Positions 1 through 64,000 of a stretch of DNA of 64,000 nt are shown here, piece by piece. The position numbers and the translations under genes were made by a program. The notes beneath the pieces are model-generated. The model was not told the DNA's origin and ran no database searches. It saw only the letters and a list, made by a program, of their open reading frames with translations. The DNA is from Trogon surrucura (lineage: Eukaryota; Chordata; Aves; Trogoniformes; Trogonidae): assembly GCA_020746105.1 (NCBI GenBank), contig CM036629.1:8893501-8957500 (forward strand), written 5' to 3'. Position 1 is the stretch's first letter. Every line of letters begins with the position of its first letter.

Positions 1-1247
1 ACGCAGCTGCCTTTGAAACTTTAGAACAACCAAAACGCCTGCTTTGGGGTAACTGGATGCAGCTCCAGTTCCTGTGGGAGCAGGGAATCCAAAGACAGTG
101 TTTTACAAACATCATTTGCAAAAAGCAGGAGAATAAGATACCACCAGGTTCCATCAGCCCAACCTCCATCTATGCTAACACAAACTTGCCAGTTTTCGGT
201 GCAAAAGGTATTCTGTCCGGAACAACTGAGCAACAAACAGCGTCGGTGGGCGAAAGTCTAAGTGAAGGTCTTACCTTTGCAGACACAAACAGCAGCCCTA
301 ATGTGAGGTCCCGTTTCTACACAGAAATAATCTTATTTTAAAACAAACTGAATGTCAGACCTGTCATATCAGTTCTGGTGTCATGACTCCTGCTCTTCAG
401 GTGGACGGGGAAAAAAGTTTTTTCCCCAAAAAATAGGCTTCAGAAACTTGTTAAGAGAGAATTATATGCCTGGGTCATGTCCCTGAACATTTGTTAGTGA
501 AAGATTTAAACTCATCTTCCATTTTAATGACATTATTTCGTATCTGCAAGTAATGCCACTCTTTGGAACAGCATTGTGGACTACAGTAACAAACTGTCTT
601 CTCTCCCTGTTACTATGGTTAAGCCTTTTAGTCACATCAGGTAAAGGATTTTTGGGTAATAATAATAATAAAAATTTAATATGCATCATGTTACAAGCAT
701 ATGAAGCTCTCCTTGGAGGAAATTTTCTTCTTGGGATCTAAATAGTTACAAATTCAAAATTAATACAGTCATTTTTGTTGTACTCTTAAAAGTTCCCTCC
801 CTCATTTCAAGGTCCCTCAGTCAAAGGAATTCATTTACATACATACATATACCCATACATAAATGCATACATATATACATATAGCCTTGAAAGGAGACCC
901 CTGCCCTGGGTGACCCTGCTCTGTCAGGGGAATAGGACTAGATCATCTCTAGAGCTCCCTTCCAACCCCCAACATTCTATGATTCCATATGTGTATATAT
1001 ATATATGAGTTTTGTAAAGACAAGCTTAGGAGCCCAAGAGATTAGAAGCTCCGATGAAAATCCTACCCTTACCCTCCCTTTCTGCCTTTGAACTACTCTT
1101 CAGGTAACAGGAGGAAGAAATAAGCGCAGAAAGATGCTCAGCTGTCAGGAGGCAAACGTGGCTGGATTATCTGGGCTTTAGATGATTTAGCTCTCAGAAA
1201 AACATGCAGAAAATCACGTCACCCCAAAACAATGCTTCTTTTTTCAG
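1..1247 (+). other. Intron upstream of the TRDC constant exon (J-C intron, partial)
   Basis: No coding exon is recognised here. The stretch precedes a strong acceptor (polypyrimidine tract and cag at 1245-1247), so it should be the intron that joins a TCR J segment to the constant region. I looked for a J segment (Phe-Gly-x-Gly motif preceded by a recombination signal) and found none; the Phe-Gly-Ala-Lys-Gly at about 197-211 lacks the signal. It holds a 21-bp near-palindrome at 407-427, a CATA/TA microsatellite at about 837-880 and 986-1006, and a CR1 3' end at about 880-988. Confidence 0.6.
880..988 (+). repeat. CR1 LINE 3' end fragment
   Basis: The stretch reads through a typical CR1 tail: 'ctagatcatctctagagctc', then 'ccttccaaccccc' and 'attctatgattcc'. 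Only the last ~100 bases of the element remain, in plus orientation, flanked by CATA and TA microsatellites. It is a marker of avian or reptilian DNA. Confidence 0.8.
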
Positions 1248-2874
1248 AAAGTCAAGAAGAATCTGCTGCAGAAGTCATCACGCTTAAATCAAAGGAACCC
1301 AAACGACATGACACCAAACTGAACGTGGCGTGTTTGGCAAGGACTTTCTACCCAAAGAACATCAGCCTTGAGGCATCCAGCGGTGACACTGTGTATGACC
1401 TGAAGGCACCCCTCGTCGCATCCGATGGGATGTACAGCAGCATAAAGGTCGTTGAGGTGGAACCAGATGCAGAGGTGACCTGCAAGGCTGTGCACGAGGG
1501 GAACAAGACCACAGCCAGCGTTGTTCTGCCAGGTAGAGTGCCGTGGTCCAAAGGCAACGTGATTCTGGGAGGTGTCTCTTCCAAGTTTTTTACTTGCCCT
1601 TTGAGAACCCAGTCAGAACAAGTAAGTGCGGTCAGAAAGATGTTTAGGTGCTTAGTTATGTGAAGATCAGATGCTCAAAACCAGCTAGCATGCATTATCT
1701 TAACTCAACTATTTAAGCACCTAGAGGTTTCTTCCCCCCTCAAAAAAAATCCAAACCAAACAAAAAAAAACCTACTCCTCTCCTCCCAAATGAATAAAAA
1801 ACCCCTCTAATATCTGCAAATCTACCTTTATCTATGTTCAAGGGAGAAGAGTATACATGCCTGCTGGGAGAAAGCTTGAAATAACTTTTATGAAAACACA
1901 AAATCAAAAAGGACATGTGATTTTTGTTTCCGCCCCCAAATATTCCGGTTATTTTTTGATCACTTTTTAAATTGTTCTTTTCCTATGGTAAAGTTCATTT
2001 TTAAAAGGGAGAGAAAATAAAACTCAACCATCCCGGGGGTTTTGTCTGCAATCACATTTAGAAAGCTTATTTTTCTCTCCCAGTTATCTTGGAACTAATG
2101 ACTTGCCATCTGATTCTCCAATATTGCTTTTCTGCTGCTGGGAAAAGAGACATAGGTGTGTTTTGTATAATTTATTGCTTTACATAGTTTGGATGCAATT
2201 TATAGTGTCTCTCAATCGTTCAACAGAAGAGAAAACTGAAGAATCAGAAACAAATAATGCCTGCAACGTTACAGGTGGCTCTACAAAAGGTTAGTTGCCT
2301 AAAGGAACAATAGGGTATGGTGACTTTATGGGGATTCAGTATTCATGAAAACGCATTATCTTTGGTACAGAAATGTCAGAACTCTTGATACTTATTAAGC
2401 AACAAGCTGCTCCTGTCCACAAAAGTGGACTCAATACTAAATCACGAGAAATTGCTTTCTCAGGTGCGGACATGTCAGAATTGGAAATTCTAATTGAGAA
2501 ATAACCTGCTGTTTCACGTGAACATGCTAAATATCTGACGAATTTCCATGGGCAGTGGGAAGTAAATTCCTCAATGGGCAGATGTCTCCACTCTTCCCTA
2601 CATTTGATGATTTCCTCTGTCATAATTTCCTTTGTTCCTTCTTCCCTTATCCACCTATGATGTACAGATTTTCCTTCTTTTCTTGGGGTGTGTGTGTGTG
2701 TGTGTGTGTGTATTGTAATATCAAGACCTCACTCCCTTCTCTCTTCTTTTTAAAGCAGATGTCAACATGGAGAAAGCGAATATGCTGTTCATGGCTGTTT
2801 TGGGTTTGAGAGTCTTGCTGGCAAAAAGCGTCGCCTTCAATACAGTCATGACCATCAAGCTGTTTCTCTTCTAA
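1248..2874 (+). CDS. TRDC: T-cell receptor delta chain constant region (TRDC), three coding exons
   Basis: Constant part of the TCR delta chain, which pairs with gamma at the T-cell surface and carries the CD3 complex. Exons are 1248-1532, 2227-2289 and 2759-2874; all junctions are GT-AG and phase 1, as in TCR and Ig genes, and the first exon opens with two bases so that a J segment supplies the first base of the codon. Exon 1 (95 codons) is a C1-type Ig domain with the two cysteines in VACLARTFYPKNIS and VTCKAVHEGNKTT; like mammalian TRDC it lacks a tryptophan between them. Exon 2 is a 21-residue hinge with the cysteine (ACNVTGG) expected to bond to the partner chain. Exon 3 encodes the membrane segment, with the delta signature LGLRVLLAKSVAF, whose Arg and Lys contact CD3, and ends almost at the membrane (KLFLF). 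N-glycosylation sites are NIS, NKT and NVT. Total length matches human TRDC (about 153 residues). No frame break, so it looks functional. Confidence 0.93.
2688..2712 (+). repeat. (TG)n microsatellite in TRDC intron 2
   Basis: An uninterrupted GT/TG run of about 24 bases ends 46 bases before the transmembrane exon of TRDC. It lies just before the polypyrimidine tract of that acceptor. Confidence 0.9.
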
Positions 2875-3960
2875 GGTAGGAAACACATCATTCAGTCCCT
2901 GGCAACACAGGAGGCATCACAAGGGGTGACCAGTTGCCTTTGCATCCTTCCGTGACCCCATCAAGAAAGACATCAGCTCAGCTGCTCCTGTTTCCACTGG
3001 AGAAGTTACTGGAACCTCCCCATTGCACCTCATCCCCAACCTGCTTTTGCATCGAGCTAGTCCAGTGTGTCTCAGGTTCTATCAGGAATCTTCTGCTGGT
3101 TGTTTCAAGTGGCAGAGCACAAAGTCTGGATGAATGTCCAGAGCAGCAAGAACTATAAAAGAGGAATCCCAGAAGCCAACAAATGTTAAACAGAGGGACA
3201 GAAAAAGGAGGATGGGGAATAAGAACTTAAAACAAACACTGTCTTCTCTTACAGGTACTGTAGAAGTGAGCCAGCAGTGGGCTGAGGAAGACTGGGAAAG
3301 AGCACACAGCAAGATAATTTAAGCACCGTGGGTCAACTTTGCTACCAATAAGCATTTAAAGCATCAACAACCTCCCCAGTTCCTGACGATCTATGAGTCC
3401 CTGTATTTCAAGGTGCTTTTCAGTTAACACCATTTGGAAGCCTTCTTAGACAGCTAATACTGCTGAACTCTCATCTAGCTTAGTTTTATTAATTGTTAGA
3501 ATGAGTTTTGTTATTTCTTATTTCCCTAAGACACTTCCCTCATCCCTTGCTGTGTAGGAACAGTCAGCTCTCCTATTCCTGTATCCATTGGGCTGCAGCA
3601 TTCATATTGCTGAGAGAGTTTTGAAAATGTAAAACCTGAACTTTACACTTACTATGCTTCAAAAATACCGTCTCTAGCCATATTACATTATTGTCTACCG
3701 AGGTAATGCTTCCCTGCTTAGGGATCCCCAGCACAAAGGGAGCGTTGTATAGTTTTAATTTTTAGAAGCTTTTATTAGTGGCAATTCTCTAGTGCCAGTA
3801 ACTAGATCTCCACTGGACCTCCACTTTGGGCACGCGTGCAGTAGTATTTTGATTTTCATCTCATCTTTAAAATATTTTTTCTTTTGCTAAGTATATGGTA
3901 CCTGCATTTTAGGTTTCCTTCATATACACCAGAATAAAGTTTTATTATGTTTGGGTTTAT
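2875..3960 (+). other. TRDC: TRDC 3' untranslated region, with a 3'UTR intron and poly(A) signal
   Basis: The stop codon at 2872-2874 is followed at once by a donor (AAG|GTAGGA at 2877). A good acceptor (ctcttacag) ends at 3254. This reproduces mammalian TRDC, where the fourth exon is wholly untranslated. The last exon would run from 3255 to just past the poly(A) signal AATAAA at 3933-3938. The donor lies within a few bases of the stop, so the stop should not trigger nonsense-mediated decay. Confidence 0.75.
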
Positions 3961-4337
3961 GATGTTCGGTTTGTTCTTTCTTCTGAAAGTGGGATGGAAG
4001 TTGTTGAAATTCCACTGTCCAACCCAGTGACCACTGAGAACCAGAAATTTACCTATTACAGCCTAGATTTCCTTTTCATTAAATTTGTCTTTCTTGGGCT
4101 TTCCCTGGGGAAAGAGAGAGTCTCCCTGGCAAATTTGTGGAGTTCAGAAGAATTTAAGTTGTTCGTGCCACTTTCAGATTACTCAGGCTCAAAATTGCGG
4201 ATCCCAACAAAAAGAGAAGTGACCCTAAAGAGAAAAGAGTTAAGACAAGGGGCAATATGAGCATTAATGTGCAGAGCTCAGAAGGTGAAAGGATGGGCTG
4301 TTGATTTTCCACTCACCAACACGAAGAAGGGGCCAAC
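3961..4337 (+). other. Spacer between TRDC and the next candidate gene
   Basis: About 380 bases separate the TRDC poly(A) region from the first candidate exon downstream. An open stretch of 88 codons (3994-4260) has no recognisable domain and no splice context, and I do not annotate it. No inverted V segment and no TRAJ-like motif with a recombination signal was seen. Confidence 0.5.
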
Positions 4338-6522
4338 ATGAATATCCAGCTGCCTGGCTGGGTGCTTGGGCAGACTCTCAGGGAGATGGCGTGAGTACGT
4401 CCTGTTTTCAGTTCCTTTGAGCACTGCCAGCTCAAAGCCCAAATGCGAGCGAGGCCTCTGTCATGGTTGTGAGAACAGAGACCTGCATCACGTGTGCCAT
4501 GTTGTTCCTTGATCCCCTCCTACGTTCTGTCATCCAGTGATGACAGTGTGCATCATGGCAGTGCAGAACGGAAACCTCTCATGGGTGTTTGGTTGCAGGT
4601 GTGGAGCCAGGAAGGGCTTTTGCAGCTTCTCAGCTGGATCCTGCACCAGAGCTCACCTGGCATCCCAGATGTGAGTACTCCATCTCTGGACTGAGTTCAC
4701 AGAGTAGCACTTGTATCCACTGTTTTCTTTGGCATAATCTAACATTATGCTTTCTGCGAACGTGCTCAAAGAGTAAAGTATGGAGTTGGAAGAGGCAAAT
4801 CTTCCCAGTGAACATCAGGAATCCTCAAGCAGATCCTGAGGGATCTGGAGAATGCCGGAGACGGTGGGTGCTCCTCACTCTTAACCGGAAGCCCTGGGAA
4901 GCAGAGGTTTTAGGTGCCTGTATGGACAAGCCAGAGCCCACACGGCAGCAAGGGACCGATCTGAGGCTCCCTGTGATGACAGTTTTGTGCCTGGCAGGCA
5001 CTGTCGAGCTGCAGAGATGGTCCAGAGCCTCTGCTGCCAGTTCTGGTTCAAGCTGAATCCCAGGGACGGTGGCTGCCCCAATTACAGCAGTCCTGGTCAG
5101 AGCTGTCCTGGGCAGACGTCGATATCCATCTGGCAGGAACCGGGGGCGCTCACCCCTTGAGTGCGCGGGCAGCTTGGGGTCTCTGAGAGCGGCAGGCTGT
5201 GCCCAGGCTGCAGGCATGCCCTGGACGGGATCAGAGCAGCCCCAGTTTCACAGCCTGGTCCAGCCCTACCATTCTCCTCCATGTTGGAGCACTTTTAGTG
5301 ACACCTTGGGGTCAGGGCCAGCTGACAGCTGGACACGCTGCTTGAGGCCGCACACCTCACTTGAAGGCAGCTCAAATGAAGGGCGGTGAATTCAGTCTTG
5401 GGTCGCTCGGCTGCCTGTTTCTGGTTGTGTTTTAGACCGCTTGGCTCATTTTGGGGGGTGGTGTGAATGTCCTGTGTTCCTGATGATGAAAGGATATTTG
5501 AAATTCAAGTGGCTCCCTTGCTTCCTAAAGGAGTGGACCATGAGACTATGGAGAACAAGGCGCTTCAGGAAGGAGACAGCCAGGCGGTGCCAGCCCCTGA
5601 CCACAAGCTAAGGGCAATTCAATCCTCAGGCATGCCAGGTAATTACCATCCCTTGGCCGTCCAGGAAGCCCCCACCCTGGTACCTACAGATTTCTTCAAA
5701 AGAGTCCAGGTGCTGAGCAGTCTCTCAGGGGGCCAGAAGCAGGAGACACGTGCTGAAAATGGGGGCATGCAAGCAGTGCCCATGCTGGAGAAAAGGCCAA
5801 GCTGCAGAGTGAGGTTCAGAGACCTCCCTAGAGGCCTGAGCCCATCCCCTTGGGGTGTGGGTGCTGGGCTGAGGAGGCAGAGCTGGGAGCGGCGCTCACG
5901 GAGGAGTTTTCTCTGTCTCCCTTGCACGGGCAATTGGTCACAGAGCCGGGCTCCCCCACATGCTCTCCATCTGGCCTCAGCAGTTCTGTGCAGTGGGACA
6001 ACTTGCCCCGAAGGGTCAGAGAGAGCCTCCGGGCAGCAGCATTAGCAAGCCTTGGAAAGGGAAGGTGGGCGAGTGCAGAAGAAATAGTGCACTAATGGGA
6101 AGGATCCCCAGGCAGGGGGAGCAAACCCACGACCCTGGGAAAACTGGATTACAGCCACCCCAGAGTGTAAGGAAAGCTGAGAGGAGAAGGAGAGGCTTCA
6201 GAGTGCATTGCTTTGCAGCAGCGTTTCCCCAGAAAGCAAGGAAATGCTGCGATCCCAGGGTGTTCAGTCCTCCAGAGATGCTGACCAAGGGAGAAAGAAC
6301 TTTTTCTGGCACAGCCAGGCCTCCTGTGTGATGTCCTGTAGTGTGCAGGAATCACTGACATGCAGCATTCTTCCTCCAGGTGTGGGTGGCAGGAGAAACA
6401 GGAACAGTCCTGGAAGTTTCAAGATCTCATGCACTGAAGGTGTCTTGGCAGTCTTGGGCTCCGCGTTCTATGGATCGGTGTTCTTCTGCTTGCTCTACCT
6501 GTTCCTGGGGAAAATAAAATAA
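4338..6522 (+). CDS. Unrecognised small single-pass membrane protein, candidate four-exon model
   Basis: I do not recognise this protein. Four candidate exons (4338-4390, 4599-4670, 5493-5638, 6380-6522) have GT-AG borders and join with matching phases (2, 2, 1) into 137 residues with no stop. The best supported piece is the last exon: acceptor cttcctccag, a cysteine (SFKISCTEG), a hydrophobic helix of about 22 residues (VLAVLGSAFYGSVFFCLLYL) and a five-residue basic tail. The predicted N-terminus has no signal peptide, so it could be tail-anchored, or the true 5' exons could differ. The acceptor of exon 3 is weak. It lies between TRDC and an FSIP2-like gene, in the same direction. It might be an immune membrane protein or a testis gene; the sequence does not decide. 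The open frame that continues past 5638 to 6045 is probably intron read-through. Confidence 0.35.
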
Positions 6523-6523
6523 A
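6513..6523 (+). terminator. Overlapping poly(A) signals that contain the stop codon
   Basis: AATAAA occurs at 6513-6518 and again at 6518-6523. The stop codon TAA of the membrane-exon reading frame is at 6520-6522, inside the second signal. If used, the 3' untranslated region would be only 15-30 bases. Confidence 0.55.
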
Positions 6524-6544
6524 GAGTTGAGGGAAGGGGGATGT

Positions 6545-7385
6545 TGCCAAACCCTGCTGTTAGATGGCTGCTCTTAGCCATGAAGTGTTCAGAGGTGGGG
6601 TATTCTGGAATGCTGAGTTAGCTCCTGGCCAAGCTCTAGCGGGATTTCTGCTGTAGGATGTTTGAGCTGGCCATTCTTTTCTGACACCTGTTCTCACTGT
6701 TGCAAGTATTAGTTCAAAGTGACCCTGACATGACAAAAGCAGATCCAGCCCTACCTGCAGCCAGCCTGGGCTCTCCAAAGAGCTGAGATCCTGTAGGGAT
6801 GCAACGGAAGACTGATGAGGAGGACTGTACGTACACTCAAGCGATGGGCAGCTGAGGTGTTGGAAAACACACCCATCATGCTGGGTCACTGCTTGGCCTC
6901 ATGTGCTCGACCAGCCGCAATCAGGGGGCCTGAAGGGCTGGAGATGTCGTGGGAAACTGGCTGCGATGGAGAGAGAGCCTGAGGGAGTTGAGTCCTTGAC
7001 CGGATCCACTGCCCACAGCCCCCGGCACAGAGAAGCTGTTGATGGCGGAAGGCCTGCCAGGAGGCAGAGGGAAAAGATTTTCTGCACCACATGTCCCTCG
7101 TGCCCTCCTGTGTCCCCCAGAGGGGCTCGGCCTGCCCCTTGAGGCGCCCGCTCTCGGCCACCTGCAGCTGCATCTCTCTGCCTTCTCCCTGCAGGTGGGC
7201 ACAGGGTTACACCAGAGGCTCCCCGAGAGGGTCTGGGTTAGGCCAGGCTCTGGTTCCTGCTGCTGGGCAACATTTAGGGTGTCCCTGGAAGCAAACGTGG
7301 GAAACTCCCCTCCCTTTGTCGGGGGTTAGAGGTCCCGTCTGCCTCCGGCACCCCTCCTGGGCAGCTGCCGGGCGGCGGCACGGCA
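6545..7385 (+). other. Intergenic spacer upstream of the FSIP2-like promoter
   Basis: GC-rich spacer. Open frames occur on both strands but overlap each other and have no domain or splice context; they look like composition effects. No repeat family was recognised. Confidence 0.5.
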
Positions 7386-7463
7386 GCCCATGACGTCACA
7401 GTGCAGTAGCCCATGACGTCACAATGTGGCACTGTGATGACGCACGAGGCGCTGGCTATATAG
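7385..7463 (+). promoter_or_regulatory. Promoter with two perfect CREs, a CRE-like half site and a TATA box
   Basis: Two copies of the full cAMP response element TGACGTCA lie at 7391-7398 and 7414-7421, inside a 19-base unit that is repeated 23 bases apart (agcccatgacgtcaca). A related TGACGCA is at 7438-7444. A TATA element (TATATAG) is at 7457-7463, which predicts transcription start near 7485-7495. A TATA box close to CREs is the usual design of promoters driven by CREM-tau in round spermatids, which suits the sperm-tail gene that follows. Confidence 0.8.
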
Positions 7464-7485
7464 AGAGCGCCGGGCGGCAGAGCAG

Positions 7486-7817
7486 TGGCATTTGGCCACA
7501 GCTGGGTGCCTCTGGCTGGAGAGCAGCTGGTGCGAGGTCGAAGCTCCAGAAGTGCTCTGAGAGGAGCGGTGGAGCACCATCTCAGTGCCAGCATCCGCGA
7601 GGCAGACGCACTGCTGAGTGCGCTGGGCAAGGGCCGAGAGGTGAGCCACCAGGCGACAGGGAGGGCTCAGCCGGGGCTGCTCGGGGCCTGTTCGCGGTTG
7701 TGCCCTGCTGTGCTTCTGCCGTCCGTGCGCCAGGCTCCTGGAACTCGCGCCTAAGCGTCTCTCTCTTCCCAGCTTGGGCACAGAAGACAGCACCCGGGAG
7801 AAGGAGCTGCTGGGCTG
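7486..7817 (+). other. 5' untranslated region of the FSIP2-like gene
   Basis: Exon 1 runs from the start site predicted by the TATA box to the donor at 7641 (GAG|GTGAGC). It has no ATG. The acceptor tcttcccag ends at 7772 and exon 2 carries 45 more untranslated bases before the ATG at 7818. The exon 1 frame is open and in phase with exon 2, so an upstream non-AUG start is conceivable, but the ATG at 7818 sits just before the conserved FSIP2 N-terminal block. Confidence 0.65.
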
Positions 7818-10800
7818 ATGGACCCGGAGCTGCTGGACCTCCCACTGGGAGTGAAGATCCCGGTGCTGCCCAGCTCCAAGCCTGTCTTCAGCAGGGCAAA
7901 GCTGGGGGAAAAGGTAAGGGTTGGAAAAGCTCTCTGCTTTGATGGGAGGAGTCCCGGTCGTTCAGAGAAGGCCTTGTGGCCACCTGCTTGACAGCAGCGG
8001 GAGCCGCAGCCCTTCAGTCGGGCCGTGCTGGGCAGCTGAGAGCAGCTCCTGCCTCCCCGGGGCTGAGAGAAGCACGGGAGGACTTGCCTGGAGCAGTGCT
8101 CCAGGCTGGGCAGAGCCAGATGGAGAAGGCTGGAACTGCTAGCGCGTGTTGGCCTGAAGAGCTGGGGTGGCCATTGGTTCCTGCTGCTCTGTGCTGCCCC
8201 GTTGGTAGCCCAGCCCATCTCTCTTGCAGCTTCACCGGTCCTCAGGCTACTTTAACCTGGGAGACCCCTACTGCCGCCTCCTGCGCACCGAATACAACAG
8301 CCTGCACGACCCGTATCTGCAGAATTACCACCTGCGCCAGGACAACCTCCGGAGGCTGAGGAGAGAGGGTTACGTCACCAATGACGGCAATGTAGGTTGG
8401 GACGTCCCCGAGCGAGTGAGGAGGGAGCGTGTGCTCGGGAGCAGCTGCCCTCCTGCCAGGTTCGGGCTGCTTCAGGCTGCCTCGTTGCCTCGGTGGCAGT
8501 GCTTAACTGATTTCTCCCGTTGTCTCTGCACAGGTGGTTTGCACACTGAAGGAATTCAACGAATACAGGCAGTACCTGACCACGCTCAAGCTGGAGGCAG
8601 AGAAAAGGGCCAGGCGAGAAGAGGTGGGCGAAGTGTGGAGGAGGGAGGGGGCTGTGCTGGTGGGATGGGTGTTGTGGTGGGGAATGACCGCCTGGGTGAC
8701 TGCGAGCTGAACTCACTCCTGGGCTGGGCGCAGGCACGAAGGGAATGCACAAGCCCACGGAGCCCCGAGGGAATCCCTTCTCTGCTGCCTTCGTGCGGGG
8801 CTGTTAGCTGACTGTTGGGCTGGGCATGCGGGAAGCCTCAGGTTGCCAGGGCTTGAGGGCTCATCAGGGCCACAGCCAGCCACAACCTGGTGTCTTCTTT
8901 TTTTCAGGAAAGGCACCATCAACGCCCGGCCAAGGTCAAGGATGCTGCCAAAGTGCTGGCACCCATCAGTGCTTCTGGTCTGGCGGAGCGGCTGCGGCAG
9001 CAGCCTCAAAAACGCTCCTGCCCACCTCCAGCCAAGGGCCAAAAGTCGGTGCAACACAGAAGGCTTCGAGTAGCTTTGGACCAAGGCCAAAGCTACTCCC
9101 AGGTGGAATTGGGGCAGCAAGGTGACAAGGTGCCCAGGAGGAGGGTCACTGGCTGCGAGGGGAAGCCGGACGTCGCAGCTCTAACGGCAGAGAAAAGGGC
9201 CAGGCGAGAAGAGGTGGGCAAAGCGCGGAGGAGGGAGGGAGCTGTGCTGGTGGGATGAGTGTTGTGGCGGGAGATGACCGGCTGGGTGGCTGCGAGCTGA
9301 ACTCACTCGTGGGCTGGGCGCAGGCACAAAGGGGATGCACAAGCCCACGGAGCCCCGAGGGAATCCCTTCTCTCCTGCCTTCGTGCGGGGCTGTTAGCTG
9401 ACTGTTGGGCTGGGCACGCGGGAAGCCTCAGGTTGCCAGGGCTTGAGGGCTCATCAGGGCCACAGCCAGCCACAACCTGGTGTCTTCTTTTTTTCAGGAA
9501 AGGCACCGTCAACGCCCGGCCAAGGTCAAGGATGCTGCCAAAGTGTTGGCACCCGTCAGCACTTCTGGCCTGGTGGAGCGGCAGCTGCTGCAGCCCCAGA
9601 AACCCTCCTGCCCACCTCCAGCCAAGGACCAACAGTCGGTGCGACGCAGAAGATTGCGAGCAGCTTTGGACCAAGGCCAAAGTTGCTCCCAAGCAGAATT
9701 AGGGCAGGAAGGTGCCAAGGTGCCTGGAAGGAGGGTCGTCGGTGATGATGACTGCAAGACGGAGGCAGCCGTCACTGCAGACATCACGTTCAGAGGTGCC
9801 GCTGAACAAGTGACTGCAGGGGAAGCCCAGAAGCTCGCGGAGGTGGCTGAGGCTGTGGTGGAGGAGGTGCTGCAGAGGGTGGGGGCTCGTGGGGCTCAGT
9901 TGGCCTACGTTTTAAGGAGGGCTGCCCTGGGCATCAGAGCAAGCTGCTGTGCCAGCGCCCAAAGAGAAGAGCCTTTGGATAAGTCTCCTCCAGATCGGCG
10001 GCAGGAAATTGGCCTGATGGCCAAGGAACTTGTAGCCACTGTGTTGGAGATGTTGGGAAAGCACATGGCCTCCAGCACAGCTGAGCCAGGGCTGCCAGGC
10101 AGGCAGAAGGAGCAGTCTGTAGCCGGAGGAGACACCCGAGTCCACAAAGTCAACAAGGAGAAATGGGAGCAAACTGCAACAGCAGCTCCTGCCAGAGCAG
10201 CATCACTGCCCGCCCTTGACAAACTCATCAAAGAAGTCATCGGGAGTGTTTGCTGCACCTTAGAACACTTTGTGGCTTCTCAGCTCCACCCAGCCTCCAG
10301 CTGCGAGTATGTGGAAATCCTGGAGCTTCCCCAGGGAAACCAGCGGAGAGTGGGAGCCAGCACAGGCAAAAAGTTGCCTGTGGCATTGCAGCCACAGCCA
10401 AAGGCAAGCGCTGCCGACACCTTGCGACTGAGTCGCAGAATTGCCGGGGAGAGCATCGAAAATGTGGTCTCCCGAGTCGAGCAGCACGCCGCAGAGCAGG
10501 CTGGGTGTTGCCAAAGCGTTGCCCTTCCTGAGCTGCTTGGAATGGAGCGGAAGCAGCCAGGGGACGAAATGACGCCAAAGCCAAGAGCCTTGTCCAACGT
10601 TTTGTGTATCAGGAGCATGGCAAGACGGATCGTTGCCTCTGTGCTGGAGTGGATCTCTCGACCTGGGCCTGCACCGACCCCCAGACTTGGAAGACGTGTG
10701 GCAGAGGCGTCATCCACAGCAGCAGCTGGAGAGCAGAGCTGTCCCGCTGCTGAGGAACCCTCTCCCTCCGTGGGCCCACAGTGTTCCAGGCAGCCCGTGC

Positions 10801-10886
10801 CTCCGACGGGTCCAAAGCCCCCTGCCCAGACAGGAGCGCCGCGCAGAGCCCTGCGCATAACGCTTGTCCCACGCAAGCCCCGGTAG
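7818..10886 (+). CDS. FSIP2L: FSIP2-like protein (fibrous sheath-interacting protein 2-like), short form
   Basis: FSIP2 is a very large scaffold of the sperm-tail fibrous sheath that binds AKAP4. Coding exons: 7818-7913, 8230-8391, 8534-8623, 8908-9213, 9498-10886, all phase 0 with GT-AG borders, giving 680 residues. The first 116 follow the conserved FSIP2 N-terminus: LLDLPLGVKIPVLPSSKP, then FNLGDPYCRLLRTEYNSLHD, then GYVTNDGNVVCTLKEFNEYR. Human FSIP2 is about ten times longer, so nearly all of its repeat region is missing. The last exon holds five short amphipathic helices of related pattern (for example LVATVLEMLGKHM, IVASVLEWISR). The fourth coding exon is a duplicate of the start of the fifth. 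The Lys/Arg/Ala-rich linkers look disordered. The CRE/TATA promoter suggests spermatid expression. The symbol marks similarity only; it is a paralogue or a shortened orthologue. No frame break. Confidence 0.88.
8597..9776 (+). repeat. 590-bp tandem duplication inside the FSIP2-like gene
   Basis: Two copies of a 590-base unit lie head to tail (about 8597-9186 and 9187-9776). Each contains the 3' end of an exon coding for EKRARREE, its GTGGGC donor, the intron, the acceptor (ttcttttttcag) and the start of the next coding exon (ERH.QRPAKVKDAAKVLAP). The intron copies are close to identical; the exon parts differ more. The length is not a multiple of three, but frame is kept because both joints fall at phase-0 introns. 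Confidence 0.9.
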
Positions 10887-11019
10887 CCCACAAAGAGGAC
10901 GTCATCAGTCCAGAGGCTTGTGGGGGCTGTGCTGAGGAGCGGCTGTGTGGCATGAGAAGTGGAGAGCCCTGCGCAGCTCCAGCAGGCAGCCTGCACGCAC
11001 CTGACACCCCTGTGCTGGC

Positions 11020-11025
11020 AATAAA
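11020..11025 (+). terminator. Poly(A) signal of the FSIP2-like gene
   Basis: AATAAA lies 134 bases after the stop codon at 10884-10886, followed by a GT-rich stretch (cgtctgcttgtgcctgc). This fits a short 3' untranslated region. Confidence 0.75.
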
Positions 11026-11039
11026 GGGTTTCCTGGCAA

Positions 11040-11715
11040 GCGTCTGCTTGTGCCTGCTTTCCTTCACACCAGGCCCAGGCTGTGGGGGCCTGTCCCCTGA
11101 GGCCATGTGTCTCTTCTTCCCTCCTGCAGCCCCTGTCACTCACACTGAGACCCCATTGTACAGGGGATCTTCACTCGGGAGGCCAGAAGCAGCCAGCCTC
11201 GCTGTCTGCTCTAGCAAGCTGTGCTGCAGCGCTGGTGGAGGGAGGGAGGGCTCCAGCTCTAGGATCTCCGGGGAAGTTGTTTTGCTCCGGGAAGGCCTTC
11301 ATCATGCTTCAAGCCAACTGGGACAAAACCCCACATATTCTCCAGCTCACTCCTCTCTCCACCTCCATTTGCACAGTGATGTGGAGGGAGACAATTCAAC
11401 CAAACAGGCTTTGAGATGAAGGACAGGGAAGGTAATAATCTACTATTTAAGATGATGGATAAAGAACCAGAGAGACTTGGGGAGATGGACATGGATTCAA
11501 TTCACCACCACCATTTACGAAGGATAGAGGAATAAATACAACCCGATCTTAAATACACTCTGCCCCCGATACCTCCCATCTTCCTGGCTCTCTCCCCCCA
11601 CCATGCTCATCGGTGCAAGGGGGGCAGGGGGTGTGGGATGCAGCCCATCTGGCCATTTCTCATTGTCCGTGGCAGCTTCTCCTTGAGAAAGAGGGCTCCT
11701 TGCAGTCTCTCCTTC
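11040..11715 (+). other. Spacer without recognised genes
   Basis: No recognisable exon. Open frames up to 212 codons begin inside the FSIP2-like last exon on another frame or on the opposite strand and have no domain. I see no repeat family before the CR1 scrap at about 11720. Confidence 0.45.
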
Positions 11716-11719
11716 GTGC

Positions 11720-11793
11720 CACATGATGGGGTCCATCAAGGGTCGGTACTGGGACCAGCACTGTTCAATATATTCATCAACAGCCTGGGTGGC
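11720..11793 (+). repeat. CR1 reverse-transcriptase fragment
   Basis: A short stretch translates to GVHQGSVLGPALFNIFINSL, the CR1 reverse-transcriptase block just upstream of the catalytic Ala-Asp-Asp. Only about 25 codons remain, with no flanking CR1 sequence recognised. Confidence 0.75.
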
Positions 11794-12061
11794 AGCTTCA
11801 GCGGGCACGGTAGTGAGGAGTCAGTGTGGGCAGCGAGTGCTGCGTGCCGAGCATGCCATGCTCGCCCCGCATCTCCCTGGGCACTGACGCAGTGCGTGCA
11901 TAAGAGGAGTCCGGCCTCGTAGTCGGGCTCTGCTCAGCATGGCTTTGGCTGCTGGATCTTGGCAGCTCATTGCTGGGCCTTGCCCGCTGCTCTGCACGTC
12001 CCCAGACTGTCCTTGTCGCCTTGGCTGTCCGGTGGCTCTGTGGGATGAACTCGGAAAGAGA

Positions 12062-12587
12062 AAAGGAGAAGAGAGGAGAGGAGAGGAGAGGAGAGGAGAG
12101 GAGAGGAGAGGAGAGGAGAGGAGAGGAGAGGAGAGGAGAGGAGAGGAGAGGAGAGGAGAGGAGAGGAGAGGAGAGGAGAGGAGAGGAGAGGAGAGGAGAG
12201 GAGAGGAGAGGAGAGGAGAGGAGAGGAGAGGAGAGGAGAGGAGAGGAGAGGAGAGGAGAGAGAGAGGAGGGGAGAGGGAGAGGGAGAGGGAGAGGGAGAG
12301 GGAGAGGGAGAGGGAGAGGGAGAGGGAGAGGGAGAGGGAGAGGGAGAGGGAGAGGGAGAGGGAGAGGGAGAGGGAGAGGGAGAGGGAGAGGGAGAGGGAG
12401 AGGGAGAGGGAGAGGGAGAGGAGAGGAGAGGAGAGGAGAGGAGAGGAGAGGAGAGGAGAGGAGAGGAGAGGAGAGGAGAGGAGAGGAGAGGAGAGGAGAG
12501 GAGAGGAGAGGAGAGGAGAGGAGAGGAGAGGAGAGGAGAGGAGAGGAGAGGAGAGGAGAGGAGAGGAGAGGAGAGGAGAGGAGAGGG
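12062..12587 (+). repeat. Compound purine-only array: (GAGAG)n, (GGAGAG)n, (GAGAG)n
   Basis: About 525 bases contain only A and G on the plus strand. A pentamer block (about 12069-12268) is followed by a hexamer block (about 12275-12419) and a second pentamer block (12420-12587). Long open frames in all frames of this tract (Arg-Gly-Glu-Glu-Arg repeats, or Leu-Ser on the other strand) are artefacts of the repeat. Such tracts can form triplex (H-DNA) and vary in length. Confidence 0.97.
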
Positions 12588-12589
12588 TG

Positions 12590-13695
12590 AATTCCCTCCC
12601 TGCCCTCAGCTCTGGTCGCACCCTCGGCCTCTGCCCTGAGCAGCCATCACCACCGAGCTGGTGGCAGTGGCCTGGTGGCCAGGGAGCTTTCCCTGCCAAG
12701 ACCAGTTAAATTCAACTGATCTGCCGGGGCCACAGCAGCCCAGGTCCTGACCTGAATGGGGAGGGCACACCCCAAAACCGTGGAGCTAAGTCTAATGGGG
12801 CTGAGCTGGAGGGGCTGGCCCAGGGAAGGGCGCTGCAGGCACCACGTGTGCTGCGAGGTCTCGGCATTGGCTTGGCCCTGAAAAGCATCCGATGGGAGCA
12901 GTGGGTTGAGCTGCCCTGAACCGTGGGCAGCTGAGAGGTGGGTTTAGGCCTGGAAACGAGGGCTTGGGCCTGAAAACGAGGGTTTGGGCATGAGAAGGAG
13001 TTTTGGGCACGGGAAGAGCAGGCTGGGTGCTACAAATGGCACTCAGGGCCCTGAGAGCGAGGGGAAGCTCTTGGTGCCACCCTGAGCTGGTGCTGGTGCC
13101 CGGGAACTCCTGGCAGCAGCGACCTGCCCTGTCCTGCAGGACTGCCTGTCCCCTGAGGCAGGAGACCCCCTGGGCACAGCACCCACCTCGAGGAGGGAGG
13201 AGGCTCGTGGTCCCCTTCATTCCCAGCAGCGCTACACCCGATCAATTTTGGGGGAGACAGGAGTTACAGGGGTGTAAAACACTCCTGCGATCTGAGCGCG
13301 GCTGGGGAAGCCCCCGGGGTCCTTACCCAACTCCTACACAGCAGCCTGCTTCGCAGCCAGCTCCTCCTGCAAGGTGGCTACTCGCTCTTCCAGCAGAGAA
13401 GCTCCTGAAGCAGCACAAAACCTCGAGTAATTAAACAGCTCCTCAGAAAAGCTAAACCAAGGCGGCAGTGAACAGCCACGCTGTTGGAGATGAAACGTGT
13501 TCACTACAGAATGATAGAATTAATTGTGTGATTGCTTAAAATTAGAAAGAGTTGAAACTCATTTTATGAGTGACATCTATTGAAGCTTGAGGCTACAGAG
13601 TGTGGACTTGCAGAGAAATACTGCTGAGCTTGGGCTGGAGAAAGTTCAGCACAAATTAGAAAGAGAAGACAGCCCCATCTGTCAACACAAAGTAC
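12590..13695 (+). other. Spacer between the purine array and the SINE
   Basis: Low-copy, moderately GC-rich sequence. At 12948-13012 a short run of imperfect repeats of 'gggcctggaaacgaggg' type occurs. From about 13435 the sequence becomes AT-rich. No gene was recognised. Confidence 0.45.
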
Positions 13696-13698
13696 ATA

Positions 13699-13901
13699 AT
13701 AGAATCATAGAATCATAGAATCATAGAATGGCCTGGGCTGGAAGGGACCTTAGAGATCATTTTAATCCAGCCTCCCTGTTGTGGGTACGGACGCCACCTC
13801 TCGACTAGGTCAGGCAACACATGAGAACCGAACGGGAATCGAACCCGCGACCTTCGGTGTTTCAAACACCAACGCTCAACCCACTGAGCTAAACCGGCAT
13901 C
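13699..13901 (-). mobile_element. tRNA-Ile-like SINE with a CR1-type tail (TguSINE1-like)
   Basis: Read on the minus strand, a head at about 13901-13826 matches tRNA-Ile: a box A (TTTAGCTCAGTGGGTTGAGC) and box B (GGTTCGATTCC) flank a changed anticodon arm. A body of about 60 bases follows, then a CR1 3' end (TCTAAGGTCCCTTCCAGCCC) and four ATTCTATG-type repeats at 13730-13699. The tail should let CR1 reverse transcriptase copy it. The acceptor-stem halves no longer pair, so it is not a working tRNA gene. I know this architecture from zebra finch TguSINE1, so a songbird or relative is likely. Confidence 0.8.
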
Positions 13902-14223
13902 CACCAGATAAGAAAAGGAGGCCCCCCTGGTGACGGAGAGAGGATGTGATGAGGAGCAAGAAGATCCCACACCCAAACAGCACTATTGGACAGGTCATGC
14001 AAGGGGAGGCGAACTCAGACAAGGAGGGGGCGGTGCAAGAGCGTGGGCAGCCAGCTCCCCCCATCTGGGCTTAGTCTCACGGTGGGGAACAGCCCTGATC
14101 CCTGCCAAAATCAGGGGGCAAAGCCCCGTTCGTGGTGGTGGGACCGAGATTTGAGCATGGACTCTGTGTTTTCCCAGCAAATATCCCCAGGCCTGGGAAG
14201 GGGTGTTTGGAGCAGCGCTGTAC
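13902..14223 (+). other. Spacer where the 3' half of CCDC157 would be expected
   Basis: The last recognised CCDC157 exon ends with a good donor at 14223 (minus strand). No coiled-coil exon is seen between here and the SINE, or further down to the FSIP2-like poly(A) site. Confidence 0.5.
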
Positions 14224-16760
14224 CTCTCTGTAGGTCATCCTTGTCCTGCTCCAGCCTGGCTACAGCCTCTAAATGCTCCTTGGTCTTTGCTGCTAGGCTT
14301 ACTCAGCCTCTTTCCTCTGTCTCGCTTGGGCCTCCTTCTCTGCCTGAAGCAGCTGGGGGAAGCCCTTATCTTGTCTGCGCAGTTCGCTGTTCTCTTTCTG
14401 CAACTTCTCCAGCTGAGACTTCAGAGGGTCGATGATCTTCAGCATCATGCGGAGACATTTGTCCATGCACAAGAGGTCTCTGCTCTGCTTTGAGGCCCAG
14501 AAGGCCATGTCCCTTGCAGAGAGGGGACCTTGCCCTGGGGTCCTGTCCATCAGCTTCTGGAAGTTGCTGAGAGCCGAGGGGATGTTCTGGCTCTGGCAGA
14601 TTCTGACGATGGCTTTGCTGACCTGGCGGAGGATGGTCTGGGTGATGTCGCAGGTGTCGCAGGCTCCTGGAGGTGGCACAGTTGGCTGTGTGAGGACGCT
14701 GCGGCCGCTCTCAGTGGTTCAGGTTGTCAGAGGTGACAGTCGCCTTCATGGGGACGCTGAGGCTGCTCTTGGTGGCACAGGCTCCCTCAGGTGACATAGT
14801 CGCCTTCATGGGGATACTGCGACTGCTCTCAGTGGCACAGGCTCCCTCAGGTGACCCAGCTGCCGTCATGGGGACGCTGCAGCCGCTCTCAGTGTTTGTG
14901 TGGGCAGCCTTGGGCAGGGAGCTGCCTGAGATGTTGCCCTTTGGCATGTGGACGTGCAGTGACAAGCCGAGAGAGGTTAAACTGGGAATATCTATGGATA
15001 AAGTTCTTAGTTTTAAAGCATCCAGAGAGAAGAGTTTTGGCCACTTCAGATTTTGCAGACTGGAGAAGAGATGGCACTGCAATGGGCTGTTTTCTGCAAG
15101 CTGCTGCCTTTTGCTAGAGAGAGCACAGAACAAAACCGGGGCCCAGATCAGGCAGGAGTCGACTGCAAATGATCCAGCAGAGCCCAGAGACAGAGGTGTG
15201 AGTCATGAGGACAGGCCATCAGCCCAGGCAAGGGGTGACAAGGGCAGCTTGTCCTTCTCTTGGCAGAAGTTCCCAGAGCATGGTGTTTTTATCACAGATT
15301 ATTTCCCTGATTGGAGCCCGCTCAGCCTCACCAACAGTGGGGTGGGCAGAGCTACAGGGGCAGGTGTTAGAAGGAGGAGAATGTTTTTCCAAGAGATCAA
15401 TGCAGCCAAGCTCGCCCGTCCTGAGGTCCCGGCACAGGCCGGGAGAAGCATGGGTCCAGCAGCATGTCTGGGAGAGGCAGGTGGAGGAGGGAAGGGGCTC
15501 AGGTCAGGAGGGGACAGTGTGAGACAAATGTGTCCTGTCTGACACAGGAGTCAGCACTCAGAGGGTTGTGACCCAGGAGCACGTCTGGTGTGGGTACTGC
15601 CTGTGTCACGGGATGTCCCCAAGAAGGACCTTGACCCCAGCACAGCCCAAAATCATGGGGGTGGGACAAGGCCCATTCCCATAGCACCTGTACTCAGCTC
15701 GTGGGGTGTTGGGGCCCCCAAATGCTCCACCTTGGCCAGGAGCTGCTGGTAGGAGGCCCCCAGTTTCAGCACGCTGCAGCAGGATGTCTTGGCTGTCAGC
15801 CCTGTGGACATGCGGGGTCCCACTGGCTGCGCTGGGGGGATGGCTCGCTCGCTGAGCAGGTTTTCTGCGTAGCTGGTGAAGTTCTGGAGCAGCAGCAGCA
15901 GCCTTTTTGTAAAGAAACAAAACAGAGCTCAGATCAGCAGAGTATTTGTAATGCGAAAGGGGTGCATTTGGCACAGGAGGGTGGGTATCAGTGCTCCTGT
16001 GACCCCCCCCCCCCAGGGCTGAATGGCTCCACGGAGCACTATCTGGTGGGATGCAAATCCCCCTGCAATCTGCAGGACGCGGGCTGTGGACCCTGCTGGC
16101 AGCCAGCCACATTTCCTTTGAAATGGAGGCACATTTATTTAACCCAGGTTGCAAAAGGCACTTCTGCCTTGCAAGCCTGTAGATGCAGCCCTCTCCGAGT
16201 GTTTCCAAGGTTTTGGGGGTCAATTTAAGGAGGCTGCCCCCAGGTGCCCTGTGCGGCTCCTCTGTTCCTCTGTGGGCAGCATCTGGCCGGTAGCTCTGAG
16301 CTCTGAGCTCTGTGCCGGGAGAGGAGCTGGGCTTTTACACTCGCAGTGCAGAGCTGCGGAGCGTGAGGCGGAGGTGCCGGCACAGCGCTCCTCGGCAAAC
16401 GTGTAGGAAAAAAGAACCCAGAGCCGCTGCACGGACTGCCCTCCTGTGCGGGGAGAAGAAGCTGCTGTGCCAGCCCAGCTTCTCGGAAGAGGGCGCTTGG
16501 GGCTGGCTGTGCCCGTCTATCAGCAGCTCCAGCAGCATCACGTGCGAGCGCTGGGCGGACTCAGGGTCGCTCTCGGTGTAGCTGTACCGCTCCAGCAGCT
16601 CCGCCAGCTCCAGGTCGCAGGACAGCTGGTTCGGGAACTTCCACGAGGGGAAGTGCACAGCCCCGACCCTGGAGGAGACCTCGGCGATGGCCGCCTGCAG
16701 GTCGCTCAGGTCGGCCCACAGGCTCTCCATGCCGCGGGGGAGGCCCGAGAGCTGGGCCAT
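14224..16760 (-). pseudogene. CCDC157: CCDC157-like gene, 5' part, disrupted
   Basis: CCDC157 is a coiled-coil protein important in sperm formation. Exon 1 (16760-16513) encodes 82 residues close to human CCDC157: MESLWADLSDLQAAIAEV, then VHFPSWKFPNQLSCDLELAE. Exon 2 (15902 to about 15688) continues in phase with LLLLLQNFTSYAENLLSERA and IPPAQPVGPRMSTGLTAK. A later exon (to 14303) has the CDTC block (ACDTCDITQTILRQVSKAIV) and the start of the coiled coil. Signs of decay: the exon 1 donor reads GCACAG instead of GT; the segment before the CDTC block (14720-15130) is in a different frame and holds tandem repeats; a TAA at 14300-14302 interrupts the coiled coil, which resumes in another frame (KEHLEAVARLEQDKDDLQ, to 14224); and no further exons follow, although the human protein is about 750 residues. 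Introns are kept, so it is not a retrocopy. Assembly errors could explain single-base breaks, less easily the missing half. Confidence 0.7.
14725..14895 (-). repeat. About 60-bp tandem repeats inside the CCDC157-like gene
   Basis: Three near copies (14732-14791, 14792-14852, 14853 onward) share 'cttcatggggacgctg', 'gctctcagtggcacaggc' and 'tccctcaggtgac'. Translated on the minus strand they read SVPMTAAGSPEGACATES, SIPMKATMSPEGACATKS and SVPMKATVTSD. One unit is two bases shorter than its neighbour at the join (gtgacagtcgcc against gtgacatagtcgcc), which shifts the frame relative to the CDTC exon. Confidence 0.75.
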
Positions 16761-17650
16761 GCTGACCCGGGCGGCGGGACCCGGCCCGTGGGCTGCAAGG
16801 GTCCTCTCGGGCCGCAAGGGCTGGGGGACAGCCCCGGGGGGCGGGGGGCTGGAGGGGGACCGGCACCGCAGCACCGGCGCTGGGGGACCCCAGGAGGGGC
16901 GGGGGGGCTTCTTAAGTGCCGAGGGACCGAGGGGTCCCGGGGAAGGATGCGCAGGGTCGGGCCGGAGCCCGCGGGGGGTCGCTGAGAGGAAACCACCACC
17001 GGTCGCGTCCCTGCCGCCGCGTCCAGTTGCCGAGGCAACGGCTCGGGCCACGCCCCTTCGCGGAGGCCACGCCCCCTCCCGCGCGCCTGTTCGCTCCGCC
17101 TCGCGCTGCTCCTCCCGCAGCGCCCGGCTCCGCCCCCGCCCCCCCCCCACCGAGCGCTGCCCGGGGTGCTGCCCGCCGCGCGCGCGCTCTTCCCCTCTCC
17201 TCCGGCGCGGCCGCTGCCGGCTCGAGGCCGACGCCCTCCCGAGGCCGCCGCGCGTCGCTTCCGCTTCCGGCGCGCTCTTCCGGCACGGCAGCACCCGGCC
17301 AGGGATCGGCCGCGGCGGGGAAGCTCCAACCGCGGCCCGGGCAGCGCCGTGCCCGCCGGAGCCGAGCCAGCCGTGCCGCCGGCGCAGCCCGCGCCGCCCG
17401 CCCAGAGCGAACCGGTGCGGGGAGGGGGGGGGGGGTGTGTTGTTCCGCCGTCGAGGCCCGGGCCGGGCCGAGGCGCGGGGCCTGTCCCTGGCGCCCCCCG
17501 GGACCCGCCGGGCGGGCCGGGTGCTGTGGGGCTGGGGGCGGTTTCCCCGCGCTGTCCGCCCGCGGGACTGCAGGAGCCGCTTCGGGCCCGGGGCTGCCGC
17601 GGCGCTGCCGGGTTCCCACCCCCAGCAAAGCAGCGCAGGGGCTGTCACAC
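16560..17650. promoter_or_regulatory. CpG island, likely bidirectional promoter
   Basis: About 1.1 kb of very GC-rich, CpG-dense DNA covers the first CCDC157 exon (minus strand) and extends to the start of a possible plus-strand unit at 17653. It has no TATA box at either side. Long open frames here on both strands (up to 444 codons) follow from lack of stop codons in GC-rich DNA. In mammals CCDC157 is head-to-head with SF3A1; I do not find an SF3A1 first exon here. Confidence 0.65.
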
Positions 17651-17843
17651 ACATGAGCGGTCGAGACAACTCGGCCTCAGGGTTCCAAGAGAACGACTGT
17701 CACCGTGGTGTTGCCTCAACCTCCAGCTCCTCAAGATGCTGCTGTTCTGAGGGAATGAAAAGTAAAAAAGTTGTGGAACCTTTCTCTTGTATGGAAAATC
17801 CCGTTGCCAGCGGTCAGTGTTCACAAAGACGACAGAGGAGTCT

Positions 17844-20800
17844 TCATAGAATCAGAGAATCCTAGAACAGTTAAGGTTGGAAAAGACCCTTGGGATCATC
17901 GAGCCCAACCATTAACCCTACACTACAAGTTCGTCCCTAAGCCATGTCACCCAACACCACATCTAAGCGACACTTGAACACATCCAGGGATGGCGACTCA
18001 ACCCCCTCCCTAGGCAGTCTGTTCCAGTGTCTGACCACTCTTTCCATGAAGAATTTCTTCCTAATGTCCAGCCTAAACCTACCCTGTTGCAACTTGAAAC
18101 CATTCCCCCTGGTTCTGTCCCTAACAACCTGTGAGAAGAGACCGGCACCAACCTCTCTACAATGTCCTTTCAAGTAATTGTAGAGCATGATGAGGTCCCC
18201 CCTCAGCCTCCTCTTCCTTGAACTGAACAGTCCCAGCTCCCTCAATCGCTCCTTGTAAGATCTGTTCTCCAGGCCCTTCACCAGCTTTGTTGCCCTTTTC
18301 TGCACTTGCTCCAGCACCTCGAGATCTCTGCTATACTGAGGTGCCCAAAACTGAACACAATACTCAAGGTGTGCCTCACCAGTGCTGAGTACAGGGGGAC
18401 AATCACCTCCCTACTTCTGCTGGTCACAAAATTTCTAATACAAGCCAGGATGCCGTTGGCCTTCTTGGCCACCTGGGCACACTGCTGGCTCATATTCAGC
18501 TGGCTGTCCATCAGAACACCCAGGTCCTTTTCCGCCAGACAGCCTTCCAGCCACCCTTCCCCAAGCCGGTAGCGTTGCATGGGGTTGCTGTGACCAAAAA
18601 GCAGGGCCCTACACTTGGCTCTGTTGAAATGCCTGCAGTTGGTCTGGGCCCATCCATCCAGTCTGTCCAGGTCCCTCTGTAGAGCCTTTCTACCCTCCAG
18701 CAGATCGACACTCCCTCCCAGCTTGGTGTCATCTGCAAACTTGCTGAGGATGCACTCAATTCCCTCATCTAGATCACTGATGAACACCAAGCCCTGAGGG
18801 ACACCACTCGTGACTTGCCGCCGACTGGATTTAACTCCATTGACCACAACTCTTTGGGCCCGGCCGTCCAAACAGTGTTTCACCCAGCAGAGTATGTGCC
18901 CATCCAAGCCACGGGCAGCCAACTTGGCCATAAGGATATTGTGGGGGATGGTGTCAAAGGCCTTACTGAAGTCCAGGCACACTACATTGACAGCCTTTCC
19001 CTCATCCACTAAGCAGGTCACCCTGTTATAGAACGAGATTAGATTTGTCAAGCAGGATCTGCTCCTCATGAATCCACGATGACTGGGCCCAATCTCCCTG
19101 TTGGCTTTTGATGGCTCTTGAGATTATTTGTTCCATCACCTTTCCTGGCACTGAAGTAAGACTGACAGGTCTGTAGCTACCAGGATCCTCCTTCCTGCCC
19201 TTCTTGAAGATGGGCGTTACATTCACCAGCCTCCAGTCCACTGGGACATCCCCAGTTAACCAGGACTGCTGAAAGATGATGGAGAGTGGCTTGGCAACCA
19301 CATCTGCCAGCTCCCTCAGCACTCTAGGGTGTAATCCATCAGGTCCCATGGATTTATGAGGATTCAGCTTATGAAGCAGATCCATAACCAATTCCTCCTG
19401 GATTATGTAGGTCCTATTCTGTTCCTCATCCCTTTCTTCCAGCTCAGGGAGCTGTGTGCCCAGACAACAGCTGATCTTACTGTTGAAGATTGAAGTAAAG
19501 AAGGCATTAAGCACTTCAGCTTTTTCCATATCCGTGGTCACCGTGTTTCCCTCTGCATCCAACAAGGGATGGAGATTCTCCCTAGACCTCCTCTTAGTGT
19601 TAATGTATTTATAGAAACTTTTCTTATTATTCTTTACCACAGTGGCCATGTTTAGTTCTAGTTGGGCTTTAGCCTTTCTAATTTTCTCCCCGCACAGCTT
19701 CACTTCTTGTTTCTAATCCTCATAGCTTGCCTGGCCCCTCTTCCATAGGCCATAAACTCTCCTTTTGTTCCTAAGTTCCAGCCAAAGCTCTCTGTTCAGC
19801 CAGGCTGGTCTCCCTCCCTGTCGGCTCGTCTTTCGTGACTTGGGTATAGTTAGTTTGTGCACCTTTAAAATTAATTCTTTAAAGTATGTCCAGCCTTCCT
19901 GGGCTCCCATGCCCTCCAGAACAGCCTCCCAAGGGACTCCCTTAACCATGGACCTGAAGAGACCAAAGTCAGCCCTCCGAAAGTCCAAGATGACAATTCT
20001 GCTGAGCCCTCTCCTTACCTCACTAAAAATGGAGAATTCTAACATTACATGATCACTTTGTCCAAGACAGCCTCTAACAGTTACGTCCCCTACAAGACCT
20101 TCTCTATTAACAAGGAGCCAGGTCCAGGAGTGCACTTCCCCTCGTCGGCTCCGTCACCATCTGTGTCAGGAAGTTATCTCTCACACACTTAGGGAACCTC
20201 CGGGACTGATCCCTCTCTGCTGTATTATATTTCCAGCAGATGTCTGGGAAGTTAAAATCCCCCATGAGAACAAGAGGTAGAGTCCATGCAACTTCACCCA
20301 GTTGCCTATAAAGTATCTTACCTATTTCTTCATCCTGCTTGGGTGGTCTGTAGCAGACTCCCATGATCATGTCAGTCTTGTTGGCTTTTCCTTTGATTCT
20401 AACCCATAAGCTCTCAACCCTGTCATCACATTGATTAATTTCTAAGCATTCATATCCCTCCCTAACATAGAGGGCCACCCCACCACCTCTCCTACGGCAT
20501 CTTTCTCTTCTGAAAAGCTGATATCCATCAACTGCAGTACTCCAATTGTGTGAGTCATCCCACCACATTTCTGTTATAGCAACTACATCATAGTTCTCCA
20601 TCTGCAGAATGGCCTCCGGTTCCTCCTGTTTGTTACCCACGCTGCGTGCATTAGTGTAGATGCACCTCAGCCGGGTCACCTTTTGTAAGGGAGAAGCCCT
20701 AATACCTTCCTGGTGATACTCGGATGTTTCCACAGTAACTGACCTCTCGACAACCCTTGTTTTCTGTCTGCAACTTGATGTGACATTTTGATCATTAGCT

Positions 20801-21290
20801 AATTCACAAGATTGTTTGATCTTACTACTACTTTCCTCCCCCACAAGCACCGACATATTACATACTGGCTCCTTTTCAGTGATTTCGCTTTTACTCCCAC
20901 CCCCTTTCATACCTAGTCTAAAGCTCTGCCTACTTCCATTAGATCCAGCTACCAACCCCTCCCCCTTCATATCTAGTTTAAAGAACGCTCTATGAGTCCT
21001 GCCAGCTCATAACCAAGGATCCTTTTTCCCCTTTGTGTCATTTGAACCCCATCTGGTTTCAGTAGACCAGGTGCCCTGTAGATCTCCCCATGGTTAAAAA
21101 ACCCAAAGCTAGACCGCTGGCACCACCCCTTTAGCCAAGTATTAATCTGCTGCACTTTGTCAAACCTACCGCTATTTTTCCTCGTAATTGAAGGAATACG
21201 GGCAAACACAACCTGTGCGCCTGATCCTTTTAGCATCATCCCCAGTGCCCTAAAGTCCCTTTTGATTGCTTCTGATAGTGATTCCATGCT
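17844..21290 (-). mobile_element. CR1 LINE, 5'-truncated, inactive
   Basis: Minus strand, from the 3' tail at 17844 (tcatagaatcagagaatcct, reversed) back to the end of ORF1. 21287-20973 encodes the C-terminal ORF1 part (LKPDGVQMTQRGKRILGYEL), in CR1 a nucleic-acid-binding/esterase-type protein. 20970-20110 is the apurinic-like endonuclease of ORF2 (TNARSVGNKQEE; VLMGDFNFPDICWKYN). Reverse transcriptase follows in pieces: 20135-19713, 19703-19026 ([39 protein letters not shown]), 19069-18278 ([11 protein letters not shown]) and the C-terminus 18317-17937. Breaks: one in-frame stop near 19710 and frameshifts near 20120, 19050 and 18300. An in-frame deletion of about eight codons removes part of the block after GVPQG (about 18780-18790). 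Confidence 0.95.
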
Positions 21291-22489
21291 TCATATTCCT
21301 TTTCTAACTAGATTTTGGAAGCTTAAAATCTTATCAAAGTTTTAGTTTATTGACTTTCAGATTGAAAGTTATTTGTTTAGAACACAAATGGTTTACTCTG
21401 CAATCTTAGAATTATGGGAGAGATATTGCACTATAATAGTGCAGACTCATAGGGAAACCATTATTAACAATGTAGAGAACCCAAGACTGAAAGCTGAACT
21501 TGTTTCTTTCCATCTGGATATAGCAGTGTGCTATCTTTGCTGGGGGCAGTCTGAGACTGAGAGGTGGTGAGACCACGGTTGCCTGTGGGTATGTCCCCAT
21601 CTCCCCCCAAGGCCGGCAGCCACCACTGTGGAGCAGCGTAGCCCGAAGGTGTCGGTACTGGCTGTGATGGGTGCAGAGCACAGGAGGGCAGGTCGTAGTG
21701 CTCTTACACCTACATCTGTATGGCCGAGAGCTTCTGCAGATGTTGCATTCTGATCGCTTGCTTGAACTCTCCTGCTCATGGTTTACTTCGTGCTAGATAC
21801 AGGAGTAGGAGGTTTGCTGGCTTTTGAATCACTGAGCCATATACCCTGTCGGCTTGCCAGGATGTGCTGTATTTCTTGTTGTTTTCAGCCATGGTTTTGG
21901 GCATCGTTTTGTTCAACCTGAGGTTCTATTTGCAGCAGCTGCTTTGAGAGTCATTTGCATTCAGCTGTATGCTTGTCCTATACTGTTCACATTTGGTACT
22001 GCTTTTGCAAAACAGTGATTCCTTCCGAGTGTAAGTACTCCTTATTAAAAACAAACAAAATAACTACAAACACACGGGACTGGTTATGTTTTTTACTCTT
22101 GCATTGCTTCTTCTCATACCTTCTTCCAAAAGAGCATATTCTGAAATAACATGACAATTTAAGTGAACTTCCTTTGCTCTTCTCTCTGTAATGTTGCAGT
22201 TATACCAGAGAAGTGGAGAAAAATTTCTCTAGAGGCTTTTGGTTAATCATCTTTTGAGGAAAACCACAGTATTTCTAGATAAAATGTGCAAGCTAAATGG
22301 ATTCTTTGTTTTCAATTATTTGTGCTTGGTTAGCTTATCAGTACCTTAAAAAACACAGACCCAAATAAAACACACACTCATAGTGCTGTCATATGTTTGC
22401 TAAATGGTAAAGCATTGATGACTTTCTGATATTCTAATATAGTTTTGTGGTCTGTGCTGTTGCTTAATTGATTTTTCACTTCGTTACAG
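21291..22489 (+). other. Region between the CR1 LINE and the next candidate exon
   Basis: AT-rich sequence without recognised genes. A donor-like GAGT|GTAAGTAC at 22030-22032 and an ATG in good context at 21891 suggest a possible short exon, but the frame closes after 13 codons. Confidence 0.35.
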
Positions 22490-22603
22490 ATGACTGCACT
22501 AGGGATGGCTGTGGAAAGAAGCTATACCTGCAGTTTTACCAATAGATGCAAAAAGAACGAGACACCTTCTGACTGTCACTGTTGCTATCAGCAAGGAGAA
22601 AAA

Positions 22604-25350
22604 GTAGGTTTCTGTTAAGATTCTTTCAGCCAACTCTGTTGCAGAGATGGTAATTACACAGGTAAGTGTAACCCGCTTCAGAAACATGACCTTGCAAATA
22701 TGTAGGTAATATTTGAAGATCATGCCTATTTGATGTTTCTGCATCTTCTCAATAGTTCTAGTTAGTCCTAAAATTCCCTACGCATCTCCCAGGCTTTGGA
22801 GTATGATAACCATGAGGGACCTGTCTAGGTTCTTAGGAAACACTGACTTGAGAATTAATTACGATCTTAATCCACTCGATTTCTCTTTCCTGTTTTGAAG
22901 GCCAGCTTGCAGCATTTGGTTGGATATTGTGGTCTCTTAATCTAGACGTAGGGAAAGTAGTGTCAGATACTATTTTTGCTTGAATGTTCTTTGAAGGTTT
23001 TGGTGCATGTCAGATACATTTCTAAATTGAAAGATGCATTTCTGGTAAGTGTGGGGAAACACTTGTACTGAGTGGAGTTTGAACTCAGTAAGTGGCTATG
23101 CAAAGAGCAGAAATTACATGGTTGAAGTGATTAATATTTTTTCCCAGTGAAGTACAACTTCAAGCATCTCTTAAATGTGATATAAACAAGTTTGGATACA
23201 TTTCATATGAAATAGTCTGTTAATAAATGATAGACACTAGAGACCAAAAGTTCATGTATGAAGTGCCAGTGTATGTATTAATGGGCATGTGCATCCTGAA
23301 GGAGGGTGCATATATTCTTCACAGAACTAGACATGTTGTAAGGACCTGTACACAAGTCCCCTACTGAGGAATTTGCTCTCACAGGTTATGGTTGCAAAGT
23401 GAATATTTGATCACCTGGTAATGCTATTGAGTATTAAAGTTTTAATAACACTGTACATGTACGTGCATTTAAGTTAGTGATGTCCGTCAGTCGATGAAGC
23501 AGAATGCAACTCTTGGTTTAACAGAATTCAGTAATGTAATGGTGTTTAAATTTATTTTAATTAAAAGCTTAAAATACAGCTGAACATCTCTTAAAAAAAC
23601 CCAAACCCAACCAGATATGTAAATTATATACTTGGAATATCTGTTTTGATCTTAATAGCTACTCTACGGAAAATTCTTTGATCCCATTGTGATAAGGGGA
23701 TAGTGAGATTCTTGCAGGCTTCTACTTCTGCTCTTCATATCTTTTGAAGAGTTGCTTACTGCTTCTGCTTGTTTAGACTGAGCCTTGTTGAGCAAACTGA
23801 TCCTTCATCTGAAGTTGAAGACTCTATATGCCATGAGGACACAAGGCCATGCACAAGCATTGCCGCCCATGCCTGAAGTAAACCTCCACCTCTGCTGCTG
23901 CCAAGCAGGATTGCACTCCTGGGCCAGTCACCGCTTCCTCAGGTTAAACCTTCATTTGAGTGATAGACTGTCAGGGGCTGCACTATCCAATACTATTCTA
24001 GTTTTTTATTTCAAAGTCATTCATTCTGTTTTCATTACTGACTCCATCACTTGACACAGTACGTTTTTCTCATAAAAGTAGAAAAGAACATAACAGCTAC
24101 TACGTGAACTACAATCAAGTAGATGGGTGGGATGTGGAAAAATCTGAACTTGCAAATATTTGGCAGTGATCAAATAACAGCTGAAAGACTGGAACTCAGC
24201 CATGCTATTTTCAGAGCAAACTTTATGTGAAAGAATAGGAGAGTAGGGGAGTATACTATTCTTTATCTAAAAATGAATTCGTTCAAACATTACAAAAGCA
24301 TAAGAATATAAAGCTCATCTTTCATGTCCTTAGTCTGAAATCAGATTCAGCTACTGTCCTTGCATCTGTTTGAAGTTGGCATGGGTTGAGGTGAACACCT
24401 GGCTATTTTAGAAGGGCTTTTTTCCTCCCGTTGTGAACTTTTTCCATTCTACAAAGCTTTCTTTTTTAGTTAGCAAGTTGGTTGCAATTCTTTTGAGTTA
24501 CTGAACCTCATTGAAAACCAAAAGGGCAGCAGAAACAGTGAGGGCGGTTCAGATTTTAAACATTCATATTGTTGGATGCATAGGATTAGAGTGTGGTGCT
24601 TTTATAAACTAAATACTGCTTTAATGATTGAAATAAATAGGGAAGTTGGCAAAAATTGTGACATCTGCTTAGTTGGATTGTGTTTTATTGTTAAATGGTA
24701 ATGTAAAAAGAAACCACATGTACACTCTGAACAGCTATCGATGTTAGTCCTTGGAATGAATACTAGGCACAAACTGTATCAGAACTGATGACCTGTTGTG
24801 GTCATGGATTTAATCCTTGCATAAAACCAGCCTCTAATATGTTTGTCATGACAAAATCACTTAAATAAAATCTGGGTTTAGCTTTCCATACCAATTGTAC
24901 TTCGTTTGTCAGTTTTTTAACTTGTGTGTACGGGTTAACATCAATATCAGGGAGAGTTTGACTTTGTAGTGTGCTCCTGCTAAGATGAGTAACACTGCAG
25001 GTCAGCAGGCTCTGTTGTCCAGGCAGGTTACACTATAGCGCAGTGGTTGTACATCTTTTTAAGTAGGGCGCTATGAATGATAAAGGCTGAAGCTTTTGTA
25101 GCTGTTGGTATGTGGTGTGACTGCTTTGTCTGCAGTGCTTGTTTCTATACCTAAATGTTTTCAAATAGGTAACTGCCGTTTCTTGAGCCTGGCGCTTTTA
25201 GACCCTCAGAGTTAAGAGAGTGTCCTGTGCAAACAAAAGCAGATTTTACTCTTTTAAAACAGCTGACAGTAAAAAACAAAAACCATTTCCAAACAGGACT
25301 GTCAGATGCAAAGTATAATCTTTCATCTCTTCTTTTGTCACCTGCTAAAG
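22604..25350 (+). other. Candidate intron, AT-rich, no gene seen
   Basis: AT-rich stretch with stop codons in all frames. The only open frames longer than 60 codons (near 23785 and 24021) have no domain. No repeat family was recognised. Confidence 0.45.
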
Positions 25351-25413
25351 GGTTTGTACCTCTGGGATATTCTTGACAACGTGCAACGTGGCCACTGCTT
25401 TTGCCAATGCAAG

Positions 25414-27194
25414 GTGAGTGACAAAGCTCTGTAGCTGTTTGGCTTAATTATTGCAAATCATTTCTAGTTAAAACCTTCACAATGCTGACAATCAGGCGTC
25501 TATTCTAGCTGGAGAACTTTATTTCATTTAAATAATGAAAATAATGGCCATCTTCAAGCCAGTCTCAGCCTGAAGGATACTGTTGCTGTATTGAAATAAT
25601 TAGGTACTGCTTTCTAAAGAATACCATTCCAGTGGTTTTCTTTGACTTTTTCATAATAACCAAGGTACTTTAGCACATAGATGCCTGTGTGGTTGTCATC
25701 CAAGCAAAATGAAATGCTATTCACAGTAGAAATACAACGATGTAATTTATAATGAGACTATTTAGAGTTTGAAGTAGCTAGAAAAAAAAAATAGATATTG
25801 CTGTAGATTTAAAATCAAAATAATGCATACTTGTGATTTAAATATTGGGGGGCAGAGAAAGAAAGCCTGATTTCTAAAACAGCTGGAAAAACAAATGAAA
25901 GCTAAACTGGAAATATTTTTCTTATAACACCATTTCAGTTTAAAGTCCTCATTTTAAACTCTTCCAGAGTATGTATGTAGGAGAATAATTTTCTGGATCC
26001 CTGAAGTTCAGTGAGTAGATTTGAAAATTTGGATGACAATCACTTTAAATGAAGTGCTTAATGACTCTAAGCAGTCATGTGCTTTGCTTGCAGACCTCAG
26101 AGGGAAATACCTCCAGGCCTGTAGGAAGGCTAGCTAGCTTTTCTGTAGGGCTTTGCCTTTGTTTTTTGCAGATGTGGGGGGTGGGCAAAGGAAAAAAGAC
26201 ACTGAAACCAATTCCCTCTAGTAATTTAAAAGGGAGTTACACCCATGGTGACCAACATCTCTTTCGGGTTAGTGGTTTCTTACCACAGTGCCTATCAGAG
26301 CTTCTGATTGTTTCTTTGAGTGTGTTTTTCAGCCTTTTTAAGGAGTGAAGATTTTCCTCCCTGGTAGGCGTTACAGTAATAACCAAGCACGATTAAGTGT
26401 GTAATTGGCCATCCATGTCTTTTTAGACATACAAAATATTAAAAAATATACCTGTGTGCTTCTCTGGTTGTGGAAAGGAAGTGGGTGTGTTTACTGTTTA
26501 TTAGGTATGCAGTTATCTGGGGTTATTTGGGAGTGTGTGGTAGCTGGGAGCTGACAATCTGAAAGGTGTTATCAGAAATATGAAAGATGATTAGAGGAAT
26601 AGTGTTTTTCAAAGCTCCTCTGCTTGGTGTGGGTTGATTCTTTCAAGAGTATGGGTTGATGCTTTCAAGGTTATAAAGAGGAGATAACTTTTTTTCTGGG
26701 TTCATTGTAGATAGAATAATGACTAATTGGCTGAATTTGTAATAAAGATTTAGGTTAACTGTGAGGAAGCGTGTGGTCAACTCATATTGAAACACATTGC
26801 CTGGACAGGAACAAGAATTAGAGACACACCCATCAGTGGTAAAACAGGTATATGTGATTCTGCATCAGATATTGGAACTTCTTCATTACAATGATGTTCT
26901 GCAACACAGCAGCAGCTGGAGGAGTATGTTAGTTTTGCAGTGGGCCCTTGCCTGAACACAAATTCAGATATACAGGATATTGGACCACATTTTGAATTGA
27001 AGTGACAAGTTAGATTACCCATTTGAGGACATAGAACAATTGAAAGTTTATAGCAAATCATTTGTTTTGATAAAACAGTAAAATGAAACATTGAAATGGC
27101 AAGTAGCCTTTCACTGATGGAAGAGGGGAAATTGATTTTTTGATATTAGATGTGGAGAGACTGGCCAGATACAGAAACTACACTTGTCTTACAG
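25414..27194 (+). other. Candidate intron, no gene seen
   Basis: AT-rich. Open frames of about 100 codons (26049-26348 plus; 26777-27091 minus) show no recognisable domain. The end of the stretch is a good acceptor (tgtcttacag). Confidence 0.4.
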
Positions 27195-27448
27195 CATTTG
27201 TTGTATTTTGACACAATTATTGATGTTAAACCAGTACAGTGCCAATGGGAGCTTAACTAAGAAGATGCTGCTGACACAGAACGGCAATAGTGGAAGTCCT
27301 GTAACAAGCTGCATCGCACCTCTTCTTGCACTCCAGCCTGTAAGAACTTCTGAAAAATTTAAGAAGATTTTTCTGTTAAAACAAATATTCATGAATGGCA
27401 GTGTTTTATCTTTGTTACTTTAAAGGACAAGCTGCTAAACAGTCACAA

Positions 27449-27454
27449 AATAAA
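27449..27454 (+). terminator. Poly(A) signal of the candidate plus-strand transcript
   Basis: AATAAA followed by a T-rich stretch (gttgcttttttta), 250 bases after the acceptor at 27194. It would end the last exon near 27475. Confidence 0.45.
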
Positions 27455-27479
27455 GTTGCTTTTTTTACACAATTGTTAC

Positions 27480-29990
27480 AAGTTTCGCTTTGTGGTTGAA
27501 CTTCATGTGACTATTCAGGTTAGAACGGGCATGTCTGGCCTGACCTGGCTTTCAGTGCATGTTGAATGGGACGGGTGGAAATTCTCTATAAATTCATGGA
27601 AAGTAAGTCAGTCATTTCTGCATTTTACCTTGTAGAGAGGTGAAGGTGAAAGGACTGACTTTAGCCTCAACCAGAATTGTTGCTGTTACTTGGTCACCTT
27701 TGAACACTTGGTCAGCTTTGAAACACTTTTATATTGATCTCTTGAATATTGAATTTGCTTGGAATTGGGGTGCTTTATATTTTCAATTACTTTCAGTTCC
27801 ATTATAACTTGAAGTTATAACTGGAAAAATAAGGAAAAATGTTAAAATTATTGTAGTTAGAAAAGCAGTCAAGCAAATGAATGTGAAGAACCACCTTAAT
27901 CTGTAGTTACAAGCCAATCAAGTACCAAATGTAAAAAAATTTCACAGCCATTCTACTGAAATATCAAGTATACTTAGATTTAATGCATGCAAAAATAATG
28001 GTAGATGCTCTGCAAAAATAGTTAAGGTTAAGGTTAAATTATTGCTTATAAATTGCAAAGTGCCAGAAACACTGATCTTGAAAGTTAATGTAGGTTTTTC
28101 CACCTTTTGGAAGAGGCAATTATTTTCACAGAGAAAATAGTTCAGATATGAAGTTACTGAAAGTAACTGAAATGCATCACAGGTATTACTTGCAACCATA
28201 ATAGGCACAGTACTTCAGAAGGAGTAAAATTTTTCAGTGATTGCAATGTCTTTAAAAATGGAAGGTAGTTTTTATATATATATCTGATGTGTATGGCAGC
28301 AGTTTTTCATAATTGTAGGGCGATATTTCTGCTGGTAGTGAATAGCAGAACTCTGTGTGCTTATCAGTATTATTAGAGCAATTAAATATTTTTTGTTCCT
28401 TTTCCAACACAGATTGTGTTATGCTTTCACTGTGGATAGCATAGTGGAGCACTTGGCCGTCTAGAAGGTTACAGGGTGACTTTAGTATTGTGTTTTTCTA
28501 ATAGTGCTTGCTTGATTTACTGTACCATAACTCATGTTGTCAGAGGAGTGTTTGTTATTGGATTGGTTCATTCTATGAATTAGATCAATTAATAAATTTA
28601 ATTTTGCCAAGAGACAATACCTGCTATAGATCTTAAACGAGCAGAATTTCCCTACAGTGTAAAGTGTGGAAAATAGTCCTGTGCTTGAGAACTAAGTGGT
28701 GTCTTTCTTCAAGACCTGCGAACTTCTTATCTTGCGGCTTTTTTCATTCACTTAATGCATTAGCTAAAACCATTAGGAACTAGCTGTCAGCCCAAGAGTA
28801 ATAATATAACATTATTTTTTCAAGCCTCCCTCTAATATCTGCTTTTAGAAACATAAGTATGACTTCAGTGGTGATAGTCTAATGGCAATGCCCTCTTTGG
28901 ATAGCTAACTAGTCCTCAAAATGATTGCAGCTCACCTAACTCCTACCTATGCATTTATTTGACTGTTGATACTACGATGTTTGAGTGGCTGCATGCACTT
29001 ATAAATTACCCTGCTGGTGTCCATGTGAGATAGGAGATTGCACAGGCTTTCCCAGGGGAACCTGGAGCTTGTTTCGGAGCCCGGAATTGAACTAATTCTC
29101 TTGAGCCCCACAGTAGGTCCTTAATCACAAAATCATTCCCCACTTCCCCCAAAGGGATTAAATGTAATAACTTGTATCATTTAAGGGCTTTTCTTTTTTA
29201 ACACTTGAGGTTGAGGTTTTGAGGTGAACTTTGTTAAAGAATTACCTGTCATGGTGTAAAATCTCTCTTTTTCCAATGCTGGCTGTGGTGCTGCTCTGGC
29301 ACACGTGGGGGCCGGCCAGGTCCTGCTGCCCTGTGGTGGCATCGTGGGGACCTGGCACATGGTGTGCATGAACCTTAACCCCTCTGAAACTAAAGCACTA
29401 AAGACTGGAAGAAATATGCACCTGCACTGTGATGAACAGGAATGAGGTGTGTAAAATAAAGTGAAAAGGACTGTTATGTTGCCATTTTAGGAGTCGGCTT
29501 GAGCCTTTGACTTCACCTGTGAAAAGGAGATTAAAGGGAGGTGGCCAAGGCAAAGCCAGTTCACAGCCGTATTTGGACACAAGTGGGGCATTTCTGTGGG
29601 TGTTCACTTTTCAAGAGAACTAGGTTTAAGCTAGTAGCCTTACTCATATGAAATTAGAGAAAAACAGACCCTCAAAGTTCTAAATTCAGCATGCCTGTGC
29701 ACAAAGGAAATTGTTTGAGGCTTTACTCCTGTAAATCTAGAAAACCCACAAACAACCACCAGCCCAAAACAAACCCCAAAAACCTCCTGAAATGCAAAAA
29801 AAACCCAAACTCAAGTGTTGTAGAACATTGTCAACTAAAGGAGTTGTCAACTTTGAACTTATTCTCCTCAGTAGCTTAGATACTGTCTTCATTGACCTGC
29901 TAATTGCAGTCTCTCAGAAGTGGTCTTAAACTTTATTATGGACAAATAATATCTGCTTCTCCTTCAGTGAGGTGTTTGGCTAAGATGTGC
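27480..29990 (+). other. Gene-poor AT-rich stretch
   Basis: No coding exon recognised. Three head-to-tail TTAAGG units occur at about 28019-28036. Short A-rich runs are at 29740-29800. Confidence 0.45.
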
Positions 29991-30019
29991 TCAAGTTTTA
30001 AGCTGCTTAAAAAGGCGGG

Positions 30020-30345
30020 TGAGCCTCAACAAATGTGTCTGGCACTGGGGAGGTGGTGAGGATGGGGTGGTGATGGGCAGCACCGTGCAGGTGAGTGAAG
30101 AAAAAAGGCAAATGGCATCTCCAGCAGGTGCGGGTTGGAATCTTCCCACATTTTGAAGCAGCCGGGGTCTGTGTGGGGCTGGGCCCGGCCGGGAGCTGCT
30201 CCCGGGGCCCCCTGCCCCGGCCAGGCCGGGGTGACTCGGGGTGGGAGCGGAGCTGCGGGTTGAAGAGAGCGAAGGGGAGCGGTGCCGGGTGTCAGGTGGT
30301 GTGAAGCTGACTGAAACTTCACCGGTTGTCCCTCTCCTGGTCTTC
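30020..30345 (+). promoter_or_regulatory. GC-rich patch with CpG cluster
   Basis: GC content rises sharply, with the CpG-dense core at 30180-30300 (ggcccggccgggagctgctc). A strong donor (GTGCAG|GTGAGTG) is at 30091. It could be a small promoter or the first exon of a non-coding transcript. No protein recognised. Confidence 0.4.
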
Positions 30346-33300
30346 AAAACTTCATGTTACACCCAAGGATGGGAATGGGCTCAAGGCCTGGGTGGTGGGC
30401 ACCAAACCCTTCTCAACACATCCTGGGGCAGAGCTGCGGTTTCTTTGCCAATCGGCTTAGCTGTGCAGTAACGAGGCCTGTGTTGTGTTTTACAAAGAAA
30501 ACATATCGGATGAAATTTTAACCAGAATTATGCTCCAGTGATCAAGTAGAAAAAGGAATGATAATGTTCAGGTGTAGTTAAGGCTGACACGTGGCCCGAG
30601 TGCTTGAATTATTGAACGCTTCCCATCGTGCCAGTGCTACCGTTGATTTAGATGTCCTCAGGGCCCGTGTGCTGATATTAATTTATATATTTAATAGGAG
30701 CTGTATTTTTTATCTTGTGCTCTTGCATCTTTAGCTGGATTTACTTTTCTGACAGAAATCTTTGATTTAAAGTATTTTTTCAGACAAACACCAATGCTAT
30801 TCTGACCTGCTTTTGAACTTACATGCTTTTATCTGCAGTAAATGAAAACCTCATTGAGTGTTCTGCAGAAGTCTGGCAAAGTTTGAGTAGCCAAGCAAGG
30901 GAAAGTGACTTCCTCATTTTAAATGTGCATTTTGGAGCCTATCGCTTCTTTTTGCCAACACCAAAGCTGTGTCTCAGGCTGATGCTTTCCCTTGAGCCAT
31001 GCACCCAGTGTGGCAGAGGCGAGAGGAGGAGCGCCGGTGAAGGGAGCAGGAGGCTGTGCTGCTCAGAGCTGCTGAGGGGGGAAACTGCTCTGGCTGCTGA
31101 CCCTTCACCAGGACCTTGGGGGCTGAATACAAATTGCAGAGGCTGAAGAGGCACCTGAAGCACCTGTCCTGCTCAAGCAGATCAAAGTGCCTCAGAGAGG
31201 CCAGTAGCTGTTGCATCTCAGCTGAGGAGGAAGAAACAGTGCCATTGCTTTGCCTTGTACTGCTGTGGGCAAAATGTGGGGTGCTCTCTACCCACTGCAG
31301 ACTGTGGAGGAAAGTGTTTTCTTTTATCCTGTTGCTTCACAGCTGGCTGCTAGTGGTGGGCAGGTGAGCCTTGCGCAACGGTTGGGCAGCTCCACCTGGC
31401 CGTGTCTTGGGAGGAGGGCCCTGCTGCAGGTAAGAGGTTTTTCATGATAGATTTGTCTAAGCTAGAAGCTGCAAAACCAGGCTTCCGTTAATGCAGTTTT
31501 GCTCGTGCATATTGTTAAGAGGCTGTGCGTAAAATCTGGTGGCAGTAAACTTTGGTCTTTACAACAGACGTGTTGAAAAATACAAATGTTGGTTGTCTTG
31601 TTAATTGCTGAGTGAGTGCTGTTGCTTTAGTGTCTGAGTACATCATGATGGAAGCTTGATGATTAACTGTTTTATTGGTTTTAGGTACAGTTCTTCAAAG
31701 CATTTCATAATTCTGTATTCTTTCCCAAACTTTCTTCATAGTTACCTATGGTACTTAGGGTTGAGCATACACAAATATTTTGATAATTTTTTTGTTTACT
31801 TTTTCTGTTTTACTGAGTTTTGCTAAAGATGAGAGTGCTGTGTGGATACCAGACAAGAAAATGTTTCCTCTTGTGACAATAAGTTATTTACATGATCTTG
31901 ATTTTCCTTGGTCTGTGGACTGAATAATTTGTGTGAACTTGAAGCCCTTACCCTTTCTTTTGTGCTCATTTGTGTGTTGTAAACTTCCTGATGATGTTTG
32001 TGCAAGTACATGTTTTACAGGGTATTTTCCTCTCTGGTACTGCTTCCTCATCATCCTTCTATAGTGTTTAAAGGGGTGTAACATTGTTGGGGATGTAAGT
32101 GGAATACGTAGAGGGAAGAAAATGCACATTGTGAGGTCAGTTATGAAAGATGTATAGCTTTGGCTCGATGCTACTTAAGCTACTTGGATGTCTTAGCAGC
32201 TTCTTCCCATTCAGTGGGAACTAATCATTCAGAAATGCTCACTGACAAATTCTGGCATCCTCTGTACTTACTGATTTCTTGGGTAAATTTAAACTCACGT
32301 GCTGGTAACTGAGGACCATCGATTTAAGATATGTAACCTGTGTACAGGGCTGATTTTATATGGTGGGGCTACATTAACAATGCTAAAGCCACAAGATCAG
32401 TTATTTAGATGCTGAATTGAGGCTCCATTTCAATCCCATCTCTGATATGTACAAAGATTATGCTGTATTCCCTTGTTATGATTGTCTTCTGTTGTGTTTG
32501 ATTGTTGTTCACTTATTTGCACAGGATATTTGTCTCAATATACTCAGGGTATTTAAAAATCAAAGCCAACTTACGTAATAAAGGTGGAGGCTGTTGCAGA
32601 AGTTGGAAAGCTCCTCATAGATACATAGAAGTCAGCAACAGACTAATCTTCTAAGGCCATGTTAAGTCTGAGAACTGAGAGAACACAAAAATCATGATGC
32701 TTTTCCTGGAGTTTCTTGCCTGTCAGTGCTTTTCCATGTAACTTCAGGCAAACCTTACAAAAAGTGTCTGTAACTGGGTCCTGTTTGTGTAGGGACTTCT
32801 TTGAGTACCCAATGTGGTATGCTGGCAATGGATATACCCCAGATCCTCTGACTGTTTTGGCCTCTGTGACAAGGGACAAATGCCGGAGAAAAGTCAGAGG
32901 AAACAGGAGGCTACGTGCAGCGTGTGCTAAATGCTAGGTGGTAACTAAAGGCACTCACTTAGTAATACTCCCTATAGTAAAACAAACAAACAAACAAACC
33001 AACCACCAAAAACCCACAACCAAAAAAACCCCAACTAATAGTAAATAAAATGATGCATTGCTCCTTATCGAATAGATAGTAACTCAATTAGAAAAGCAGT
33101 GTGTCTTTACTTAAATATGCAATCTTGTAATCGGAGGGTGTGCCGTACTACATGTGGGTGTTGGCAGGACCTCGTGGTGGCCCATACATCTTCAACTCAG
33201 ACAAGTCCTAACCCTTGAACACTTTGTTCTGCATCCATAAAGCTTTGTGAGGCTTCACAGGGTACAGAAAGCAAGTAGAAGCAACACTGTGCTGTTTTAT

Positions 33301-35030
33301 CTAATAACAGTAGTTTCTTACTGTATTGCTTTATTTAGTAGTGATTTCCTACGTCGTTCATTGCAAACCAGCTGTGGAACAGTTTGGTAATGTCTGCTTG
33401 GGTCTTTTCTCTGACTTTTTGAGAGAAGACTGCTAGACTGTGTAATTTGTGTAGACTAATTAGATGCGTTGAAGCAAAGCGTGTAATTCGAATGGGATGA
33501 ATGGAAGTAGAAACTCTTCCTGGAAATGTATCTGCTGCCTCTTGTGAGCTAGGCTGAGATTGCAACAGCAGATGACTTGTTTCTCTTGGAAGCTGTGAGA
33601 TTTCAATCCGCTTCATCTTTCGCCCTAAGCATTTAGGCTCTTGGGTTAAGACTTACTGAAATTTCTGCTACCAACAACTGTGTGGAGAGGTTGGATGCAG
33701 AGACAGGCAGGATGAGTTGGTTTGTCAAGCCAAGCACAGCCTGTGCAATCTATAGATTGAGCACTTCTAAGTGATCAAACCCTTTTTTCTGGCAAAATTT
33801 TCAAACAGCGAAGCAGCAAGGTAGTAAATAACAAAGCCTTTGTTTCTGTCTGAGTCCGTTGGCTAAGCGGACGCCATGAGGAAACACAGCCACAGGCAAC
33901 AGCTGGCTCTTGCTGCACATCTGGGTACAAAGAAGGCAGGTTGTGTTTCAGATAGGAGATGGTGCTTTGGAACTGCAGCTGGAAGACAGAGTTGTGGTGC
34001 TGTGAAAGAAGTAAATACAATCCTTGTGTGGCTTATTTTAATTTTGGTTCCACTGGAAGAAGGTAGAACACTTTTACTGATACTTTTTTTGAAGAAAACA
34101 ATACTAAAATTGGCTGGTTTGAGTTCATATTTTAGAGAGGATTTGGAGATATATTGGGAGCCTATTAGAGACCACAGAATTGAGCTGTGGCTGTGGAAAC
34201 AAGTCTCATGCTGTTAAGTTTTAACAGATTGATTTTTCTCACAAAAAGATGATTGGATGTGATATGAGTATCCAGGGGCCTCAGCAGAGGAAAGACATCT
34301 AGTAACTAGGAAGCTTCATACCTTTGCTGACAAGAATGTAACGTACCCCAAGTTCTAGGGATTCACCCATTTAATCAACTGTCTTTTTTTCACCCCCCTA
34401 CTTGTTTTCTTACATCCTTGTAGGGACTTGCCAAACCCACTGTTGGTATGTTGTTTTCTCCAAAGTTTTTTCTACATTTTAGGGCTCCAATGGGTTAATT
34501 GCTTTAGAGGAGTCATCTGGATGAAGGGGCAGAGCAGATAATCTAACGACCCTGGGTTTACATCCCTGGCAATAGCCAAGGTGGTGTTAATTAATTACTT
34601 CTGCCATTGGTTATCGATCACAGCTGGTGCCTCTGCCTGCAGCTCCTGCCTTTCCTACCCTGAACTTGCCAAGCGGTTCCTTAAGAACCTTTGTTTGCTC
34701 CCGTGCTGCCTTTCCTTCACAGGGATGCCACATGCCTTGAGTCCTAAAGCTGTGAGGTAAGGAACGAGGCAAGGGAGTAACAGCCCTTTCTACCCCAAAC
34801 GCTGTTCCACGACTTTTTAAGTTGCTCACCCACAAGCATACTGGGTCTCTCTGGCCTCTTCCTCTGGCTGACCTGCTGGCAGGGACCCCGGCACCAGTTT
34901 CCCAGCTCCCGGGAAGGGGGTGTGTTAGGAAAGCCGTGATTTTGCTGTGATTTTACCGTGAGCGGGAGCTGCGAGTGGCTCGACAGGGCGAAAGGGAAGC
35001 TTGAGGGTTATTTTGAAAGTTTTCGATAGG
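30346..35030 (+). other. Gene-poor stretch
   Basis: AT-rich overall. A GC-richer part at 31000-31440 ends with a good donor (CTGCAG|GTAAGA at 31431) and has open frames on plus (31116-31367, 31250-31447) with no recognisable domain, so it may be an exon of an unknown or non-coding transcript. An AAAC microsatellite is at about 32980-33000. Confidence 0.4.
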
Positions 35031-35910
35031 CACTCCCGGGCTGGAGCAGCGCCTGCCTGCACCTCGGCGGTAGGAGAAAGCCCAGCGCTTCCGCGCTGCT
35101 CAGCTATTGCTGGCCGGGACCGGCGCGCCCCGTGCCCGCAGAGCTGAGCGGGGCTGCGCTGGCTCCGGATCCCGCGGCCCCGCCGAGGAGGACGGAGCCC
35201 CCCTCGCCGCCGGGCAAAGAGGAGAGCCCCGCTCCCCCTTCTCCTTCTCCTGCTCCTGCCCCGGCCCGGCCCCGCGTCGCGCCGCCTGTGGCCGCCAGGG
35301 GGCAGCGGCGCACCGGGGAGAGCGCGGCGGGGCGGGGCGCGGCGAGGGCCGCACCGGGGCGGAGCCGCCGGCGCCGCTTCGAAATGGGGCGGCGCCGGGC
35401 CGGAGCGGATGGGATCGGAGCGGAGCGCCCCGGGGCGGGCCCGCAGGAGCTGGGGTCGGTCGCTCGGCGTTTGGCTGTGGAAGCCTTCAGAACGACAAAG
35501 GAGGGGAGAGAAAAGCGGGAAGGGAAATTAAAGCAACGCGTCCGAGTCTTGCTCGGCTGGGTGGGGGTGTCTGTCACGTCGGAAAAATACACCAGAAGTT
35601 TTTGATGGCTTCACCGTGACAGATCCGTATAATACCGCGTTTTGCAGTAGTTTTATCCGTTCGGCATGAAGCCTGTTCTGGCAGGTGGTCAGGAACAGAA
35701 AGGAGAAGCAGAGCGGCTGGACAGGGGGCTTTCGTCCCCAGAGCGGGCGCTCTCTCGCACGATCCCCCTCCGGTGCGTTTGAACGCAGCGCCCGGGCAGC
35801 CGGGGCTGGGACAGGTGGGTCGGGGGCTACCGGTGCTGCGGGCGGGGCAGGGCAGGGCGTGGAGGAGCTGCTCTGCGGGGGCCACGCTCCCGGGTGGTGA
35901 GAGGTGAAGA
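35030..35910. promoter_or_regulatory. CpG island in the gene-poor region
   Basis: The core at 35100-35470 is very CpG-dense (for example ggcggggcgcggcgagggcc) and a second patch is at 35790-35890. Open frames of 157-170 codons on both strands come from the composition. A donor-like GACAG|GTGGGT is at 35815. It is the best candidate for a promoter in the right half of the window, strand unknown; no recognisable first coding exon was found. Confidence 0.6.
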
Positions 35911-38900
35911 AAGGCTCAGTTAATACCACGAGGCTAGAAAAATCACCAGCCCTCACTTGATTAGGACGGGTGTTCTGATTTAAAATCGTTTTATCTGGGG
36001 AAAGTCAAAGGTCAGCTTCTACCTGTGCATCTGTGCTCCGTCTCTGTTGAAAGCTTGTGCAGGTGAGCTGAGGATGAGAGAGAGGCAGAAAGTTGGTTCT
36101 GGGTTTCCTGACTTCTTCTTTGTTCTGCTTCCTACCTGCAGTGTTGATAAGAGGACATGTAATGAAATGAAAAATTTGTTTAAAAAGGTGGAAATTCTCA
36201 TTCAAACATTGAAATGGATTTGGGTGAGAAAAAGGGAATGCTCTTTGCCAGCGATTTCTGAGTTTTAAAAACAAGCAAACAAAAATACCCCTAAATCAGA
36301 AAAAAAACACCTCTCCCCACCACCCCAGCCCACGCCGGAGGGGACACCACGGTGTTTAGGGGCAGTGGGACTGACAGACAGGTGTCCAGGAGCACAGCAC
36401 CTCCTGTGCAAAAAGCACTGGACCCACCTAGACATTACAGAACCTGAAGAACATTGTGTGTTGTGATTTGCTGTCATAGCATGTAACGAGCACAGGCTGG
36501 CTTGTCTATTAAGAATCTCTCAAATATGCTACTGAAAGATTCGATCAATGCAACAGCACCTAAACAGCTGGTTTTTTCCAAACTTCCCCAAATTAGGAAA
36601 GTCTTCTTTGCACATCAGGCTCTTTCCTGCCTTCCCACAGTGGGAAGGCGTTCTTGAAAACTCCTTGCTCGCGAGCCTCAAATGAGACTCTGAAGGAAAG
36701 GGTTTTAATTTAATTTTTTGATGTGGGAAGCTAACAAAAATAGCATTAGCAGGCGTGAGTGCTGCTTGAGCACTGCGCAGGCCAGCCAGCCACACGGTGC
36801 TGCGTTCTGGGTAAGCGAGGTGCCCTGGCTGCTGCTATTTTGTACAGCTGTACAACTATTCTTGCTGATTTTGATAATAAAACATCCCTTCTCATATCTT
36901 ACTGGGAAACTGAGAATTGTTAGGAGAAAAATACCAGCACCTTCCTCCACAGAGTGGAGCATGGCTGTGGCTGGGAGAGAGGCGGTTGACACATCCAGCG
37001 TCCCCCTTGCAAAGGGCAAAGGCACCCAGAAGCAGGACCTTCCTGTGCTGCTGGTGTAACACGTGCTGGCCTGGGCAGAGCAGGGTGGCTCATGCCGACG
37101 TCCAGGGTCTGTCTGCCATGGGAAACTGCATCCCCTTGGAAGTGGGGAAGTTTTCCACTGGAGAACAATCCTCCATCCCACTGGTGTGCAAAGTCACCTC
37201 CTGTGCTTAGGCACAAACCGAGTTGCCTGATTAATGTTAGTCTTCATCTATACTTTCAGCCTGGGCTAATTTTAGAGCTTGGAACAAGGCTGATAATGGA
37301 TTCAGTTGGTCAGAAATAGCTATTCTGCTTTGAATACACTGAGCTGGATCCGGATTAATTTCCCCACAGAGGCAAGTTGTTTAAGCTAAATGGTTTTTAC
37401 CTCCGTTATGCACCATCTGCAAGTAGCAGCAGAGCAGGGCCCCGTGTGGAAGCTGGTGCTGGGCTCCTCAGCATCCACACAGGTCCCCAACCCATACAGA
37501 AAGAGCCAGGGGGCCCCAGTGGTCACCCCAACCTGCCTGCCAGCCTTTCCCTATGGGATGAGGTACCTTAACCCTCTCTCTGATGGCAGAACTATGAGTT
37601 CCCTGGAGGCACAGTTTGCTACGATTAGCATTTATCTGTGTACCCTGCAGGTGACACTTTCTCTGGCTGTTTTGATGGCTTGTTTGAAATTACATTATTG
37701 TGTTAAAAAAAAAAGACACAGGATGAGATAACTGGAGTGTTTTGGAGAAGGTCTGTGTTTGGGAGAGGCAGAGGAGGGTGTTAACTCTTTGTCCATGGAT
37801 AAAAAATGGTTAGATGTTCCCTTGCAATCTCTTACTGATGCAGTTGCATCTGGGAGCCCCTTCCATGGCTGCGTGTCCCCTCCGCAGCGCCATGGGATGT
37901 GGTTATGCTGCACCGTGGCAGCCTGGTGGCAGGGCACTGTCTCTGGGAGGGTACCGCAGCTGCTTGTGCCAGCAAGCAGGGCTGTACAGAGACGTTGGTA
38001 TTTCAGGAAAGTCTTGAAAACAAAAACCCATCTATTCTCTTCTTTAAGAAAAGTGCTGCCAAAGAGAAAAGGAATACAGGAAGGAGGAAATACCCCTTCT
38101 CAATTTTGATAACTCTGTGCGGGCCTCCTTTCTTCCTGCAAAACACCTGCCCAGTGGGGATGTGGCTGTGCCAGCCCCTGGGCGTGCGCACCATGCCCTG
38201 TGCCCACCCTGGCTCCCAGGCAGGCAACACGCTGAGCTGATGAAAGTGGTGGAGGCTAGAGTTCGGTGTTGAAGTCTGGCGTGAATGAAGCATGACAAGG
38301 ATGTTGTTTCATGAAGAAACAGTGTGGGAGCAAATTGCCGTGGATCAATGTAATCTAATTTCTTTGCTTCTGCAATCTAAATACATGCTTTAATAATTTA
38401 TTAAGGGTGAGCGTCTAACGGGCAGAAGGGAAATGACAAAGGATGATTTAACAGAAAGCGGTACAGGGCAATAAAATATTGAAGCCAGTCATTAAAAGGT
38501 GGGTAATGTCCAAGTAGTTAAGGGTGGGAGAGAGAGAGGGAGGATAAGACAGGCTTCATATGTTGGGTGAGAACCACCGCAGGACTGTTAGAAAATCCAC
38601 TGGGTGTGAGCTCAGTTCTGTGCCTTTCCACGCAGATCCTACAGGGAACAATGAGCTTATAGGATCTTTCATATGTGAATTAGATTTAAACTTAAAACTG
38701 AAGAGATAAAACAGGAGGTTTCTGGTTCTCAGAATTCACTGTTCTTTTCTCCTCTGCTATTGGTTTAGTTCACAGGAAGGGTTTGTTTTGAATTGAACTG
38801 CTGGACTTGGGGCAGAGCATTCCCAAAGCAGCGCTGCAGGCAGCACCACACTGTTGGGGGGCTCAGGCACACATGGTTATCAAGGTGCCACCCACTCACA

Positions 38901-41900
38901 GTGCTGTGCCAGCCGTCCTCCCGTCCCTCTTGTCATATGGCCTGTTTGTGGAAGAAACTAAAAGCAGACAAAAGCTGTTCTGAGGTGCCTCGAAGGGAAA
39001 CATCTTTGTTGCTGATGCTGCCCGACCATGTAGAGGGTAAGGACTGAAACCGCACAGCAATGACAGGGGCAAAAATAGCACGAACTGGTACTGGGAGGAG
39101 TTAACTGCACTGAAACTTAAGCAGATCTTGTTCAGATGTTTGAAAATAAATATTCAACTGAGTCTCATCAGAATCATAGAGAGTGAGAAATTTTAATTTC
39201 TCCTGACCCTTATATTCGGTGCTCACACAGGCTGACACACAGGGAGTACAGGTCCTGTTCCCACTGTATCTTTGCACTTGCTTGTGCCAAAGTTTTTAAC
39301 ATGAACATCATCTGGTAAACAGCAAGAATAGAGGGTTGTGGTTTGTGTGGATTTTTTTTTGCCTTTTTTTATCTTTAAGCACTTTATAACATGATGTTTA
39401 GGTTCTTGAACATAATTTTGCATTAAATACTGTGTGATAGGAAGGACTTGTCTAAGACTTGGTCTGCCTGTCACTAAACGACTTGTCTGGACACCAGTTT
39501 GACTTTCTACAGCACGGGAAATTTCTTCCTGATAGCTGTGAGAATGTTTCTTAACCACATGTTGCTCTGCCTGTGATGATAGAACAGTGCTCAGGCGGGG
39601 CTCAGACAGGCTGATGATGTAGGGGTACAGAAATTCTACAGTGAATTAATTAGTTGCCCCGCATGTCTTTTGATTTTGCCCCTAACAACAGTAATCATAG
39701 GGAATTGTAATTTGCATTGATTTTCTATATATTTAATGTTTTTTAAAGTTTACTCTGCAGAAAAGCAGCATTGATCTTTTACACCATTCTGGATCCTGGC
39801 TGTACCCAGTGATCTTGTCATGTATTTCTTTTCCTATTAATAGTACTAAGTGATTAGTATGTAGTAAGTGATTTAGTCAAAGCTATTTGGAGGCCAAATT
39901 TTCTAGGGAGTTCTTGTGGTTTTACAGTATCATTACTAATGGGATGAATTTCAAATAAATTCAGATTTGTTTAATATTTAGCAACCTGAAGTCTATGTAA
40001 GCATTACTTCTGGCATGCCTACTATAAATGGCCCATGTGCATTCAGAAAGGTTTGTATCTGCGACATCGCTTCAACAAAAAAGCACTGAAATAAATAAAT
40101 GCAACGGTAACACTTTACCAAACTGTTCTAGACAAAATCCTTCCTCCCCACTTTCATTCACCTCTAATTACAACTGACCCCCCTTCTTGACAGGCTTTCG
40201 TCCCTGTGTTTATGTGGTGCTCTGGAGCTGTTGGTTGGAGGAGCCCCACAATAGGGACAGGAGTCGGGGCACAGCGGCTGACGGGAGTAATGGCTTTGCT
40301 TTGTACATCTGTCAGCTAATGCTTAACTAATGCAGAATTACTGTCAGCCTCCTGTGGAGCTCACTTTCCTCTCCACCTGAATGCGTAATGACTCCATGGC
40401 AAGGAATTCGAAATAAAGGCTTAATGGCCGGACATTTAGAAAATAAGGAAAGTAGCAGAAGTTTGTTACAGTTGTTGTCTTGCCAGCTTTTCTGGCCCTC
40501 ACAGCAGGTGTGGGGCAGTGGGTGCCATTAGTGCAAAGCCCCCCACGGCGCTGGTGGTCCCTGAACAGCCTTTTGCCCGCTGGGCACCCACCGCACTGGG
40601 ATGCCGTGCTACCTGGGGACACCCGTGACCACTGATGCCTGGGAGATGCTGGCCTGGTTTGGGGGCTACATCCCCTGCAGGGGCGGCTCAGCACACAAGC
40701 ATCCCTCCCCAGTGCCGGGCTCCTTGCTGGCATCACCACTGTCCCACAGTGCTGCTGATGCGTGGGGCTTCTCCAAGGCTGTGTGCACCCTGGAGCCGCT
40801 GCGGCGCTTCGCCCCAGAGAGCAGAGCAGTCCCTGTGCCGAGCTCTTGTCGCTCAGTTTGCAAACCCCTCTGGAACCATGTGGGAGGAAATATGTTTTCT
40901 AAATGTTAGTCATTACCAGCTAATGGGGATGTTAGCAAACGGGGAGAGCTCGGAGACGCGGGGGTGGCCAAGCACGGGCCGGCGGGAGGGCTGTGCTGCC
41001 ATGGGGGCTTGGCAGGAGGCAGGGGCTTGCTACTGGCAGCCTCAAGACAGCCAATTCCTCCAAAAATGACTACTGGAAATGGTGAACTATGGCTCGGTAG
41101 GATGGGGGCAAATCCCAGGTGATGCCTCCTTGCAGTGGGGATGATGTTCCCCACTCCTCAATGTCCCTTCCCTCCCCCAGAGGGGCCCCAATGGAACGTG
41201 TGAGTGTTCCCATGCTGCTTTGAGGCAAAGTCATCTGGGTTAGTTTTCATCAATTTTGACTTGTCTCTACCTGGGCTGTGGTGGGGGACTGTGATGGCCA
41301 GATACCTGCCCGGTGGCAGCTGAGGCTGGCCATGCTTCTTGCAGGTACTGCTGGGATCAGAGACAGTTCTTCATCCAAGGTCCAGTCCTTGTAAAGTCTC
41401 GCCGGCACCTGCACCAAAATCAGTTCAGGTTGCACATCTCTACCTGCCTCGTCTCTCACCAGAGATGTTTGGAAAACAGCATCGACCACTCTGCTTTGGG
41501 CAGGAAGGGTTGATGTGCACAGAAAAATTTTGGAGGTGGAAAAGTTTCCACCAGTGCTGTTGACAAAAAGCTAGGCATCGCCTTTTTTTCAGAAAACTGT
41601 GTTATCTTAATTCCACACTTGGTGCAATAGTAGTGTTAAAGTGTGGCTGAAGGAGGATGCCTGGGCTGAGACACCTGCTGTGGGTGGGCAGCTGTGAGCT
41701 CCTCCATGCAAGAGTGGGACTGCCCGGGAAACTACAGTCCCACATACAAATACCAAGTGAGGCTTTAAAAACAAGTGATGTCAGAGGTGACTGGTGTTTA
41801 GACTTTGAAATACTGCATGAAATTTGTGTTTGGAAGCCCAAACGTGAGCTGAGAGCATGGAGCAAGGGCTGGGGCTGCGGGGCAGTTGTGCTGAAGTGGG

Positions 41901-44900
41901 TGATGGCAGGCGGCCGCAGCACGAGCTGGTTAAAACAGCTTTAAACAAATACCTTGTGCATAAAGGAGTCTAGGAGGCAACTGGTCATTGAACTTTGGTG
42001 TTTCTGCATTTGCTTGTTTCCTAAGATAATATAAATTATGCTTAGTTAATTAGAAGAATTAGTTTAATAATGGTTTACAGTTTTTGAAAACAGATTTGAA
42101 AGCTGTTTCCCGAAGTCTGTCTTTCAAGAGCATATTGCACATTATCTGCCCGCAGTGCCTTGAGGCTGGTACCAGGCAGCCTGGTCTGCATACCCAAACT
42201 CGCACTGTTGATGTAGTGACGAATTGCAAAGCCATTAATTTGTCATGCACTTCTGGTTTGCTTCTCTCCACTGTGTCTAATCACAAGCTTGGGAAGATCT
42301 CTCTGATGTGGGCCGTGTCTCAGGGCTCCTTTGCACATCACAGCACCTCCAGCAAACGGCTTCCTGCGCCCAGACCTGGGAGTAATGTGGCCAAGGCAGG
42401 ATGAGCACTTTAGGTTGGACTGGGTGGAGTTCGTGCATCCTTATTGCTTGTGCCATACCACTATTCTTATGGCTGGTGCTTAAATCAAAGAAAAGAAAAA
42501 GTCAGGAGATCAGGAAGGAGCTAGGCAAGCGTTCTGTGCGTCCTGAGCTACCACTGACTCCGCTGCTGGAAATCAGCAAGTTTGTCACCCTGCTCCCCAC
42601 ACCATACCAAATGCTCAGTGGCCTGGTAAAACTTTGCCACACTTTTTTGCTTTGTGTATTTCCAGAGAAGATAACCCAAACTGCTTTAGGAAAGTGCCCT
42701 GAGTTCTGATGTAGGTAAGACTTCCACAAAGCTCACAGGGCCCAACTATGAATTCACAGGTCCAAACCACCAAAATTCTCAGCTTTAGAGCCTGGTCTCC
42801 TGTAATCTGCCAGTGCAGCAGAAACAGGAGTTCTCACCCCGCACAGTCCTTCTGCCATGTGAAATACTTGCTTTTTGTCCTGGAAGACCTCGAAGTGCTG
42901 GCACTGTAGAAACTGTGTTTTGGGAATCCAGGTTTACTGTATCCTGCTGATTCCAGATCTGATTTACCTCTTTTATTGGTTAAGGGATGTTTTTTCCTAA
43001 CTGTGGCTGTTGTGAGCCAACCTGGCAGTCAGGCTGTAGCTATTCCTTTTCAGGGATAGCTGTCGATAGCAAAGATTTTGCCAGCCAGATTAGGCCTTCA
43101 GAGACAACTCTGCCAATGCAGCTGAGCCACATGCATGTCTCTATACGTGATCGGTGCAGCCAGAGAGGTTTTGGTCCCCAGTACTTCTACGTGGCCAACT
43201 CACTAATGTCACTGGGTTGAGTTACTGTGTGTTGGCAAGTATGCAGTTGTTACAGATGTAAGGATTAGTCATGTCATGTACCAGTTTCCACTACTTAAAG
43301 GGGAACTGATCTCATGTTTGGACAACGTCCTCAGAAAAACTACTGTAGCAACCAGAATGACCCCCCATGTTTCCACTATGGAGTCTCCTAAAGCTGTATG
43401 AAATGAAGGAGTGTTTGCTCAACTCCTACAGGGCTCCTTCACGTCATCTTCTGCTTAGGAAGCAACAAACAGTATGCTTATGTAGATCCATACGGGCCAA
43501 ATATTAGCTATGGCCATGTCTGGCTGTCAAATGACTTAATTGGACTGAAGGCCCCTGTGTGCTCCAGGGTTTAGATCTCTCCTTCAGACAGCCACTTCCA
43601 CACTGCTGATGCATTCCCCACAGCAGCGTCACTTGTCTTCCAACAGCCACCACTCTAATTGTTTTGTTAAATTTTGTACATGGTTTATAGCATTCATATA
43701 TCTTTTACATCATCCCTTTTGAAGGGGAGGCTCCACGCAGGCTCGTTCGTGTGGTTCCAACAGACCTAAAAAGTCAATCTTCACCTCTTCTTCGTACAGC
43801 ACCATCTGCAGAAATCAGAGCGTAAATGTAGAACGAGAAAGGGCAGCAACAACAAGAGCAGAAGAAAGCAGTGTGCCTGGGAGAGGGATATGAGGAGAAA
43901 AAGAGAGAATTTTCTTTGATGTATTCGTTTCCTCTTATTAGTACCCATCTAGTGGTGCTCAGGCTGAGATAGCTGACCTGTCCAAAAGTTAGTGATCCAC
44001 ACACAATCCACTCCCAATAGTGCAAAAGTACAGACATCACAGAATGAAAATAGCAGAAGTCAAGATGAAGGAGGAAACCACGGGCTGCCAGATATGAGTG
44101 GGAATAACCTAAGTTCACCCAAGTGGCAGAGCTACTATCTTAGTTTGCGGAGAGTGAGGGGAAAAAATGTCTTAACAATCTCATTCTCTCACCTATAAGC
44201 ACATCTCTTCTGTGTTTTCTGTGCTGCTACTGATAAAGACTGCCCATGCTTGAAAGGACCTGGCAGGGTATAAGGTCAACCTTATACAATTTCCTCTAAT
44301 TGTGTGGGTCTGGCTGACCTCCTTATTCCAGCGCAAGGAGGGATAATGGCAGGCAGAGATGACAAGGGAAAAAAATGGCCAAAACTTTTTCTGCCCCTGT
44401 GGCTGGAGCCTGCCTATGATCACAGACTGCCGTTTCCATAACACGGGCTCTTGGTGCACTGGCTCCCAACCACTGCTACCGGGATGGCAGCCCAGCTGTG
44501 CTCCCTGTGTCAAGGATGTGGCCGGAGGATCAGGGCGTTACACACCCAGATTAGCCCGGCCTGCCCAGAGCACCTGGCAAGCCCAGGTTTGCCCCACTCT
44601 TGGCTTTCTGTTGCTCTGCCGAAGAGGGGAAATACTCACCTGTATGCTGTGAGCCAGCCACACCTTCTGCTGCATAATCACCTCCTTTGGCTGCAGGTCC
44701 TGGAAATGCTATGTCCTTTTTTCAGCTCAGTTTCTTAATTTAGAGGATGCTTTCGTGCTGCAGAGGGTGTCTTGCTGTTTCCTCGGAGATCTGCATGTGG
44801 GCGAAAGTGGTAACTCATCCCCTGGGTGACCAGACATCGTATTATGGCCCCTGGAGCACCATCCCCTCTGGATCAGAGGGGAGTGCATCTCAGCTCTCCA

Positions 44901-45415
44901 CAGCAGCACTTGCACAGCTCTTCCCAGTGAGTTTCTTGAAGTCTTGCCAGTCCTGGAAGGAGGTGCATTGGGCATTGGTACTAGCTTAAAAGTTTATTTG
45001 AATTGCTCCCTGGAGACAGTGCCAGCTTTGTGTTCAGCTCTGTTGGAAAGAGATGAGAAGAAATTTCACAGAGACAGTAAGTCAATATCAGCGCTCTTAG
45101 GTATCACTTCATAATAATGCCTTTTGACAAATGGATGTCAGTTCTCCAGAAACTTAGCTCAAGAAAGCAGAAAATGAAAACTTGCTGCAAGTTTTTATTA
45201 CCGATACGTCATGTGCAATCACAGGGAGTCTACACCTTCTCCTTTCTCAGTGCTTGTGTTCCTGAGGAAATGAAAATCTAATACGTGGACAGCAGTAAAA
45301 TAAATCACTGGCTCTTAAAACTATGGAAAATAGTATCACAGGGAGTAATTACTCAGAACAACTAAACAGTTCTGTAAAGAGGAAATGTGTTTTTAGAACA
45401 GATCTATCACAGCCA
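35911..45415 (+). other. Gene-poor stretch
   Basis: No coding exon recognised on either strand. Many open frames of 60-160 codons exist in GC-richer parts (36700-37200, 40500-41060), but they overlap on both strands and lack domains. AT-rich blocks with homeodomain-type TAATTA cores occur, for example around 38340-38410 and 42020-42070. Confidence 0.4.
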
Positions 45416-45424
45416 GAAGAAGCT

Positions 45425-45515
45425 GCAGGATGTGCCCAGTAGGTCTGTGGCCATACTGGCCCAGAGGTTCCTTCCAACTCAAACCATTCTATGATTCTGT
45501 AATTCTATGAATCTG
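45425..45515 (+). repeat. CR1 LINE 3' end fragment
   Basis: The stretch ends with 'ggttccttccaactcaaacc' followed by 'attctatgattctgtaattc', the CR1 tail. Only about 90 bases remain. Confidence 0.8.
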
Positions 45516-47014
45516 CCCTGTTGCCATTAGAGTGCATCATCCTTGCCCTGGACCTGAATCAGGACTGGTTTTCTCCTCTTTGCAAAATCCTTTATCTCTG
45601 CAAAGGTTGTAAGCGTATCCACCCCACGCCTCTTCTCCTGTAGACCAAATACAGACACACAATTAAACCTGTTCTCCTAGGTCATGTTTTTAAGCTGCCC
45701 GTGGTTTTTACTATTCTTCTCTGGACTTCCTACAGCTCGTGGTGGGTGGGCGGCTGTGCTGATGCCTGGTGTTGCTGCTGCTGAGGGCTATGCCACGCTG
45801 CTGACCTCTCCGCTCACGTTGCTTAGCAGGAATGGGGCTGTGTCTGGGACTCCCCTTGCCTCCTTCAGGCTCCTTTTCAAAGCTCTGACCTTGCTCCCGC
45901 TGAAGGAGACTCCAGCATTTGAACCAAGAACATGACTGGAGCTGGACGCGCATCCTCCCGCACCCTGGGCACTTGCTGGCTGCTGCCCTGAGCCACCGAG
46001 GAGCGCACCTTGTCTGAGGCTGGTGTTAATAACATCACAGCTGCACAGAGGTGGAGTGAATCCGGTCCACTTCACAGAGAGCGGGGCATAGTGTACGTAC
46101 GAAGCCTGCAGGTTGCATCCACTTCCAGTTCTGTGCTCTTTGTACTCCAGCACCATCTTCTTCCACAGAAAACCTGATGTATTTAAATTGCATTTGAAAG
46201 ATATTTAGCCTAATGCTTGTCCTTGTCAGTAGCTTGCAAGAGCTTTGCCTGGCCCTACTGAGGAGATTACATGGCAGTCTTGCTGGACCTGTTTTCAAAA
46301 TCAGCCTTTAAATCTGTGCACTGAAATTGCTCCTGCAAGTCCGTGGGTGAACAGCCTGACTGTGCCGGAGTGCTGGCTGGTGATTGCAAGTGGAAGTTGT
46401 ATAGAGAAAACCCTGAATGAACAAGTTTAGAGGTTGACCCAGGGCTATCTTGGAAAAAGAGAGCATTATATCTTCTTTTCTAGCTTTTATTTTCTGCCAA
46501 GCCACGTATATTGAACAGCTCTCTCAAGGATTGAGGATGTTAAGGATGTTAACTTTAGAGGATGTTAAGATGTGCAAAAAGAACAAATGTGGAGATGCTA
46601 ATTAATAAATAAGTTATGGAGTGACATGCCAAAGTGGTGATGACACTGCAACTCTAGGTGCCCAGGACACAATGTGACCACAGACCCCCTGGGGCTGATG
46701 CACCAGGGCCAGACCCACACCCCACAGTGTTACTCCTCTCCGGCACTTGCAGGTCACCCCACATAAACCCAATCCCTGGATTTTTACTCCAGAGGCTCAG
46801 TGCTCATCTGCGCTAAGCTGCAGCTACCGACTGCTGGTCCACGGAGAGCTTTACACTTCTACTGCTTAAACCCTTAGATATGCCCTTAAATCTTATGTTA
46901 ACAATAAAATGTGAAAATGTGCATATCCAGGTAAAGGCTTCATGGAAAATGGAAGCATGAGGCTCAAAAATATCTCACTATATAAATATTTTGTTTAATA
47001 AAAGGGTAGTTTTA

Positions 47015-47066
47015 CATGTATGTATATATATGCGTGTATATATATGTATGAATATACATATATGTA
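47015..47066 (+). repeat. TA/TG microsatellite
   Basis: Alternating tatata and tgtata units with interruptions. Confidence 0.85.
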
Positions 47067-47141
47067 AAAAACTGACAAAGAACTTCCTAGCTGCCTGTTT
47101 TCCTGAGTACCACAGTGACAATCTTGGCGTAATTACTAGCT

Positions 47142-47160
47142 GACAGACAGACAGACAGAC
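47142..47160 (+). repeat. (AGAC)n microsatellite
   Basis: Four and a half units of agac in a row. Confidence 0.85.
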
Positions 47161-48397
47161 TTAACCTTTAATGTAAAAGAGCTTCTTAAAGCTGGGATGT
47201 TGGAGTGATTTCCTAACTTGTTCTCTCTGTGCTGCGCTGTCATACTGGGCTGCTGATCGCACAGGGCTCCCTGGGGCACCAGCGCTGGGGGGTGACCGGA
47301 CATTTGAAGGTCTCTGGGTACCACTGAACAGTCTGTCTTTGGGCTGTGCAGAATTCAGGAGTGTGAAATGGCAACTGTGGGTGTGACTGTGTGGGGAAAA
47401 AGAAGGACAAATACTTTGGGATAAGTGCATACCCAAACATTTTAAATTTTTGCTGTTTAAAAACCAGCTTATTGTTCAAGACAAGAGCCGCCCTCCTTTT
47501 ACATTTTTGGCTGACAAAAAGGTAACAGGCCTCACTAGCCAGCAGCCCAAAGAAAATAACCTAACTTGAAGGCTGCAGAAAGCTACAGCTGGCTTTAAAT
47601 CACAAAATTTCACCTCACGTCCCAACTGTCCTACATTTTCCAGTAGTACATTATTTTTAAGATTTATGTTTACCATTTTGAAGGCTTCCAGAAATTAACA
47701 TAATGTCCATTTATCACAATGAGGTGTGGTAAAAATTTAATTTTAATTCGTATGTTTGTGCTGCTATGTTTCTACATCTGTGACTGCTCTAATCTGTATA
47801 AGCCACAGTTTGCCAGCTGACTTGAAAGTTACGGTGACATTGAAAGTGATTTAATGCTGAGCGTACTCGAGGACTGAGATTCGTTCCCTGTTTCGGGGTG
47901 GGTGCTTGGCCCTGGCCTGCAGGATGAGCCAAGAATGTCATCAGGACCTTGCATGGGCTGGGGGCTCAGGGGAGGGACAGGCGCTGAAGCAGTCACCCCT
48001 GTCCTGATGTTCGGGCATGTTGTTGCGCCCCAGCGACGATGGGTTTCCTTGAGGTGGATATTATGGATCAAATCAGTTTAAATTCCTGCCACAAAAAGCA
48101 CCTGATGCTTTTGCTTGGGGTAGCCACCATGGCAAGTGCTATTTTTTCCAGTTAATTTTAGACATCAAGAAAACCTAATTCCTTCGGGTTGCTTTCGGTG
48201 CTGCAGCCTGAGAAAGCGCAGCGCAGTGTCGGTGCTCTGTTTTCCACAGGGGCTGCTGTGATGCGCGCTGCTCCACGCAGCTCCAGAAGAACTGGGGCTG
48301 CTGTAATTAATGTAGCAAAACCTTGCTTCTGGTGTCAGTTAATTCCTTACGTTTACACGGTGAGGAGTGCTAAAGGATGAACTAAAATATTCTATGT

Positions 48398-48470
48398 TAA
48401 AAAAAAAAAAAAGGAAAAAAGGGAAAAGAAAAAAAAGGAAAAGGGAAAAAAAGGAAAAAGAAAAAAAGGC
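48398..48470 (+). repeat. A-rich purine low-complexity tract
   Basis: Runs of A broken by GG or G over about 70 bases; no gene content. It could be a decayed poly(A) tail, but no element upstream is recognised. Confidence 0.8.
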
Positions 48471-48809
48471 GAAAAATTACTAAGAAGCTGGGATGAATCT
48501 CGCTCTTGTGCACTGAGAAATAGGCTGTACTGGCGGGCTCACACGGCTGGGAAGGGCTTGGAGGGAGCAAGCTGTGCATGCCAGGCATGGAGGCCTCCCA
48601 TCATCCGTTTTTCTGAAAACCAATACAAGGGTGGCAAACATCCTGCATTCAAGTTTGCAGGGTGGCTCAGGGCAAGGCAGCTCCACTTGCTGCAGCAGGA
48701 CCTCTGACGGTCTCACCTCCCCGTTCAGTAGCTGGTGTCCAAATGAGACTTGCGGCTGTAAGAGGCGGGGACCGGGAAGGGCTGGGGCTCTCCCAAACAG
48801 GCCTATCCT

Positions 48810-48862
48810 CATAGAATCGTGGAATTGTCAGGGTTGGAAAGGACCTTAAAGATCATCTAAAA
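48810..48862 (-). repeat. CR1 LINE 3' end fragment
   Basis: 'catagaatcgtggaattgtc', 'agggttggaaaggacct' and 'taaagatcatcta' form the reverse complement of a CR1 tail. About 50 bases remain. Confidence 0.8.
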
Positions 48863-51735
48863 TACACATTTCACTATACAGGCAAAAATGAATTATTTGC
48901 ATATGTTTAGTAGAATATTGTGAATCTGGTGAAGCTTCTGCTGCTGGACTTCCGCTGGCTGCTAGGTTTCAGGTTAGATCTTTCTGGATTTTCACCTTCC
49001 TTCCCACATGGACCTGCATCTTTTCAGACATCCCCAATAACAGCCCTAGATGCATTTTCCACTGATTTTACACTTGTATTTAATCCACCAGGACCTTCAG
49101 GTCTCAGACTTGGGCTTGAAAAAAAAAATTAATTGAACATTGGCTGATTGCTGTCGGAAGCAACGTTTACTGTTTGTGTTTGACAAATGTGAAGACCGAC
49201 CGAGACTTTGCAAAGCTCAAGCAGGCAACGTAGCATGGCCCTGGTGTGGCAAGATTTTTGACTGAGAGGCGTTCTCTTTGTGGGGGTTAAGCAAGGAGTT
49301 GGTTACACTTAAATATAAGCATATACGTAAGTTAAATCATTTTTCATGCTAGATGAAGCATGATGATCATTAAACAAAGTGCTTGCTCTCGAAAGCTCTC
49401 TGCAGTCTGAGGGAGGCGTGCACTGAACTGCTGGAGATTGTGTTCACCTGCCTTGGGCAGCATCTTCCTCCGGAGCCAGCTGGGCTTGCCAGGAGGCTGC
49501 ACCTCCCTGCCTCGGGAGGCAGCTCCCACCCGCACGGATGTTTTCTAATTCACTTCAGCCCAGGTGGATTACCTGGACCAGGTCAGCAGCGGCTGGCCGG
49601 AGCTGTGCACAAACGATGTGGGAACTTCGGAGGGGTTTGCAGCAGCTACAGGAAGGGGAAGGATGCTGGACATCAATGCATTCAGCAAAAGATGCCCTGA
49701 TTTGGTTTCCAAACAGCGTTTTGCATTTAGGTTATGCTGACAGGGAGGACCCTGCAGCTAAGCAGAAAAACATCCCCAAATTTACATGTGTGGGGATTTG
49801 CACCACCTTCTCTGCAGTTACATACGGGCAGTGTGTGTGGCACTGGGCTGCAGCTTCCGCAGGCAGTCAAAGCCTGAAGGAGTCGCCAGGCCAGAGGTTG
49901 CTGCAGCAGAGCCGTGGCCGAGCCTGGGCACCCCCTGCCTGGCGGGCGGCTGGCACCCTGCCACAGGCCGGCTCCATGCACAAGCCCTTCCAGCCTCTAA
50001 CATTCTGTGATTCTGTGATTCTGTGATGTGCCTCCTCGCTGATGGGTGCTTGGTGTCCTCGCTGCCAGGGCCGACTCCTTTTTCGGGGGGGGGAGGCGAT
50101 GTTGCGGGCAGCAGAGCTGCTCTCCTGTGTGCTGTGTAGGAGGGCCTCCCATGCCCCAGATACATCAAACTGCATAACGTTATCTCCTAATGGGAGCGCT
50201 GGGACTCTGCTTCAGGAATCTGCAGTGCTGGGGCGGTTCCTCGCTGGCAGAGCAGGACCCACGGGTGTCGGCGCTTGTGGGCTGCAGCAACGGGCTCACG
50301 GATGGGGCAGCGAAGCAGAGACCTGCCCAGAGTTTAAATGGGGTATCCCGGCCGAGGGAGCCCCTGTGAGGGCTCCACTGGCGTCAATCTCGCTCCCATC
50401 TTCCTGCTGTGCTGCCTCCAGGGATGTGTTTGTAATGGGGTTGGGGGGTGCCAGCAATCCATAAAAGAGTGACAGACAAGCTGTTACATTGTTATATTTT
50501 GCTACCTATCATTTTAATGTCACTTTTAATGTATGAATTATACCCCCATTGTGTGTAATTATATTTCTCCTCCCAACCCTGCTCAAGAAACAATGAAAAG
50601 ATGGAGCTGTTAATATTAAAAACAGCACATCTCCCTCAAAAAAAGTTAGAGGTCACACCTTAATTCCTAGTGCATGAGGATATTTAATCAAAAGATGATG
50701 GGACTAGAATGAGTATGGGGACAGAAATATCCTGCACAATTTCTTGTGGAATTTAATTAGAAAGGAAGTATTAATAGCACCTATATGTGCAACTCTATTT
50801 TGCCTTGCAATGTGTATAGCGATACCTGGAGCCAGGGTGATGGAAAGCCCATTGAACTTCTCTTTCTTTCTTCCTCTATTTTTTTTTTAAATAAAAGAAA
50901 ATAATGAGCAAAAATCAATAATAATAATACTTAATAGCAATAAACCCCAGCAGGAATCAAATTCCTATAAGCTCTCCTTAGAGTTTCTCTTTTAGGTCAA
51001 GAGATAATGCTAATCGATGAGGCATTTTGCAAAAGTTCGTGCTCTACTTGTCCCAGTAATGAACCTTCAACCTTTAATTTTCTTAGTAGCACATAGTTCC
51101 TCAATGGGAAAGCCACCATGGGGGCCTTCATGTTAGAAAACCAATTATTTATGCTAACTGGGGGGTTAGTACTGTTTGACTTTGGTCCCCAGTTGCTTGG
51201 GCAGGTCCGTTCCTGGGCCACCCCGTCACTGTGGGATGAACACTGGCTGCAGATCAGAGCTTCCAGGCTGCTTTCTTCCCAAAAGAAACCGTGCTGCTGG
51301 GGCAGGGAGCTCACTCTGGCTTCAGATTTGCCAAACAGGCATGACTAGAAGATGTTTAAGCAGAAGTATAGATAGCTTATTATTACAAAGAAGTGAATTT
51401 TCTTCCCTTCCCACTCAATACAGACTGAGGTTTTAATATTCGTTTTTATCAATTTTCTCACAAAAGAGAAAGAAGTGAATATAGTCAATATCTTACAACT
51501 TGATTTCAACTATAAGATCCTAAAGCAGACTCTGTTTCTTAATGGATTAAGAGATGAAGACTTCGCTAATTAAATTCAGCATGGCTTGCAAAATGTTTTG
51601 TTTAGAGGAAAACTGCAACAAAAACATGAGGCGTTTTCTTACTGGTTCTTTTGTTTGCTTTCTCTTTGTGGTTCCCGCGCAGGTGGGCTGGGGGCTGCAG
51701 GTTTGCAGCTCTGCTGGGGGTGATGGGAGATGTGG
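48863..51735 (+). other. Gene-poor stretch
   Basis: No coding exon recognised. The part at 49400-50450 is GC-richer, with overlapping open frames on both strands. The part at 50460-50960 is AT-rich and might be regulatory. Confidence 0.4.
49985..50028 (+). repeat. CR1 LINE 3' end remnant
   Basis: 'cccttccagcctctaac' followed by three attctgtg-type units. Very short remnant in plus orientation. Confidence 0.7.
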
Positions 51736-51739
51736 ACCA

Positions 51740-52245
51740 AGGGAAGGTGAGAGAGTGCAGGGAGGAGGCCAACACTAAGTGGGACAGGGCATCCCTTGGG
51801 GTCACACATGCTCAAGGTCTAAAGCACATGTCTTACGAAGAGCAGCTGAGAGAACTGGGGTTGTTTAGCCTGGAGAGAAGGAGGCTGAGGGGAGACCTTA
51901 TCTGTCTTTGAAACTACCTTAAAGGAGGTTGTAGAGAGGTGGGAATCAGTCTGTTCAGCCAAGTAACAAGTGACAGGGCAAGAGGAACTGGCCTTAAGTT
52001 GTGCTGAGGAGGTTTAGATTGGACATTAGGAAGAATTTCTTTACTGAAAGGATTTTCAGGCATTGGAACAGGATGCCCAGGGCAGCAGTAAGAGTCCCTG
52101 TCCCTGGAGGTATTGAAGAGTCACGTAGACATAGTGCTTAGGGACATGGCTTAGTCAAGGACTTGTCAGTGTTAGATTAATGGTTGGACTCAATGATCTT
52201 AAAAGGTCTTTTCCAGTCTAGGCAATTCTGTGATTCTATGCTGTT
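51740..52245 (+). mobile_element. CR1 LINE 3' fragment (end of ORF2 and tail)
   Basis: About 500 bases of a CR1 element in plus orientation. It carries the ORF2 C-terminus ([20 protein letters not shown]), then the rest in broken frames, and the tail 'ttggactcaatgatctt', 'aaaaggtcttttccag' and 'attctgtgattctatg'. Frame breaks show it is inactive. Confidence 0.92.
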
Positions 52246-55200
52246 CTCAGCTCTGCCTCAGCGAATGCTCTGTCTCAAACAGTCCATCCTTCCAGTACCT
52301 ATTTTTTAAAATTTATTTTTCCTCTTTGGCAATCCTGGCACTGAAGAAGATCAGGCACATACGCCAAATTAAATTTCGTCCTTGGTCCCTGAGCATGCTC
52401 TCACACTGATGCCAGAGACGCAAGCTAAGCAAACCCCAGTTGTGCCGTTGCCTTTAGTAGGGGCCAGGAACTTGCCTGGTGGTTTTGAAACAGCAGCTTG
52501 CAGCAGGAAGCCTCCTCAGTTGTCCCCTAGGATGCTACTGCCCAACACCCCCACTTTAAATTGTTCTTCTGCTTCTTTGATTCATTATTGCATTTTCAAA
52601 AATACTCATTTTCTTAGGACAACGAATGACCATCACAGCCCATCAGTAATGTCAGGGCCTTTCTGTGGCAGCGCTGTCCTATGAATAGCACAGACCTGAC
52701 AGCAATGTGGGGGAGGACCTTGGTGCTGCAGCCACAGAGGGTCGAGGAGGTCCCAGTCTCCTGTCCCTCACACTGGCATAAACAAAGACCATTGCCAACG
52801 GAATCACTTGGCAAAGCCAGTTCCTTTCTCTAACGTGGGACTGTTCACCCATAGAGGTTTTATGGTGTTACAGGTAGAAATGAAGCCAAAGATTTGCTGA
52901 GCTGCACTCTAATGTGACAGTTGCTTCATCAGCAGCCGCCTTCTTAGAGCTGATGTTAGGAGTCAGGGTTTCCCCCAGTAGCGGCGATGCGATGAGCCCT
53001 TCACAGCGGGGATGGCCAGAGCGGGGAGAGCTGCCCATCGCTCTATTAGCAGATGGCTGTTGGGCAGGGGGAGCACTTGGCTACCTCAGAGCTTGGATTT
53101 GTACTTACCTAGGAAAAAAAGAATGTTATGCAAGGGAGGTTTGCTTTGACCTTTAGATAAAGACAATCTCTGCTAAGAATTTAGGCTGTTATTTTGTAGT
53201 GGCCCCTTGTTTTCCTGAAGATTCTTCAGTGTGGGCTTCCTGGTAAAAATGACATCTTATTTTATATGTGATATATGCAAGATGATCTCTCATCATGTCT
53301 GGCAAAGATTTAGGAAGTATGTGTGGGAGCAAATGTCATCTGGGCATGAATGTTTGAACATGGTCCTTCTGGGATCGTTCGAGTCCCTGAGCTGTGGGGT
53401 CTATCGTTAGATCACTGACTCAGCGGAGTGATTTGTACGATTACATGGAGCCAGGCGACACGCTATGGGCTGAGCATCTATTTGAATAATAAATAACCCC
53501 ACTGTTTGCACTCCTCCAGCATGTCTGTCTTTTCCAGCCAATAGCCCCTGCCTACCTTTCAAGGTGGTGGAAATCAGTGCGTGGGTTATGTCCTACCAGA
53601 TGGTGGTGCAAAACCAGCCAGTGCCTTGCCTTGAGATGCCGTGCTGTAGGGTGAGCTGTGCCCGTCGCGTGGCTGCGGTGCACACGGGGCTGTGAGAGGC
53701 TTGTCCGGCTGGCCAGGCACTGGAGGAGGGGACCGCAGCTCCACGGAGCAAGAGACCACAGCCAGCGCTGCAGCAGAGAGTTATTTTGTGATGCAGAATG
53801 TGTTCCCAAAGGCAGGCTTCAGCTCATGCTGGGATGAACTGGGATGTTCTCTCAGTTCCTGGTGCTGCTGCTCGCACCACCACAGGGGAGGTGAAAACCT
53901 GGACAGGCCTGACCATCCTTTCTTTGCAAAACCTTTTATTTCTGCAAGGGAACCAGTGGCTGTGGTACAAGCAGAGAGGAGGATGCGCATCGCCTCCGCA
54001 CAGGGGCACGGGCATGTTTGGGCACTGGGGCCGCTTGCGGCTGTCGAGGATTTCCAGTGAGTCCTAGCTCTTGGGCTCATGCAGGCACTTGGGCTCCAAT
54101 TATAGTGATATCTTGCTCTCAGTCCAATTAAAATTTCATAATCTCTCCACCAGCTGGGGTGGACAGAGTGTACGCCAGGTCAAGAAATATCTTCTAGCTA
54201 CAGTACTTCTCCAGGAAGTTTTTGGCTCCATGAGGAATAGTACCTATACAGATCCGATGGAGAAGGGCTGTAAAACCGCAAAACTTGCAGCTTCCTTGCA
54301 GGCCTTTTTGCAAGCTATTTTATTCTACGTTTGGGGGCAAGAAAATTAGGCTTTGAAATATGAGTTGTAGATAAGGCTGCGAGGAAGCTCAGGATCACAG
54401 CCTTAGGTGAAAATAAAGCTGTAATACATAAAGCATTAAAAAGGTGAAGTATAATGGCAGCCTCCAAAGATTTCTGAACAGCTGCAAGGAAGCCTGCCTT
54501 ACTGCTGTGATTTTAACATGAATTATATGACACTAGGAAAGATCTGCTTCTGATCAGAGAAACGGCTACATGGCTGTTTGCTGCAATACACCGAGGGCTC
54601 TATTTTAATCAGAGGTAGCTGCCATTTGGCCACCTTTTTGTTAATGGTGTTATTGATTATACAGAGCCACTCGCAAGCCTCAAAGCACTTTACAGAATTA
54701 GGGGAAGCCTCTAGAGCAGAGTTGTTTGTTTGGTTTTGCTCCGCAGAGCAGCTTCACCGCAGACCAAATCCTGAGGTCTGTACTTAGCTCCGTCTTAGCC
54801 AGACCTTGCTTAGGCAAAGCTCCAGCTGGCTTTGGTGCTCGCCCAGCAAAGGCAGCGAGTGGCTCGGGGTCCCCTCCAGCATGAGCGGCCAGTGCAGCCG
54901 GTGGCAGGAAATGCTTGGATTGTGCCCAATAATTAAATTTGTAAATAATACATGAATTAATTAATATGGGCCTTGCTGGTGCCCATCTTCGAGCTGGGTG
55001 TTGCTCACCATTGGGGAACGGCTCGTTTTGGGCAGAACCAGGCGAGAAGCACTGTTGGAGCCCCATGTGGTTCAGGAGGTTTGGGGCATGCAGCCCAGGC
55101 ATTGCTGATGTACTCAAGTGCATTTTGATTCATGAGCCTTGGAGAACAGAGCCATAACCCCATCAACTGCCCGTGCCCTGCCTTAGAGCCTGGGACTGAG

Positions 55201-58200
55201 AATATGCTGTGATGGGAGATAACTTGCTGTGCTGGGAGACGCTTGCTTTGCTCTCTGAACTGATTCTGGACATGAAGCTAGTGAGATCCAAGGGGATGAG
55301 CAAGCACAACTTTTCTTTATGTAGGAGAAGTTTTAGAGCAGAAGCCTCCTGCAAACGGTTCCTGGCCCGACCTGGCAGCAGCAGTGCTGCTACCATCTGT
55401 TGGCGAACAGCAGAAAAGGAGCAACAATCAACCTGTTAATAAATCACATCCAAGACACGCAGGTATGTGTGGCACCACGTTGGCTTCCATCCCTCAGCGA
55501 GCACAGGAAGGTGTGTTGTGCTGCAAAGAGACCCCTTGGAAAAGCTGGGTCAGAAGCTTCCCTGGGGACAGCACCGGCTGTGCTGGCGCTGCTCGGCAGC
55601 AGGTGACACTCAGCTTGGGGCAGCAGGGAAGACGGGTGGCAGGGAAGGCAGGCAGCACACTGCAGCAGGCTGGTGATGCACAGTGGCCTCCCACTGCATT
55701 TTCCTCCAAACTCCCATCCCTAGGGCCTACCTCTTGAGGGAGTGGGAGGGTTGGTACAGGCAAGAGTGACGCCGAGGGGGACAGCACAGCTTCTGGGCTG
55801 CAACTTTGCCAGGGCCACCTCATGCAGTACTGGAGTGCAGGCACCGCAGGCTCGGTGAGTACTGGGGCAGCCCTGGCATGGTGAAGATCTCCTGATGAGT
55901 TAATTCTGTATTTCCAGGCCCCTATAACAGAATGTCCTGGTGCGGGACAGCTTGGCAGACCCGTAAATAGGGAGCTGAGCTGCCGTGAACAATGGCTTTA
56001 AGAAGGTGATGGTACATCTTAACGTCCAAGAGATACTGGTAGAGGTTCGAACTTGCCCTTGCAGGTGCTGCTAACCCCTGTCACAAAGGGTTACAGCTCC
56101 AGGGGCTTGTTTATTATCATTTTAAAGGATCCTCTATTTATCATTTAAAGGTGCTTTCTAAGATGGCAACCAGCCTTGACCACAGTCCAGCTCATCCCCC
56201 CAGCTCCCTGCAGAGCAAGGCTCCTGCAGCTCCCACGGAGGTTTTCTGTACATGTTGTAAAGCTCTTTTTGTATTTTTAATAACAAGACGGACAATAACT
56301 CTATTTACAGGGAAATCTTCCTTTTGCAGGAGTATCATGTATACCTCTTTCTTATTTGTTGCCGCCTATTCCTACAACCCTCTTGCAAATGGGTAATTCT
56401 TGTTCTGATTTTTTTCTAGCAGGGATGTTTTATTTTCTTGTTGGCTGATGCTGTCTGTTCAGTCTGTGGAGGATTAACCTATGTGCTGTTGCTAGGTGGC
56501 CTTAAGCAAAGAAATAATGCAGATCACAGGCTCCTGCATTCCTACAGTATGTAACTCCCTTGTTCAGCAAGATTTTTCTTTCTTTGTCCCTCTTATGTTT
56601 TGTGTTTGTGGTTGCAGAGGTAAATATCAGAGGATGCACATGTAATTGGAACAAAAATAATGGACCAGAGCCCTTTAAAAGGTCAGATTTATTTGGTCTT
56701 AAAATATTTAGTAACTAACTCTTTGCCAGCTCTTTCCATGGCTTGGTTTGTGAGTGTCCAAGCCTCTTTCGTCATTTTCAGATTTTATTTTCTTCCTGAT
56801 GTGAGATCTTGGGCTCCTGAGGGACACAGCTCATCATTGCAGCCCACAGGCTCTGGGAGCAGGGGAGCTGGGGCTTGCACCCCTCTGAGACCACGCTGGT
56901 GTGTTGGGATCTCACTGGGGTCATGGCATGATGGGTCTGGGCATCCAGTTGTGTACAGAAAAAATACTGAGAGTAGGGAAGGGTTCAAGGAAGAGCTGCA
57001 AAAGTGATTGCAGGGCTGACAGAATCAGCCGGGTAGGAAAGATTAGAAAAATTTCATAGTTTTGGCATGCCTTACTGCCAGGTCGCTGTCTACCAGTGCC
57101 TGTCATATTTTGCAGCACTTTAGTCCTTTTGCTCAAAGGACCTTTGAAGTCTCTCATGACCCAAATAGAGCCTGAGTCACGGAGCATTCCCCAGAGAGAC
57201 ACAGCAGTTATCGGCTCTGCTGGCTCAGTGGTGAAACTGAGTCAGAGTGATTCGAGAACCTTGTTTTCCTCGCAACGTGTGCTCAAATGCACAGTTTTTA
57301 GAGGTGACTGTACTTCACGTGGAGAGAGAGCCCGAGTCCCGTGGCACTGCACCGAGGCGGTACAATATTCACCGAAACCCGGTCACGCTCCTGTCGACTC
57401 CAGAGCCTAACTTCTGTCTCTGCTCCAGCTCCCATCTCTGCCGGTATTGCTCTGGTCCTCTGTGCCCTGCCTGCACAGGCATATTTTCTGCTAACTAAAA
57501 ATAGTGAGGGGATTTTGCAGCGTGGTTTTGTAGCGAAAGAGGACTGTGCAGCCTCCTTCTGTGTGTGCGTATCTGTACCAACTTCTGACAGCGTTAGAGG
57601 CAGAGACCTCAAAGGCACCCAGTTTCTTCAGGCGGGGGTGGATGAGAGCACCCTGTGAGGGCAGACAGGTGCCTCCTGGCTGCGTGTCTCTGGGGAGAGC
57701 ACCCGGAGATAGCGCCTCCAGAGATAGCCATCAGAGTGAGCTGGTTGTATTTATCTGGGAAAACCTTTTATCCCAACCTTGTTTTTTCCCTGTTGTTGGA
57801 CAGCTAATTCCCTGTACTGACTGCTGATACTCTGGGATTTAGCTTTCTTTTTCACTTTGACCAGTCCTGCTGTCTGAACCGCTCATAAGCAGCGTTTACC
57901 AGCCCTCTTTGGACACTGATTAGAGCTGAGCAAATAGATCACTGTGAATATTTAATAAGTTGAGGTTTAATTTTTTCATGTGTATTTTCCTGAGAGTTCA
58001 TTTTAAAGACTTTTCTGAAATGTGGTTACTCTGAAATCATTTGAAAGTTCCTGAAATTGTACACTGGACTATTAAATGAATATTTCACGCTGACACCGTA
58101 TGGGGCAATTAGCAACTGGCCGTTTAAAGCTTGTGGAGTCGGTTGGGGCGCACACAACCATGTTTCTACTGTGCACATCCAGTGTGCAAATGTAGGCAGC

Positions 58201-60360
58201 AGTTGTCGTGAACATTTTCTATGTCCAAAACATGCTTGCTGTTACTGTTTTCCCCAGGAACGCTCAGGTCGTTTGACAGTAAGTTGAAGACAGGTGCAGT
58301 ACCGCCCCAGGCAGGGCTGGCAAAACCTACTCCAGATTACAGACATTTTTTTGTTTTGCATCGCTGTCACTTGCCCACCTCTATTTCTGACCGCAGCTAG
58401 GGCGATGTGACCAACGGGCCTGCCGAGTGCTTACCGTGGGTACGTTTCTCCTTCCCAGCCACTTGTTTTTCAGGCTGGCTTGCGTGTTCAATCTGGCGGT
58501 TTGCATTAATAAAATAGATTGGTCTGAGATGCCCACAGGATTTTTTTTCTCCCAGCACAGCAGGGTGGAATTTTTTGTTCATACAAAGAACTCTGATGTA
58601 AAGTTACATATTTCTCCAAAGCTCTTGTGTCCTTCCTCTCTTCCTCCTGCGGCTCTTTAGTTCAGCCGCCCCAGCGTGGCCCCAGTGCTCGGAGCCGGGG
58701 GTGGCCATCTGCACCGCGTGAGCACGGATCCGCAGCCGGGGCGGGCACCTGAGGGCGAGCACGGCCACACTGCACGCCTGCTCACATGCCCTGCCGAGCT
58801 GGCTGCCGAGGGGACAATGGACTTGTAGCAGGGTAGCGGCTGTACTCTGGCGTTGGCTACCTTGGCAAACTCTGATGCATCACCAAGTGTCACTGTGCTG
58901 GATGCTCCCCCAGAACAGAGAGCAGGGGGACAAAACCTCTAGGCAGACCTCTGTGGCCATCCCAGAGCTGGGCCAGGGACCCTCGGAGGGACACTCCATC
59001 TTTTTCCTCCTGCTGTGGTGGAGTCTGAGGCAGCAACCGCCAGGCAAGGCTGACCCGGCTGAAAGCCTGGGGACAGCTGTGGCCATGGGCAGCCCAGACC
59101 AGCTGGAAGGAGGTGGTCTGCAGGAGAGCTCTGTGTCTCCGCTTCAGCTTGGTTGCTCCCTCTACGGGGCTGGTGCTCGGGCGCACCCGGTGTGCGTGCC
59201 CACCCAGGGACGCAGGGCAAGTGGCCTGGAAGGAGCGCTGGCTGACCCCACGTGCCATGTCTCACCAAACCTCCCTTTCCGAATCGCTGGAGGAGAAACA
59301 AACTGCTGTGTGTTGGGAACTATTTTAATTTAATTTCTGAGGAAAGCAGGACCATTGTTGCCGCTGTCTGAAATAACTTACAGCCCTGTGGTAGCCTTGA
59401 GCCGAGAGCTCTTTCAGGTGCATGTCTGCTAATGCTGAAATAGAAATAGCAGTGATGGTTTTGTAAACTTTCTGCAAGTTTTGTAAACTTTCTACAATTA
59501 AGCAGTCTTCTGCAGCTCCTAAACCAGCTTCTTTCATATTTTTTTTCCTTTCTTTTATAGGAGAGGACAATTTTAATGGCTAAAATTGGGAAACTGTTAA
59601 AAACCTGGCCCTATGTATGTGTAGCTTTCAAAATACGAAGACTGAAGTTTTGAAAGAGCCTGAATTTGTTGGGAATTTTTTCCCACTGAAATTCAACAGG
59701 ATCTTGGTAATTAGTTTCCATAACTTCATTGGGAAACCCCAGCCTTCATGCCTGTTATAAATGTCAGGGCACTTCAGGAGCATTTCACAAACTGAAAGCA
59801 GAATCATTGATGTAATCTAAAGTTCCCTAAGTTTTTGCTGGCCTGCAATACCAGAAGTACTCAGCTGCCAGTTTTATTAATAATCACACTGCACTTGGAG
59901 AAAGTGAAGCCTTGTACAAATGTTATGTCTTATTGCTATTGATTGGTAGTAAGGATACAACTTGAGCAGAGTATGGTGAAATAGGTTAACTTTATTAATT
60001 ATTTATAGCATAGTAACTAGATATTTAATGTATCTCTACAGCTATTGTATCTCCTCTGCTGCTTGATTAACATTTTCTTTGCACAAAGGAACAACACTCG
60101 CATGCAGTAAAACACCTTTTCTGACATCAAATCTAGTGGCAGAGCCATGACTGCCACCAGCGAGGGCTGGTTCATCTTGGGAACCAGACCCTGTGCAAAA
60201 CAGCAATGGCTGCGCCGAGCGGAGGAGCCATCCCAGTGCCACGGCACTTCAAAAGAAATCCATGGACACGGCGAGCAGCGCTGCAGCCTCCGCGGTCTGC
60301 GCCTAGGAGGGATGCTGTTACAAATCCTTGGACAAGAAAGCGTGGTTGTGAAAGACTGAC
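52246..60360 (+). other. Gene-poor stretch with possible conserved non-coding blocks
   Basis: No coding exon recognised. AT-rich blocks of unusual, low-repeat composition, for example 53370-53520, 54570-54700, 54910-54970 (several TAATTA/ATTAATTA cores) and 58030-58260, have the look of conserved regulatory DNA, which cannot be tested from one sequence. A 20-base direct repeat (gttttgtaaactttctgcaa) is at 59459-59498. Confidence 0.35.
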
Positions 60361-60620
60361 AGCCCAAAAGGGGGGGGGTGGGGGGAGAAACACTTGATCT
60401 GTGCCTCAGCGGTAGGATTTGGTGGGGAGAGCAGCAGGCGGCCCCTGACTCCCGCTGCGGGGCTGGCGGCAGCGAGCGTGCGTGTGCGACGCAGCTTCTC
60501 CGGGGGCCGCGTTTGGGCATTTGGAGGCAGCGTCACTCCCCGACCGGCTCAGCCAGAGCGTGGGGCCCCTGTGACCGCCCTTCGCACGCAGCGAAGGCAA
60601 AGCCCCCTGTGAGGCTGGAG
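60361..60620. promoter_or_regulatory. GC-rich patch with a G-run
   Basis: Begins with a run of G broken by one T (ggggggggtggggggag, about 60369-60386), then CpG-rich sequence to about 60600. It could be a small CpG island. No coding exon recognised. Confidence 0.35.
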
Positions 60621-60909
60621 CTGCTGGCGGATGCTGGGCCGGTGCTCATGACCGCCAGCACCATCACGTGCTCTCAGCTTCAGCTGCTTTCCTTGGGAAC
60701 GCGTTGGTAACGTTTGGGTTTCCTGAATGTAGCGAGTGTGTGTGCTGCTTGAACCCCAGCCTCTTTTGTGCTTGGAAGAGGCTGTGAGTTGCTCTGAGGG
60801 GACCGAGTCCAGGTGCAGGCTGACTTAAATCAAAGTAGTACACAAATCAGTGAGTTAGGGTGGCGTAAAACTCATTTCAGAGAGGCTGTCCCTGCCTGGC
60901 TGACAGCAG

Positions 60910-61245
60910 GAGAGCCCGTGCTGCCGACACTGTGGACCCCCAGCCTCACCGCCCCTGCCTCCTCCGCTTGCCCCCTCCCTTCATCCCTCCGCCCGCGCCC
61001 CCGCCTCGCCCCGCAGCGCCACTGGCTTTCTCACAGCTCCCGCTGCTTCGTGTTCCTCCTGTGGCTCCCGTTGCTATGACCCGCCGGGCCGGCTGCCGGC
61101 AGGAATTCGTGGCCCGTCCAGCTGCTCCCAGCATGGCCTCCACGCCTCTGGCTCTGCCGCCGATGAGCCCCTCTGAGCTGCCGCCCCCGGGGCTGGGCAC
61201 GACACCAGAGCTATGGCCTCTGTAATGCACCAGGCTCCTTTCCCA
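60910..61245. promoter_or_regulatory. C-rich, CpG-rich patch
   Basis: The plus strand is strongly C-rich (ctccgcccgcgcccccgcct at about 60988) with many CpG. An open minus-strand frame of 255 codons spans it, but its N-terminal part is simple repeat and it has no domain. Possible CpG island. Confidence 0.35.
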
Positions 61246-61489
61246 CGGCGTGTCTTCACAGGGATGCCTTTTTGCTCTTCTTGAGGAGACGTGCTGGGAC
61301 ATCACATCATGCTGTTCCCCAAGAGGAGACAGCTCACAAGCTGATGGCCACTTCGGGCTTGGTTCCCCTGGGAGCTGCAGGCGCGGGCGCTCAGCGCTGA
61401 GCCCACCGCTGCCACCAGCCAGAGCCCGCCTTGCTGCACCCACCACACCAAGCAGCAGCGTGGTGGTGTTCAAACTGTCCTGCTGCTGG

Positions 61490-61575
61490 TGTGCCGTGCT
61501 ATGCTCTGCCGTGCTGTGCCGTGCCGTGCTGTGCCGTGTTGTTCTGCACTGTGCCGTGCTGTGCCGTGCCGCAGC
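61490..61575 (+). repeat. Degenerate (TGCCG/TGCTG)n pentamer repeat
   Basis: About 85 bases of gtgc-cgtgc-tgtgc type units with point changes. On the minus strand it reads His-Ser-Thr-Ala repeats, a composition effect. Confidence 0.85.
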
Positions 61576-61579
61576 AGGG

Positions 61580-64000
61580 CACAGCAAGGACCCCCGTGGC
61601 AGTGCTGACCCAGGAAATGCCACACATCCAGCGCCCTGGGTGTTCAGTGCCCAGCTGGAGTGTAGAAAGAGAACCAAATAAAATAGACAGCAAGGCAACT
61701 TTTTAAGTAGCATTATTATACATATTTTGAGAATTTGTATTGCTGCTTTTAAAAATGTGCTTTAGGATTTAAATAAACCCAGTTCTCTTAATACCCTCTG
61801 GCCTCTCCTGTTTTGCCCAACTGACTATAAGCCTTGTCGCTGATAAGGCTTATTCGTTTCTATCTGAGAAAGGAGTCGTAATAAGAGAAGAATAAACACT
61901 GCCAATCATAGGATTTAAACAGGACATCAGTGGGACCAATAATAGGGAAATATTCTGTGACCCTTCCAAAACCCTGTGGAGAGATGAAACCAAGAGAGAT
62001 CTGTTAAAACCTGGGTCTATTCTATAGAAACTACTTGACAAATCTTACCGGATTTAATAGAGAATGAGATATTTTCCCTGGGTTTTTGGCATCATCCCAC
62101 ATTATTCAAGAGTGAGGAGACAATTTTCTGTTAATTTCTATGGAAGTTTTTCACAAGAATAAAAACTGCGTGTTCTCACACTGCCACCTGCTCCCCACCA
62201 CGAGCTCATTCACGTTATCATACCGATTCAGAGGGGGGACCATAAATATCTCAATATTAAAGAACAAACTTTCTTTAAAATGCTGCTTTCAAAACTGCCT
62301 AGGGGTCTGCCTGTGCAACTGTGGGGTTTGTTAATCAATAGCACCACGCAGTACGCCGTGTCTCTTTGTGTAATTACAGAGGGAAAACATACACAGAAAA
62401 GAAGCAAGTGGAAACTATTAATTTTGTAGAATAGGACTTGATTTGTGTTTCATTTTTCTTTTCTTCAGTGCAGTGGGAAGGAGCTGGAAGAGGAGGTGAC
62501 AGTGGCAGCTGGGCTGCCCGTCACCGAGCCGCTTGGTTTAACGTGAAGCCGCTGCTTGGACTTTGCTTTCCTGGACCCAAGAGCAGCTCTGTGGGTGCAG
62601 AGGCAGAGAGGACACTGCTGCTCCCCCGGGACAGAGCTGACTTGGGACACATTACACCGCAGCTGTGAGCACCGTGCTCGTACCACTGCTTGCAAAAGCT
62701 ATCACTGATGGTTTTCATGGTAGAGACAATCTCGAGGTTGAGAAGGTTTTAGTGCAAAGGGTAAGCATCTCTACTTGGTGCATGCTTTCTTAAAGAAGCA
62801 GCAGTAGTAGTAGATGGCAAGCTAATGCTGGCAGGATTGGAAATGTGGTCAAGGATCACTATTTCTGTTTGGTTTGTGAGGAAAAGACAGAGATGGGGAG
62901 AGGTTACTTCTTCTCCCTGTCATTTTATTGGAAATATATGGGTGGAATGGAAACCTTTAGAAAGATGGGAATTTTTAGACAAGCTGTGCTTTCCCATATA
63001 AAATCCTTGTACTAACTTAGACCCTGGTGACAGGTTGCTCTTTGAGTGCTGTTAGGACACGGGTCCAGATGGCTGCTGCCCGGTTTGTGTTTGGCAATCT
63101 TTCAAACAGCATTTTGAGACAGTTTCCGCCGTGTGGGTGCTACCACGTCCAGTTTCTGGTATGAGTTTGCCCTGAGGCCTCCCAGCACTTCCTAACACCC
63201 TGCTGGGACCAGGCTTAAAGGCCTTGGAAATCCCCCTTACACTTCTAGAGATGATCCCATCTAGAGTCAATGGGACTTCTTGAGTGCAAGGTGTAAGGAA
63301 AGGCAATGGGCTCACTGTTATTAACATTGGCCAACCTTTTCCCTGGATAAAGAGAAATCTTCTGTCTCTGGAGTGTAATTCTGAACATCTCATAAGCATA
63401 CACAGATACATGTCACAGATATTTATAATCATAAAAAGAGAGATGCCTGAATATATGGGGGGCATGAATCACTCCTAACGCTGAAGGTCGATCCATAATA
63501 CCTTAAATAAGTACTCTGAGTCCAAGCGCTAATTATCTGCTAATGGGGTATTTGTTCTCCTTCAGTTATGTAAAGGTACACAGCATTCAGCTTAAAGAGT
63601 GCGCTTAAACGGCTTTGTACCGGCGGAGAGTGAGCAGCCCTGAAGGCTGCAGCCACGGCTTGCCCTGCAGCCCCCGGCTCATCTCCCGGTGCTGCGCCTC
63701 TCCTCTCCTCCGGCCTCTCCGCCCGTTGCCCGCTGCCCTTGCCATTGTAACTGACTTTCTGCCTCCATATCTCGACGTTGTCCTAGTCAGCAACACTGGA
63801 AGAGATACAAATAAAATTACAAACGCAATATTGTGGGTTTTGCCACAGCTGCTGGTGAGACGGCAGTGAAGATGCCTGTTGAGTACAAGGGGATTTTGTA
63901 TTCCTTATGTCTGCTGAGAAGCAGTACGGACCCACGGGAAAGGAAGCCAGAATAAGTTGAGCACAGAGAGGTACTTTCTCTGAGTTATGATAAAAATATG
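61580..64000 (+). other. Gene-poor stretch to the end of the window
   Basis: No coding exon recognised. An AATAAA lies at 61675-61680 just after the pentamer repeat, with no recognisable gene in front. A frame of 84 codons at 63615-63866 shows no domain. Confidence 0.4.

Follow-up and report, generated by a model that had tools for sequence, protein, structure and literature searches.

A second T-cell receptor delta locus with an antibody-like variable segment in Trogon surrucura, probably no longer or barely productive

Among T-cell receptors, a second delta locus that uses an antibody-like V segment is a rare design. A second TRD locus of the chicken was reportedly described by Parra et al. 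in 2012, and Liang et al. are said to have surveyed avian TCR constant segments in 2023. According to the cited sections of the chicken annotation, the second locus lies on chromosome 10 and has the same design as the locus presented here, and its VH-delta segment is classed as an ORF with a weak recombination signal sequence (RSS) (PMC10972964). For the duck, the cited passages report rearranged TCR-delta-2 transcripts, with 13 productive clones, and one of these passages credits the zebra finch with a second delta locus (PMC5278385). Second delta loci are also mentioned for Galliformes and for some birds in the cited parts of two papers from 2025 (PMC12698447 and PMC11754216, respectively).

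We analyzed a 64,000-nucleotide stretch of DNA, hereafter the window (C16:8893501-8957500), in a genome assembly of 1.166 Gb and 164 contigs; window positions correspond to C16 coordinates minus 8893500. As claimed in a preliminary description of this stretch, it contains an intact TCR delta constant gene (TRDC2, window 1248-2875), whose three exons are all open and spliceable. On the plus strand, exon 1 (1248..1532) encodes an extracellular C1-set domain with both Cys residues, exon 2 (2227..2289) a connecting peptide with one Cys, which is inferred to form the interchain bond, and exon 3 (2759..2875) a membrane-spanning segment that contains Arg and Lys (LGLRVLLAKSVAFNTVMTIKLFLF); the stop codon of exon 3 lies a single base upstream of the donor site. 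The Cys pair, the connecting-peptide Cys and the transmembrane Arg and Lys of a C-delta gene are therefore all present. The 3΄ part of the J-C intron occupies positions 1..1247 of the same strand, and a putative untranslated exon 4 (3255..3938, plus strand) extends from an AG acceptor to an AATAAA located by eye at about 3933. The frame past the TRDC2 stop runs open into exon 4 for approximately 20 further codons (window 3255-3320).

Exon 1 was matched by the Pfam C1-set model (PF07654; 25.3 bits, cut-off 21). When it was compared with the PDB, ubiquitin chains occupied the first three of the best 60 of 896 matches, their ranks being sums of many stretches of approximately 4 bits, and TCR delta chains came next. 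A search of the genome with the exon 1 protein (E up to 10) yielded three matches: the exon itself, C26:6445743 (45% identical) and a fragment at C8:27209526 (87% identical over residues 67-96). A second TRDC, for which the preliminary description suggested looking elsewhere in the assembly, is present as the ordinary gene on C26, in addition to the C8 fragment.

With regard to the other features of the window, the FSIP2-like and CCDC157-like labels given to neighboring frames are tentative, although the former agrees with the FSIP2 N-terminus. Pfam returned no match for three window frames or for the joined FSIP2-like N-terminus; the CCDC157-like frame matched PV-1 alone, with a score under the cut-off. 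A long simple repeat with GE/EER and GRGRG-type frames (window about 11970-12600) adjoins the FSIP2-like frames, and reverse-transcriptase- and endonuclease-like frames, seen by eye at window 17937-21006 on the minus strand, presumably belong to a CR1-type LINE, judging from their motifs. Elsewhere in the genome, a contig of 26.7 kb (C112; matches L001 and L003-L006) carries five C1-set exons in both orientations, of which L001 appears by eye to be MHC class II beta-like. The B2M of this genome, on C14, was closest in the PDB to 7zqi, the great reed warbler chain (PMC10360169, PMC12583234), with 145.9 bits and only 61 of 94 residues identical; three duck entries at about 135 bits (58 of 93 identical for one sequence), chimeras of B2M with MHC chains and chicken entries at 123 bits followed. 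For alpha-A globin, artificial tandem human chains had the highest summed scores, and the best bird entries were those of the pigeon (2r80/3mju/3dhr, 262 bits), above a group at 252-254 bits that includes goose, duck and quail, and above the parrot entry 2zfb (236 bits). Both proteins lean toward Neoaves. Contig C1 bears beta-type globins at 0.35 Mb and additional globin exons at 163 and 167 Mb; if the latter encode myoglobin, the division of chromosome 1 known from songbirds would be missing here. The songbird origin considered in the preliminary description received no support, and the bird is probably a neoavian other than a songbird.

We added the 200 kb to the left of the window, giving a total of 264 kb with no N in either part, and searched for V, D and J segments with 12/23 signals, including a VH-like V, as the preliminary description had advised. 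One VH-delta with a leader, one D and one J, arranged in this order and sharing the strand of TRDC2, were found in the 6 kb that precede it; together with C-delta, the whole locus spans about 8.6 kb. The leader exon (C16:8888880-8888925, with donor and acceptor, and a second possible ATG at 8888853) and the VH-delta exon (C16:8889053 to 8889366 or 8889368) are open and in frame (MFFWMLVINLAAAVTG-IHSPIKMVASGPKEGK...TYFCARQ), and the leader peptide is signal-like. The V exon is followed by a weak V-RSS (C16:8889367 or 8889369 to 8889407). The D comprises 12 bases (C16:8890532-8890543), flanked by a 12-RSS on its 5΄ side and a 23-RSS on its 3΄ side, and the J (C16:8892778-8892846) has a 5΄ 12-RSS and a GTAAGT donor; all of these elements lie on the plus strand. 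A motif search of the 264 kb detected exactly one V-type frame (C16:8889127-8889358). The Pfam V-set model matched this segment with 39.8 bits (cut-off 26), and the best 60 of its 7606 PDB matches were, by molecule name, antibody heavy chains or antibody-derived constructs. We also ranked all RSS candidates on both strands of the 264 kb, using exact 12 or 23 spacers and a 16-point score. The top three were both D signals (15/16 each) and the J signal (14/16), and the next six scored 13. The V signal before GCAAAAACG can be read as CACTGGG with a 23 spacer (12/16) or as CACACTG with a 25 spacer (13/16). The layout, with a putative 23-RSS on V, 12- and 23-RSS on D and a 12-RSS on J, would allow RAG-mediated V-D-J joining under the 12/23 rule. 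The joined V-D-J, spliced to C-delta, would then yield a delta chain whose V domain resembles that of an antibody; by analogy with its family, this chain would pair with TCR gamma.

The ordinary TRDC and the TRAC match are both on C26, where TRAC follows TRDC at a distance of 101.6 kb on the same strand. The interval C26:6426001-6446000 contains two related V-like exons (6426452 and 6435329), one V (6431222), one VH-like V (6432187), a D with a 12-RSS (6440755) and two J segments with the motifs FGSG and FGKG, the signals of both of which are weak (11/16). Based on this content of TRDC, TRAC, V, D and J, we took C26 to carry the TRA/TRD locus, from which the locus of the window is separate, in agreement with the earlier proposal of a second, separate delta locus with an antibody-like VH. 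VH-delta segments inside TRA/TRD are described in the cited parts of three sources (PMC12529555, PMC12698447, PMC5278385). Here too, such a segment is present (C26:6432187, 41% identical to the C16 VH-delta), and it is part of the ordinary TRA/TRD locus and not of the window locus.

The earlier claim that neither a TRAJ array nor TRAC accompanies the window gene also held. We scanned for J segments with an RSS of at least 10/16 points, the motif [FW]GxGT and a splice donor, and detected none on either strand of the window and none in the 200 kb to its left, whereas both C26 J segments were recovered from 20 kb of C26 as a control. The single TRAC match in the genome (PF09291, seven candidates scored) was located at C26:6547341 (22.9 bits, cut-off 22.1, E 0.08). 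The nesting of TRDC before TRAJ and TRAC is thus not seen at the window locus.

We compared the cassette with the 20 kb of C26 and the downstream stretch by blastn and obtained 11 rows. Five of these were colinear in C16 and C26, corresponding to the V (82% of 51 columns, E 4e-8), the D 5΄ flank and RSS (71% of 100, E 8e-5), the J (77% of 56, E 3e-4), the intron preceding C (77% of 48, E 0.001) and exon 1 of C including its acceptor (69% of 195, E 1e-14). The remaining six, all from C16:8889542-8890335, matched scattered places and were taken for dispersed repeats. The end of the J-C intron was 64% identical between C16 and its TRA/TRD counterpart on C26 over 261 columns (E 2e-17, against 0.07 for the best of the reversed controls), and 176 of the 285 columns of the whole exon 1 were identical to the C26 TRDC (61.8%). 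An enhancer-motif scan of the two J-C introns revealed no RUNX site common to both. On these sequence grounds, the colinear similarity shows the window locus to be an old duplicate of the 3΄ VH-delta-D-J-C cassette of TRA/TRD, which would have originated in an ancient duplication.

A genome search with the C16 V (150 of 155 candidates scored) gave at least 135 matches. The C26 VH-delta was the nearest among the scored matches (41%, E 4e-18). At least 128 matches were located on C45 and C46, which probably represent the IGH locus (mostly 36-44% identical, with a best E of 2e-12), and at least five further matches on C26 were 33-35% identical. On C45 and C46, which are two short contigs, the VH-like matches (e.g. 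L058-L063) are packed in both orientations, and C46 also bears seven C1-set matches. V-domain trees were built from eight rows, and then from seven rows after leaving out C26_V_6431222 because of its long branch; three of six IGHV loci were included (L059, L061 and L063), and the others (L058, L060 and L062) were missed by the motif. In both trees, the two VH-delta segments were not resolved as sisters relative to the IGHV clade, and their kinship therefore rests on the pairwise score and colinearity.

The duck TCR-delta-2 locus, as described in the cited passages (PMC5278385), resembles the window locus in being a single VH-delta-D-J-C cluster with a 12/23 layout, and the exon 1 identity between the ordinary TRDC and the second C-delta is also close (59.5% in the duck and 61.8% here). 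However, the duck locus extends over about 16 kb, compared with about 8.6 kb here, and the duck C-delta-2 has a cytoplasmic tail of 62 residues, whereas the window chain stops right after the transmembrane segment. In view of the duck tail and of the open frame past the TRDC2 stop, this stop may be a derived truncation. The second locus of the chicken, in the cited sections, shares with the window locus its position apart from TRA/TRD, its single VH-delta, D, J and C, and its weak V RSS. No leader exon was found in the chicken annotation as cited (PMC10972964), in contrast to the leader exon with a signal-like peptide at the window locus. Unlike the chicken locus as described in those sections, the window locus has a broken J frame, coexists with a VH-delta in the TRA/TRD locus of the same genome and apparently, by its marker genes, lies on a different chromosome.

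Concerning this placement, CBFB was located on C16 (3/3 matches) and PKM on C14 (6/6 matches), beside B2M, which is also on C14. In the chicken, CBFB is on chromosome 11, and B2M and PKM are on chromosome 10. Since the chicken locus lies on chromosome 10, the window locus, on C16 with CBFB, seems to be on a different chromosome than in the chicken. This would mean that the locus either moved once or was duplicated twice. In the latter case, the VH-delta cassette would have been duplicated independently in this lineage and would not be orthologous to the chromosome 10 locus of the chicken, an alternative that is compatible with either functional reading of the locus and that we regard as rather unlikely but worth keeping in mind. 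It would fit the presence of CBFB on C16 and of B2M and PKM, both genes of chicken chromosome 10, on C14. However, the exon 1 identity to the ordinary TRDC (61.8%) is near that in the duck (59.5%), so that the split appears to be about equally old. The V start, PIKMVAS, likewise resembles the chicken TRDVH1 motif QIEMVTT in the cited annotation (PMC10972964). As for the old duplicate of the TRA/TRD cassette itself, it is quite conceivable, although we would not go so far as to call it probable, that the second delta locus is older than the Galloanserae/Neoaves split, moved chromosome in one lineage and is now dying in this neoavian bird, while VH-delta survives in TRA/TRD.

This locus may already have been published for other Neoaves, possibly in the survey of Liang et al. 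(2023). The preliminary description had suggested that a separate delta locus, if found in a songbird, would be new or little described; the separate locus is real, but the same design is known in the chicken and duck, and the zebra finch is credited with such a locus in the cited duck passage (PMC5278385), and its novelty is thus lower than suggested. As far as can be judged from the sequence, what differs here is the probably neoavian host, the apparently different chromosome, the presence of VH-delta in both delta loci and the signs of decay.

The most evident of these signs concerns the J segment. In the frame leading into C, it reads ENLE-stop-QQTSSSYGTGIIFSVEP, with the motif YGTG and, in the assembly, a TAG at J nucleotides 15-17; the adjacent frame gives GVATDKLV, which corresponds to TDKLIFGSG of the first J on C26. 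As the blastn row aligned 56 bases with 55, the C16 J carries a single additional base between TDKLV and FGTG (~C16:8892814), which, in comparison with the intact C26 J segments, puts TDKLV and (F/Y)GTG in different frames. The J of the locus is thus not open in the frame of FGxG. A motif search for other J segments near the locus (C16:8880000-8896000) returned the broken J and two unconvincing frames with weak RSS, and a stricter scan of the whole 264 kb yielded no intact J, both C26 J segments being found as a control. The lesion could be an assembly error or confined to one allele, and rare productive joins are possible because the trimming of at least 15 bases of J removes the TAG.

We further considered a second copy of part of the constant gene. 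The stretch at window 1451..4050 (C16:8894951-8897550, plus strand) is copied at C8:27209532-27212211 in two pieces (92.3 and 92.4%). This C8 stretch (L011 and L055) is a truncated TRDC2 copy running from the end of exon 1 to the 3΄ UTR, with the break inside exon 1 and with exons 2 and 3 remaining open. When the copies on C16 and C8 were compared (window 1451-3058), 86 of 1321 noncoding positions (6.5%) and 19 of 262 coding positions differed, and 16 of the coding differences were non-synonymous and 3 synonymous (dN 0.079, compared with 0.065 for noncoding positions). Neither a frameshift nor a premature stop was observed in the coding parts of either copy in this interval. We assigned half of the change to each copy and let only C8 drift freely, a test that assumes equal branches and has little power. 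The expected number of non-synonymous changes was 8.6 at an omega of 0.3 and 9.9 at an omega of 0.5, against the 16 observed, and the probability of at least 16 such changes was 0.015, 0.044, 0.10 and 0.25 at omega values of 0.3, 0.5, 0.7 and 1, respectively. These sequence comparisons favor weak or no constraint on the C16 copy.

Gene order, orientation, the RSS, the separate TRA/TRD locus, the open state of the V and C exons and, in the assembly, the lesion of J were observed directly, and we are nearly certain that the locus is a real second delta locus of known design. Given this identity, a loss of function appears likely from the sequence, as the extra J base, the in-frame TAG and the weak V signal would together leave the locus probably non-productive or barely so. 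The reading that we consider probable as a whole is that the window covers the constant-gene end of a self-contained second locus of the TCR-delta-2 type, an old duplicate of the TRA/TRD cassette, which is probably no longer, or barely, productive.

It is unlikely, but deserves serious consideration, that the second delta locus is instead fully functional, with the J tolerated through trimming or the extra base being an assembly error or a minority allele, and that VH-delta-2 chains would be produced in the thymus as in the duck. The open leader, V and C exons and the D and J signals, which are close to the consensus, suggest that the locus is or was recently in use. Moreover, a weak RSS need not mean loss, since the C26 J signals score only 11/16, the RSS of the chicken VH-delta is weak as well, and in the duck TCR-delta-2 undergoes rearrangement and transcription, with 13 productive clones reported in the cited passages (PMC5278385). 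However, the extra J base with the in-frame TAG, the weak V RSS and the comparison of C16 with C8, which gave no sign of constraint, argue against a fully functional locus. The alternative named in the preliminary description, a constant gene that is orphaned or translocated and lacks V, D and J, was rejected, and it is most improbable, as is an assembly join error; although C alone is visible inside the window, the whole VH-delta-D-J cassette with its RSS precedes it directly, correctly ordered and oriented, no N occurs in the 264 kb and the cassette is colinear with C26.

A locus that probably lies outside Galloanserae, apparently on another chromosome and in a genome that also carries a VH-delta in TRA/TRD, bears on the timing of the duplication and on its possible loss; as V, D and C are open and the one J is broken, such a loss is directly testable. 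If the second delta locus is indeed an old duplicate of the TRA/TRD cassette that is no longer or barely productive, it would represent a natural case of an antibody-like T-cell receptor being lost.
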